Below, piece by piece: positions 1 to 64,000 of a DNA stretch of 64,000 nt. Source of the DNA: Nereocystis luetkeana (Eukaryota; Sar; Phaeophyceae; Laminariales; Laminariaceae); the NCBI GenBank assembly GCA_031213475.1, contig JARUPZ010000008.1:10049076-10113075 (forward strand). Reading direction: 5' to 3'. How positions within the stretch are numbered: the first letter of the stretch is position 1; each line of letters begins with the position of its first letter. A program made the position numbers and the translations under genes. A model generated the notes under the pieces. The model had not been told where the DNA came from. It searched no databases and worked only from the letters and a program-made list of their open reading frames with translations.

Positions 1-434
1 ACCTTTGAAACGAATGCTTTCGTGCGACGCAACATTGAAGGGGTCATACACAGTTTCGTCTCTGCCAGCGCTGAACTCTCGATAGTGTCATCCCCCTCCC
101 CTTATCTTCCCGTCTTCGTATGCGGAAATTCTCTTAGGCACTTTGCCCTCCCTTTCCCCCCCCTCTTCTCCACAAGTAGCCGGCATTCACCATCTAACCC
201 CTCTCAACCCCCCCCCCCCCCCCCCCCGGATCAATACCCCCTGCCCCCAAATCAACACTCTACCAACCTGTCCCACGTCAACGAAGCCCCCCATCGCCAG
301 TTATATGACTTTCTATCCGGCGTTTCCCGAGTCGCAATCCCATTGGCCGAGTCTGCCCCCTCCCCCCACGCCTTCGGCCTACAGTGGGCGTAGGACCCGT
401 GGCGGGAGTTGCCCCTTGTGTGAAAATCGAGGTG
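1..434 (+). repeat. Tail of a preceding array unit
   Basis: This stretch is nearly identical to 24323-24756, 36715-37147 and 49087-49519, so it is the normal-orientation end of a unit whose body lies left of the window. It is strongly pyrimidine-rich on the plus strand and includes a run of 20 C at 208-227. No gene is supported; the proline- and serine-rich ORFs across it are what C-rich low-complexity DNA gives. Confidence 0.9.
208..227 (+). repeat. C20 homopolymer
   Basis: A run of 20 C. The equivalents are 20 in unit 2, 19 in units 3 and 4, and only 12 (as G, 11571-11582) in the inverted copy of unit 1. Confidence 0.9.
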
Positions 435-513
435 CCGCCGTACGTGGGAAGATAGGGTCCCACCCCAGGATAAGTAAATCGTTCCGTAAATCTGCAACTC
501 CGGCGAACTGGGG

Positions 514-786
514 ATGAGACCGGTCACCCCTCGGGTCGATGGCTCCCCGCGTGGTGTGTCAACTGCTCAACTGCAACCTCACTGGTTGATCCCTGATTGG
601 CTAGGGTTCGGGGGGGAAGCGCCAACCGAGGAGGTTAAGGTACCACCCCCGAGTCACAAACGCTTTCTATACCTCTACAACCCGGACGACCTGGAGACGA
701 AAACGGTGATCCTCTGGTTCGATACTGCCGCGCTATCAACCCCAACCCTACTCGGTGGTCGCTGCCTGGCTGAGATCTGGGATTAA
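514..786 (+). CDS. Conserved 90-codon ORF near the unit start, unrecognised
   Basis: An ATG-started ORF of 90 residues is intact in units 1, 3, 4 and 5 (24836-25108, 37227-37499, 49599-49871). In unit 2 it is broken by loss of one copy of an eight-base tandem duplication; a later ATG leaves 12511-12750. The middle is proline-rich and the second half has a hydrophobic and aromatic stretch (around FLYLYNPDDLETKTVILWF). The same DNA includes the first of three internal repeats of a GGTTCGATAC motif, so part of the ORF is made of repeat sequence. No family is recognised and coding status is doubtful. Confidence 0.25.
   Translation: MRPVTPRVDGSPRGVSTAQLQPHWLIPDWLGFGGEAPTEEVKVPPPSHKRFLYLYNPDDLETKTVILWFDTAALSTPTLLGGRCLAEIWD
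676..748 (+). repeat. Internal repeat copy a (GGTTCGATAC motif)
   Basis: This stretch contains GACGAAAACGGTGATCCTCT, then GGTTCGATAC and then CCCCAACC. It aligns with 1626-1730 and 1803-1905 in the same orientation. The core resembles a pol III B box, but no A box is evident upstream. The set recurs in every unit. Confidence 0.6.
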
Positions 787-1045
787 TGTACACAGCAAAC
801 CCCGCCCTAGAGGTGCACCAAGTTCAGTGACTTATAGTATCCTATAGATAGGGTCGTTGTGGATATAATATAGATCAGTTGCAGAATGTTGTAAACCGAC
901 AAGCCTCTGGATCGGAAATGCGTCCACGCTATCTGCACTGCACTACCCACAAAAAAGCTGATATTGCCAAAATCCCCGCGACAAAGACACTGAAATCACG
1001 TCTGGCGCCTTTTTTTCTCGAGGATTTTTCGTTTTTCCGCTCCAG

Positions 1046-1507
1046 CTCCGAACGTCTCTACCGAGCGAAAGTTTGTAGGGGCAGACATGAGCTCCTTGGT
1101 GCACTCTCGTGAGTGAGCCAAAGCGACAGCACTTTTCGTGTCCTCCTTCGGGGCGGATCTCGTCGCTAAATATAGGAAATGTGGTTCCAGGCGCTTGAAT
1201 TTTCAGTTTCTTGTACTACTTCAGTCGAAGGGTTTTTCTTGTGGAGAACAAGAAGCAGAAACGTACTCGTAGATTCTGGGTTCTCCTCCGGGGTCATTTT
1301 TCAGTAGAGAAAATGAACTTGACGACAGCAGTAGTTCGAGAACCTAATTTTTCAAGCGCCTGGAACCACAATTCCCAACAACTTTAGCGACGAGGTCCAC
1401 CCCAAAGGAGGACACGAAAAGTGCTGTCGCTTCATCACACTCACGAGAGTGCACGAAGAAGCTCATACATGCCCTGCTAAAGTTTGCCTCGATGGGAACG
1501 TTCGGAG
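1046..1507. repeat. Long imperfect inverted repeat, unit 1
   Basis: The left arm (1046-1199) and the reverse complement of the right arm (1351-1507) match over about 155 bases, separated by about 150 bases. The longest uninterrupted match is 27 bases (1114 region onward, AGCGACAGCACTTTTCGTGT and on), with others of 20 and 17. Overall match is roughly three quarters by eye. A transcript across it on either strand would fold into a long stem. The right arm coincides with the 3' end of a minus-strand ORF (1344-1859), so the left arm looks like an inverted partial duplication of that end. The conserved spacer carries nothing recognisable. Confidence 0.9.
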
Positions 1508-1859
1508 CCAGAGGAGACACACCCAAAGTCCTCGTACTAAAGACGGCGGCGGACGTGCTTCCAGTGTCTTTGTTGTTGGGACTTTTGTTTGTGTTTTGTG
1601 GACAGCACAACACAGGTGATGCATCTACAACTATAACACCCTGGTGACGAAAATGGTGACCTTCTCGGTTCGATACTTGCCCACACTTTGTGGAAGCCCC
1701 AATCCGATTGGCTGATCCCTGAAGGGCCGAAGTTGCGTCGAGGTTCCATCGTACCCGGGGAGAATAATGACCGATTCCGGATACAAATTGTTCTGTACGG
1801 CTGCAAAAAAAACATTGCCGGCGAAAACGGCGCCCCCCCGGTTCGATACATCTCCACAC
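1344..1859 (-). CDS. 171-codon minus ORF ending in the hairpin arm, unrecognised
   Basis: The ORF is open in all five units (13308-13823, 25666-26181, 38057-38566, 50429-50944); unit 4 has an in-frame loss of six bases. Its last ~95 residues read like protein, with mixed polar and hydrophobic residues and fairly GC-rich third positions, and end at residues LVAKVVGNCGSRRLKN. The first half overlaps the GGTTCGATAC repeats and is probably not coding. The 3' end is the right arm of the inverted repeat, whose left arm is a decayed, inverted copy of the same end with an in-frame stop. It could be a terminal exon of an older gene. No family is recognised. Confidence 0.3.
   Translation of the reverse strand: MWRCIEPGGRRFRRQCFFCSRTEQFVSGIGHYSPRVRWNLDATSALQGSANRIGASTKCGQVSNREGHHFRHQGVIVVDASPVLCCPQNTNKSPNNKDTGSTSAAVFSTRTLGVSPLAPNVPIEANFSRACMSFFVHSRECDEATALFVSSFGVDLVAKVVGNCGSRRLKN
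1626..1730 (+). repeat. Internal repeat copy b (GGTTCGATAC motif)
   Basis: This copy shares GACGAAAATGGTGACC, then GGTTCGATAC, CCACAC and GGAAGCCCCAATCC with the other two. It is followed by GATTGGCTGATCCCTGA, which is also echoed in the opposite order at 581-603. Confidence 0.6.
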
Positions 1860-1905
1860 GGTTTATGGAAACCCCAACCTTGCCGGCCAATCGCTGGTTG
1901 ACTGG
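1803..1905 (+). repeat. Internal repeat copy c (GGTTCGATAC motif)
   Basis: Closest to copy b: both have the GCGAAAACGG-like lead, GGTTCGATAC, CCACAC, a TTTRTGGAA stretch and CCCCAAYC, followed by a CCAATCGCTGGTTGACTGGG-type sequence. Copies b and c lie about 177 bases apart, suggesting a local tandem duplication that predates the array. Confidence 0.6.
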
Positions 1906-2128
1906 GACTCACAAGGACGGTCAAACCCGTGAAGGACGACAAGCAGCCAAACATACATGCCAATCAACCACAAGCAGGGCACCTAGTTACTGTACTTCGG
2001 TTTAGGATTTGGCGGCCGCCATGGGTGGTGGTCGAGTTAAACATATTTGTGCGCGGTGGTGACCTCAAACTCGGAGCAGGGGGAATGATCGTTGGCGTAG
2101 TGTGCACCAGGTACATATATATAATACG

Positions 2129-2137
2129 TACCAGGTA
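2129..2137. repeat. TACCTGGTA motif (reverse orientation)
   Basis: One of five perfect copies of this nine-base near-palindrome in unit 1 (others at 3115, 6075, 6229 and 7356). It stands beside an AT-rich stretch flanked by a second, shorter CACCAGGTAC copy at 2105-2114. Confidence 0.6.
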
Positions 2138-2282
2138 AGGCATCCACGAGGCAGTTTACAGCTATGGTATCTGCTACTGTCTCTGAAAGTGGACGCGCCA
2201 GAATAACCAAATCAATCCATTCGATGCTGTCATCCATTTGCGAGAAGATCCGCCTCACGAGCGGCTCTTAGTAGAAGACAGC

Positions 2283-2456
2283 TCACCCTTCATGCGACTC
2301 GACGAACACCACAAGGCGCTTCGCCCCTGGTGCAAGCAATGTCTGCGAGGTGGGTGAAAAACCCACATGCTCCGTGATAAGGGTAGCGTTTTGTGTGATC
2401 CAGATCATTCTCCATAGATAGACGCATCCCTCGGTGCTTGCACCCTCGTCTTGACC
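2283..2456 (-). pseudogene. Exon-like fragment with a nonsense codon, relative of the 4337-4897 ORF
   Basis: Read on the minus strand this is open for 57 codons with coding-like third positions. It contains residues FSPTSQTLLAPGAKRLVVF followed by ESHEG and a TGA. The neighbouring ORF at 4337-4897 has VSPTRHRLLAPSARRRKVF followed by ESHEEW, in register, so the two are paralogues inside one unit. Where the paralogue has tryptophan (TGG), this copy has TGA, and a TAA follows five codons later. Both retain a downstream GTGAGGCGG that could be a splice donor. The upstream side has a pyrimidine-rich tract that could be an acceptor. Copies in other units: 14247-14420, 26605-26778, 38990-39163, 51368-51541. 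Alternatively this is a real terminal exon ending at the TGA. Confidence 0.45.
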
Positions 2457-2741
2457 AAGAGAAAATCAGAAAACCTAGGGGCGTTGTTTCCCGAGGTGGC
2501 GTGGTATCATTCGCCTCCTACATACGGTACTCGTTTCTCATAAGCTCGCCATCCGACAAAGTGTAGCCGCATGAGCTGTAACGTCGCGCATATGCACCCC
2601 CTGAGATAGAGAACACCTAGGCAAATGACAAAACAGGGAACCCTGGTACGATAGACGGCACACGTGCTCCGATTCCGTGTTATCTACATATTGATGGCAA
2701 CATATTACAGCAATCACAAACCAAGATTTCCAGGTCGGGAA

Positions 2742-2930
2742 TCACGAAGAAAGGAAAGCGTCGCGAACGAACATCGCCACGACTGGTTTCGGCGGATCGG
2801 TTTGAAGTTTCAGGGAGAGGGTGAAGGAAATCGCGAGGAGGAAACGTCTACAAAACTCTTCAACCTGTTGAAAAAGTCCGAATGGGCAGGGGGGGGGGGG
2901 ATGGGGGGATAAAACAATGGGGACACCCAA
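2742..2930 (-). CDS. Short ORF next to a G run, strand uncertain
   Basis: On the minus strand an ORF covering FQQVEEFCRRFLLAISFT and ending DAFLSS is open in all five units (14705-14893, 27064-27249, 39447-39632, 51825-52010). The opposite strand has an 82-codon ORF (2664-2912) that is broken by a one-base deletion in units 4 and 5, which favours the minus strand if either is coding. The upstream end runs into a G homopolymer (2889-2900) of different length in each unit, so only the last ~45 codons could be genuine. No family is recognised. Confidence 0.25.
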   Translation of the reverse strand: MGVPIVLSPHPPPPCPFGLFQQVEEFCRRFLLAISFTLSLKLQTDPPKPVVAMFVRDAFLSS

Positions 2931-3081
2931 GCCTCACGAGGTGCTCGGCCTTCCTAAAAAGAAGAGTTGGGAATAACTGAGACACAGGGTTCTGTTGAGG
3001 GAGAAATATCGAAACACCGTGACCAGTGTCCAGAGGGGGCCCGACAATTGTCTATGTGTGCTTGCAAACTTTGGCGAATAT

Positions 3082-3188
3082 AGGCTACACTGAAATTATT
3101 GCGCAATACAGCCATACCTGGTATCCGTTTCGGGGGATTTCAGAAGAACGGGAATAATAGAGGCTACACTGAAACTATTGCGCAATAC
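3082..3188 (+). repeat. Pair of 28-base direct repeats
   Basis: AGGCTACACTGAAATTATTG followed by CGCAATAC occurs at 3082-3109 and again, with one base changed, at 3161-3188. The two flank about 50 bases that contain a TACCTGGTA motif. The pair is found in all units, for example from 15045 and from 27405. Confidence 0.85.
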
Positions 3189-3488
3189 ATTTTCTCAAAT
3201 ATGAAACCAGGCCTATTGTGCCAGTATTACCTCGGTTTCACATGACAGGGCAGAGCCGGTACTGGTGCACCTTGTTGTGGTGAGTATGAAGCCACCACGA
3301 TTCGGCCTCCGCTGAAAATAGTAGCTTTAGCGGCAGAACCATGTCATGACACAGCCGGGGTGGAATAAATGCCCTTTACGGGTGGTGCCTTAATATCCGA
3401 GCTCAGCACATCAGGGGCTCAACGTCTCTATTCACCCGAAACATGGGCTCCGAACAACGTTTTGTTCGCGCGCAGCCCGGCGAGCAGC

Positions 3489-3494
3489 TATAAA
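3489..3494 (+). promoter_or_regulatory. TATA-like box upstream of a small ORF
   Basis: TATAAA lies 42 bases before the ATG at 3531. In units 4 and 5 it reads TATATA (40195 and 52573 regions). The spacing would put a start site about 10 bases before the ATG. This is a positional guess only. Confidence 0.25.
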
Positions 3495-3530
3495 CACTTC
3501 GGTGTACTGTGCAAGCTGCACTTCTGAAAT

Positions 3531-3716
3531 ATGTGCAGAGATATTATTGCTGATGATGGTGAAATAATCGCAGTAGCCGGTATACTATTAGGGGCTCACT
3601 TGAGCAGCTCGACCGATAAGAAACTATTGCCTCGGAATGAAAATAGTGGTACCGCTACCGTGGCATTGCTATTGATAGGGGGATACTGCTGTGGTAGCGG
3701 CGTGGATATAGAGTAG
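3531..3716 (+). CDS. Small 61-codon ORF with two hydrophobic segments
   Basis: The ATG-started ORF is intact, with the same length, in all five units (15494-15679, 27855-28040, 40237-40422, 52615-52800). It has a short acidic start (DIIADDGE), a hydrophobic stretch (IIAVAGILLGAHL), a polar middle and a second hydrophobic stretch (VALLLIGGYCCGSG). First codon positions are purine-rich as in real genes. Differences between units that I found are amino-acid changing (D to N and S to G in unit 2, R to P in unit 3), so there is no sign of constraint. A TATA-like box precedes it. No family is recognised; a chance ORF cannot be excluded. Confidence 0.3.
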   Translation: MCRDIIADDGEIIAVAGILLGAHLSSSTDKKLLPRNENSGTATVALLLIGGYCCGSGVDIE

Positions 3717-4003
3717 TTTGGGGTACATAGAGGATGGTCGCCTGGTACCAACAGCTCTCAATATCCGTCCTTCGGATGTTATTGTTTGGTGGAAAACACA
3801 GCACCCACAGGCAAACCGGAGAGTCATACGTGGATGAACTTTTTTTTTCAACAAAGAAGAGAAACAACAACCTTGCCATACACTAAAAAGAGCTGAAAAC
3901 TAAAGTATTTTTCCTGTGCCTCCTCGCCTTCCCCGATAGATTGGACCCGATTATGTTTTCTTCTCAATTATAGTTATGATTTTGATTTTTTCTTTTTACT
4001 TCT

Positions 4004-4189
4004 TTATGCATCTTGTTCTGCACAGGTTATCTTGTATGTACGCCTGAGTGCGTTGAACAATAGCTGCACACGATATCCCACCCTATTTTCAAGTAGCTTG
4101 GTGCAGTTCATTCGGTGGGGTTGACGGGCAATCAGCATACATGCGTGACCATGTTCATCAGTACATACGTCTCGTTTCATTTTTTTCAC
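4004..4189 (-). CDS. 61-codon minus ORF, protein sequence unchanged in all units
   Basis: An ATG-started ORF encodes a small basic protein that starts MKKMKRDVCTDEHGHACM and ends KITCAEQDA. It is intact in all five units (15967-16152, 28328-28513, 40710-40895, 53088-53273) with no amino-acid difference that I could find. The two base changes I located inside it are both silent: a lysine codon AAG to AAA in unit 3, and a threonine codon ACC to ACT in units 4 and 5. Four cysteines and several histidines are present but no known motif. It lies about 150 bases from the end of the 186-codon minus ORF on the same strand, so it could be its downstream exon or a separate small gene. Confidence 0.4.
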   Translation of the reverse strand: MKKMKRDVCTDEHGHACMLIARQPHRMNCTKLLENRVGYRVQLLFNALRRTYKITCAEQDA

Positions 4190-4336
4190 GTTTATTTTCT
4201 TGATTTGGCCCGTCTGCTATTGGGGCGGGACCTGCTCTGAACCGTGCGTCCTGCATGTAGCTAATGCTACGCAACGTTTCATGCACAAGTGATGGACGTT
4301 TGTATGCAGTCTGTTTCTCGTTAATTGATACCAGTA

Positions 4337-4897
4337 TTATTTGGCGGCGTGCTGCACATACAGTGCTTGGGTGTCAATTACGACAAGTACCCCCCCCCTC
4401 CCCCTATTATGTATACAGTAGGTTGGGTTGGCGTCGGTTGGCAGTAGTAACACTATTGCATGAAACATGACGCCCACAACGTGAGCTAGAATACCAGGGC
4501 ACCTTAATTGTTTCATTTTCTGTCGGTCGGACACAGCTGGCGATCGAGGTTGGAATATGTGTCCGGGGTGGAAAATTATTGTTCCTGACGAGGGGAATGC
4601 TCGTATCGCGTAGTGTTCATGGCGAGTCAAACACGTGGTAGTTACATACCTGTGGTACCCCCATAGCTGCCTCTGGAAAAGACCGCGCCGGAAAACGGAG
4701 CAAGTCATTAACGCTGGCATCCATATGCAAGTCCGCCTCACCAGCGGTCCTGGGTAAGATGCAACCCATTCTTCATGGGACTCGCTGAACACCTTACGAC
4801 GCCTCGCGCTCGGTGCAAGCAATCTGTGCCTGGTCGGTGAAACCTCGACGCACTCCGTCCCGGAATTAATTGTAAAGATGCGAGGGTCTATGGTCAT
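4337..4897 (-). CDS. 186-codon minus ORF, best coding candidate of the unit (unit 1)
   Basis: I chose the ATG shared by all units (MTIDPRIF start), because a two-base deletion in units 4 and 5 removes the longer upstream reading. Base differences between units inside it are mostly silent: an arginine codon CGC/CGT and a glutamine codon CAG/CAA. One H to Y change is seen, and two length changes are multiples of three (an extra codon in unit 1 and an extra glycine codon in units 4 and 5). The protein is basic, rich in R, H and W, with no signal peptide and no recognised domain. Residues ~20-45 match the 2283-2456 fragment. A GTGAGG donor at 4736-4741 and a TTTTCCAG acceptor ending at 4673 sit inside, so it could be spliced. 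Confidence 0.45.
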   Translation of the reverse strand: MTIDPRIFTINSGTECVEVSPTRHRLLAPSARRRKVFSESHEEWVASYPGPLVRRTCIWMPALMTCSVFRRGLFQRQLWGYHRYVTTTCLTRHEHYAIRAFPSSGTIIFHPGHIFQPRSPAVSDRQKMKQLRCPGILAHVVGVMFHAIVLLLPTDANPTYCIHNRGRGGVLVVIDTQALYVQHAAK

Positions 4898-5407
4898 ACG
4901 ACTACGGCCATGCATGATATCGAGTACACCCCTCCCCACCTCCTTGCGCAATACGGAAATTGTATGTTGTAGAACGCCATTATTGGGGACACCCAATTAA
5001 GAGGTTGTCGACACCTTGTAAGGTTTATTGCATACATACATCGTTCAACGTCTACAAAAGGAGTCTGACACGCCCGCACCGTGCAAAGAGGGACGACCCA
5101 GCCACCTGTACTAGGTCGACAAACGAGGCTTGATAAAACGTGAGTCTACAGTGCCCTTCTTCATCAAAGAGGTTGCTACTGTGTAGTAGCCGCTGTGATA
5201 TCTATCATCGGGAAACACACACCCACACCCGGTAGCAGAGGCTCGAGCCACTACCGACGACGTCGATTGGTAGTGCCTCGCGGGAAGGATTATTTGTGTA
5301 GAATATTCTTGAGACTCTAGATTTGCCGAATCGTCTATGCCCCGTAATAGGTACGAGTGCCAGGTATGAATATGCGATTTAGGGATTTCACTCTGCAGCA
5401 ATGACGA

Positions 5408-5998
5408 ATGAAACATTCTCCATGGGGCAACGGTCGGATACGACATATCTACACAATGCGGTGGAATTCTCGGTCAAACATAACATCGGCCACCACGGCA
5501 AAATCAGTCATCTATTTTTCACGATATGATATACGCTGTACACCATGGTCGATGCTCGATGTTCAAGATATCATTCGATGTGCCCTGCACCCACATCAAA
5601 GAAGCGCAGCGCTACCAAGACAAGCCAGCACGCCTGTCTGTGTGCTCCAGCCGTCGACCGCGTCACCCCTACCAAGAAACAGCTGCCACCACAACGCCAG
5701 ACAGCCACCACACCGATTCCAGTGCTGTAGTCACAGAGGAATGCTCTGCGCACATAATACCAACAACCTCGACACCATTCCTGCATCCGGTATCTGGTAT
5801 TTGGTATCTCGAATCGCGCCCGAGCCTCTCCACAGCACAACATCACCAGCATCACCAACCAGCAGCAACGGCAAGGCGGAGACTGGTGCACGACACGATC
5901 GCTGCTGTTATGCTCGCCGGGCCATCATCTGCATCCGAGGGGGACATCAATCAGTGAACACAAAAATAGCCGGACGAAACCGGACATACCTGAGGTAG
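5408..5998 (+). CDS. Overlapping ORFs of 196 and 143 codons, coding frame uncertain
   Basis: Two plus-strand frames are open across this block in all five units: 196 codons (5408-5998) and 143 codons (5526-5957). A third ORF is open on the minus strand (5571-5891). Units 4 and 5 have an in-frame three-base insertion (42346 region). Differences such as CTA/CTG and AGA/CGA are silent in the 196-codon frame, but others nearby change residues in both frames, so selection does not pick one. Copies of the 196-codon frame: 17369-17959, 29740-30330, 42120-42713, 54498-55091. The products are rich in H, P, S and T with no recognised motif. This may be non-coding sequence with long open frames by chance. 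Confidence 0.25.
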   Translation: MKHSPWGNGRIRHIYTMRWNSRSNITSATTAKSVIYFSRYDIRCTPWSMLDVQDIIRCALHPHQRSAALPRQASTPVCVLQPSTASPLPRNSCHHNARQPPHRFQCCSHRGMLCAHNTNNLDTIPASGIWYLVSRIAPEPLHSTTSPASPTSSNGKAETGARHDRCCYARRAIICIRGGHQSVNTKIAGRNRTYLR

Positions 5999-6074
5999 AG
6001 TATGCTGACAAATGTTATCTGCGAATTCAGACCGGCTGACATCGGGGTCGTCAGACATCGATACTGCTATATCA

Positions 6075-6083
6075 TACCTGGTA
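6075..6083 (+). repeat. TACCTGGTA motif, present in units 1 and 2 only
   Basis: Units 1 and 2 (18036-18044) read CATACCTGGTACCAT. Units 3, 4 and 5 read CATACCAT at the same place (30406 region). The difference is exactly TA versus TA-CCTGG-TA. Confidence 0.9.
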
Positions 6084-6228
6084 CCATATTACGTTCCAGC
6101 ACATACCCTGTATTCATAGTACGACACAGCGATACCGGCTTACAATCAGGAAGCTGGACGTTTCCGTATTTATTTATTCGGGAAAGGGTGCCCTTTCTAG
6201 GCTGTACTCTGCAACACAGCAACTTCAG

Positions 6229-6237
6229 TACCTGGTA
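6229..6237 (+). repeat. TACCTGGTA motif, second polymorphic site
   Basis: Units 1 and 2 (18190-18198) read CAGTACCTGGTATCAT. Units 3, 4 and 5 read CAGTATCAT (30553 region). Again a lone TA corresponds to TA-CCTGG-TA, the same seven-base difference as at 6075. Confidence 0.9.
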
Positions 6238-6500
6238 TCATTTTCGCGTTGTAAGTCCCAGCCTGCCTTTCTTAGTGTTCGCACTGTTACATGACTCACC
6301 ACGCTACTACCCTTCGAGGTGGATAGGCGGCCTGTACTGGGTGGTGTGAGGGATACCGGCAGCCTGTAGGATGGGTACACGGCCTTTGGTATAACTCTGT
6401 CCGTGAATGTAAGAAACGCGTATTCAGTCCACGAACAATCAGACGAACCTTATATTTCCGACATAGATAGGGGTTCACACGGTCAATGACCGTTTCGCAT

Positions 6501-6542
6501 GTTTTTGGATTTTGGATCTTGGGTTTTGGGATCTTGGGTTTT
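6501..6542 (+). repeat. Short GT-rich repeat (GGATCTTGGGTTTT type)
   Basis: About three imperfect copies of a 14-16 base TTTTGG-ATCTTGGG element stand in tandem. The same block occurs in every unit (from about 18458, 30815, 43198 and 55576). It resembles telomere repeats only in base composition. Confidence 0.7.
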
Positions 6543-6740
6543 CGAATCCTCATCCAGCTTGACCAATGAGTGGAAAATACGTGTCATACTGATGTTTCGG
6601 GATGTTTCATTGACCAACACAATCCCGAGGGTTTTCATTGACCCGCTTCCGTTCGTTTTTTCTTGCGCACCCTCCAGCCCTGCCGAAGTGCACAAAGCCC
6701 CTGCGCACTCAGCACCAGATACAACAACAGAAGCACCATC

Positions 6741-7175
6741 TCACCGGAGTGTCATCACCGTCACCCATCGCGCCCGCCGACGACCCGCCAGCAAATCTTT
6801 CTCCTGTACCTGTGTCAAGCGAGCTCCACCCACTGCCTGCAAGAGGCTCAAGTATACAGCGCGCTCTTCCCAATCTCGAGCTCTCTGCACCAACGGCAGT
6901 GTTCTTGGGTTCTGCAAATTCCTCCACACCAGACAGCGGGAGCCACAGTCTTCTCCGGTGCTTTTGAGGGGATAGACGGCCCACTGCAACGGCGTAGAAC
7001 CGCGGCCTTTGCACCGCTGGGTATCCATAGCAGTTTCCTTCACAGTGACACCACCGGTCTTCTCCATCATCCGTGCTTTGTGCAGCATCATCGGCAGACA
7101 TCCATACGCACAGCGCTCGTCGCAGAAGCAAGGAACACCACCAATCTCGACAGCGGTGTTTCCTCGAAAACTCAA
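6741..7175 (-). CDS. Open frames on both strands; minus ORF with an ankyrin-like snippet
   Basis: The minus-strand ORF is open in all units (18753-19133, 31110-31490, 43493-43873, 55871-56251). It includes the residues GRGSTPLQWAVYPLKS, reminiscent of the TPLHxA core of an ankyrin repeat, but the remaining positions do not make a convincing repeat. A plus-strand ORF of 257 codons covers the same DNA in units 2-5 (18456-19229, 30813-31586, 43196-43969, 55574-56347) and is broken in unit 1 by a one-base deletion near 6800. Changes between units include silent ones in the minus frame (TTG/CTG, TGT/TGC) but also several replacements. Strand and function stay open. Confidence 0.25.
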   Translation of the reverse strand: MSFRGNTAVEIGGVPCFCDERCAYGCLPMMLHKARMMEKTGGVTVKETAMDTQRCKGRGSTPLQWAVYPLKSTGEDCGSRCLVWRNLQNPRTLPLVQRARDWEERAVYLSLLQAVGGARLTQVQEKDLLAGRRRARWVTVMTLR

Positions 7176-7355
7176 AGGCGTTATTCACAGCATCGACCAG
7201 CACAACACCAACAGCGTCTTCACGGCTTGTTCTTCACCCGGTCTTTCTACGGCGAGCACCGACCGGTCTGATAGTGCTCAGGTGCTGCATTGCTCTACCC
7301 CCAGCAACCTACTACTGTCTTCTGCAGCCCAGCACTCTTGGCAGCTGTAGCCTTC

Positions 7356-7364
7356 TACCTGGTA
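7356..7364 (+). repeat. TACCTGGTA motif at a possible splice acceptor
   Basis: The motif lies three bases before the CAG that would be the acceptor of the exon-like block at 7368. It is present in all five units. Confidence 0.6.
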
Positions 7365-7367
7365 CAG

Positions 7368-7528
7368 TGCAACGGTGTTGGCGGAAGATGACTTTGATCG
7401 GGGCGTTGTCCGCGTGGTCCTTGTGGAAGTTCGAGATGGAGCTTTCGTACAGCACGATGGTGAAAGAGACCTGGTGGCTCGATCTGGACTTCTTGATAGA
7501 GCTTAAGTACTACCTCAAGGGCCGAGCG
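7368..7528 (+). CDS. Plus-strand exon-like block, unrecognised
   Basis: The block follows a CTGGTACAG acceptor-like site and ends at GCG before a GTGAGT donor. From the ATG at 7388 it encodes 47 residues rich in W, L, K and E (for example LSAWSLWKFEMELSYS and ETWWLDLDFLIELKYYLK). Nearly every codon ends in G or C, the clearest coding signature in the unit. The frame also stays open past the donor to a stop at 7633; a 63-base intron (7529-7591) would keep the same frame. Silent changes between units include CTT/CTC, but F to S occurs in unit 4. Copies: 19326-19486, 31683-31843, 44066-44226, 56444-56604. It may belong to one gene with the exon at 8398. Confidence 0.4.
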
Positions 7529-8397
7529 GTGAGTACACGAACAGCAGGCCTGGAGATCGAGCCACGTGTTGTTCAATCTATTGCGCGCCAGGTTTTTCAA
7601 CCTTCGTGTTTGTTGCGCTGTGCTGGAAGCTGAGATGCCAGTGCCAGGAGGAACTGGTTCAAGGTCCGTTTTACGAATACTAATCTGTCGTTGAATGTAA
7701 GGGCCAGAGGCAAGCGCAATCCGCTACCCCGTAGGTTAGATTGGCTGTGAGTTGTGAGCGAGACGTAGGAGGTCGTGAAGTGATCCAGAATGTGTTTTGT
7801 GCCCAACATAGCTGCCTTTACTTATTACTTCAGTATTGTTCGGCACAACCCGAACAAGCGTCGAACAACACCAATACACAAAGCTGGGTTTGGCGGCCAC
7901 CCCACACCTCAGAGAGTAGTTGTTCCGCTACGTCTATCAAACGCGCCTACTGTATGGGCGAAGGCGGCCGCTATTAGCTCACCCATCAAGCAGTCGCAGG
8001 CTCGCACATATTAAAATTAGTCTGCGTATACATCCTGTGTACGTTACAGTATTCCGTTGCTGTTCACTTCTATGCAACTGATAGCGATCTGAGGTGCACC
8101 GGTAGTCACTTGTAGGTACTGTAGAGTATTATTGTACACGTCACCAGCCGACTGATGAATCCTGTGGGGTGATTGTCGCCGGCCGAGCACTTCCATACTG
8201 CAAATCAGTGCTGTCCCTTTAAATTCCAGGCGTTGGACACTCACTGAATAAAACATACAATTTCATACGCAGGATCTGCCTGGGTGTTACCACTGAAGAG
8301 TAAATCCTGATAGCAAGCCATACTTGCGTGCCTGCGGCGTGCTCCACTACTCAAACCTTCGTTCGTCTCATGTTTAATCGTTCGACCGTCTCACGCA

Positions 8398-8668
8398 ATG
8401 GGCAACCAGAGTGAAGCGTTGGGGGCCATCCAGCAGGATGTGAAGCTGATCCTGGATTGGTTGGAGGGTGCCTTGGAGGCGGGGCAGGAGATCGCGGTGA
8501 GACTGACACCTGGCATTTACAATAGCACGTGCCCCCCCCCCTCCTCCAGCCTCTGCACAATCAGCAGCCACCACTGCTAAACAGCGATGCTACATACGAG
8601 AGGGTGGTTCGACCCCCCTTGACTAACTTCCCCTCACACAGGAACTGCTTACAGTAGGAGAGTATTGA
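8398..8668 (+). CDS. Candidate two-exon small gene, unit 1
   Basis: Exon one (8398-8496) starts at ATG and encodes 33 residues with an amphipathic pattern (QQDVKLILDWLEGALEAGQE). Its codons are biased to G or C at the third position, and it ends at GCG before a GTGAGA donor. A CTCACACAG acceptor at 8641 leads in phase 0 to exon two (8642-8668), nine codons including the stop, ending in residues EY here. Joined length is 41 residues. The intron (145 bases) holds a C run of variable length and a B-box-like GGTTCGACCCC. Copies: 20328-20596, 32715-32983, 45070-45345, 57449-57718. The protein is not recognised. It could be the 3' end of a longer gene with the exon at 7368. Confidence 0.4.
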
Positions 8669-8916
8669 GGCCCAAAGAAGTCTTTTTTGCACCCCACCCG
8701 ACCGGTCTCCTATTCTACCATACCGTTGGGTAGGGCCAACAGAGGTGCTCATGTGCTCAAACAGGTCGGTCTCCCATCTTTTTATCGTCTGTGCTGGGAG
8801 GACTCTGGGAACAGTATAGGAGCTCCTTCCCTTAAAGCGAGATACGTTCGTCGTGATCTGTGTTCGTTTCCGGGAGTGATCTTACATCACATCGCCATTG
8901 CTTCAAAACAAATCAG

Positions 8917-9027
8917 GAGTGTTTCATCGCTGAGATCCGAGAGATTTTGGGACTTGTCAAGGGGTGCCAGCCGGGCGGCGAGGTGGAAATGGTCGATATG
9001 GGCGTGGAACACTACCCAACCGAGTAA
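8917..9027 (+). CDS. Terminal-exon-like block of 36 codons
   Basis: The block follows an AAATCAG acceptor-like site and encodes residues such as CFIAEIREILGLVKGCQPGG and VEMVDMGVEHYPTE before TAA. G-starting codons and G/C third positions dominate. A GGC/GGA difference between units is silent in this frame. A different plus frame (136 codons, 8687-9097) is also open in all five units, but its differences change residues. It could join upstream exons in the 136-codon frame through a short, weak intron. Copies: 20845-20955, 33232-33342, 45594-45704, 57967-58077. No family is recognised. Confidence 0.35.
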   Translation, partial: ECFIAEIREILGLVKGCQPGGEVEMVDMGVEHYPTE

Positions 9028-9394
9028 AGCTACTCTATCCCCGGGATGGGAAGAAGCCGGTGAGAAATGCAAACAAAAAACACTGCCTGTAGGTTGACGC
9101 ATTTGATCGTTTGTTTTTGTCGGCTGGGGGGAAACATCGCCCTCTTTTTGGTAGGTCTTTTTTTATATGTCCTTGAAAGTTCTTATTGCATACAATTGTA
9201 CTCCTCTTCCCTCAAACGAAACCAATGATGAACTGCACAACATCAATGGGTGTCTAGTTGTCCGATTATCAGGAAATGTATACAAGCCGGTATGTTCGGC
9301 AGTACGGGGTCGGTCGCGCGGGAAATGAACGCTTTGTAGCTACCGCTGTTGAGCCATCCCACCACCCCCTCCTCGTACAGAATATACTGCTTAC

Positions 9395-9568
9395 TTGACC
9401 TCTTCTGAGACACAGGGAATACGGGTTACAAAAGGAGACCTGCTTTATTGTTAACCTGGAGAACATATTTAGGGTGTTACCGCCTGGCAGTACCATGTTG
9501 TACGCACGTCGTGCTATTCTGTCGTTGTAGCTCGGAGCTTCAATAATGTTCATCATCCTCCAACTCAT
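9395..9568 (-). CDS. Minus-strand exon-like block with GTAAGC donor
   Basis: On the minus strand 58 codons are open from an ATG to a consensus-like AA-GTAAGC donor (9389-9394). The peptide includes IIEAPSY, DRIARRAYNMVLPGGNTLN and LTIKQVSF. The frame continues past the donor to 9269, so splicing is not forced. Copies: 21322-21495, 33712-33885, 46080-46253. Differences between units are replacements (K/N, V/A, C/S/I), so constraint is not evident. In the diverged flank (58371-60000) the matching region has lost this frame. No family is recognised. Confidence 0.3.
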
Positions 9569-9577
9569 GCGAGAGAT

Positions 9578-9880
9578 TTGTGCACGACCAATGGTATGTA
9601 CACTCGCCTGTCTCGTTTCGTCGTTCCCCTGCTCTCAAACCCCACGGAATTTAATAGAAGCACCCGTGGTTTTTGTTTTTTGTTTGTTTGGGTTTGTTCA
9701 TCTGTCAAGGGGGACGTGAAGGCTGGCACCATCAAGACCTCCCAGCCGAGAAAAAAAAAGTGCTCAGATGCAACTGAGCGTCTACTGTGCTCTGTTTCAG
9801 CAAGGCTGGTTGGCACGGTGGGCTGTTCTAGCTTGGCTTCTCACGGGGCAGTTCGGCGGACTACCCTCCTACATTCGTAG
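9578..9880 (+). CDS. 100-codon plus ORF, unrecognised
   Basis: The ORF is open in units 1, 3 and 4 (33865-34197, 46233-46565) and broken in unit 2 by one extra A in an A run near 21686. A lysine-rich middle (KGDVKAGTIKTSQPRKKK) has a same-length but changed counterpart in the diverged flank (58786-58830), which ends soon after. It could be an exon fragment; the A run makes it easily disrupted. Confidence 0.22.
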   Translation: MCTTNGMYTRLSRFVVPLLSNPTEFNRSTRGFCFLFVWVCSSVKGDVKAGTIKTSQPRKKKCSDATERLLCSVSARLVGTVGCSSLASHGAVRRTTLLHS

Positions 9881-10098
9881 CCGGGTTGGATAGTAGAGGG
9901 GAGGCGGGGAGTGGTCGTGGTTTGCGTCTTTTGATGGCGGAGCCAACAGCTCACGTTACTTGCAGACTGCCCATATTCCATGGCCATGACATATGACGAT
10001 GCATACGTGTGTATCACTCCACGCTTGACGCAGGCGCGATTAAATCCAAGTGTTCTAGAGGGTGAAGGTGCGCGTTGCGCGGGTTTCGTATGTATCAT

Positions 10099-10680
10099 AT
10101 ACCCGACATAGTGTAGCCAGGTCAGATAGCCGCGTACCGAATGCCGCTTTCGCTGTGTCTGCCTCTCTCGTTTGTGCCTGTCCCTGTCGCCTGTGACATC
10201 AACGACCGATCACCCACCGGAAATAGTGCACGTAAGAAGCCCATGGAGCATGAAACCTCTCCCACCCGCCCACGAGGGGATGCATGACGACGAGTCACTG
10301 CTTCTCAGTACTATTAATAGTAGCCTACCAACACTGTACTGATTGGGGCGTTCCAAATGCCACTGGGAGGATAGAGCATAGAGCAGCAACGTCTTTTGTA
10401 AATACTCTCACTATAGTACAACCACACCCTTGCCATGAATAGCTACCTCGTGTGCGCTGCCGTTCCAAGGTTTGCCTGAGATTGTTTTAGGTATGAGCGT
10501 GTTCGCTGTATACTGGTATTATTTTGTGATGTCGAACTCCCGTACGTAGAACGGGATGTGCCAGGCAAGACTGGTGGTGCTTAGTATATGCGCGGTGGCT
10601 GGTGGGCGGATAGGTTTTCCTGGAGTGGGCTTTTGTAGATGATAAGGCGATGCACCTCGTTTCGACCGGCTTGTAAATTG
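10099..10680. other. Unit stretch without a supported gene
   Basis: About 580 bases with no conserved ORF, repeat or RNA that I can support. The same sequence is present at 22027-22610, 34416-34997 and 46784-47367 with few differences. Confidence 0.5.
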
Positions 10681-10682
10681 AG

Positions 10683-10871
10683 TTGTGCTATACCGAGGCT
10701 CGAGTTTATGATAGTGTGGATGCAGGGGTGTGTGGGTGCTCGAAGTATGCCAAATCTGTGATACTGCATGGTGGAGCTGTCCAGCACTCGTACGTCCTGT
10801 TACGTGATGATTGTTCGGGACTTAGAAGTCTTATTGTGAATATTAGGCGCATACGTATAATCAAACAATGA
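10683..10871 (+). CDS. 62-codon plus ORF near the unit end
   Basis: The frame covers residues CTEARVYDSVDAGVCGCSKY and then HGGAVQHSYVLLRDDC, and ends RRIRIIKQ. In most units the only start in this stretch is TTG, so it would be an exon rather than a whole gene. In unit 3 a TAA upstream is TAC, giving a 73-codon ORF from ATG (34967-35188). Other copies: 22611-22799 and 47368-47556. Codons look coding-like, with a purine bias in first position. No family is recognised. Confidence 0.3.
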   Translation: MCYTEARVYDSVDAGVCGCSKYAKSVILHGGAVQHSYVLLRDDCSGLRSLIVNIRRIRIIKQ

Positions 10872-11195
10872 TGATATTGTGCATGCTTTCAGGGGTCTTC
10901 TCCGGGAATCGCAGGCTGCGGTCTTTTTTTGTTTTTGTTTTGTTTTTTAATCATCAATTTTACTTTCCAGCCTATTATAACTCGTAGGAGGTTTTTCCCT
11001 CAAGGAGCTTCTGGACAAGCCGTGGTCACACGTGTCTACCCTTCTCCCCCCCGGTACGTGCCTTCATTTTGTTTTTCGCGCATAGGGTGCAGCATTCCCA
11101 CTGCTCGGCGATTTTCGTCGAATGTAGCTAACTCACGCTCTCGCATTTTCCGCTAGTCAATTTTAGTTTTATGCGAGAAAAATACCCTACGAGCA

Positions 11196-11272
11196 TGTAC
11201 TCGGTGAGACTTGAACCCACAAAACTAATCTTGATAGGCACGCGGACCACCTACCAAGCCACCGGGGACGCC
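11196..11272 (-). tRNA. tRNA-like element (pseudo-tRNA or SINE head), unit 1
   Basis: Read on the minus strand this has a good A box (TGGCTTGGTAGG) and a good B box (GGTTCAAGTCT) at tRNA-like spacing. A five-pair T arm forms (GTGGG with CTCAC around TTCAAGT). A run of five T (11178-11182) lies about 15 bases further on and could end a pol III transcript. The anticodon stem does not pair and the 5' seven bases do not match the 3' acceptor strand, so it is not a functional tRNA. A tRNA pseudogene or the head of a tRNA-derived SINE fits; no anticodon should be assigned. Confidence 0.55.
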
Positions 11273-11368
11273 GGCACGCCCTCTGTATAGCAGATACTGG
11301 AACAACACTCGCGGCTCATACCACACATATTGCCGGTCTGTACCGTGGCCTGTTATGATGTATGCAAT

Positions 11369-12406
11369 CGATTTTCACACAAGGGGCAACTCCCGCCACG
11401 CGTCCTACGCCCACTGTAGGCCGAAGGCGTGGGGGGAGGGGGCAGACTCGGCCAATGGGATTGCGACTCGGGAAACGCCGGATAGAAAGTCATATAACTG
11501 GCGATGGGGGGCTTCGTTGACGTGGGACAGGTTGGTAGAGTGTTGATTTGGGGGCAGGGGGTATTGATCCGGGGGGGGGGGGTTGAGAGGGGTTAGATGG
11601 CGAATGCCGGCTACTTGTGGAGAAGAGGGGGGGGAAAGGGAGGGCAAAGTGCCTAAGAGAATTTCCGCATACGAAGACGGGAAGATAAGGGGAGGGGGAT
11701 GACACTATCGAGAGTTCAGCGCTGGCAGAGACGAAACTGTGTATGACCCCTTCAATGTTGCGTCGCACGAAAGCCCTCGTTTCAAAGGTTTTGGTGGGGG
11801 GAGGGGGAGGTAGGGTCGTTTCTTCAGAAACAGCCGCCCTTCGGCACTGCACCCTGTCCCGTCCCCTCCTTCCCCTTTCCCCAACCGCTTCATTATCTCC
11901 ATCCTCTACACCCCCCATCCTTCCGATTTCCTCCAAATCGCAAACTGAATCCTACTGAATACGTGCTTCTTGCTTGGACTGTCACGGCTGGAGGTAGGGG
12001 GGTATGGATTTCCACGCGATCAGGCAGCGGGCTATTCCGCCACGATATAGTGTGCGGCCAATCTTCTGACCGAGGGAATGGAGTGCGCCGTTTTCGTTGT
12101 CGCAGGAGAGAGAGAGAGAGTTTATCGACTCCGTGCGGGTCGATACAATAGACCACGCTCGGGTGAATCCGGCGAGCAGTAAAGAGCGACAGAACGCTCT
12201 GACAAAACATCTGGCGGCTTCGATCGGTGGGGATGCGTGCCAGGATATTCTGATAGAGCTTTGGAGGTCCTGGGCGGCCGCGCAATATGTTGGGGTGCAC
12301 CAGCGCCTACGCCTTAGCCAAGTCTCGACACAGAGAATGAGGCGTTTTTTCTACCGGCTGTGGCAGACAACATACGTGAAGTGTAAGACCGATCGAGACG
12401 TGTTGG
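11369..12406 (-). repeat. Inverted end segment of unit 1
   Basis: This segment is the reverse complement of what stands at 23705-24751 in unit 2 (and its equivalents in units 3 and 4). The left junction reads GCAAT followed by CGATTTTCACAC, where normal units read GCAATCCTGG. The right junction reads GTGTTGGC followed by CGCCGTACG, where normal units read GAGGTGCCGCCGTACG. Two to three bases of overlap are seen at each junction. About 406 bases present in normal units (23299-23704) are absent here. The inversion flips the purine/pyrimidine-rich block and the terminal exon and truncates that exon. It is seen in one unit only. Confidence 0.92.
12106..12406 (+). pseudogene. Inverted and truncated terminal exon in unit 1
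   Basis: The exon lies on the plus strand inside the inverted segment. It matches the unit 2 exon up to the residues TDRDVLA, then crosses the inversion junction into unrelated unit sequence and stops at 12489. The last nine codons and the normal stop are lost, so this copy is broken by the rearrangement. Confidence 0.75.
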
Positions 12407-13009
12407 CCGCCGTACGTGGGAAGATAGGGTCCCACCCCAGGATAAGTAAATCGTTCCGTAAATCTGCAACTCCGGCGAACTGGGGATGAGACCGGTGACC
12501 CCTCGGGTCGATGGCTCCCCGCGTGGTGTGTCAACTGCAACCTCACTGGTTGTTCCCTGATTGGCTGGGGTTCGTGGGGGAAGCGCCAACCGAGGAGGTT
12601 AAGGTACCACCCCCGAGTCACAAACGCTTTCTTTACCTCTACAACCCGGACGACCTGGAGACGAAAACGGTGATCCTCTGGTTCGATACTGCCGCGCTAT
12701 CAACCCCAACTCTACTCGGTGGTCGCTGCCTGGCTGAGATCTGGGATTAATGTACACAGCAAACCCCGCCCTAGAGGTGCACCAAGTTCAGTGACTTATA
12801 GTATCCTATAGATAGGGTCGTTGTGGATATAATATGGATCAGTTGCAGAATGTTGTAAACCGACAAGCCTCTGGATCGGAAATGCGTCCACGCTATCTGC
12901 ACTGCACTACCCACAAAAAAGCCGATATTGCCAAAATCCCCGCGACAAAGACACTGAAATCACGTCTGGCGCCTTTTTTTCTCGAGGATTTTTCGTTTTT
13001 CCGCTCCAG

Positions 13010-13471
13010 CTCCGAACGTCTCTACCGAGCGAAAGTTTGTAGGGGCAGACATGAGCTCCTTGGTGCACTCTCGTGAGTGAGCCAAAGCGACAGCACTTTT
13101 CGTGTCCTCCTTCGGGGCGGATCTCGTCGCTAAATATAGGAAATGTGGTTCCAGGCGCTTGAATTTTCAGTTTCTTGTACTACTTCAGTCGAAGGGTTTT
13201 TCTTGTGGAGAACAAGAAGCAGAAACGTACTCGTAGATTCTGGGTTCTCCTCCGGGGTCATTTTTCAGTAGAGAAAATGAACTTGACGACAGCAGTAGTT
13301 CGAGAACCTAATTTTTCAAGCGCCTGGAACCACAATTCCCAACAACTTTAGCGACGAGGTCCACCCCAAAGGAGGACACGAAAAGTGCTGTCGCTTCGGC
13401 ACACTCACGAGAGTGCACTAAGAAGCTCATACATGCCCTGCTAAAGTTTGCCTCGATGGGAACGTTCGGAG
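13010..13471. repeat. Long imperfect inverted repeat, unit 2
   Basis: Same structure as in unit 1. The right arm carries a different allele (GCTTCGGCACACTC in place of GCTTCATCACACTC) shared with units 4 and 5. Confidence 0.88.
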
Positions 13472-16299
13472 CCAGAGGAGACACACAAAACGTCCTCGTA
13501 CTAAAGACGGCGGCGGACGTGCTTCCAGTGTCTTTGTTGTTGGGACTTTTGTTTGTGTTTTGTGGACAGCACAACACAGGTGATGCATCTACAACTATAA
13601 CACCCTGGTGACGAAAATGGTGACCTCCTCGGTTCGATACTTGCCCACACTTTGTGGAAGCCCCAATCCGATTGGCTGATCCCTGAAGGGCCGAAGTTGC
13701 GTCGAGGTTCCACCGTACCCGGGGAGAATAATGACCGATTCCGGGTACAAATTGTTCTGTACGGCTGCAAAAAAAACATTGCCGGCGAAAACGGTGCCCC
13801 CCCGGTTCGATACATCTCCACACGGTTTATGGAAACCCCAACCTTGCCGGCCAATCGCTGGTTGACTGGGACTCACAAGGACGGTCAAACCCGTGAAGGA
13901 CGACAAGCAGCCAAACATACATGCCAATCAACCACAAGCAGGGCACCTAGTTACTGTACTTCGGTTTAGGATTTGGCGGCCGCCATGGGTGGTGGTCGAG
14001 TCAAACATATTTGTGCGCGGTGGTGACCTCAAACTCGGAGCAGGGGGAATGATCGTTGGCGTAGTGTGCACCAGGTACATATATATAATACGTACCAGGT
14101 AAGGCATCCACGAGGCAGTTTACAGCTATGGTATCTGCTACTGTCTCTGAAAGTGGACGCGCCAGAATAACCAAATCAATCCATTCGATGCTGTCATCCA
14201 TTTGCGAGAAGATCCGCCTCACGAGCGGCTCTTAGTAGAAGACAGCTCACCCTTCATGCGACTCGACGAACACCACAAGGCGCTTCGCCCCTGGTGCAAG
14301 CAATGTCTGCGAGGTGGGTGAAAAACCCACATGCTCCGTGATAAGGGTAGCGTTTTGTGTGATCCAGATCATTCTCCATAGATAGACGCATCCCTCGGTG
14401 CTTGCACCCTCGTCTTGACCAAGAGAAAATCAGAAAACCTAGGGGCATTGTTTCCGAGGTGGCGTGGTATCATTCGCCTCCTACATACGGTACTCGTTTC
14501 TCATAAGCTCGCCATCCGACAAAGTTTAGCCGCATGAGCTGTAACGTCGCGCATATGCACCCCCTGAGATAGAGAACACCTAGGCAAATGACAAAACAGG
14601 GAACCCTGGTACGATAGACGGCACACGTGCTCCGATTCCGTGTTATCTACATATTGATGGCAACATATTACAGCAATCACAAACCAAGATTTCCAGGTCG
14701 GGAATCACGAAGAAAGGAAAGCGTCGCGAACGAACATCGCCACGACTGGTTTCGGCGGATCGGTTTGAAGTTTCAGGGAGAGGGTGAAGGAAATCGCGAG
14801 GAGGAAACGTCTACAAAACTCTTCAACCTGTTGAAAAAGTCCGAATGGGCAGGGGGGGGGGGGATGGGGGGATAAAACATTGGTGACACCCAAGCCTCAC
14901 GAGGTGCTCGGCCTTCCTAGAAAGAAGAGTTGGGAATAACTGAGACACAAGGTTCTGTTGAGGGAGAAATATCGAAACACCGTGACCAGTGTCCAGAGGG
15001 GGCCCGACAATCGTCTATGTGTGCTTGCAAACTTTGGCGAATATAGGCTACCCTGAAATTATTGCGCAATACAGCCATACCTGGTATCCGTTTCGGGGGA
15101 TTTCAGAAGAACGGGAATAATAGAGGCTACACTGAAATTATTGCGCAATACATTTTCTCAAATATGAAACCAGGCCTATTGTGCCAGTATTACCTCGGTT
15201 TCGTATGACAGGGCAGAGCCGGTACTGGTGCACCTTGTTGTGGTGAGTATGAAGCCACCACGATTCGGCCTCCGCTGAAAATAGTAGCTTTAGCGGCAGA
15301 ACCATGCCATGACACAGCCGGGGTGGAGTAAATGCCCTTTACGGGTGGTGCCTTAGTATCCAAGCTCAGCACATCAGGGGCTCAACGTCTCTATTCACCC
15401 GAAACATGGGCTCCGAACAACGTTTTGTTCGCGCGCAGCCCGGCGAGCAGCTATAAACACTTCGGTGTACTGTGCAAGCTGCACTTCTGAAATATGTGCA
15501 GAAATATTATTGCTGATGATGGTGAAATAATCGCAGTAGCCGGTATACTATTAGGGGCTCACTTGGGCAGCTCGACCGATAAGAAACTATTGCCTCGGAA
15601 TGAAAATAGTGGTACCGCTACCGTGGCATTGCTATTGATAGGGGGATACTGCTGTGGTAGCGGCGTGGATATAGAGTAGTTTGGGGTACATAGAGGATGG
15701 TCGCCTGGTACCAACAGCTCTCAATATCCGTCCTTCGGATGTTATTGTTTGGTGGAAAACACAGCACCCACAGGCAAACCGGAGAGTCATACGTGGATGA
15801 ACTTTTTTTTTCAACAAAGAAGAGAAACAACAACCTTGCCATACACTAAAAAGAGCCGAAAACTAAAGTATTTTTCCTGTGCCTCCTCGCCTTCCCCGAT
15901 AGATTGGACCCGATTATGTTTTCTTCTCAATTATAGTTATGATTTTGATCTTTTCTTTTTACTTCTTTATGCATCTTGTTCTGCACAGGTTATCTTGTAT
16001 GTACGCCTGAGTGCGTTGAACAATAGCTGCACACGATATCCCACCCTATTTTCAAGTAGCTTGGTGCAGTTCATTCGGTGGGGTTGACGGGCAATCAGCA
16101 TACATGCGTGACCATGTTCATCAGTACATACGTCTCGTTTCATTTTTTTCACGTTTATTTTCTCGATTTGGCCCGTCTGCTATTGGGGCGGGACCTGCTC
16201 TGAACCGTGCGTCCTGCATGTAGCTAATGCTACGCAACGTTTCATGCACAAGTGATGGACGTTTGTATGCAGTCTGTTTCTCGTTAATTGATACCAGTA

Positions 16300-16857
16300 T
16301 TATTTGGCGGCGTGCTGCACATACAGTGCTTGGGTGTCAATTACGACAAGTACCCCCCCCCTCCCCCTATTATGTATACAGTAGGTTGGGTTGGCGTCGG
16401 TTGGCAGTAACACTATTGCATGAAACATGACGCCCACAACGTGAGCTAGAATACCAGGGCACCTTAATTGTTTCATTTTCTGTCGGTCGGACACAGCTGG
16501 CGATCGAGGTTGGAATATGTGTCCGGGGTGGAAAATTATTGTTCCTGACGAGGGGAATGCTCGTATCGCGTAGTGTTCATGGCGAGTCAAACACGTGGTA
16601 GTTACATACCTGTGGTACCCCCATAGCTGCCTCTGGAAAAGACCGCGCCGGAAAACGGAGCAAGTCATTAACGCTGGCATCCATATGCAAGTCCGCCTCA
16701 CCAGCGGTCCTGGGTAAGATGCAACCCATTCTTCATGGGACTCGCTGAACACCTTACGACGCCTCGCGCTCGGTGCAAGCAATCTGTGCCTGGTCGGTGA
16801 AACCTCGACGCACTCCGTCCCGGAATTAATTGTAAAGATGCGAGGGTCTATGGTCAT
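16300..16857 (-). CDS. 186-codon-type minus ORF, unit 2
   Basis: Intact version, 185 residues, lacking the extra codon of unit 1. The frame stays open upstream to 17001 in this unit. Confidence 0.42.
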   Translation of the reverse strand: MTIDPRIFTINSGTECVEVSPTRHRLLAPSARRRKVFSESHEEWVASYPGPLVRRTCIWMPALMTCSVFRRGLFQRQLWGYHRYVTTTCLTRHEHYAIRAFPSSGTIIFHPGHIFQPRSPAVSDRQKMKQLRCPGILAHVVGVMFHAIVLLPTDANPTYCIHNRGRGGVLVVIDTQALYVQHAAK

Positions 16858-19800
16858 ACGACTACGGCCATGCATGATATCGAGTACACCCCTCCCCACC
16901 TCCTTGCGCAATACGGAAATTGTATGTTGTAGAACGCCATTATTAGGGACACCCAATTGAGAGGTTGTCGACACCTTGTAAGGTTTATTGCATACATACA
17001 TCGTTCAACGTCTACAAAAGGAGTCTGACACGCCCGCACCGTGCACAGAGGGATGACCCAGCCACCTGTACTAGGTCGACAAACGAGGCTTGATAAAACG
17101 TGAGTCTACAGTGCCCTTCTTCATCAAAGAGGTTGCTACTGTGTAGTAGCCGCTGTGATATCTATCATCAGGAAACACACACACCCACGGCGGTAGCAGA
17201 GGCTCGAGCCACTACCGACGACGTCGATTGGTAGTGCCTCGCAGGAAGGATTATTTGTGTAGAATATTCTTGAGACTCTAGATTTGCCGAATCGTCTATG
17301 CCCCGTAATAGGTACGAGTGCCAGGTATGAATATGCGATTTAGGGATTTCACTCTGCAGCAATGACGAATGAAACATTCTCCATGGGGCAACGGTCGGAT
17401 ACGACATATCTACACAATGCGGTGGAATTCTCGGTCAAACATAACATCGGCCACCACGGCAAAATCAGTCATCTATTTTTCACGATATGATATACGCTGT
17501 ACACCATGGTCGATGCTCGATGTTCAAGATATCATTCGATGTGCCCTGCACCCACATCAAAGAAGCGCAGCGCTGCCACGACAAGCCAGCACGCCTGTCT
17601 GTGTGCTCCAGCCGTCGACCGCGTCACCCCTACCAAGAAACAGCTGCCACCACAACGCCAGACAGCCACCACACCGATTCCAGTGCTGTAGTCACAGAGG
17701 AATGCTCTGCGCACAGAATACCAACAACCTCGACACCATTCCTGCATCCGGTATCTGGTATTTGGTATCTCGAATCGCGCCCGAGCCTCTCCACAGCACA
17801 ACATCACCAGCATCACCAACCAGCAGCAACGGCAAGGCGGAGACTGGTGCACGACATGATCGCTGCTGTTATGCTCGCCGGGCCATCATCTGCATCCGAG
17901 GGGGACATCAATCAGTGAACACAAAAATAGCCGGACGAAACCGGACATACCTGAGGTAGAGTATGCTGACAAATGTTATCTGCGAATTCAGACCGGCTGA
18001 CATCGGGGTCGTCAGACATCGATACTGCTATATCATACCTGGTACCATATTACGTTCCAGCACATACCCTGTATTCATAGTACGACACAGCGATACCGGC
18101 TTACAATCAGGAAGCTGGACGTTTCCGTATTTATTTATTCGGGAAAGGGTGCCCTTTCTAGGCTGTACTCTGCAACACAGCAACTTCAGTACCTGGTATC
18201 ATTTTCGCGTTGTAAGTCCCAGCCTGCCTTTCTTAGTGTTCGCACTGTTACATGACTCACCACGCTACTACCCTTCGAGGTGGATAGGCGGCCTGTACTG
18301 GGTGGTGTGAGGGATACCGGCAGCCTGTAGGATGGGTACACGGCCTTTGGTATAACTCTGTCCGTGAATGTAAGAAACGCGTATTCAGTCCACGAACAAT
18401 CAGACGAACCTTATATTTCCGACAGAGGGGTTCACACGGTCAATGACCGTTTCGCATGTTTTTGGATTTTGGATCTTGGGTTTTGGGATCTTGGGTTTTC
18501 GAATCCTCATCCAGCTTGACCAATGAGTGGAAAATACGTATCATACTGATGGTTCGGGATGTTTCATTGACCAACACAATCCCGAGTTTTTTCATTGACC
18601 CGCTTCCGTTCGTTTTTTCTTGCGCACCCTCCAGCCCTGCCGAAGTGCCCAAAGCCCCTGCGTACTTTGCACCAGATACAACAACAGAAGCACCATCTCA
18701 CCGGAGTGTCATCACCGTCACCCATCGCGCCCGCCGACGACCCGCCTGCAAACTATTTCTCCTGTACCTGTGTCAAGCGACCGCCACCCACTGCCTGCAA
18801 GACGCTCAAGCATACAGCGCGCTCTTCCCAATCTCGAGCTTTCTGCACCAACGGCAGTGTTCTTGGGTTCTGCAAATTCCTCCACACCAGACAGCGGGAG
18901 CCACAGTCTTCTCCGGTGCTTTTGAAGGGATAGACGGTCCACTGCAGCGGCGTAGAACCGCGGCCTTTGCACCGCTGGGTATCCACAGCAGTTTCCTTCA
19001 CAGTGACACCACCGGTCTTCTCCATCATCCGTGCTTTGTGCAGCATCATCGGCAGGCATCCATACGCATAGCGCTCGTCGCAGAAGCAAGGAACACCACC
19101 AATCTCGACAGCGGTGTTTCCTCGAAAACTCAAAGGCGTTATTCACAGCATCGACCAGCACAACACCAACAGCGTCTTCACGGCTTGTTCTTCACCCGGT
19201 CTTTCTACGGCGAGCACCGACCGGTCTGATAGTGCTCAGGTGCTGCATTGCTCTACCCCCAGCAACCTACTACTGTCTTCTGCAGCCCAGCACTCTTGGC
19301 AGCTGTAGCCGTCTACCTGGTACAGTGCAACGGTGTTGGCGGAAGATGACTTTGATCGGGGCGTTGTCCGCGTGGTCCTTGTGGAAGTTCGAGATGGAGC
19401 TCTCGTACAGCACGATGGTGAAAGAGACCTGGTGGCTCGATCTGGACTTCTTGATAGAGCTTAAGTACTACCTCAAGGGCCGAGCGGTGAGTACACGAAC
19501 AGCAGGCCTGGAGATCGAGCAACATGTTGTTCAATCTATTGCGCGCCAGGTTTTTCAACCTTCGTGTTTGTTGCGCTGTGCTGGAAGCTGAGATGCCAGT
19601 GCCAGGAGGAACTGGTTCAAGGTCCGTTTTACGAATACTAATCTGTCGTTGAATGTAAGGGCCAGAGGCAAGCGCAATCCGCTACCCCGTAGGTTGGATT
19701 GGTTGTGAGTTGTGAGCGAGACGTAGGAGGTCGTGAAGTGATCCAGAATGTGTTTTGTGCCCAACATAGCTGCCTTTACTTATTACTTCAGTATTGTTCG

Positions 19801-22800
19801 GCACAACCCGAACAAGCGTCGAACAACACCAATACACAAAGCTGGGTTTGGCGGCCACCCCACACCTCAGAGAGTAGTTGTTCCGCTACGTCTATCAAAC
19901 GCGCCTACTGTATGGGCGAAGGCGGCCGCTATTAGCTCACCCATCAAGCAGTCGCAGGCTCGCACATATTAAAATTTGTCTGCGTACACATCCTGTGTAC
20001 GTTACAGTATTCCGTTGCTGTTCACTTCTATGCAGCTGATAGCGATCTGAGGTGCACCGGTAGTCACTTGTAGGTACTGTAGAGTAGGATTGTACACGGC
20101 ACCAGCCGACTGATGAATCCTGTGGGGTGATTGTCGCCGGCCGAGCACTTCCATACTGCAAATCAGTGCTGTCCCTTTAAATCCCAGGCGTTGGACACTC
20201 ACTGAATAAAACATACAACTTCATACACAGTCAATCCTGATAGCAGGCCATACTTGCGTGTCTGCGGCGTGCTCCACTACTCAAGCCTTCGTTCGTCTCA
20301 TGTTTAATCGTTCGACCGTCTCACGCAATGGGCAACCAGAGTGAAGCGTTGGGAGCCATCCAGCAGGATGTGAAGCTGATCCTGGATTGGTTGGAGGGTG
20401 CCTTGGAGGCGGGGCAGGAGATCGCGGTGAGACTGCCACCTGGCATTTACAATAGCACGTGCCCCCCCCCCTCCTCCAGCCTCTGCGCAATCAGCAGCCA
20501 GCACTGCTGAACAGCGATGCTACATACGAGAGGGTGGTTCGACCCCCTTGCTGACTTCCCCCCACACAGGAACCGCTTACAGCAGTAGAGTATTGAGGCC
20601 CAAAGAAGTCTTTTTTGCACCCCACCCGACCGGTCTCCTATTCTACCATGCCGTTGGGTAGGGCCAACAGAGGTGCTCATGTGCTCAAACAGGTCGGTCT
20701 CCCATCTTTTTATCGTCTGTGCTGGGAGGACTCTGGGAACAGTATAGGAGCTCCCTCCCTTAAAGCGAGATACGTTCGTCGTGATCTGTGTTCGTTTCCG
20801 GGAGTGATCTTACATCACATCGCCGTTGCTTCAAAACAAATCAGGGGTGTTTCATCGCTGAGATCCGAGAGATTTTGGGACTTGTCAAGGGGTGCCAGCC
20901 GGGCGGCGAGGTGGAAATGGTCGATATGGGAGTGGAACACTACCCAACCGAGTAAAGCTACTCTATCCCCGGGATGGGAAGAAGCCGGTGAGAAATGCAA
21001 ACAAAAAACACTGCCTGTAGGTTGACGTAGTTGATCGTTTGTTTTTGTCGGCCGGGGGGAAACATCGCCCTCTTTTTGGTAGGTCTGTTTCATATGTCCT
21101 TGAAAGTTCTTATTGCATACTATTGTACTCCTCTTCCCTCAAACGAAACCAATGCTGAACTGCACAACGTCAATGGGTGTCTAGTTGTCCGATTATCAGG
21201 AAATGTGTACAAGCCGGTATGTTCGGCAGTACGGGGTCGGTCGCGCGGGAAATGAACGCTTTGTAGCTACCGCTGTTGAGCCATCCCACCACCCCCTCCT
21301 CGTACAGAATATACTGCTTACTTGACCTCTTCTGAGACACAGGGAATACGGGTTAGAAAAGGAGGCCTGCTTTATTGTCAACCTGGAGAACATATTTAGT
21401 GTGTTACCGCCTGGCAGTACCATGTTGTACGCACGTCGTGCTATTCTGTCCTTGTAGCTCGGAGCTTCAATAATGTTCATCATCCTCCAACTCATGCGAG
21501 AGATTTGTGCACGACCAATGGTATGTACACTCGCCTGTTTCGTTTCGTCGTTCCCCTGCTCTCAAACCCCACGGAATTTAATAGAAGCACCCGTGGTTTT
21601 TGTTTTTTGTTTGTTTGGGTTTGTTCATCTGTCAAGGGGGACGTGAAGGCTGGCACCATCAAGACCTCCCAGCCGAGAAAAAAAAAGGTGCTCAGATGCA
21701 ACTGAGCGTCTACTGTGCTCTGTTTCAGCAAGGCTGGTTGGCACGGTGGGCTGTTCTAGCTTGGGTTCTCACGGGGCAGTTCGGCGGACTACCCTCCTAC
21801 ATTCGTAGCCGGGTTGGATAGTAGAGGGGAGGCGGGGAGTGGTCGTGGTTTGCGTCTTTTGATGGCGGAGACAACAGCTCACGTTACTTGCAGACTGCCC
21901 ATATTCCATGGCCATGACATATGACGATGCATACGTGTGTATCACTCCACGCTTGACGCAGGCGCGATTAAATCCAAGTGTTCTAGAGGGTGAAGGTGCG
22001 CGTTGCGCGGGTTTCGTATGTATCATATACCCGACATAGTGTAGCCAGGTCAGATAGCCGCGTACCGAATGCCGCTTTCGCTGTGTCTGCCTCTCTCGTT
22101 TGTGCCTGTCCCTGTCGCCTGTGACATCAACGACCGATCACCCACCGGAAATAGTGCACGTAAGAAGCCCATGGAGCATGAAACCTCTCCCACCTGCCCA
22201 CGAGGGGATGCATGACGACGAGTCACTGCTTCTCAGTACTATTAATAGTAGCCTACCAACACTGTACTGATTGGGGCGTTCCAAATGCCACTGGGAGGAT
22301 AGAGCATAGAGCAGCAACGTCTTTTGTAAATACTCTCACTATAGTACAACCACACCCTTGCCATGAATAGCTACCTCGTGTGCGCTGCCGTTCCAAGGTT
22401 TGCCTGAGATTGTTTTAGGTATGAGCGTGTTCGCTGTATACTGGTATTATTTTGTGATGTCGAACTCCCGTACGTAGAACGGGATGTGCCAGGCAAGACT
22501 GGTGGTGCTTAGTGTATGCGCGGTGGCTGGTGGGCGGATAGGTTTTCCTGGAGTGGGATTTTGTAGATGATAAGGCGATGCACCTCGTTTCGACCGGCTT
22601 GTAAATTGAGTTGTGCTGTACCGAGGCTCGAGTTTATGATAGTGTGGATGCAGGGGTGTGTGGGTGCTCGAAGTATGCCAAATCTGTGATACTGCATGGT
22701 GGAGCTGTCCAGCACTCGTACGTCCTGTTACGTGATGATTGTTCGGGACTTAGAAGTCTTATTGTGAATATTAGGCGCATACGTATAATCAAACAATGAT

Positions 22801-23124
22801 GATATTGTGCATGCTTTCAGGGGTCTTCTCCGGGAATCGCAGGCTGCGCTCTTTTTTTTGTTTTTGTTTTGTTTTTTAATCATCAATTTTACTTTCCAGC
22901 CTATTATAACTCGTAGGAGGTTTTACCCTCAAGGAGCTTCTGGACAAGCCGTGGTCACACGTGTCTACCCTTCTCCCCCCCGGTACGTGCCTTCATTTTG
23001 TTTTTCGCGCATAGGGTGCAGCATTCCCACTGCTCGGCGATTTTCGTCGAATGTAGCTAACTCACGCTCTCGCATTTTCCGCTAGTCAATTTTAGTTTTA
23101 TGCGAGAAAAATACCCTACGAGCA

Positions 23125-23201
23125 TGTACTCGGTGAGACTTGAACCCACAAAATTAATCTTGATAGGCACGCGGACCACCTACCAAGCCACCGGGGACGC
23201 C
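23125..23201 (-). tRNA. tRNA-like element, unit 2
   Basis: Same element as at 11196-11272, with one base change in the variable region. Both internal promoter boxes and the T arm are unchanged. Confidence 0.53.
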
Positions 23202-23298
23202 GGCACGCCCTCTGTATAGCATATACTGGAACAACACTCGCGGCTCATACCACACATATTGCCGGTCTGTACCGTGGCCTGTTATGATGTATGCAATC

Positions 23299-23704
23299 CT
23301 GGTATACCAGTCCGTATATCATACCGGCGCCATTTACGGTATATGTATTGGTGCGTTTTATCAATGAATGCGGACTGCATTTTGTTTGGGTACGTTAGGA
23401 CATCTCTGCTTATGCACTGCGTGCAGTGCCATCGAAATGCTATCAACCGCTCCACCGACCTACACTTCTTTTTCGCACACAAACTCAAACACGCCTCAAC
23501 GTCCCGCAGGAAAACCCCGGGCGAACCTCAAATATGCCCATGTCGCTCTCCCGTCTTTGACCCCTGCCCCCTGCAGCCTTTCCTGCAAACGTCTTGATTC
23601 CTTACGCCTCTGTGTCCTTCTCCTTATTTCCCCAACTCCCCACATATCACCAGAGAGATCAGAAGACGGTCAAGAACCAGGCTGACTATCTGTCAAGGCA
23701 GTCT
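23299..23704 (+). other. Segment missing from unit 1
   Basis: About 406 bases present at the end of units 2, 3 (35686-36091) and 4 (48055-48461) but absent from unit 1 next to the inversion. It opens with CTGGTATACCAG, a perfect 12-base palindrome, and contains a short hairpin GCACTGC-GT-GCAGTGC (23418 region). Plus ORFs of 105-112 codons cross it but are C-rich and unconvincing. Confidence 0.85.
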
Positions 23705-24006
23705 GCCAACACGTCTCGATCGGTCTTACACTTCACGTATGTTGTCTGCCACAGCCGGTAGAAAAAACGCCTCATTCTCTGTGTCGAGACTTGGCTAAGG
23801 CGTAGGCGCTGGTGCACCCCAACATATCGCGCGGCCGCCCAGGACCTCCAAAGCTCTATCAGAATATCCTGGCACGCATCCCCACCGATCGAAGCCGCCA
23901 GATGTTTTGTCAGAGCGTTCTGTCGCTCTTTACTGCTCGCCGGATTCACCCGAGCGTGGTCTATTGTATCGACCCGCACGGAGTCGATAAACTCTCTCTC
24001 TCTCTC
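23686..24006 (-). CDS. Terminal exon of 106 codons, unit 2
   Basis: A strong acceptor (TTTTCTTTGTCGCAG) on the minus strand is followed by a GA tract and 106 codons ending in TAG. The peptide is protein-like throughout, with residues such as SIGGDACQDILIELWRSWAA, VGVHQRLRLSQVSTQRMRRF and YRLWQTTYVKCKTDRDVLA. Codon composition is coding-like. The copy in unit 4 (48443-48763) has the same length with a D to Y change. Unit 3 has a two-base loss in the GA tract and several replacements. Unit 1 carries a broken, inverted version. An upstream exon may lie at about 24010-24150. The family is not recognised. Confidence 0.5.
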   Translation of the reverse strand, partial: EREREFIDSVRVDTIDHARVNPASSKERQNALTKHLAASIGGDACQDILIELWRSWAAARYVGVHQRLRLSQVSTQRMRRFFYRLWQTTYVKCKTDRDVLADCLDR

Positions 24007-25367
24007 CTGCGACAAAGAAAACGGCGCACTCCATTCCCTCGGTCAGAAGATTGGCCGCACACTATATCGTGGCGGAATAGCCCGCTGCCTGATCGCGTGG
24101 AAATCCATACCCCCCTACCTCCAGCCGTGACAGTCCAAGCAAGAGGCACGTATTCAGTAGGATTCAGTTTGCGATTTGGAGGAAATCGGAAGGATGGGGG
24201 GTGTAGAGGATGGAGATAATGAAGCGGTTGGGGAAAGGGGAAGGAGGGGACGGGACAGGGTGCAGTGCCGAGGGGCGGCTGTTTCTGAAGAAACGACCCT
24301 ACCTCCCCCTCCCCCCACCAAAACCTTTGAAACGAATGCTTTCGTGCGACGCAACATTGAAGGGGTCATACACAGTTTCGTCTCTGCCAGCGCTGAACTC
24401 TCGATAGTGTCATCCCCCTCCCCTTATCTTCCCGTCTTCGTATGCGGAAATTCTCTTAGGCACTTTGCCCTCCCTTTCCCCCCCCTCTTCTCCACAAGTA
24501 GCCGGCATTCACCATCTAACCCCTCTCAACCCCCCCCCCCCCCCCCCCCGGATCAATACCCCCTGCCCCCAAATCAACACTCTACCAACCTGTCCCACGT
24601 CAACGAAGCCCCCCATCGCCAGTTATATGACTTTCTATCCGGCGTTTCCCGAGTCGCAATCCCATTGGCCGAGTCTGCCCCCTCCCCCCACGCCTTCGGC
24701 CTACAGTGGGCGTAGGACCCGTGGCGGGAGTTGCCCCTTGTGTGAAAATCGAGGTGCCGCCGTACGTGGGAAGATAGGGTCCCACCCCAGGATAAGTAAA
24801 TCGTTCCGTAAATCTGCAACTCCGGCGAACTGGGGATGAGACCGGTCACCCCTCGGGTCGATGGCTCCCCGCGTGGTGTGTCAACTGCTCAACTGCAACC
24901 TCACTGGTTGATCCCTGATTGGCTAGGGTTCGGGGGGGAAGCGCCAACCGAGGAGGTTAAGGTACCACCCCCGAGTCACAAACGCTTTCTATACCTCTAC
25001 AACCCGGACGACCTGGAGACGAAAACGGTGATCCTCTGGTTCGATACTGCCGCGCTATCAACCCCAACCCTACTCGGTGGTCGCTGCCTGGCTGAGATCT
25101 GGGATTAATGTACACAGCAAACCCCGCCCTAGAGGTGCACCAAGTTCAGTGACTTATAGTATCCTATAGATAGGGTCGTTGTGGATATAATATAGATCAG
25201 TTGCAGAATGTTGTAAACCGACAAGCCTCTGGATCGGAAATGCGTCCACGCTATCTGCACTGCACTACCCACAAAAAAGCTGATATTGCCAAAATCCCCG
25301 CGACAAAGACACTGAAATCACGTCTGGCGCCTTTTTTTCTCGAGGATTTTTCGTTTTTCCGCTCCAG

Positions 25368-25829
25368 CTCCGAACGTCTCTACCGAGCGAAAGTTTGTAG
25401 GGGCAGACATGAGCTCCTTGGTGCACTCTCGTGAGTGAGCCAAAGCGACAGCACTTTTCGTGTCCTCCTTCGGGGCGGATCTCGTCGCTAAATATAGGAA
25501 ATGTGGTTCCAGGCGCTTGAATTTTCAGTTTCTTGTACTACTTCAGTCGAAGGGTTTTTCTTGTGGAGAACAAGAAGCAGAAACGTACTCGTAGATTCTG
25601 GGTTCTCCTCCGGGGTCATTTTTCAGTAGAGAAAATGAACTTGACGACAGCAGTAGTTCGAGAACCTAATTTTTCAAGCGCCTGGAACCACAATTCCCAA
25701 CAACTTTAGCGACGAGGTCCACCCCAAAGGAGGACACGAAAAGTGCTGTCGCTTCATCACACTCACGAGAGTGCACGAAGAAGCTCATACATGCCCTGCT
25801 AAAGTTTGCCTCGATGGGAACGTTCGGAG
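25368..25829. repeat. Long imperfect inverted repeat, unit 3
   Basis: Same arms and spacer as in unit 1, with the unit 1 allele in the right arm. Confidence 0.88.
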
Positions 25830-28481
25830 CCAGAGGAGACACACCCAAAGTCCTCGTACTAAAGACGGCGGCGGACGTGCTTCCAGTGTCTTTGTTGTTG
25901 GGACTTTTGTTTGTGTTTTGTGGACAGCACAACACAGGTGATGCATCTACAACTATAACACCCTGGTGACGAAAATGGTGACCTTCTCGGTTCGATACTT
26001 GCCCACACTTTGTGGAAGCCCCAATCCGATTGGCTGATCCCTGAAGGGCCGAAGTTGCGTCGAGGTTCCATCGTACCCGGGGAGAATAATGACCGATTCC
26101 GGATACAAATTGTTCTGTACGGCTGCAAAAAAAACATTGCCGGCGAAAACGGCGCCCCCCCGGTTCGATACATCTCCACACGGTTTATGGAAACCCCAAC
26201 CTTGCCGGCCAATCGCTGGTTGACTGGGACTCACAAGGACGGTCAAACCCGTGAAGGACGACAAGCAGCCAAACATACATGCCAATCAACCACAAGCAGG
26301 GCACCTAGTTACTGTACTTCGGTTTAGGATTTGGCGGCCGCCATGGGTGGTGGTCGAGTTAAACATATTTGTGCGCGGTGGTGACCTCAAACTCGGAGCA
26401 GGGGGAATGATCGTTGGCGTAGTGTGCACCAGGTACATATATATAATACGTACCAGGTAAGGCATCCACGAGGCAGTTTACAGCTATGGTATCTGCTACT
26501 GTCTCTGAAAGTGGACGCGCCAGAATAACCAAATCAATCCATTCGATGCTGTCATCCATTTGCGAGAAGATCCGCCTCACGAGCGGCTCTTAGTAGAAGA
26601 CAGCTCACCCTTCATGCGACTCGACGAACACCACAAGGCGCTTCGCCCCTGGTGCAAGCAATGTCTGCGAGGTGGGTGAAAAACCCACATGCTCCGTGAT
26701 AAGGGTAGCGTTTTGTGTGATCCAGATCATTCTCCATAGATAGACGCATCCCTCGGTGCTTGCACCCTCGTCTTGACCAAGAGAAAATCAGAAAACCTAG
26801 GGGCGTTGTTTCCCGAGGTGGCGTGGTATCATTCGCCTCCTACATACGGTACTCGTTTCTCATAAGCTCGCCATCCGACAAAGTGTAGCCGCATGAGCTG
26901 TAACGTCGCGCATATGCACCCCCTGAGATAGAGAACACCTAGGCAAATGACAAAACAGGGAACCCTGGTACGATAGACGGCACACGTGCTCCGATTCCGT
27001 GTTATCTACATATTGATGGCAACATATTACAGCAATCACAAACCAAGATTTCCAGGTCGGGAATCACGAAGAAAGGAAAGCGTCGCGAACGAACATCGCC
27101 ACGACTGGTTTCGGGGGATCGGTTTGAAGTTTCAGGGAGAGGGTGAAGGAAATCGCGAGGAGGAAACGTCTACAAAATTCTTCAACCTGTTGAAAAAGTC
27201 CGAATGGGCAGGGGGGGGGGGGGATGGGGGGATAAAACATTGGGGACACCCAAGCCTCACGAGGTGCTCGGCCTTCCTAGAAAGAAGAGTTGGGAATAAC
27301 TGAGACACAGGGTTCTGTTGAGGGAGAAATATCGAAACACCGTGACCAGTGTCCAGAGGGGGCCCGACAATCGTCTATGTGTGCTTGCAAACTTTGGCGA
27401 ATATAGGCTACACTGAAATTATTGCGCAATACAGCCATACCTGGTATCCGTTTGGGGGGATTCCAGAAGAACGGGAATAATAGAGGCTACACTGAAGTTA
27501 ATTGCGCAATACATTTTCTCAAATACGAAACCAGGCCTATTGTGCCAGTATTACCTCGGTTTCGTATGACAGGGCAGAGCCGGTACTGGTGCACCTTGTT
27601 GTGGTGAGTATGAAGCCACCACGATTCGGCCTCCGCTGAAAATAGTAGCTTTAGCGGCAGAACCATGCCATGACACAGCCGGGGTGGAGTAAATGCCCTT
27701 TACGGGTGGTGCCTTAATATCCGAGCTCAGCACATCAGGGGCTCAACGTCTCTATTCACCCGAAACATGGGCTCCGAACAACGTTTTGTTCGCGCGCAGC
27801 CCGGCGAGCAGCTATAAACACTTCGGTGTACTGTGCAAGCTGCACTTCTGAAATATGTGCAGAGATATTATTGCTGATGATGGTGAAATAATCGCAGTAG
27901 CCGGTATACTATTAGGGGCTCACTTGAGCAGCTCGACCGATAAGAAACTATTGCCTCCTAATGAAAATAGTGGTACCGCTACCGTGGCATTGCTATTGAT
28001 AGGGGGATACTGCTGTGGTAGCGGCGTGGATATAGAGTAGTTTGGGGTACATAGAGGATGGTCGCCTGGTACCAACAGCTCTCAATATCCGTCCTTCGGA
28101 TGTTATTGTTTGGTGGAAAACACAGCACCCACAGGCAAACCGGAGAGTCATACGTGGATGAACTTTTTTTTTCAACAAAGAAGAGAAACAACAACCTTGC
28201 CATACACTAAAAAGAGCCGAAAACTAAAGTATTTTTCCTGTGCCTCCTCGCCTTCCCCGATAGATTGGACCCGATTATGTTTTCTTCTCAATTATAGTTA
28301 TGATTTTGATTTTTTCTTTTTACTTCTTTATGCATCTTGTTCTGCACAGGTTATCTTGTATGTACGCCTGAGTGCGTTGAACAATAGCTGCACACGATAT
28401 CCCACCCTATTTTCAAGTAGTTTGGTGCAGTTCATTCGGTGGGGTTGACGGGCAATCAGCATACATGCGTGACCATGTTCA

Positions 28482-29222
28482 TCAGTACATACGTCTCGTT
28501 TCATTTTTTTCACGTTTATTTTCTTGATTTGGCCCGTCTGCTATTGGGGCGGGACCTGCTCTGAACCGTGCGTCCTGCATGTAGCTAATGCTACGCAACG
28601 TTTCATGCACAAGTGATGGACGTTTGTATGCAGTCTGTTTCTCGTTAATTGATACCAGTATTATTTGGCGGCGTGCTGCACATACATACAGTGCTTGGGT
28701 GTCAATTACGACAAGTACCCCCCCCCTCCCCCTATTATGTATACAGTAGGTTGGGTTGGCGTCGGTTGGCAGTAACACTATTGCATGAAACATGACGCCC
28801 ACAACGTGAGCTAGAATACCAGGGCACCTTAATTGTTTCATTTTCTGTCGGTCGGACACAGCTGGCGATCGAGGTTGGAATATGTGTCCGGGGTGGAAAA
28901 TTATTGTTCCTGACGAGGGGAATGCTCGTATCGCGTAGTGTTCATGGCGAGTCAAACACGTGGTAGTTACATACCTGTGGTACCCCCATAGCTGCCTCTG
29001 GAAAAGACCGCGCCGGAAAACGGAGCAAGTCATTAACGCTGGCATCCATATGCAAGTCCGCCTCACCAGCGGTCCTGGGTAAGATGCAACCCATTCTTCA
29101 TGGGACTCGCTGAACACCTTACGACGCCTCGCGCTCGGTGCAAGCAATCTGTGCCTGGTCGGTGAAACCTCGACGCACTCCGTCCCGGAATTAATTGTAA
29201 AGATGCGAGGGTCTATGGTCAT
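28482..29222 (-). CDS. 186-codon-type minus ORF with altered C-terminus, unit 3
   Basis: A four-base insertion near 28682 (CATA duplicated) shifts the frame in the last ten codons, so the ORF runs on about 200 bases to a stop at 28482. The body matches the other units. This is either a damaged copy or evidence that the last codons are not important. Confidence 0.35.
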   Translation of the reverse strand: MTIDPRIFTINSGTECVEVSPTRHRLLAPSARRRKVFSESHEEWVASYPGPLVRRTCIWMPALMTCSVFRRGLFQRQLWGYHRYVTTTCLTRHEHYAIRAFPSSGTIIFHPGHIFQPRSPAVSDRQKMKQLRCPGILAHVVGVMFHAIVLLPTDANPTYCIHNRGRGGVLVVIDTQALYVCAARRQIILVSINEKQTAYKRPSLVHETLRSISYMQDARFRAGPAPIADGPNQENKREKNETRRMY

Positions 29223-32200
29223 ACGACTACGGCCATGCATGATATCGAGTACACCCCTCCCCACCTCCTTGCGCAATACGGAAATTGTATGTTGTAGAAC
29301 GCCATTATTAGGGACACCCAATTGAGAGGTTGTCGACACCTTGTAAGGTTTATTGCATACATACATCGTTCAACGTCTACAAAAGGAGTCTGACACGCCC
29401 GCACCGTGCAAAGAGGGATGACCCAGCCACCTGTACTAGGTCGACAAACGAGGCTTGATAAAACGTGAGTCTACAGTGCCCTTCTTCATCAAAGAGGTTG
29501 CTACTGTGTAGTAGCCGCTGTGATATCTATCATCGGGAAACACACACCCACACCCGGTAGCAGAGGCTCGAGCCACTACCGACGACGTCGATTGGTAGTG
29601 CCTCGCGGGAAGGATTATTTGTGTAGAATATTCTTGAGACTCTAGATTAAATATTTGCCGAATCGTCTATGCCCCGTAATAGGTACGAGTGCCAGGTATG
29701 AATATGCGATTTAGGGATTTCACTCTGCAGAAATGACGAATGAAACATTCTCCATGGGGCAACGGTCGGATACGACATATCTACACAATGCGGTGGAATT
29801 CTCGGTCAAACATAACATCGGCCACCACGGCAAAATCAGTCATCTATTTTTCACGATATGATATACGCTGTACACCATGGTCGATGCTCGATGTTCAAGA
29901 TATCATTCGATGTGCCCTGCACCCACATCAAAGAAGCGCAGCGCTGCCACGACAAGCCAGCACGCCTGTCTGTGTGCTCCAGCCGTCGACCGCGTCACCC
30001 CTACCAAGAAACAGCTGCCACCACAACGCCAGACAGCCACCACACCGATTCCAGTGCTGTAGTCACAGAGGAATGCTCTGCGCACAGAATACCAACAACC
30101 TCGACACCATTCCTGCATCCGGTATCTGGTATTTGGTATCTCGAATCGCGCCCGAGCCTCTCCACAGCACAACATCACCAGCATCACCAACCAGCAGCAA
30201 CGGCAAGGCGGAGACTGGTGCACGACACGATCGCTGCTGTTATGCTCGCCGGGCCATCATCTGCATCCGAGGGGGACATCAATCAGTGAACACAAAAATA
30301 GCCGGACGAAACCGGACATACCTGAGGTAGAGTATGCTGACAAATGTTATCTGCGAATTCAGACCGGCTGACATCGGGGTCGTCAGACATCGATACTGCT
30401 ATATCATACCATATTACGTTCCAGCACATACCCTGTATTCATAGTGCGACACAGCGATACCGGCTTACAATCAGGAAGCTGGACGATTTCGTATTTATTT
30501 ATTCGGGAAAGGGTGCCCTTTCTAGGCTGTACTCTGCAACACAACAACTTCAGTATCATTTTCGCGTCGTAAGTCCCAGCCTGTTTTTCTTAGTGTTCGC
30601 ACTGTTACATGACTCACCATGCTACGACCCTTTGAGGTGGATAGGCGGTCTGTACTGGGTGGTGTGAGGGATACCGGCAGCCTGTAGGATGGGTGCACGG
30701 CCTTTGGTATAACTCTGTCCGTGAATGTAAGAAACGCGTATTCAGTCCACGAACAATCAGGCGAACCTTATATTTCCGACGTAGGGGTTCACACGGTCAA
30801 TGACCGTTTCGCATGTTTTTGGATTTTGGATCTTGGGTTTTGGGATCTTGGGTTTTCGAATCCTCATCCAGCTTGACCAATGAATGGAAAATACGTGTCA
30901 TACTGATGTTTCGGGATGTTTCATTGACCAACACAATCCCGAATTTTTTTATTGACCCGCTTCCGTTCGTTTTTTCTTGCGCACCCTCCAGCCCTGCCGA
31001 ACTGCCCAAAGCCCCTGCGTACTCAGCACCAGATACAACAACAGAAGCACCATCTCACCGGAGTGTCATCACCGTCACCCATCGCGCCCGCCGACGACCC
31101 GCCAGCAAACTATTTCTCCTGTACCTGTGTCAAGCGAGCTCCACCCACTGCCTGCAAGACGCTCAAGCATACAGCGCGCTCTTCCCAATCTCGAGCTCTC
31201 TGCACCAACGGCAGTGTTCTTGGGTTCTGCAAATTCCTCCACACCAGACAGCGGGAGCCACAGTCTTCTCCGGTGCTTTTGAAGGGATAGACGGTCCACT
31301 GCAGCGGCGTAGAACCGCGGCCTTTGCACCGCTGGGTATCCATAGCAGTTTCCTTCACAGTGACACCACCGGTCTTCTCCATCATCCGTGCTTTGTGCAG
31401 CATCATCGGCAGGCATCCATACGCATAGCGCTCGTCGCAGAAGCAAGGAACCCCACCAATCTCGACAGCGGTGTTTCCTCGAAAACTCAAAGGCGTTATT
31501 CACAGCATCGACCAGCACAACACCAACAGCGTCTTCACGGCTTGTTCTTCACCCGGTCTTTCTACGGCGAGCACCGAACGGTCTGATAGTGCTCAGGTGC
31601 TGCATTGCTCTACCCCCAGCAACCTACTACTGTCTTCTGCAGCCCAGCACTCTTGGCAGCTGTAGCCTTCTACCTGGTACAGTGCAACGGTGTTGGCGGA
31701 AGATGACTTTGATCGGGGCGTTGTCCGCGTGGTCCTTGTGGAAGTTCGAGATGGAGCTCTCGTACAGCACGATGGTGAAAGAGACCTGGTGGCTCGATCT
31801 GGACTTCTTGATAGAGCTTAAGTACTACCTCAAGGGCCGAGCGGTGAGCACACGGACAGCAGGCCTGGATATCGAGCAACATGTTGTTCAATCTATTGCG
31901 CGCCAGGTTTTTCAACCTTCGTGTTTGTTGCGCTGTGCTGGAAGCTGAGATGCCAGTGCCAGGAGGAACTGGTTCAAGGTCCGTTTTACGAATACTAATC
32001 TGTCGTTGAATGTAAGGGCCAGAGGCAAGCGCAATCCGCTACCCCGTAGGTTGGATTGGTTGTGAGTTGTGAGCGAGACGTAGGAGGTCGTGAAGTGATC
32101 CAGAATGTGTTTTGTGCCCAACATAGCTGCCTTTGCTATGATACTTCAGTCTTTTTCGGCACTACCCGAACAAGCGTCGAACAACACCAATACACAAAGC

Positions 32201-35200
32201 TGGGTTTGGCGGCCACCCCACACCTCAGAGAGTAGTTGTTCCGCTACGTCTATCAAACGCGCCTACTGTATGGGCGAAGGCGGCCGCTATTAGCTCACCC
32301 ATGAAGCAGTCGCAGGCTCGCACATATTAAAATTAGTCTGCGTATACATCCTGTGTACTTTACAGTATTTCGTTGCTGTTCACTTCTATGCAGCTGATAG
32401 CGACCTGAGGTGCACCGGTAGTCACTTGTAGGTGCTGTCGAGTATTATTGTACACGGCACCAGCCGACTGATGAATCCTGTGGGGTGATTGTCGCCGGCC
32501 GAGCACTTCCATACTGCTAATCCGTGCTGTCCCTTTAAATCCCAGGCATTGGGCACTCTCTGAATAAAGCATACAACTTCATACGTAGGATCTCCCTGGG
32601 GTGTTACCATTGAACAGTTCATCCTGATAGCAAGCCATACTTGCGTGTCTGCGGCGTGCTCCACTACTCAAGCCTTCGTTCGTCTCATGTTGAATCGTTC
32701 GACCGTCTCACGCAATGGGCAACCAGAGTGAAGCGTTGGGGGCCATCCATCAGGTTGTGAAGCTGATCCTGGATTGGTTGGAGGGTGCCTTGGAGGCGGG
32801 GCAGGAGATCGCGGTGAGACTGACACCTGGCATTTCCAATAGCACGTCCCCCCCCCCCCCCTCCAGCCTCTGCGCAATCAGCAGCCAGCACTGCTGAACA
32901 GCGACGCTACATACGAGAGGGTGGTTCGACCCCCTTGCAAACTTCCCCCCACACAGGAACTGCTTACAGCAGTGGTGTATTGAGGCCCAAAGAAGTCTTT
33001 TTTGCACCCCACCCGACCGGTCTCCTATTCTACCATACCGTTGGGTAGGGCCAACAGAGGTGCTCATGTGCTCAAACAGGTCGGTCTCCCATCTTTTTAT
33101 CGTCTGTGCTGGGAGGACTCTGGGAACAGTATAGGAGCTCCCTCCCTTAAAGCGAGATACGTTCGTCGTGATCTGTGTTCGTTTCCGGGAGTGATCTTAC
33201 ATCACATCGCCGTTGCTTCAAAACAAATCAGGAGTGTTTCATCGCTGAGATCCGAGAGATTTTGGGACTTGTCAAGGGGTGCCAGCCGGGCGGCGAGGTG
33301 GAAATGGTCGATATGGGAGTGGAACACTACCCAACCGAGTAAAGCTACTCTATCCCCGGGATGGGAAGAAGCCGGTGAGAAATGCAAACAAAAAACACTG
33401 CCTGTAGGTTGACGTAGTTGATCGTTTGTTTTTGTCGGCCGGGAGGGCCCATCCCCCTCCTTCTTCTAGTAGGTATGTTTCATATGTCCTTGAAAGTTCC
33501 CATTGCATACAATTGTACTCCTCTTCCCTCAAACGAAACCAATGATGAACTGCACAACGTCAATGGGTGTCTAGTTGTCCGATTATCAGGAAATGTATAC
33601 AAGCCGGTATGTTCGGCTGTACGGGGTCGGTCGCGCGGGAAATGAACGCTTTGTAGCTACCGCTGTTGAGCCATCCCACCACCCCCTCCTCGTACAGAAT
33701 ATACTGCTTACTTGACCTCTTCTGAGACACAGGGAATACGGGTTACAAAAGGAGACCTGCTTTATTGTCAACCTGGAGAACATATTTAGGGTGTTACCGC
33801 CTGGCAGTACCATGTTGTACGCACGTCGTGCTATTCTGTCCTTGTAGCTCGGAGCTTCAATAATGTGCATCATCCTCCAAATCATGCGAGAGATTTGTGC
33901 ACGACCAATGGTATGTACACTCGCCTGTTTCGTTTCGTCGTTCCCCTGCTCTCAAACCCCACGGAATTTAATAGAAGCACCCGTGGTTTTTGTTTTTTGT
34001 TTGTTTGGGTTTGTTCATCTGTCAAGGGGGACGTGAAGGCTGGCACCATCAAGACCTCCCAGCCGAGAAAAAAAAAGTGCTCAGATGCAACTGAGCGTCT
34101 ACTGTGCTCTGTTTCAGCAAGGCTGGTTGGCACGGTGGGCTGTTCTAGCTTGGGTTCTCACGGGGCAGTTCGGCGGACTACCCTCCTACATTCGTAGCCG
34201 GGTTGGATAGTAGAGGGGAGGCGGGGAGTGGTCGTGGTTTGCGTCTTTTGATGGCGGAGCCAACAGCTCACGTTACTTGCAGACTGCCTATATTCCATGG
34301 CCATGACATATGACGATGCATACGTGTGTATCACTCCACGCTTGACGCAGGCGTGATTAAATCCAAGTGTTCTAGAGGGTGAAGGTGCGCGTTGCGCGGG
34401 TTTCGTAGGTATCATATACCCGACATAGTGTAGCCAGGTCAGATAGCCGCGTACCGAATGCCGCTTTCGCTGTGTCTGCCTCTCTCGTTTGTGCCTGTCC
34501 CTGTCGCCTGTGACATCAACGACCGATCACCCACCGGAAATAGTGCACGTAAGAAGCCCATGGAGCATGAAACCTCTCCCACCCGCCCACGAGGGGATGC
34601 ATGACGACGAGTCACTGCTTCTCAGTACTATTAATAGTAGCCTACCAACACTGTACTGATTGGGGCGTTCCAAATGCCACTGGGAGGATAGAGCATAGAG
34701 CAGCAACGTATTTTGTAAATACTCTCACTATAGTACAACCACACCCTTGCCATGAATAGCTACCTCGTGTGCGCTGCCGTTCCAAGGTTTGCCTGAGATT
34801 GTTTTAGGTGTGAGCGTGTTCGCTGTATACTGGTATTATTTTGTGATGTCGAACTCCCGTACGTAGAACGGGATGTGCCAGGCAAGACTGGTGGTGCTTA
34901 GTGTATGCGCGGTGGCTGGTGGGCGGATAGGTTTTCCTGGAGTGGGTTTTTGTAGATGATAAGGCGATGCACCTCGTTTTGACCGGCTTGTACATTGAGT
35001 TGTGCTGTACCGAGGCTCGAGTTTATGATAGTGTGGATGCAGGGGTGTGTGGGTGCTCGAAGTATGCCAAATCTGTGATACTGCATGGTGGAGCTGTCCA
35101 GCACTCGTACGTCCTGTTACGTGATGATTGTTCGGGACTTAGAAGTCTTATTGTGAATATTAGGCGCATACGTATAATCAAACAATGATGATATTGTGCA

Positions 35201-35511
35201 TGCTTTCAGGTGTCTTCTCCGGGAATCGCAGGCTGCGTTTTTTTTTGTTTTTGTTTTGTTTTTTAATCATCAATTTTACTTTCCAGCCTATTATAACTCG
35301 TAGGAGGTTTTACCCTCAAGGAGCTTCTGGACAAGCCGTGGTCACACGTGTCTACCCTTCTCCCCCCCGGTACGTGCCTTCATTTTGTTTTTCGCGCATA
35401 GGGTGCAGCATTCCCACTGCTCGGCGATTTTCGTCGAATGTAGCTAACTCACGCTCTCGCATTTTCCGCTAGTCAATTTTAGTTTTATGCGAGAAAAATA
35501 CCCTACGAGCA

Positions 35512-35588
35512 TGTACTCGGTGAGACTTGAACCCACAAAATTAATCTTGATAGGCACGCGGACCACCTACCAAGCCACCGGGGACGCC
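35512..35588 (-). tRNA. tRNA-like element, unit 3
   Basis: Same element and the same variable-region base as in units 2 and 4. A box, B box and T arm are intact; there is no anticodon stem. Confidence 0.53.
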
Positions 35589-36072
35589 GGCACGCCCTCT
35601 GTATAGCAGATACTGGAACAACACTCGCGGCTCATACCACACATATTGCCGGTCTGTACCGTGGCCTGTTATGATGTATGCAATCCTGGTATACCAGTCC
35701 GTATATCATACCGGCGCCATTTACGGTATATGTATTGGTGCGTTTTATCAATGAATGCGGACTGCATTTCGTTTGGGTACGTTAGGACATCTCTGCTTAT
35801 GCACTGCGTGCAGTGCCATCGAAATGCTATCAACCGCTCCACCGACCTACACTTCTTTTTCGCACACAAACTCAAACACGCCTCAACGTCCCGCAGGAAA
35901 ACCCCGGGCGAACCTCAAATGTGCCCATGTCGCTCTCCCGTCTTTGACCCCTGCCCCCTGCAGCCTTTCCTGCAAACGTCTTGATTCCTTACGCCTCTGT
36001 GTCCTTCTCCTTATTCCTCCAACTCCCCACATCTGACCAGAGAGATCAGAAGACGGTCAAGAACCAGGCTGA

Positions 36073-36391
36073 CTATCTGTCAAGGCAGTCTGCCAACACG
36101 TCTCGATCGGTCTTACACTTCACGTATGTTGTCTGCCACAGCCGGTAGAAAAAACGCCTCATTCTCTGTTTCGAGACTTGGCTAAGGCGTAGGCGCTGGT
36201 GCACCCCAACATATCGCGCGGCCGCCCAGGACCTCCAAAGCTCTATCAGAATATCCTGGCACGCATCCCCACCGATCGAAGCCGCCAGATGTTTTGTCAG
36301 AGCGTGCTGTCGCTCTTTACTGCTCACCGGATTCACCCGAGCGTAGTCTATTGTATCGACCCGCACGGAGTCGATAAACTCTCTCTCTCTC
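36073..36391 (-). pseudogene. Terminal exon with contracted GA tract, unit 3
   Basis: Same exon as in unit 2 but two bases shorter in the GA tract just after the acceptor, so a spliced message would be out of frame. The unspliced frame instead joins to upstream sequence as a 156-codon ORF (36073-36543). Replacements include H to Y, A to V and T to K. Confidence 0.4.
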
Positions 36392-37758
36392 CTGCGACAA
36401 AGAAAACGGCGCACTCCATTCCCTCGGTCAGAATATTGGCCGCACACTATATCGTGGCGGAATAGCCCGCTGCCTGATCGCGTGGAAATCCATACCCCCC
36501 TACCTCCAGCCGTGACAGTCCAAGCAAGAGGCACGTATTTCAAGGTCAGTAGGATTCAGTTTGCGATTTGGAGGAAATCGGAAGGATGGGGGGTGTAGAG
36601 GATGGAGATAATGAAGCGGTTGGGGAAAGGGGAAGGAGGGGACGGGACAGGGTGCAGTGCCGAGGGGCGGCTGTTTCTGAAGAAACGACCCTACCTCCCC
36701 CTCCCCCCACCAAAACCTTTGAAACGAATGCTTTCGTGCGACGCAACATTGAAGGGGTCATACACAGTTTCGTCTCTGCCAGCGCTGAACTCTCGATAGT
36801 GTCATCCCCCTCCCCTTATCTTCCCGTCTTCGTATGCGGAAATTCTCATAGGCACTTTGCCCTCCCTTTCCCCCCCCTCTTCTCCACAAGTAGCCGGCAT
36901 TCACCATCTAACCCCTCTCAACCCCCCCCCCCCCCCCCCCGGATCAATACCCCCTGCCCCCAAATCAACACTCTACCAACCTGTCCCACGTCAACGAAGC
37001 CCCCCATCGCCAGTTATATGACTTTCTATCCGGCGTTTCCCGAGTCGCAATCCCATTGGCCGAGTCTGCCCCCTCCCCCCACGCCTTCGGCCTACAGTGG
37101 GCGTAGGACCCGTGGCGGGAGTTGCCCCTTGTGTGAAAATCGAGGTGCCGCCGTACGTGGGAAGATAGGGTCCCACCCCAGGATAAGTAAATCGTTCCGT
37201 AAATCTGCAACTCCGGCGAACTGGGGATGAGACCGGTCACCCCTCGGGTCGATGGCTCCCCGCGTGGTGTGTCAACTGCTCAACTGCAACCTCACTGGTT
37301 GATCCCTGATTGGCTAGGGTTCGGGGGGGAAGCGCCAACCGAGGAGGTTAAGGTACCACCCCCGAGTCACAAACGCTTTCTATACCTCTACAACCCGGAC
37401 GACCTGGAGACGAAAACGGTGATCCTCTGGTTCGATACTGCCGCGCTATCAACCCCAACCCTACTCGGTGGTCGCTGCCTGGCTGAGATCTGGGATTAAT
37501 GTACACAGCAAACCCCGCCCTAGAGGTGCACCAAGTTCAGTGACTTATAGTATCCTATAGATAGGGTCGTTGTGGATATAATATAGATCAGTTGCAGAAT
37601 GTTGTAAACCGACAAGCCTCTGGATCGGAAATGCGTCCACGCTATCTGCACTGCACTACCCACAAAAAAGCTGATATTGCCAAAATCCCCGCGACAAAGA
37701 CACTGAAATCACGTCTGGCGCCTTTTTTTCTCGAGGATTTTTCGTTTTTCCGCTCCAG

Positions 37759-38220
37759 CTCCGAACGTCTCTACCGAGCGAAAGTTTGTAGGGGCAGACA
37801 TGAGCTCCTTGGTGCACTCTCGTGAGTGAGCCAAAGCGACAGCACTTTTCGTGTCCTCCTTCGGGGCGGATCTCGTCGCTAAATATAGGAAATGTGGTTC
37901 CAGGCGCTTGAATTTTCAGTTTCTTGTACTACTTCAGTCGAAGGGTTTTTCTTGTGGAGAACAAGAAGCAGAAACGTACTCATAGATTCTGGGTTCTCCT
38001 CCGGGGTCATTTTTCAGTAGAGAAAATGAGCTTGACGACAGCAGTAGTTCGAGAACCTAATTTTTCAAGCGCCTGGAACCACAATTCCCAACAACTTTAG
38101 CGACGAGGTCCACCCCAAAGGAGGACACGAAAAGTGCTGTCGCTTCGGCACACTCACGAGAGTGCACTAAGAAGCTCATACATGCCCTGCTAAAGTTTGC
38201 CTCGATGGGAACGTTCGGAG
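37759..38220. repeat. Long imperfect inverted repeat, unit 4
   Basis: Same structure, with the right-arm allele of units 2 and 5. Confidence 0.88.
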
Positions 38221-41042
38221 CCAGAGGAGACACACAAAACGTCCTCGTACTAAAGACGGCGGCGGACGTGCTTCCAGTGTCTTTGTTGTTGGGACTTTTG
38301 TTTGTGTTTTGTGGACAGCACAACACAGGTGATGCATCTACAACTATAACACCCTGGTGACGAAAATGGTGACCTTCTCGGTTCGATACTTGCCCACACT
38401 TTGTGGAAGCCCCAATCCGATTGGCTGATCCCTGAAGGGCCGAAGTTGCGTCGAGGTTCCATCGTACCCGGGGAGAATAATGGCCGATTTCGGATTGTTC
38501 TGTACGGCTGCAAAAAAAACATTGCCGGCGAAAACGGCGCCCCCCCGGTTCGATACATCTCCACACGGTTTATGGAAACCCCAACCTTGCCGGCCAATCG
38601 CTGGTTGACTGGGACTCACAAGGACGGTCAAACCCGTGAAGGACGACAAGCAGCCAAACATACATGCCAATCAACCACAAGCAGGGCACCTAGTTACTGT
38701 ACTTCGGTTTAGGATTTGGCGGCCGCCATGGGTGGTGGTCGAGTTAAACATATTTGTGCGCGGTGGTGACCTCAAACTCGGAGCAGGGGGAATGATTGTT
38801 GGCGTAGTGTGCACCAGGTACATATATAGAATACGTACCAGGTAAGGCATCCACGAGGCAGTTTACAGCTATGGTATCTGCTACTGTCTCTGAAAGTGGA
38901 CGCGCCAGAATAACCAAATCAATCCATTCGATGCTGTCATCCATTTGCGAGAAGATCCGCCTCACGAGCGGCTCTTAGTAGAAGACAGCTCACCCTTCAT
39001 GCGACTCGACGAACACCACAAGGCGCTTCGCCCCTGGTGCAAGCAATGTCTGCGAGGTGGGTGAAAAACCCACATGCTCCGTGATAAGGGTAGCGTTTTG
39101 TGTGATCCAGATCATTCTCCATAGATAGACGCATCCCTCGGTGCTTGCACCCTCGTCTTGACCAAGAGAAAATCAGAAAAATTAGGGGCATTGTTTCCGA
39201 GGTGGCGTGGTATCATTCGCCTCCTACATACGGTACTCGTTTCTCATAAGCTCGCCATCCGACAAAGTGTAGCCGCATGAGCTGTAACGTCGCGCATATG
39301 CACCCCCTGAGATAGAGAACACCTAGGCAAATGACAAAACAGGGAACCCTGGTACGATAGACTGCACACGTGCTCCGATTCCGTGTTATCTACATATTGA
39401 TGGCAACATATTACAGCAATCACAACCAAGATTTCCAGGTCGGGAATCACGAAGAAAGGAAAGCGTCGCGAACGAACATCGCCACGACTGGTTTCGGCGG
39501 ATCGGTTTGAAGTTTCAGGGAGTGGGTGAAGGAAATCGCGAGGAGGAAACGTCTACAAAATTCTTCAACCTGTTGAAAAAGTTCGAAGAGGAAGGGGGGG
39601 GGGGGGATGGGGGGATAAAACATTGGGGACACCCAAGCCTCACGAGGTGATCGGCCTTCCTAGAAAGAAGAGTTGGGAATAACTGAGACACAGGGTTCTG
39701 TCGAGGGAGAAATATCGAAACACCGTGACCAGTGTCCAGAGGGGGCCCGACAATCGTCTATGTGTGCTTGCAAACTTTGGCGAATATAGGCTACCCTGAA
39801 ATTATTGCGCAATACAGCCATACCTGGTATCCGTTTCGAGGGATTTCAGAAGAACGGGAATAATAGAGGCTACACTGAAATTATTGCGCAATACATTTTC
39901 TCAAATACGAAACCAGGCCTATTGGGCCAGTATTACCTCGGTTTCGTATGACAGGGCAGAGCCGGTACTGGTGCACCTTGTTGTGGTGAGTATGAAGCCA
40001 CCACGATTCGGCCTCCGCTGAAAATAGTAGCTTTAGCGGCAGAACCATGCCATGACACAGCCGGGGTGGAGTAAATGCCCTTTACGGGTGGTGCCTTAAT
40101 ATCCGAGCTCAGCACATCAGGGGCTCAACGTCTCTATTCACCCGAAACATGGGCTCCGAACAACGTTTTGTTCGCGCGCAGCCCGACGAGCAGCTATATA
40201 CACTTCGGTGTACTGTGCAAGCTGCACTTCTGAAATATGTGCAGAGATATTATTGCTGATGATGGTGAAATAATCGCAGTAGCCGGTATACTATTAGGGG
40301 CTCACTTGAGCAGCTCGACCGATAAGAAACTATTGCCTCGGAATGAAAATAGTGGTACCGCTACCGTGGCATTGCTATTGATAGGGGGATACTGCTGTGG
40401 TAGCGGCGTGGATATAGAGTAGTTTGGGGTACATAGAGGATGGTCGCCTGGTACCAACAGCTCTCAATATCCGTCCTTCGGATGTTATTGTTTGGTGGAA
40501 AACACAGCACCCACAGGCAAACCGGAGAGTCATACGTGGATGAACTTGTTTTTTCAACAAAGAAGAGAAACAACAACCTTGCCATACACTAAAAAGAGCC
40601 GAAAACTAAAGTATTTTTCCTGTGCCTCCTCGCCTTCCCCGATAGATTGGACCCGATTATGTTTTCTTCTCAATTATAGTTATGATTTTGATTTTTTCTT
40701 TTTACTTCTTTATGCATCTTGTTCTGCACAAGTTATCTTGTATGTACGCCTGAGTGCGTTGAACAATAGCTGCACACGATATCCCACCCTATTTTCAAGT
40801 AGCTTGGTGCAGTTCATTCGGTGGGGTTGACGGGCAATCAGCATACATGCGTGACCATGTTCATCAGTACATACGTCTCGTTTCATTTTTTTCACGTTTA
40901 TTTTCTTGATTTGGCCCGTCTGCTATTGGGGCGGGACCTGCTCTGAACCGTGCGTCCTGCATGTAGCTAATGCTACGCAACGTTTCATGCACGAGTGATG
41001 GACGTTTGTATGCAGTCTGTTTCTCGTTAATTGATACCAGTA

Positions 41043-41603
41043 TTATTTGGCGGCGTGCTGCACATACAGTGCTTGGGTGTCAATTACGACAAGTACCCCC
41101 CCCCCCCTCCCCCTATTATATATACAGTAGGTTGGGTTGGCGTCGGTTGGCAGTAACACTATTGCATGAAACATGACGCCCACAACGTGAGCTAGAATAC
41201 CAGGGCACCTTAATTGTTTCATTTTTTGTCGGTCGGACACAGCTGGCGATCGAGGTTGGAATATGTGTCCGGGGTGGAAAATTATTGTTCCTGACGAGGG
41301 GAATGCTCGTATCGCGTAGTGTTCATGGCGAGTCAAACACGTGGTAGTTACATACCTGTGGTACCCCCATAGCTGCCTCTGGAAAAGACCACGCCGGAAA
41401 ACGGAGCAAGTCATTAACGCTGGCATCCATATGCAAGTCCGCCTCACCAGCGGTCCTGGGTAAGATGCAACCCATTCTTCATGGGACTCGCTGAACACCT
41501 TACGACGCCTCGCGCTCGGTGCAAGCAATCTGTGCCTGGTCGGTGAAACCTCGACGCACTCCGTCCCGGAATTAATTGTAAAGATGCGAGGGTCTATGGT
41601 CAT
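41043..41603 (-). CDS. 186-codon-type minus ORF, unit 4
   Basis: Intact, with one additional glycine codon from a longer C run and the H to Y change. A two-base deletion just upstream makes the MTIDPRIF methionine the only in-frame start. Confidence 0.42.
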   Translation of the reverse strand: MTIDPRIFTINSGTECVEVSPTRHRLLAPSARRRKVFSESHEEWVASYPGPLVRRTCIWMPALMTCSVFRRGLFQRQLWGYHRYVTTTCLTRHEHYAIRAFPSSGTIIFHPGHIFQPRSPAVSDRQKMKQLRCPGILAHVVGVMFHAIVLLPTDANPTYCIYNRGRGGGVLVVIDTQALYVQHAAK

Positions 41604-44600
41604 ACGACTCGGCCATGCATGATATCGAGTACACCCCTCCCCACCTCCTTGCGCAATACGGAAATTGTATGTTGTAGAACGCCATTATTAGGGACACCCA
41701 ATAATTGAGAGGTTGTCGACACCTTGTAAGTTTTATTGCATACATACATCGTTCAACGTCTACAAAAGGAGTCTGACACGCCCGCACCGTGCAAAGAGGG
41801 ATGACCCAGCCACCTGTACTAGGTCGACAAACGAGGCTTGATAAAACGTGAGTCTACAGTGCCCTTCTTCATCAAAGAGGTTGCTACTGTGTAGTAGCCG
41901 CTGTGATATCTATCATCGGGAAACACACACCCACACCCGGTAGCAGAGGCTCGAGCCACTACCGACGACGTCGATTGGTAGTGCCTCGCAGGAAGGATTA
42001 TTTGTGTAGAATATTCTTGAGACTCTAGATTTATTTGCCGAATCGTCTATGCCCCGTAATAGGTACGAGTGCCAGGTATGAATATGCGATTTAGGGATTT
42101 CACTCTGCAGCAATGACGAATGAAACATTCTCCATGGGGCAACGGTCGGATACGACCTATCTACAAAATGCGGTGGAATTCTCGGTCAAACATAACATCG
42201 GCCACCACGGCAAAATCAGTCATCTATTTTTCACGATATGATATACGCTGTACACCATGGTCGACGCTCGATTTTCAAGATAACATTCGATGTGCCCTGC
42301 ACCCACATCAAAGAAGCGCAGCACTACCACGACAAGCCAGCACGCCGCCTGTCTGTGTGCTCCAGCCGTCGACCGCGTCACCCCTACCAAGAAACAGCTG
42401 CCACCACAACGCCAGACAACCACCACACCGATTCCAGTGCTGTAGTCACAAAGGAATGCTCTACGCACAGAATACCAACAACCTCGACACCATTCCTGCA
42501 TCCGGTATCTGGTATTTGGTATCTCGAATCGCGCCCGAGCCTCTCCACAGCACAACATCACCAGCATCACCAGCCAGCAGCAACGGCAAGGCGGAGACTG
42601 GTGCACGACACGATCGCTGCTGTTATGCTCGCCGGGCCATCATCTGCATCCGAGGGGGACATCAATCAGTGAACACAAAAATAGTCGGACGAAACCGGAC
42701 ATACCTGAGGTAGAGTATGCTGACAAATGTTATCTGCGAATTCAGACCGGCTGACATCGGGGTCGTCAGACATCGATACTGCTATATCATACCATATTAC
42801 GTTCCAGCACATACCCTGTATTCATAGTGCGACACAGCGATACCAGCTTACAATCAGGAAGCTGGACGTTTTCGTATTTATTTATTCGGGAAAGGGTGCC
42901 CTTTCTAGGCTGTACTCTGCAACACAGCAACTTCAGTATCATTTTCGCGTCGTAAGTCCCAGCCTGTTTTTCTTAGTGTTCGCACTGTTACATGACTCAC
43001 CATGCTACTACCCTTCGAGGAGGATAGGCGGCCTGTACTGGGTGGTGTGAGGGATACCGGCAGCCTGTAGGATGGGTACACGGCCTTTGGTATAACTTTG
43101 CCCGTGAATGTAAGAAACGCGTATTCAGTCCACGAACAATCAGGCGAACCTTCTATTTCCGACATAGGGGTTCATACCGTCAATGACCGTTTCGCATGTT
43201 TTTGGATTTTGGATCTTGGGTTTTGGGATCTTGGGTTTTCGAATCCTCATCCAGCTTGACCAATGAGTGGAAAACACGTATCATACTGATGGTTCGGGAT
43301 GTTTCATTGACCAACACAATCCCGAGGGTTTTCATTGACCCGCTTCCGTTCGTTTTTTCTTGCGCACCCTCCAGCCCTGCCGAAGTGCACAAAGCCCCTG
43401 CGTACTCAGCACCAGATACAACAACAGAAGCACCATCTCACCGGAGTGTCATCACCGTCACCCATCGCGCCCGCCGACGACCCGCCTGCAAACTATTTCT
43501 CCTGTACCTGTGTCAAGCGAGCTCCACCCACTGCCTGCAAGACGCTCAAGCATACAGCGCGCTCTTCCCAATCTCGAGCTCTCTGCACCAACGGCAGTGT
43601 TCTTGGGTTCTGCAAATTCCTCCACACCAGACAGCGGGAGCCACAGTCTTCTCCGGTGCTTTTGAAGGGATAGACGGTCCACTGCAGCGGCGTAGAACCG
43701 CGGCCTTTGCACCGCTGGGTATCCACAGCAGTTTCCTTCACAGTGACACCACCGGTCTTCTCCATCATCCGTGCTTTGTGCAGCATCATCGGCAGGCATC
43801 CATACGCATAGCGCTCGTCGCAGAAGCAAGGAACACCACCAATCTCGACAGCGGTGTTTCCTCGAAAACTCAAAGGCGTTATTCACAGCATCGACCAGCA
43901 CAACACCAACAGCGTCTTCACCGCTTGTTCTTCACCCGGTCTTTCTACGGCGAGCACCGACCGGTCTGATAGTGCTCAGGTGCTGCATTGCTCTACCCCC
44001 AGCAACCTACTACTGTCTTCTGCAGCCCAGCACTCTTGGCAGCTGTAGCCGTCTACCTGGTACAGTGCAACGGTGTTGGCGGAAGATGACTTTGATCGGG
44101 GCGTTGTCCGCGTGGTCCTTGTGGAAGTTCGAGATGGAGCTCTCGTACAGCACGATGGTGAAAGAGACCTGGTGGCTCGATCTGGACTCCTTGATAGAGC
44201 TTAAGTACTACCTCAAGGGCCGAGCGGTGAGTACACGAACAGCAGGCCTGGATATCGAGCAACATGTTGTTCAATCTATTGCGCGCCAGGTTTTTCAACC
44301 TTCGTGTTTGTTGCGCTGTGCTGGAAGCTGAGATGCCAGTGCCAGGAGGAACTGGTTCAAGGTCCGTTTTACGAATACTAATCTGTCGTTGAATGTAAGG
44401 GCCAGAGGCAAGCGCAATCCGCTACCCCGTAGGTTGGATTGGTTGTGAGTTGTGAGCGAGACGTAGGAGGTCGTGAAGTGATCAAGAATGTGTTTTGTGC
44501 CCAACATAGCTGCTTTTGCTTATTACTTCAGTAGTTTTCGGCACAACAACCCGAACAAGCGTCGAACAACACCAATACACAAAGCTGGGTTTGGCGGCCA

Positions 44601-45069
44601 CCCCACACCTCAGAGAGTAGTTGTTCCGCTACCCTATCAAACGCGCCTACTGTATGGGCGAAGGCGGCCGCTATTAGCTCACCCATCAAGCAGTCGCAGG
44701 CTCGCACATATTAAAATTAGTCTGCGTATACATCCTGTGTACGTTACAGTATTCCGTTGCTGTTCACTTCTATGCAGCTGATAGCGATCTGAGGTGCACC
44801 GGTAGTCACTTGTAGGTACTGTAGAGTAGGATTGTTCACGTCACCAGCCGACTGATGAATCCTGTGGGGTGATTGTCGCCGGCCGAGCACTTCCATACTG
44901 CAAATCAGTGCTGTCCCTTTAAATTCCAGGCGTTGGACACTCACTGAATAAAACATACAACTTCATACACAGTCAATCCTGATAGCAAGCCATACTTGCG
45001 TGTCTGCGGCGTGCTCCACTACTCAAGCCTTCGTTCGTCTCATGTTTAATCGTTCGACCGTCTCACGCA

Positions 45070-45345
45070 ATGGGCAACCAGAGTGAAGCGTTGGGGGCCA
45101 TCCATCAGGATGTGAAGCTGATCCTGGATTGGTTGGAGGGTGCCTTGGAGGCGGGGCAGGAGATCGCGGTGAGACTGCCACCTGGCATTTACAATAATAA
45201 TAGCACGTTTCCCCCCCCCCTCCTTCAGCCTCTGCGCAATCAGCAGCCAGCACTGCTGAACAGCGACGCTACATACGAGAGGGTGGTTCGACCCCCTTGC
45301 AAACTTCCCCCCACACAGGAACTGCTTACAGCAGTAGTGTATTGA
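45070..45345 (+). CDS. Unit 4 version of the small gene, open without splicing
   Basis: In unit 4 the intervening segment is 150 bases long and has no in-frame stop, so a single 91-codon ORF runs from the same ATG to the same final stop. In the other units changes in the C run break that frame. Either the intron is real and its length is a multiple of three by chance here, or the segment was once coding and has been disrupted elsewhere. A private six-base AAT insertion contributes to the length. Confidence 0.35.
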   Translation: MGNQSEALGAIHQDVKLILDWLEGALEAGQEIAVRLPPGIYNNNSTFPPPLLQPLRNQQPALLNSDATYERVVRPPCKLPPTQELLTAVVY

Positions 45346-47881
45346 GGCCCAAAGAAGTCTTTTTTGCACCCCACCCGACCGGTCTCCTATTCTACCATGC
45401 CGTTGGGTAGGGCCAACAGAGGTGCTCATGTGCTCAAACAGGTCGGTCTCCCATCTTTTTATCGTCTGTGCTGGGAGGACTCTGGGAACAGTATAGGAGC
45501 TCCCTCCCTTAAAGCGAGATACGTTCGTCGTGATCTGTGTTCGTTTCCGGGAGTGATCTTACATCACATCGCCGTTGCTTCAAAACAAATCAGGGGTGTT
45601 TCATCGCTGAGATCCGAGAGATTTTGGGACTTGTCAAGGGGTGCCAGCCGGGCGGCGAGGTGGAAATGGTCGATATGGGAGTGGAACACTACCCAACCGA
45701 GTAAAGCTACTCTATCCCCGGGATGGGAAGAAGCCGGTGAGAAATGCAAACAAAAAACACTGCCTGTAGGTTGACGTAGTTGATCGTTTGTTTTTGTCGG
45801 CCGGGGGGAAACATCGCCCTCCTTCTTCTAGTAGGTATGTTTCATATGTCCTTGAAAGTTCCCATTGCATACTATTAATATTGTACTCCGCTTTTCTCAA
45901 ACGAAACCAATGCTGAACTGCACAACGTCAATGGGTGTCTAGTTGTCCGATTATCAGGAAATGTATACAAGCCGGTATGTTCGGCAGTACGGGGTCGGTC
46001 GCGCGGGAAATGAACGCTTTGTAGCTACCGCTGTTGAGCCATCCCACCACCCCCTCCTCGTACAGAATATACTGCTTACTTGACCTCTTCTGGGACACAG
46101 GGAATACGGGTTAATAAAGGAGACCTGCTTTATTGTCAACCTGGAGAACATATTTAGTGTGTTACCGCCTGGCAGTACCATGTTGTACGCACGTCGTGCT
46201 ATTCTGTCCTTGTAGCTCGGAGCTTCAATAATGTGCATCATCCTCCAAATCATGCGAGAGATTTGTGCACGACCAATGGTATGTACACTCGCCTGTTTCG
46301 TTTCGTCGTTCCCCTGCTCTCAAACCCCACGGAATTTAATAGAAGCACCCGGGGTTTTTGGTTTTTGTTTTTTTGGGTTTGTTCATGTGTCAAGGGGGAC
46401 GTGAAGGCTGGCACCATCAAGACCTCCCAGCCGAGAAAAAAAAAGTGCTCAGATGCAACTGAGCGTCTACTGTGCTCTGTTTCAGCAAGGCTGGTTGGCA
46501 CGGTGGGCTGTTCCAGCTTGGGTTCTCACGGGGCAGTTCGGCGGACTACCCTCCTACATTCGTAGCCGGGTTGGATAGTAGAGGGGAGGCGGGGAGTGGT
46601 CGTGGTTTGCGTCTTTTGATGGCGGAGCCAACAGCTCACGTTACTTGCAGACTGCCCATATTCCATGGCCATGACATATGACGATGCATACGTGTGTATC
46701 ACTCCACGCTTGACGCAGGCGCGATTAAATCCAAGTGTTCTAGAGGGTGAAGGTGCGCGTTGCGCGGGTTTCGTATGTATCATATACCCGACATAGTGTA
46801 GCCAGGTCAGATAGCCGCGTACCGAATGCCGCTTTCGCTGTGTCTACCTCTCTCGTTTGTGCCTGTCCCTGTCGCCTGTGACATCAACGACCGATCACCC
46901 ACCGGAAATAGTGCACGTAAGAAGCCCATGGAGCATGAAACCTCTCCCACCCGCCCACGAGGGGATGCATGACGACGAGTCACTGCTTCTCAGTACTATT
47001 AATAGTAGCCTACCAACACTGTACTGATTGGGGCGTTCCAAATGCCACTGGGAGGATAGAGCATAGAGCAGCAACGTCTTTTGTAAATACTCTCACTATA
47101 GTACAACCACACCCTTGCCATGAATAGCTACCTCGTGTGCGCTGCCGTTCCAAGGTTTGCCTGAGATTGTTTTAGGTATGAGCGTGTTCGCTGTATACTG
47201 GTATTATTTTGTGATGTCGAACTCCCGTACGTAGAACGGGATGTGCCAGGCAAGACTGGTGGTGCTTAGTGTATGCGCGGTGGCTGGTGGGCGGATAGGT
47301 TTTCCTGGAGTGGGATTTTGTAGATGATAAGGCGATGCACCTCGTTTCGACCGGCTTGTAAATTGAGTTGTGCTGTACCGAGGCTCGAGTTTATGATAGT
47401 GTGGATGCAGGGGTGTGTGGGTGCTCGAAGTATGCCAAATCTGTGATACTGCATGGTGGAGCTGTCCAGCACTCGTACGTCCTGTTACGTGACGATTGTT
47501 CGGGACTTAGAAGTCTTATTGTGAATATTAGGCGCATACGTATAATCAAACAATGATGATATTGTGCATGCTTTCAGGTGTCTTCTCCGGGAATCGCAGG
47601 CTGCGCTCTTTTTTTTGTTTTTGTTTTGTTTTTTAATCATCAATTTTACTTTCCAGCCTATTATAACTCGTAGGAGGTTTTACCCTCAAGGAGCTTCTGG
47701 ACAAGCCGTGGTGACACGTGTCTACCCTTCTCCCCCCCGGTACGTGCCTTCATTTTGTTTTTCGCGCATAGGGTGCAGCATTCCCACTGCTCGGCGATTT
47801 TCGTCGAATGTAGCTAACTCACGCTCTCGCATTTTCCGCTAGTCAATTTTAGTTTTATGCGAGAAAAATACCCTACGAGCA

Positions 47882-47958
47882 TGTACTCGGTGAGACTTGA
47901 ACCCACAAAATTAATCTTGATAGGCACGCGGACCACCTACCAAGCCACCGGGGACGCC
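47882..47958 (-). tRNA. tRNA-like element, unit 4
   Basis: Same element as in units 2 and 3. Unit 5 is truncated before this point, so four copies are seen in the window. Confidence 0.53.
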
Positions 47959-48442
47959 GGCACGCCCTCTGTATAGCAGATACTGGAACAACACTCGCGG
48001 CTCATACCACACATATTGCCGGTCTGTACCGTGGCCTGTTATGATGTATGCAATCCTGGTATACCAGTCCGTATATCATACCGGCGCCATTTACGGTATA
48101 TGTATTGGTGCGTTTTATCAATGAATGCGGACTGCATTTTGTTTGGGTACGTTAGGACATCTCTGCTTATGCACTGCGTGCAGTGCCATCGAAATGCTAT
48201 CAACCGCTCCACCGACCTACACTTCTTTTTCGCACACAAACTCAAACACGCCTCAACGTCCCGCAGGAAAACCCCGGGCGAACCTCAAATATGCCCATGT
48301 CGCTCTCCCGTCTTTGACCCCTGCCCCCTGCAGCCTTTCCTGCAAACGTCTTGATTCCTTACGCCTCTGTGTCCTTCTCCTTATTCCTCCAACTCCCCAC
48401 ATATCACCAGAGAGATCAGAAGACGGTCAAGAACCAGGCTGA

Positions 48443-48763
48443 CTATCTGTCAAGGCAGTCTGCCAACACGTCTCGATCGGTCTTACACTTCACGTATGTT
48501 GTCTGCCACAGCCGGTAGAAAAAACGCCTCATTCTCTGTGTCGAGACTTGGCTAAGGCGTAGGCGCTGGTGCACCCCAACATATCGCGCGGCCGCCCAGG
48601 ACCTCCAAAGCTCTATCAGAATATCCTGGCACGCATCCCCACCGATCGAAGCCGCCAGATGTTTTGTCAGAGCGTTCTGTCGCTCTTTACTGCTCGCCGG
48701 ATTCACCCGAGCGTGGTATATTGTATCGACCCGCACGGAGTCGATAAACTCTCTCTCTCTCTC
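48443..48763 (-). CDS. Terminal exon of 106 codons, unit 4
   Basis: Full-length copy with the same acceptor and stop as in unit 2 and one replacement (D to Y) that I could find. Confidence 0.48.
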   Translation of the reverse strand, partial: EREREFIDSVRVDTIYHARVNPASSKERQNALTKHLAASIGGDACQDILIELWRSWAAARYVGVHQRLRLSQVSTQRMRRFFYRLWQTTYVKCKTDRDVLADCLDR

Positions 48764-50130
48764 CTGCGACAAAGAAAACGGCGCACTCCATTCCCTCGGT
48801 CAGAATATTGGCCGCACACTATATCGTGGCGGAATAGCCCGCTGCCTGATCGCGTGGAAATCCATACCTCCCTACCTCCAGCCGTGACAGTCCAAGCAAG
48901 AGGCACGTATTTCAAGGTCAGTAGGATTCAGTTTGCGATTTGGAGGAAATCGGAAGGATGGGGGGTGTAGAGGATGGAGATAATGAAGCGGTTGGGGAAA
49001 GGGGAAGGAGGGGACGGGACAGGGTGCAGTGCCGAGGGGCGGCTGTTTCTCAAGAAACGACCCTACCTCCCCCTCCCCCCACCAAAACCTTTGCAACGAA
49101 TGCTTTCGTGCGACGCAACATTGAAGGGGTCATACACAGTTTCGTCTCTGCCAGCGCTGAACTCTCGATAGTGTCATCCCCCTCCCCTTATCTTCCCGTC
49201 TTCGTATGCGGAAATTCTCTTAGGCACTTTGCCCTCCCTTTCCCCCCCCTCTTCTCCACAAGTAGCCGGCATTTGCCATCTAACCCCTCTCAACCCCCCC
49301 CCCCCCCCCCCCGGATCAATACCCCCTGCCCCCAAATCAACACTCTACCAACCTGTCCCACGTCAACGAAGCCCCCCATCGCCAGTTATATGACTTTCTA
49401 TCCGGCGTTTCCCGAGTCGCAATCCCATTGGCCGAGTCTGCCCCCTCCCCCCACGCCTTCGGCCTACAGTGGGCGTAGGATGCGTGGCGGGAGTTGCCCC
49501 TTGTGTGAAAATCGAGGTGCCGCCGTACGTGGGAAGATAGGGTCCCACCCCAGGATAAGTAAATCGTTCCGTAAATCTGCAACTCCGGCGAACTGGGGAT
49601 GAGACCGGTCACCCCTCGGGTCGATGGCTCCCCGCGTGGTGTGTCAACTGCTCAACTGCTACCTCACTGGTTGATCCCTGATTGGCTAGGGTTCGGGGGG
49701 GAAGCGCCAACGGAGGAGGTTAAGGTACCACCCCCGAGTCACAAACGCTTTCTATACCTCTACAACCCGGACGACCTGGAGACGAAAACGGTGATCCTCT
49801 GGTTCGATACTGCCGCGCTATCAACCCCAACCCTACTCGGTGGTCGCTGCCTGGCTGAGATCTGGGATTAATGTACACAGCAAACCCCGCCCTAGAGGTG
49901 CACCAAGTTCAGTGACTTATAGTATCCTATAGATAGGGTCGTTGTGGATATAATATGGATCAGTTGCAGAATGTTGTAAACCGACAAGCCTCTGGATCGG
50001 AAATGCGTCCACGCTATCTGCACTGCACTACCCACAAAAAAGCTGATATTGCCAAAATCCCCGCGACAAAGACACTGAAATCACGTCTGGCGCCTTTTTT
50101 TCTCGAGGATTTTTCGTTTTTCCGCTCCAG

Positions 50131-50592
50131 CTCCGAACGTCTCTACCGAGCGAAAGTTTGTAGGGGCAGACATGAGCTCCTTGGTGCACTCTCGTGAGTG
50201 AGCCAAAGCGACAGCACTTTTCGTGTCCTCCTTCGGGGCGGATCTCGTCGCTAAATATAGGAAATGTGGTTCCAGGCGCTTGAATTTTCAGTTTCTTGTA
50301 CTACTTCAGTCGAAGGGTTTTTCTTGTGGAGAACAAGAAGCAGAAACGTACTCGTAGATTCTGGGTTCTCCTCCGGGGTCATTTTTCAGTAGAGAAAATG
50401 AGCTTGACGACAGCAGTAGTTCGAGAACCTAATTTTTCAAGCGCCTGGAACCACAATTCCCAACAACTTTAGCGACGAGGTCCACCCCAAAGGAGGACAC
50501 GAAAAGTGCTGTCGCTTCGGCACACTCACGAGAGTGCACTAAGAAGCTCATACATGCCCTGCTAAAGTTTGCCTCGATGGGAACGTTCGGAG
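50131..50592. repeat. Long imperfect inverted repeat, unit 5
   Basis: Same structure, with the right-arm allele of units 2 and 4. Confidence 0.88.
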
Positions 50593-53420
50593 CCAGAGGA
50601 GACACACAAAACGTCCTCGTACTAAAGACGGCGGCGGACGTGCTTCCAGTGTCTTTGTTGTTGGGACTTTTGTTTGTGTTTTGTGGACAGCACAACACAG
50701 GTGATGCATCTACAACTATAACACCCTGGTGACGAAAATGGTGACCTCCTCGGTTCGATACTTGCCCACACTTTGTGGAAGCCCCAATCCAATTGGCTGA
50801 TCCCTGAAGGGCCGAAGTTGCGTCGAGGTTCCACCGTACCCGGGGAGAATAATGACCGATTCCGGATACAAATTGTTCTGTACGGCTGCAAAAAAAGCAT
50901 TGCCGGCGAAAACGGCGCCCCCCCGGTTCGATACATCTCCACACGGTTTATGGAAACCCCAACCTTGCCGGCCAATCGCTGGTTGACTGGGACTCACAAG
51001 GACGGTCAAACCCGTGAAGGACGACAAGCAGCCAAACATACATGCCAATCAACCACAAGCAGGGCACCTAGTTACTGTACTTCGGTTTAGGATTTGGCGG
51101 CCGCCATGGGTGGTGGTCGAGTTAAACATATTTGTGCGCGGTGGTGACCTCAAATTCGGAGCAGGGGGAATGATTGTTGGCGTAGTGTGCACCAGGTACA
51201 TATATAGAATACGTACCAGGTAAGGCATCCACGAGGCAGTTTACAGCTATGGTATCTGCTACTGTCTCTGAAAGTGGACGCGCCAGAATAACCAAATCAA
51301 TCCATTCGATGCTGTCATCCATTTGCGAGAAGATCCGCCTCACGAGCGGCTCTTAGTAGAAGACAGCTCACCCTTCATGCGACTCGACGAACACCACAAG
51401 GCGCTTCGCCCCTGGTGCAAGCAATGTCTGCGAGGTGGGTGAAAAACCCACATGCTCCGTGATAAGGGTAGCGTTTTGTGTGATCCAGATCATTCTCCAT
51501 AGATAGACGCATCCCTCGGTGCTTGCACCCTCGTCTTGACCAAGAGAAAATCAGAAAACCTAGGGGCATTGTTTCCGAGGTGGCGTGGTATCATTCGCCT
51601 CCTACATACGGTACTCGTTTCTCATAAGCTCGCCATCCGACAAAGTGTAGCCGCATGAGCTGTAACGTCGCGCATATGCACCCCCTGAGATAGAGAACAC
51701 CTAGGCAAATGACAAAACAGGGAACCCTGGTACGATAGACTGCACACGTGCTCCGATTCCGTGTTATCTACATATTGATGGCAACATATTACAGCAATCA
51801 CAACCAAGATTTCCAGGTCGGGAATCACGAAGAAAGGAAAGCGTCGCGAACGAACATCGCCACGACTGGTTTCGGCGGATCGGTTTGAAGTTTCAGGGAG
51901 TGGGTGAAGGAAATCGCGAGGAGGAAACGTCTACAAAATTCTTCAACCTGTTGAAAAAGTTCGAAGAGGAAGGGGGGGGGGGGGATGGGGGGATAAAACA
52001 TTGGGGACACCCAAGCCTCACGAGGTGATCGGCCTTCCTAGAAAGAAGAGTTGGGAATAACTGAGACACAGGGTTCTGTCGAGGGAGAAATATCGAAACA
52101 CCGTGACCAGTGTCCAGAGGGGGCCCGACAATCGTCTATGTGTGCTTGCAAACTTTGGCGAATATAGGCTACCCTGAAATTATTGCGCAATACAGCCATA
52201 CCTGGTATCCGTTTCGAGGGATTTCAGAAGAACGGGAATAATAGAGGCTACACTGAAATTATTGCGCAATACATTTTCTCAAATACGAAACCAGGCCTAT
52301 TGGGCCAGTATTACCTCGGTTTCGTATGACAGGGCAGAGCCGGTACTGGTGCACCTTGTTGTGGTGAGTATGAAGCCACCACGATTCGGCCTCCGCTGAA
52401 AATAGTAGCTTTAGCGGCAGAACCATGCCATGACACAGCCGGGGTGGAGTAAATGCCCTTTACGGGTGGTGCCTTAATATCCGAGCTCAGCACATCAGGG
52501 GCTCAACGTCTCTATTCACCCGAAACATGGGCTCCGAACAACGTTTTGTTCGCGCGCAGCCCGACGAGCAGCTATATACACTTCGGTGTACTGTGCAAGC
52601 TGCACTTCTGAAATATGTGCAGAGATATTATTGCTGATGATGGTGAAATAATCGCAGTAGCCGGTATACTATTAGGGGCTCACTTGAGCAGCTCGACCGA
52701 TAAGAAACTATTGCCTCGGAATGAAAATAGTGGTACCGCTACCGTGGCATTGCTATTGATAGGGGGATACTGCTGTGGTAGCGGCGTGGATATAGAGTAG
52801 TTTGGGGTACATAGAGGATGGTCGCCTGGTACCAACAGCTCTCAATATCCGTCCTTCGGATGTTATTGTTTGGTGGAAAACACAGCACCCACAGGCAAAC
52901 CGGAGAGTCATACGTGGATGAACTTGTTTTTTCAACAAAGAAGAGAAACAACAACCTTGCCATACACTAAAAAGAGCCGAAAACTAAAGTATTTTTCCTG
53001 TGCCTCCTCGCCTTCCCCGATAGATTGGACCCGATTATGTTTTCTTCTCAATTATAGTTATGATTTTGATTTTTTCTTTTTACTTCTTTATGCATCTTGT
53101 TCTGCACAAGTTATCTTGTATGTACGCCTGAGTGCGTTGAACAATAGCTGCACACGATATCCCACCCTATTTTCAAGTAGCTTGGTGCAGTTCATTCGGT
53201 GGGGTTGACGGGCAATCAGCATACATGCGTGACCATGTTCATCAGTACATACGTCTCGTTTCATTTTTTTCACGTTTATTTTCTTGATTTGGCCCGTCTG
53301 CTATTGGGGCGGGACCTGCTCTGAACCGTGCGTCCTGCATGTAGCTAATGCTACGCAACGTTTCATGCACGAGTGATGGACGTTTGTATGCAGTCTGTTT
53401 CTCGTTAATTGATACCAGTA

Positions 53421-53981
53421 TTATTTGGCGGCGTGCTGCACATACAGTGCTTGGGTGTCAATTACGACAAGTACCCCCCCCCCCCTCCCCCTATTATATA
53501 TACAGTAGGTTGGGTTGGCGTCGGTTGGCAGTAACACTATTGCATGAAACATGACGCCCACAACGTGAGCTAGAATACCAGGGCACCTTAATTGTTTCAT
53601 TTTTTGTCGGTCGGACACAGCTGGCGATCGAGGTTGGAATATGTGTCCGGGGTGGAAAATTATTGTTCCTGACGAGGGGAATGCTCGTATCGCGTAGTGT
53701 TCATGGCGAGTCAAACACGTGGTAGTTACATACCTGTGGTACCCCCATAGCTGCCTCTGGAAAAGACCACGCCGGAAAACGGAGCAAGTCATTAACGCTG
53801 GCATCCATATGCAAGTCCGCCTCACCAGCGGTCCTGGGTAAGATGCAACCCATTCTTCATGGGACTCGCTGAACACCTTACGACGCCTCGCGCTCGGTGC
53901 AAGCAATCTGTGCCTGGTCGGTGAAACCTCGACGCACTCCGTCCCGGAATTAATTGTAAAGATGCGAGGGTCTATGGTCAT
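53421..53981 (-). CDS. 186-codon-type minus ORF, unit 5
   Basis: Identical to the unit 4 protein as far as I can see; both lie in the block that these two units share almost without difference. Confidence 0.42.
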   Translation of the reverse strand: MTIDPRIFTINSGTECVEVSPTRHRLLAPSARRRKVFSESHEEWVASYPGPLVRRTCIWMPALMTCSVFRRGLFQRQLWGYHRYVTTTCLTRHEHYAIRAFPSSGTIIFHPGHIFQPRSPAVSDRQKMKQLRCPGILAHVVGVMFHAIVLLPTDANPTYCIYNRGRGGGVLVVIDTQALYVQHAAK

Positions 53982-56900
53982 ACGACTCGGCCATGCATGA
54001 TATCGAGTACACCCCTCCCCACCTCCTTGCGCAATACGGAAATTGTATGTTGTAGAACGCCATTATTAGGGACACCCAATAATTGAGAGGTTGTCGACAC
54101 CTTGTAAGTTTTATTGCATACATACATCGTTCAACGTCTACAAAAGGAGTCTGACACGCCCGCACCGTGCAAAGAGGGATGACCCAGCCACCTGTACTAG
54201 GTCGACAAACGAGGCTTGATAAAACGTGAGTCTACAGTGCCCTTCTTCATCAAAGAGGTTGCTACTGTGTAGTAGCCGCTGTGATATCTATCATCGGGAA
54301 ACACACACCCACACCCGGTAGCAGAGGCTCGAGCCACTACCGACGACGTCGATTGGTAGTGCCTCGCAGGAAGGATTATTTGTGTAGAATATTCTTGAGA
54401 CTCTAGATTTATTTGCCGAATCGTCTATGCCCCGTAATAGGTACGAGTGCCAGGTATGAATATGCGATTTAGGGATTTCACTCTGCAGCAATGACGAATG
54501 AAACATTCTCCATGGGGCAACGGTCGGATACGACCTATCTACAAAATGCGGTGGAATTCTCGGTCAAACATAACATCGGCCACCACGGCAAAATCAGTCA
54601 TCTATTTTTCACGGTATGATATACGCTGTACACCATGGTCGACGCTCGATTTTCAAGATAACATTCGATGTGCCCTGCACCCACATCAAAGAAGCGCAGC
54701 ACTACCACGACAAGCCAGCACGCCGCCTGTCTGTGTGCTCCAGCCGTCGACCGCGTCACCCCTACCAAGAAACAGCTGCCACCACAACGCCAGACAACCA
54801 CCACACCGATTCCAGTGCTGTAGTCACAAAGGAATGCTCTACGCACAGAATACCAACAACCTCGACACCATTCCTGCATCCGGTATCTGGTATTTGGTAT
54901 CTCGAATCGCGCCCGAGCCTCTCCACAGCACAACATCACCAGCATCACCAGCCAGCAGCAACGGCAAGGCGGAGACTGGTGCACGACACGATCGCTGCTG
55001 TTATGCTCGCCGGGCCATCATCTGCATCCGAGGGGGACATCAATCAGTGAACACAAAAATAGTCGGACGAAACCGGACATACCTGAGGTAGAGTATGCTG
55101 ACAAATGTTATCTGCGAATTCAGACCGGCTGACATCGGGGTCGTCAGACATCGATACTGCTATATCATACCATATTACGTTCCAGCACATACCCTGTATT
55201 CATAGTGCGACACAGCGATACCAGCTTACAATCAGGAAGCTGGACGTTTTCGTATTTATTTATTCGGGAAAGGGTGCCCTTTCTAGGCTGTACTCTGCAA
55301 CACAGCAACTTCAGTATCATTTTCGCGTCGTAAGTCCCAGCCTGTTTTTCTTAGTGTTCGCACTGTTACATGACTCACCATGCTACTACCCTTCGAGGAG
55401 GATAGGCGGCCTGTACTGGGTGGTGTGAGGGATACCGGCAGCCTGTAGGATGGGTACACGGCCTTTGGTATAACTTTGCCCGTGAATGTAAGAAACGCGT
55501 ATTCAGTCCACGAACAATCAGGCGAACCTTCTATTTCCGACATAGGGGTTCATACCGTCAATGACCGTTTCGCATGTTTTTGGATTTTGGATCTTGGGTT
55601 TTGGGATCTTGGGTTTTCGAATCCTCATCCAGCTTGACCAATGAGTGGAAAACACGTATCATACTGATGGTTCGGGATGTTTCATTGACCAACACAATCC
55701 CGAGGGTTTTCATTGACCCGCTTCCGTTCGTTTTTTCTTGCGCACCCTCCAGCCCTGCCGAAGTGCACAAAGCCCCTGCGTACTCAGCACCAGATACAAC
55801 AACAGAAGCACCATCTCACCGGAGTGTCATCACCGTCACCCATCGCGCCCGCCGACGACCCGCCTGCAAACTATTTCTCCTGTACCTGTGTCAAGCGAGC
55901 TCCACCCACTGCCTGCAAGACGCTCAAGCATACAGCGCGCTCTTCCCAATCTCGAGCTCTCTGCACCAACGGCAGTGTTCTTGGGTTCTGCAAATTCCTC
56001 CACACCAGACAGCGGGAGCCACAGTCTTCTCCGGTGCTTTTGAAGGGATAGACGGTCCACTGCAGCGGCGTAGAACCGCGGCCTTTGCACCGCTGGGTAT
56101 CCACAGCAGTTTCCTTCACAGTGACACCACCGGTCTTCTCCATCATCCGTGCTTTGTGCAGCATCATCGGCAGGCATCCATACGCATAGCGCTCGTCGCA
56201 GAAGCAAGGAACACCACCAATCTCGACAGCGGTGTTTCCTCGAAAACTCAAAGGCGTTATTCACAGCATCGACCAGCACAACACCAACAGCGTCTTCACC
56301 GCTTGTTCTTCACCCGGTCTTTCTACGGCGAGCACCGAACGGTCTGATAGTGCTCAGGTGCTGCATTGCTCTACCCCCAGCAACCTACTACTGTCTTCTG
56401 CAGCCCAGCACTCTTGGCAGCTGTAGCCGTCTACCTGGTACAGTGCAACGGTGTTGGCGGAAGATGACTTTGATCGGGGCGTTGTCCGCGTGGTCCTTGT
56501 GGAAGTTCGAGATGGAGCTCTCGTACAGCACGATGGTGAAAGAGACCTGGTGGCTCGATCTGGACTTCTTGATAGAGCTTAAGTACTACCTCAAGGGCCG
56601 AGCGGTGAGTACACGAACAGCAGGCCTGGAGATCGAGCAACATGTTTTTCAATCTATTGCGCGCCAGGTTTTTCATCCTTCGTGTTTGTTGCGCTGTGCT
56701 GGAAGCTGAGATGCCAGTGCCAGGAGGAACTGGTTCAAGGTCCGTTTTACGAATACTAATCTGTCGTTGAATGTAAGGGCCAGAGGCAAGCGCAATCCGC
56801 TACCCCGTAGGTTGGATTGGTTGTGAGTTGTGAGCGAGACGTAGGAGGTCGTGAAGTGATCCAGAATGTGTTTTGTGCCCAACATAGCTGCCTTTACTTA

Positions 56901-58370
56901 TTACTTCAGTAGTTTTCGGCACAACCCGAACAAGCGTCGAACAACACCAATACACAAAGCTGGGTTTGGCGGCCACCCCACACCTCAGAGAGTAGTTGTT
57001 CCGCTACCCTATCAAACGCGCCTACTGTATGGGCAAAGGCGGCCGCTATTAGCTCACCCATCAAGCAGTCGCAGGCTCGCACATATTAAAATTAGTCTGC
57101 GTATACATCCTGTGTACGGTACAGTATTCCGTTGCTGTTCACTTCTATGCAGCTGATAGCGATCTGAGGTGCACCGGTAGTCACTTACTTGTAGGTACTG
57201 TAGAGTAGGATCGTACACGGCACCAGCCGACTGATGAATCCTGTGGGGTGATTGTCGCCGGCCAAGAACTTCCATACTGCTAATCAGTGCTGTCCCTTTA
57301 AATTCCAGGCGTTGGACACTCACTGAATAAAACATACAACTTCATACACAGTCAATCCTGATAGCAGGCAATACTTGCGTGTCTGCGGCGTGCTCCACTA
57401 CTCAAGCCTTCGTTCGTCTCATGTTGAATCGTTCGACCGTCTCACGCAATGGGCAACCAGAGTGAAGCGTTGGGGGCCATCCAGCAGGATGTGAAGCTGA
57501 TCCTGGATTGGTTGGAGGGTGCCTTGGAGGCGGGGCAGGAGATCGCGGTGAGGCTGCCACCTGGCATTTACAATAGCACGTCCCCCCCCCCCCCCCTCCA
57601 GCCTCTGCGCAATCAGCAGCCAGCACTGCTGAACAGCGACGCTACATACGAGAGGGTGGTTCGACCCCCTTGCTAACTTCCCCTCACACAGAAACTGCTG
57701 ACAGCAGTAGAGTATTGAGGCCCACAGAGGTCTTTTTTGCACCCCACCCGACCGGTCTCCTATTCTACCATGCCGTTGGGTAGGGCCAACAGAGGTGCTC
57801 ATGTGCTCAAACAGGTCGGTCTCCCATTTTTTTATCGTCTGTGCTGGGAGGACTCTGGGAACAGTATAGGAACTCCTTCCCTCAAAGCGAGATACGTTCG
57901 TCGTGATCTGTGTTCGTTTCCGGGAGTGATCTTACATCACATCGCCGTTGCTTCAAAACAAATTAGGGGTGTTTCATCGCTGAGATCCGAGAGATTTTGG
58001 GACTTGTCAAGGGGTGCCAGCCGGGCGGCGAGGTGGAAATGGTCGATATGGGAGTGGAACACTACCCAACCGAGTAAAGCTACTCTATCCCCGGGATGGG
58101 AAGAAGCCGGTGAGAAATGCAAACAAAAAACACTGCCTGTAGGTTGACGTGGTTGATCGTTTGTTTTTGTCGGCCGGGAGGGCCCATCGCCCTCCTTCTA
58201 GTAGGTATGTTTCATATGTCCTTGAAAGTTCCCATTGCATACAATTGTACTCCTCTTTTCTCCAACGAAATCAATGCTGAACTGCACAATCTCAGTGTGT
58301 GTCTAGTTGTCCGATTATCAGGAAATGTATACAAGCCAGTGTGTTCGGCATTACGGGGTCGGTCGCGCGG

Positions 58371-60000
58371 AAAAGAAGCGCCTTGTTTGTTGGATAGTCT
58401 CTACCGCAGAGCCACCCGGCAACCTCCACCTCGAGAAAATATTTTTGCTTTCTCGAATCCTTTCGATACCTACCACAGTGCGCTACAGCACTGTAGGTGT
58501 TGCCGCCTTAAAAATAAGGCGTACGGTGTTTTCAACGTGCAGATCACGTTATCAGCAATGGTGCCTAGCAGTACGATTAGTGACACGTTGTCCGCGTATA
58601 CGTAACGCTACTCCTTCCTCGTGGCTCGGACGTTAAAATTATCGGCCCTCAACCCAGGTGGGAGGTTTGTGCAACGGATACCATGTACAACCCGTCTTTC
58701 TTGTTGCGTCACTCACCCGATCTGAAGCCCCTTCGGTGTTAATTCAAGCACTCGTGCTCTGTTTTGTTTGCGTTTGTTTTCCCCGTCAAGGCTGGCATGA
58801 AGGCTGCCGTTACCAAGCTCTCCCAGCCTGGGGAAGTGCCCAGAGACGGCTGAGCACCTACTCTTTTCCAATAACGCCAGTAGTAGTGGGGTCTGGCGGG
58901 AAGTTCTAGCTTGGTGCTATCGCACCGCGGATTGTTCTCGTCTGACTGGCCATGCTACTAACAACTACCTGGTAGAGTGAAGAGGATGGGTGGGTTTGCA
59001 CCTTTTGACAGAGGAACGAATGTTTTACGTTTGTCGTGTTATTGTTTGGCGATGCGTACGTGTGTCTCACTCTACCCCTGACATTGGCGCGGTTCGGTGC
59101 CAGTTTTCCTGTAGGATGTAGGCAGTATTATTGCGCGAGTGTCGGGTGTGTCGTGTACAGCTGAAAGAGGTGTAGTCAGCTCGGTGCACGCGCGAGATTA
59201 TTTGTCGAACCAGTTGACTTTCCTAGTCCCGTTCCCCTACCTTGCGACCGCTCCCAATCGCCTGTCACATCCTGGATCGGTCGCCCACGGCAAACGACAC
59301 AGTGTTGTTGACAGACGTGCGACATTAAACTATTCTCGTCGACTCAGCTGGGGGTGTGGGAAGTGGGTTCGCTGTTCTGCAGTAGTATATGGTGCATCGG
59401 ACCAAAAACATACTGTTTGCTGCGTTATCAATAGCAGTGCACGGATATAATATATATATATGTGTATATGTCTAAGTATGTATATTCTATATAGTGCCAA
59501 ATCTTGTCGACACTCTTTTTTCCCCGCGGTTGCCAGGCATGCCACCCTTGCTGGCGACCTGGTAAACGTGTCGTGCAGTGTCGAAGTTTGCGTGAACTTT
59601 CTTTACGCATGCGCTTCACGCTACAGTCTGTGTGGCATGCCTCACGATAGTACAACGGGGCGAATAGAAGCAAAAGCCTGGTTGTGCTTGGTATTCACTC
59701 GGTGGGAGGTTGGGTTGCGGTCGAGTTGGTAACGTGTAGATAAGAATGCGATGCACCTCTTATCGCCCCTCGTGTAAATATCGCTGCCCCTGTTGCGTAA
59801 GCCGCCGTCTTCGTGGAATTGCAGCGGTGTGTCTGTTCTCGCAATAGGTCAAAGCTGCGATGCACGAGTACGTATGCCGTGACCGCTTAGGACTCGGGGG
59901 TATCATTAGAAGTAGCAGTACTGAAGCAATATACCGGTATATATAATGTTAATACTATGCGTTCGCCCATGTTTCTTCTCCGGGAGCCGCACGCTGTGTT
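58371..60000 (+). repeat. Diverged ancestral continuation of the unit
   Basis: Weak but collinear similarity to unit positions 9320-10920 is visible by eye. Shared landmarks in the same order include the GTAGCTCGGAGCTTCAA-like stretch (58623), the GATTTGTGCACGACCA-like stretch (58667), GTGAAGGCTGGC with CTCCCAGCC (58798-58830), GCGATGCACCTC (59748) and TTCTCCGGGA (59985). Identity is far lower than between units, with many indels, and none of the candidate exons stays open. This looks like an older copy at the array margin that escaped homogenisation. No gene is supported in it. Confidence 0.75.
59440..59470. repeat. AT dinucleotide microsatellite
   Basis: A short TA-rich tract (ATATAATATATATATATGTG) in the diverged flank. 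No function is suggested. Confidence 0.7.
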
Positions 60001-61095
60001 CGGCACAACGGATGTTGCATGAACGAACACCCCGGGGTGCTTATTCGGCACATACAAATCATTCGGCGCATAAGGTCCTGGAAGGCTTTATGAATACGTG
60101 GCTTTAGTTCGTGCCAGGTACAGGCGGTTGTGATTTATGTTGTCGCAGGGATGTTCGCGGCCTTGGTGTGCCTAATGAGTTTCTTCACAGTCGACAACAC
60201 AACGGGTTGCCACGTGCTGGCACCAGGTATGGTACACAATATAGACGCTTGCCATGGCAACACCCTTTGTTCTACTATACAGGCTCCTCGCCCGAGCAGC
60301 TCTGTATACCCCACCCAAACAAGGCCTTGAGGAAATACTTGCTACGTGGCGAACCCCGAAAACACAATCGGTTGGGCGTGCAAAGAATGAAATGCAGTAC
60401 ACATCGGATATAAAAAAAATATACCTACCATTTGGGGCGGAAATAAAACGGACCGTTTGTACATAAACACGGAGACCAAGCGGTTCATATGTTTTAGACC
60501 AAAGTAAATAGATATTATTTTCCCTTGCCCTCCGATAATGCGCAGCATGATCTCCAACATTGATCACTCTCATCACTTTCCTGCAAGAAGAAAACCTCGG
60601 AAGCTAAAGGAAAATTATAGATATTATTATACCGTAATACCGTAGAGACCGCTGACTTGGCACAGAGGGTGCGGTCGGTTTTCAGCGCTCGTTCTCGACG
60701 ACGGCACTAAGGGAGGTCCTGTAAAAGACTCCAACGTCGTACTTTTCAGACAAGGCTCTCTCTACCAGATGCTCCCGAAAACGCCCTTTGTATAGCTCGG
60801 CGCTCGGCACAAATCGATCCCGTTTGGGCAAAATCTAGCGCTAATAAAACGATCGCACTCGGATGAGAACCCAAGAGTACTTCTACGGTACTAACTAATC
60901 ACGTGAAACATATCCAATGGCTGGGTATATTTCTCCGCCTGCCAGTGGGAAACACGTGGGGACTAATTTACTTGGAGATACATGTAGATCCAGATTTATG
61001 TTTCTGTGCTTCGCGGTAGTACGGTATCTAATACCGTTACAAAAAACAGCAAAACCCCTCAGGTAGCACGGCCACCCCTGTTTCACGTCATCACG
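60001..61095. other. Flank without a supported gene
   Basis: About 1.1 kb of mostly single-copy sequence. A 134-codon minus ORF (60172-60576) and overlapping plus ORFs exist but lack coding-like codon bias and recognisable motifs. A short inverted repeat ACGGTAT-CTA-ATACCGT is at 61021-61037. I see nothing else. Confidence 0.5.
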
Positions 61096-61617
61096 TCATA
61101 GGATCAGGCCTAGAAGAAGAGCGGCAGCAGACCCGAGGACGCAAGCAAATGCAACAGCCGCGGGCTTCCCGGTCCTGGCGGCGGCCCCGCTGTCGCTTTC
61201 GTCCGGCAAGCCGTCGAAGCCGACGCATGTTATTTTGCTGATCGGGCAGCCACCATCAAGAAAAAAGCACTGCCAATATTCTACATACACGTCGCTGATC
61301 ATGCACGCGTGCTCGGACGCGCGGTCGATACAGCACGGGAGGAGCGAGCTCTGCAATTCGCAGCCGGCTGAAGTGCTCGAAACGTCGAGTGCGTTCAGGG
61401 ACACCGTAAGGCACTCCTCGTAACTCGTTTGGTCGTAGTCCGAGAGGCAGCTGGCGCAGAATTCGTTTCCGAAGCAGGCTGCCGTCGCGGCAGTGCAGTT
61501 GGAGGCGCTGCCGTCCGTGGAAGACGCCACATCCGCGGCTGGCAGCCCGATAGTTGTCGTTACGGCCAAACAAAGCGCCGCCGAACCCCAGGAGCGAAGA
61601 TATGTTCCTTTCGCCAT
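61096..61617 (-). CDS. Secreted cysteine-rich protein with hydrophobic C-terminal tail
   Basis: The 173-residue protein starts at an ATG giving a clear signal peptide: K and R near the start, then a hydrophobic core (SAALCLAVTTTIGLPA), with cleavage probable around residues 27-31. The mature part has about 13 cysteines including a CC pair and two CxxC-like spacings, and an NCT sequon for N-glycosylation. The last ~20 residues are hydrophobic (AFACVLGSAAALLLGLIL) with no charged residue after them, preceded by small residues. That suits a GPI-anchor signal or a single membrane anchor. Third codon positions are very GC-rich. The frame stays open upstream to 61737, but a TTTTTCTCGCAG acceptor at 61681 suggests an intron there, with the start in the next exon. 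A cell-surface or wall role is inferred from this architecture only. Confidence 0.8.
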   Translation of the reverse strand: MAKGTYLRSWGSAALCLAVTTTIGLPAADVASSTDGSASNCTAATAACFGNEFCASCLSDYDQTSYEECLTVSLNALDVSSTSAGCELQSSLLPCCIDRASEHACMISDVYVEYWQCFFLDGGCPISKITCVGFDGLPDESDSGAAARTGKPAAVAFACVLGSAAALLLGLIL

Positions 61618-61680
61618 TCCTGGCACACGCAAGTATTGCCCGCACCTGTGTCGTTGTGTTCCAGGATGATGTGCGAACAC

Positions 61681-61692
61681 CTGCGAGAAAAA
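61681..61692 (-). other. Probable splice acceptor upstream of the secreted-protein start
   Basis: On the minus strand TTTTTCTCGCAG precedes the exon that holds the chosen start codon, 63 bases further on. It implies a 5' untranslated exon upstream, which I could not place. Confidence 0.4.
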
Positions 61693-61739
61693 TACAGTTG
61701 ACAACGCGAGACATAAATATGTCCTGGATCGTGTCACGG

Positions 61740-62479
61740 TATATTATGGAGATGCGTGCTAAACGAGTCTCTCTAACCTTCTCGGGCGCAGAACCGTACA
61801 GGTACTACAAATGGGTACAGTGCCGGGTAGTTGCTCCAGTAACATGTTAGCACGTTGCGATCTCCCCCCATGTCTCTGTATTTTTGTTATTGCCTTTCAT
61901 TCATTCATCAAATTGGAACAGTGCTGTAAATTTCTCTCTAGCGGCTTGAGAGGGAAACTTCGCTGGCTTTACTCGCCCCCACCAGCGCTTAGTCCCGGGG
62001 AGACCTCGACATGTGCTCGTACCCAGTGCTGAATCTCCACTACTATCTGGTCACGGCCTGGGACCTATACCACCGAGTAACACGTGAAGATAACACACCT
62101 TTTTGGAATATTTTCATAGCTGATGTTCCCTAAAAAAGGTTGGAGAGTGCCAATGCCGAGCGACTCGCCCATGGAAATATAGGTTTCGGCGAGATTTTCT
62201 CAAGGCTGTCGTTTTCGTTGCGTTAGCCATCCTGGAAAAGGGGAAAACTATCTCTGAAAGCCACCCCGGGAGCCATCCCACAGCAGGGGTGCACCAGAAG
62301 TTCCTCAGCCCCTCACATTAGGAGCTCAACACCTCACCCGATACAATACCTGGAAGAAATTCGCTCGTGCCACCCGACCGGTACTTGTATGCGCTAGTAG
62401 TCCTAAAACGAATATACGCGTAACTTTTTCATCCCAACTGATAGTTCCTCACTTAAGGAACTCAATTAGTCAGGAACCT
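61740..62479. other. Flank without a supported gene; faint unit similarity
   Basis: No gene is supported. Between about 62300 and 62500 there is faint collinear similarity to unit positions 3395-3650: GCTCAAC with CACCCGA, then CTCACTT with a GAACTC-like stretch and TTGGCC. This may be a remnant of an older unit. Confidence 0.35.
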
Positions 62480-62500
62480 TTGGCCCGAAACGTGCAACCC

Positions 62501-62707
62501 CTACCGTGGGGTGACTCCCGGGGTGTGTGCGTTATCGTTCGTAGTGTGTGCTGTACTCCACGCGGTCTCTCGGAATTTCGAGCCCCAAATCGCCCACGTC
62601 CATCGATACTGCTCGAACTCTTCGGGCGTTTCGGAACTGTTGCAGCCGTCGAGCCCAGGCCTAGTCGGGGCCCGGCTCCCTACGTAATTACTTGCCCGCT
62701 TCTTCAA
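62501..62707 (-). CDS. 68-codon minus ORF, possible exon
   Basis: The minus frame has GC-rich third positions over its last ~50 codons and reads like protein (PEEFEQYRWTWAIWGSKFRE), ending at a TAG. A plus-strand frame over the same DNA is also open, so the strand is not certain. No family is recognised. Confidence 0.25.
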   Translation of the reverse strand: MKKRASNYVGSRAPTRPGLDGCNSSETPEEFEQYRWTWAIWGSKFRETAWSTAHTTNDNAHTPGVTPR

Positions 62708-63134
62708 GTATAGATATATACTGCAAATGCCTCGAGTATGTATCTACCGATTCCCTTTCGCTGGCCATCATGTCTATATATCGTTTGAACCGATTTCCAT
62801 TTGCTGGTCGTTACGACTTCCGTTTTTTTGGGCTGTGTAGACTTCAAAATGTCCGCGGCTTGTGGGGCTTTCGTTTTGTTCAGATGTACAAAACGTCATC
62901 AAACGCGTCACTCCACGTCCGAACGCCTCCGACGGGAAACCTTGTCAAACTATTATTATCAAGTATTGAGTATTAGAGACACGCCCTGACCTCTGAGCAA
63001 ATGGTTAGCGCCGGCTGTTAGCTCAGTCAGACTAGGCCGTATTTCTACTAGGGCATCACCCATCTGTGATGTTTAGGATCCCTTTACATGCTGCATGTTT
63101 TTATTCCTACCGTTGTTCCTCTCCCTTGGTAACT

Positions 63135-63398
63135 TCACTCCGGAGCCGTCCCCTCGCCTCCCGCAGAAGTGCGGATGCCCTTCCGACGCAGAAATAATTG
63201 ATTGATCGCATCGCGAGTTATCGCCCCTGTTGATGATTCAGCACGGATCGCCGTGGCCCTACTCCCCTCGCCACGTACTACAATGCTGCACTCTGCACGA
63301 CGCAGATAAAACAAAATATTTGAGCTTTTCCAGCCAAGACGGTATAAGCATGTTGAACTCCACTGGAAGTAACCAACATCCACACGGAAGCGTCCCAT
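63135..63398 (-). CDS. 87-codon minus ORF, possible exon
   Basis: The second half has coding-like codons and a basic stretch (AITRDAINQLFLRRKGIR), ending ...GEGTAPE with TGA. The first part is less convincing. No family is recognised; it could be a terminal exon of a gene extending right, beyond 63400. Confidence 0.25.
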   Translation of the reverse strand: MGRFRVDVGYFQWSSTCLYRLGWKSSNILFYLRRAECSIVVRGEGSRATAIRAESSTGAITRDAINQLFLRRKGIRTSAGGEGTAPE

Positions 63399-63449
63399 GC
63401 AACAGATGATAATATCTCAACCCCCTGGCACGTCCAGTAGTATTCACCC

Positions 63450-64000
63450 CGAGGTCTTACTAGGTGAGAGAGGCGCCCAGCATGCAGGGGAGCAACTCGT
63501 GTTGGATAAAATACAAGTTGTATTTTAGCGCGAAGACGCGTTCTACAACGGGTACATTCCGCACTTTTTTTTTGTCCAAACGTTTCCGACGGACGGGCTG
63601 ATGGGATGCCTTAAGGGCAATGAGGAGCTATGAAAAATACCATGTCTTGTCGCTGCACAACTATTGTTTGATGTATACCTGCTACTTACAGGAAGCCACG
63701 GGACTGTGGGACTCATCCGGTTTAAGCGCGCACTTCTTCTTTAATACATTTTGGGGTGATGTTTAATATTCAAGCGAAGAGCGCGAGAGAGTTCGTAGGT
63801 GCGCCCACTTTATCGCCGATACAGGGGGGTGTACACCCAAAAGTGATATTTACAACCCCTTGTCCTCGACGGCGTCAAACGTGAAGGCGCTACTGTTCTG
63901 TTTGAGCCAAAGGCGTAAAAGCTCCATCGATTCGCCAGCCCAGGGTAAACCGGGTAGTAACCGTAGCGTAACGTGCATGCCCTAGCACGGTGTACCGTGT
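63450..64000. other. Right edge, nothing supported
   Basis: About 550 bases with no ORF of note, repeat or RNA that I can recognise. Confidence 0.5.

Follow-up and report, generated by a model that had tools for sequence, protein, structure and literature searches.

The nine-base word TACCTGGTA, in which a core CC(A/T)GG lies between two TA dinucleotides, is scattered through the genome of the brown alga Nereocystis luetkeana in about a hundred times the number expected from a control word and, where comparable, it appeared at a former bare TA, a gain of seven (or twice seven) bases that is seen at loci unrelated to a tandem array and, together with these, is the supported direction in the array as well. 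Probably, TACC(A/T)GGTA is what a cut-and-paste DNA transposon that inserts into TA, with duplication of the TA, leaves behind on excision.

A nine-base word throughout the genome

The window, that is, the whole 64-kb stretch of DNA analysed here (C8:10049076-10113075, in an assembly of 465,085,209 bp and 1,987 contigs), consists of five tandem units of ~12.38 kb each and a flank homologous to, but diverged from, the end of the unit. The first-pass annotation had placed the word at 2129 (minus strand), 3115, 6075, 6229, 7356 and 58966, and exact matching recovered it at all six positions (Table 1). Over both strands of the window there are 20 exact matches, compared with a mean of 0.46 and a maximum of 3 in dinucleotide shuffles. 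Unit 1 and the flank, which together make up 18 kb of non-redundant sequence, hold 6 copies against 0.34 expected from a third-order Markov model, and none of the 75 TA-N5-TA words in the same 18 kb was seen more than twice, TACCTGGTA excepted. The genome-wide excess that the annotation had proposed to look for is indeed present: there are 182,395 copies (91,155 and 91,240 on the two strands), roughly one per 2.5 kb of the 465-Mb genome, as against 1,744 (883 and 861) for the reversed word used as control, an excess of ~100-fold.

Fourteen places picked by position (140 kb) contained 41 copies. A 196-kb sample contained 63, a figure inflated by six sources that were found via the motif and by one that is the window itself. 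Among the nine-base words present in at least 5 of the 21 sampled sources, this was the most over-represented under a third-order Markov model (47 bins vs 1.74, in 19 of the 21 sources), the bin figure being inflated by the 6 sources picked for holding the motif and by the window. Ranked by raw counts, CTA-type microsatellites came out on top; one sampled locus (L022) has a long degenerate microsatellite of the CTA/CTC type. The copies are clustered, with 11 of 42 spacings at or below 200 bp (26% vs 6% expected) in a sample that was partly motif-chosen.

Copies that differ from the word by one base are also in excess (38 transitions vs 14.4 expected and 41 transversions vs 24.6), as expected of decay. 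Two variants of the core were met in the 196 kb: a six-base form, TACCAGGGTA, found 7 times against 0.46 expected, and a four-base form, TACCGGTA, for which the excess is weak (6 vs 2.8). Beyond the nine bases, the 20-base arms of the six window sites have nothing in common (at most 10 of 20 bases agree, with a null mean of 9.8), and a longer shared unit around these six sites was rejected.

The surroundings of the word point to a preferred target. At 65 distinct sites, compared with genomic TAs (an expectation distorted by CTA microsatellites), A or T is favoured at −7 (58 vs 29.0) and +7 (56 vs 28.5), as are a purine at −6 (48 vs 25.1) and a pyrimidine at +6 (45 vs 27.5), and a purine at −1 (49 vs 31.7) and a pyrimidine at +1 (53 vs 44.7). 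The preference is largely symmetric around the TA, clearly at ±6, ±7 and −1 and weakly at +1, with an asymmetry at ±2, where, with the word oriented as TACCTGGTA, 28 of the 65 sites have T at −2 and only 18 have A at +2. This pattern suggests an enzyme that would be two-fold symmetric and centred on TA.

Copies of the word also share their ends. Two copies lie on a single TA at 15,917 places in the genome, compared with 2 for the control word, in direct and in both inverted arrangements, and some triples occur. By manual count, 40 of the 59 plus-strand places listed were direct pairs, TACCTGGTACCTGGTA; the other 19 were inverted, the two types being uneven (14 and 5). Independent scars would give direct pairs in half of the cases, and slippage may account for the surplus. 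A rough estimate from uniform use of TA (0.064 per base) gives about 2,200 pairs, several times fewer than observed. The word does not have the head-to-tail arrangement of a microsatellite or tandem repeat, with 15,917 pairs beside 182,395 copies and inverted pairs among them.

Gain of the word at bare TA

Units 1 and 2 carry TACCTGGTA both at 6075 and at 6229, where units 3-5 have TA, and the flanks align except for single-base differences, so that unit alignment upholds the identical seven-base difference described at these two sites in the first-pass annotation. No other seven-base gap exists in the five-unit alignment; its remaining 35 gaps of less than 400 bases comprise 20 tandem duplications and 15 of other kinds (manual count). 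The annotation had also called the two sites independent, which holds in that there were two events but not for their inheritance: tract 6075-6443 holds both motif differences together with 7 of the 17 base differences that separate units 1 and 2 from units 3-5, and the two therefore travel as one haplotype.

Table 1. Positions of the word and of its empty sites in the window
Feature	Position	Strand	Basis or remark
Filled polymorphic site 1, unit 1 (TA CCTGG TA)	6075..6083	+	Exact match, unit alignment, tract haplotypes
Filled polymorphic site 2, unit 1	6229..6237	+	Exact match, unit alignment, tract haplotypes
Filled polymorphic site 1, unit 2	18036..18044	+	Exact match, unit alignment
Filled polymorphic site 2, unit 2	18190..18198	+	Exact match, unit alignment
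Empty site 1, unit 3, bare TA	30407..30408	+	Unit alignment
Empty site 2, unit 3, bare TA	30554..30555	+	Unit alignment
Empty site 1, unit 4, bare TA	42790..42791	+	Unit alignment
Empty site 2, unit 4, bare TA	42937..42938	+	Unit alignment
Empty site 1, unit 5, bare TA	55168..55169	+	Unit alignment
Empty site 2, unit 5, bare TA	55315..55316	+	Unit alignment
TACCTGGTA copy filled in 5/5 units	2129..2137; others 14093, 26451, 38836, 51214	-	Exact match
TACCTGGTA copy filled in 5/5 units	3115..3123; others 15078, 27438, 39821, 52199	+	Exact match
TACCTGGTA copy filled in 5/5 units	7356..7364; others 19314, 31671, 44054, 56432	+	Exact match
TACCTGGTA copy in flank (diverged unit homologue)	58966..58974	+	Exact match
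Possible longer variant TACCTGTGGTA	4647..4657	+	L023 paralogue lacks CCTGTG here and reads TAGTA
Possible longer variant TACCTGAGGTA	5987..5997	+	No empty copy seen

The array extends upstream of the window (window 1-58386; G000:C8:10018368-10104574) and has eight copies of tract 6000-6420. These eight are all the tract copies found genome-wide, four filled and four empty, in the array order of one empty, four filled and three empty units. Over 6000-6460 the four filled units are identical, with seven private bases in addition to both insertions, and the four empty units represent three haplotypes, 5-11 differences apart. Over 6480-7900, 28 differences separate the two filled pairs; the filled units are not one group outside the tract, which has thus been spread by exchange or conversion. 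Over each of the stretches compared (4600-5990, 6000-6460 and 6480-7900), unit 1 matches the second upstream unit without a difference, as unit 2 does the first, and a pair of units was thus probably duplicated as a whole. Over 4600-5990 the outermost upstream copy aligns poorly. At the site at 7356, an array copy upstream of the window (L013) has TACCTAGTA, a decayed copy rather than an empty site, and alignment of the flank site at 58966 to the units gave no resolvable empty state and hence no polarity. Hairpin-driven deletion at the two polymorphic sites was considered and rejected, folding being no better than in shuffles.

Other features of the units were recorded along the way. A segment of ~1 kb between units 1 and 2 (window 11369-12406) is inverted with respect to the other units, and the end of unit 1 lacks ~407 bp that units 2-4 have (at 23299-23706 in the case of unit 2). 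Every unit has a 620-bp imperfect foldback (window 968-1587), about 74% self-complementary. In window 3077-3189 there is a 34-bp direct duplication with the palindrome TATTGCGCAATA, its copies 79 bp apart and the motif at 3115 between them. Possible short spliced exons can be made out by eye at 7388-7531, 8400-8650 and 8930-9030, with GTGAGT/CACACAG borders; the units that carry them otherwise look non-coding and gave no Pfam match above cut-off.

The array alone could be read in either direction, and it is the addition of a repeat-family comparison that makes gain the supported one. A near-palindromic repeat of ~106 bp, with ends TACGGGGGACCATAGTTA, has many copies in 200 kb (L029:6198-6406, L028:9065-9174, L023:8741-8845, L025 and others). 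One copy contains the motif (L029:6298), and at the corresponding position of other copies the seven bases are absent from all 12 places aligned (14 alignment rows, reduced to 12 distinct places by the overlap of L005-L007), 11 of which have TA and one AA. A partial copy of the repeat (L011:755) has the motif at another position, where 18 places (20 rows) are without it, 17 of them reading TA and the other TG. At a third locus (L009:1501/1508) two overlapping copies, TACCTGGTACCAGGTA, correspond to a bare TA in the sole sampled paralogue (L007). Insertion at TA with duplication of the TA is therefore found at five comparable loci, the two array sites and these three, and the comparison of empty and filled sites suggested in the first-pass annotation, made here within the genome and between paralogues, gave gain at TA at three loci that have no relation to the array. 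For most of the 95 sites queried, the sample held no motif-free relative; L011:6066 and L020:8885 were dropped because they were not clean empties.

Candidate origins of the word

An excision scar could form in the following way. An element would insert at TA and duplicate it, and would later leave by staggered cuts, so that a few terminal bases stayed on each flank; end joining would then yield TA-CC-W-GG-TA with the middle A or T undecided, on the plan of the Sleeping Beauty TA-C-W-G-TA, and the net effect would be to convert a bare TA into TACCTGGTA or TACCAGGTA. The joining might involve a five-base overhang that self-pairs except in the middle or, alternatively, a CC overhang joined via one added A. 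Enzymes of the Tc1/mariner group cut one strand two to three bases inside, and the resulting short overhangs leave, via end joining, a scar between two TAs (PMC7827188, PMC2170065); that of Sleeping Beauty is TAC(A/T)GTA (PMC3432063). By analogy, we infer that a larger element, Tc1/mariner-like, came and went at these sites. The observations in support are the genome-wide excess, the gain of seven bases at those few sites for which an empty counterpart was sampled, the largely symmetric target preference, the A/T middle and the reuse of the word's own TA. The middle base is A or T at 182,395 sites and C or G at 10,882 (1,899 for the control), and this form of the core would fit the two ends of a putative element plus an undecided middle. 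The asymmetry of T at −2 is odd for a scar whose orientation would be set by chance.

The first-pass annotation had offered a TA-transposon footprint or a tiny mobile motif as alternatives, a pair that the excess and the seven-base gain at TA together support. The longer element that it had imagined, with CC...GG ends and flanking TA, did not turn up: neither the window nor the ~200 kb sampled of 465 Mb yielded a larger element that combines CCWGG ends with TA duplications, and inverted-repeat scans of the same ~200 kb gave no TACC..GGTA element with convincing boundaries. On both strands of 196 kb, 126 occurrences of TACCWGG continue with TA and 80 with other bases, the latter against 46.1 expected; this surplus of ~34 is covered by copies in which one base of the TA has decayed (~31 over expectation) and by the 7 copies of TACCAGGGTA, so that nothing is left over for a common element with TACCWGG ends. 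Among 17 distinct larger TA-type insertions between sampled copies, a single one involved TACC or GGTA, and that one was not clean. Taken together, this counter-evidence leaves either a parent that is rare, is extinct or ends differently, or a process that needs no parent.

Three candidate parents were rejected: L023:3602-3785, because its homology with L019 continues beyond its end; L018:7744-8981, with ends CCCGT, because the bases preceding the end are also common to the copies; and L011:9445-9974, with ends CCGTAATC, of which the sample holds no second full copy. Six-frame Pfam searches of 1400-11368 and 59000-64000 gave nothing above cut-off (and two weak matches below it), and neither Pfam searches of nine ORFs nor Rfam gave a match. 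No relative was found in viral contigs with the window DNA and a word from the 968-1587 foldback arms, or with the ATTGCGCAAT repeat and two window proteins; a 19-base match in a Methanolobus contig is at chance level (about 2 expected in that collection).

The strongest competitor of the excision scar, to which we would still give only a minor chance, is that a tiny unit inserts directly, an enzyme writing CCWGG plus the duplicated TA into TA sites that need never have carried a full element. Aborted integrations could be involved, or a transposase that pastes in end fragments cut very short beforehand. Such a process would suit the very uniform product and the finding of 41 copies in the 140 kb chosen by position, yet no matching larger element in ~200 kb. 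The TA-sharing pairs, 15,917 against the estimate of ~2,200, look as if existing copies attract new ones, but slippage could raise that count; and the orientation-linked T at −2 would befit a unit with its own direction, whereas the choice of A or T in the middle and the TACCAGGGTA form resemble products of end joining. We know of no precedent for the direct writing of so short a unit. That the nine-base word is itself mobile, a dedicated activity writing CCWGG plus the duplicated TA with no prior insertion of a larger element and with existing copies as its favoured targets, is given much the same minor chance, or slightly less.

It is improbable that the word is a functional binding site (for a transcription factor, or a boundary or replication protein) and that the array differences are seven-base deletions between TA repeats. 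The five unit sites do all have direct repeats of 2-4 bp seven bases apart, of 4 (TACC) and 3 (GTA) at the polymorphic ones, and the copy at 7356 starts 32 bp upstream of a possible exon start. On the other hand, the polarity in the ~106-bp repeat family, many copies of which are without the motif, is that of insertion, and two deletions would both have had to fall in the word, for which a probability of ~6e-4 follows from the 137 seven-base places where microhomology is 3 bp or more. Decay with a transition excess also speaks against a binding site, and two copies on one TA are not expected of it. Copies of a regulatory motif would not be expected to arise by discrete insertion, to which the repeat-family members without the seven bases point here.

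Templated tandem addition of CCTGGTA from TA, telomerase-like or by slippage, is very unlikely. It would account for the direct TACCTGGTACCTGGTA pairs (40 of the 59 places listed) and for some triples, but both types of inverted pair occur (19 of the 59 places listed), against its being the main process, the two strands are used equally (91,155 and 91,240), and pairs, at 15,917, are rare relative to the 182,395 copies. To chance or an assembly artefact we attach practically no credence, as nothing was found in favour and it is opposed by the ~100-fold genome-wide excess and by the 47 bins vs 1.74 in 19 of 21 sources (six of them motif-picked and one the window).

To our knowledge, work on transposon scars has mostly dealt with few of them at a time, in reporter assays or at single genes. 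If the copies are excision scars, as we think probable, they form an unusually dense record of such scars, and the assembly by itself could reveal the history of insertion and loss, the choice of targets and the joining of ends. If there is no parent element, they would represent a seven-base mobile unit with about 182,000 copies, far smaller than any known to us. On either reading the word is a ready marker, as each TA/TACCWGGTA difference between strains would be a discrete event.

Comparison with known systems

In partial coverage of the literature, no report of such a genome-wide scar was found among the matches listed, and no title among the listed matches containing the nine-base word suggests a genome-wide motif. 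The closest parallel is Sleeping Beauty, a Tc1/mariner element, whose scar likewise has TA on both sides of a short palindromic core with an undecided A/T, both forms being reported (PMC3432063), and whose insertion is also at TA with TA duplication (PMC3432063, PMC7827188). Its core, CWG, is three bases long, whereas CCWGG is five, one more on each side. In contrast to Sleeping Beauty, the word described here has 182,395 copies and its putative source element was not found in the ~200 kb sampled.

Plant mariner-like elements and Stowaway MITEs also leave TA-flanked remains of their terminal repeats at empty sites, and their sites are described as undergoing repeated loss and gain; their footprints vary by site (fragments of 1-4 bp), whereas one form dominates here (PMC1925063). 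ZB, a Tc1/mariner element of zebrafish, resembles the present case in its palindromic target preference around TA, although that preference is ATATATAT rather than A/T seven bases to either side with R before and Y after the TA, and its reported footprints of 0-3 bp are shorter than the five-base core CCWGG (PMC7913693). In Ectocarpus, 17 Tc1/mariner families with 11,912 copies, mostly non-autonomous, have been described, in a paper whose main text does not contain the words footprint, MITE or excision; these families show that such elements can be abundant in a brown alga (PMC12477816).
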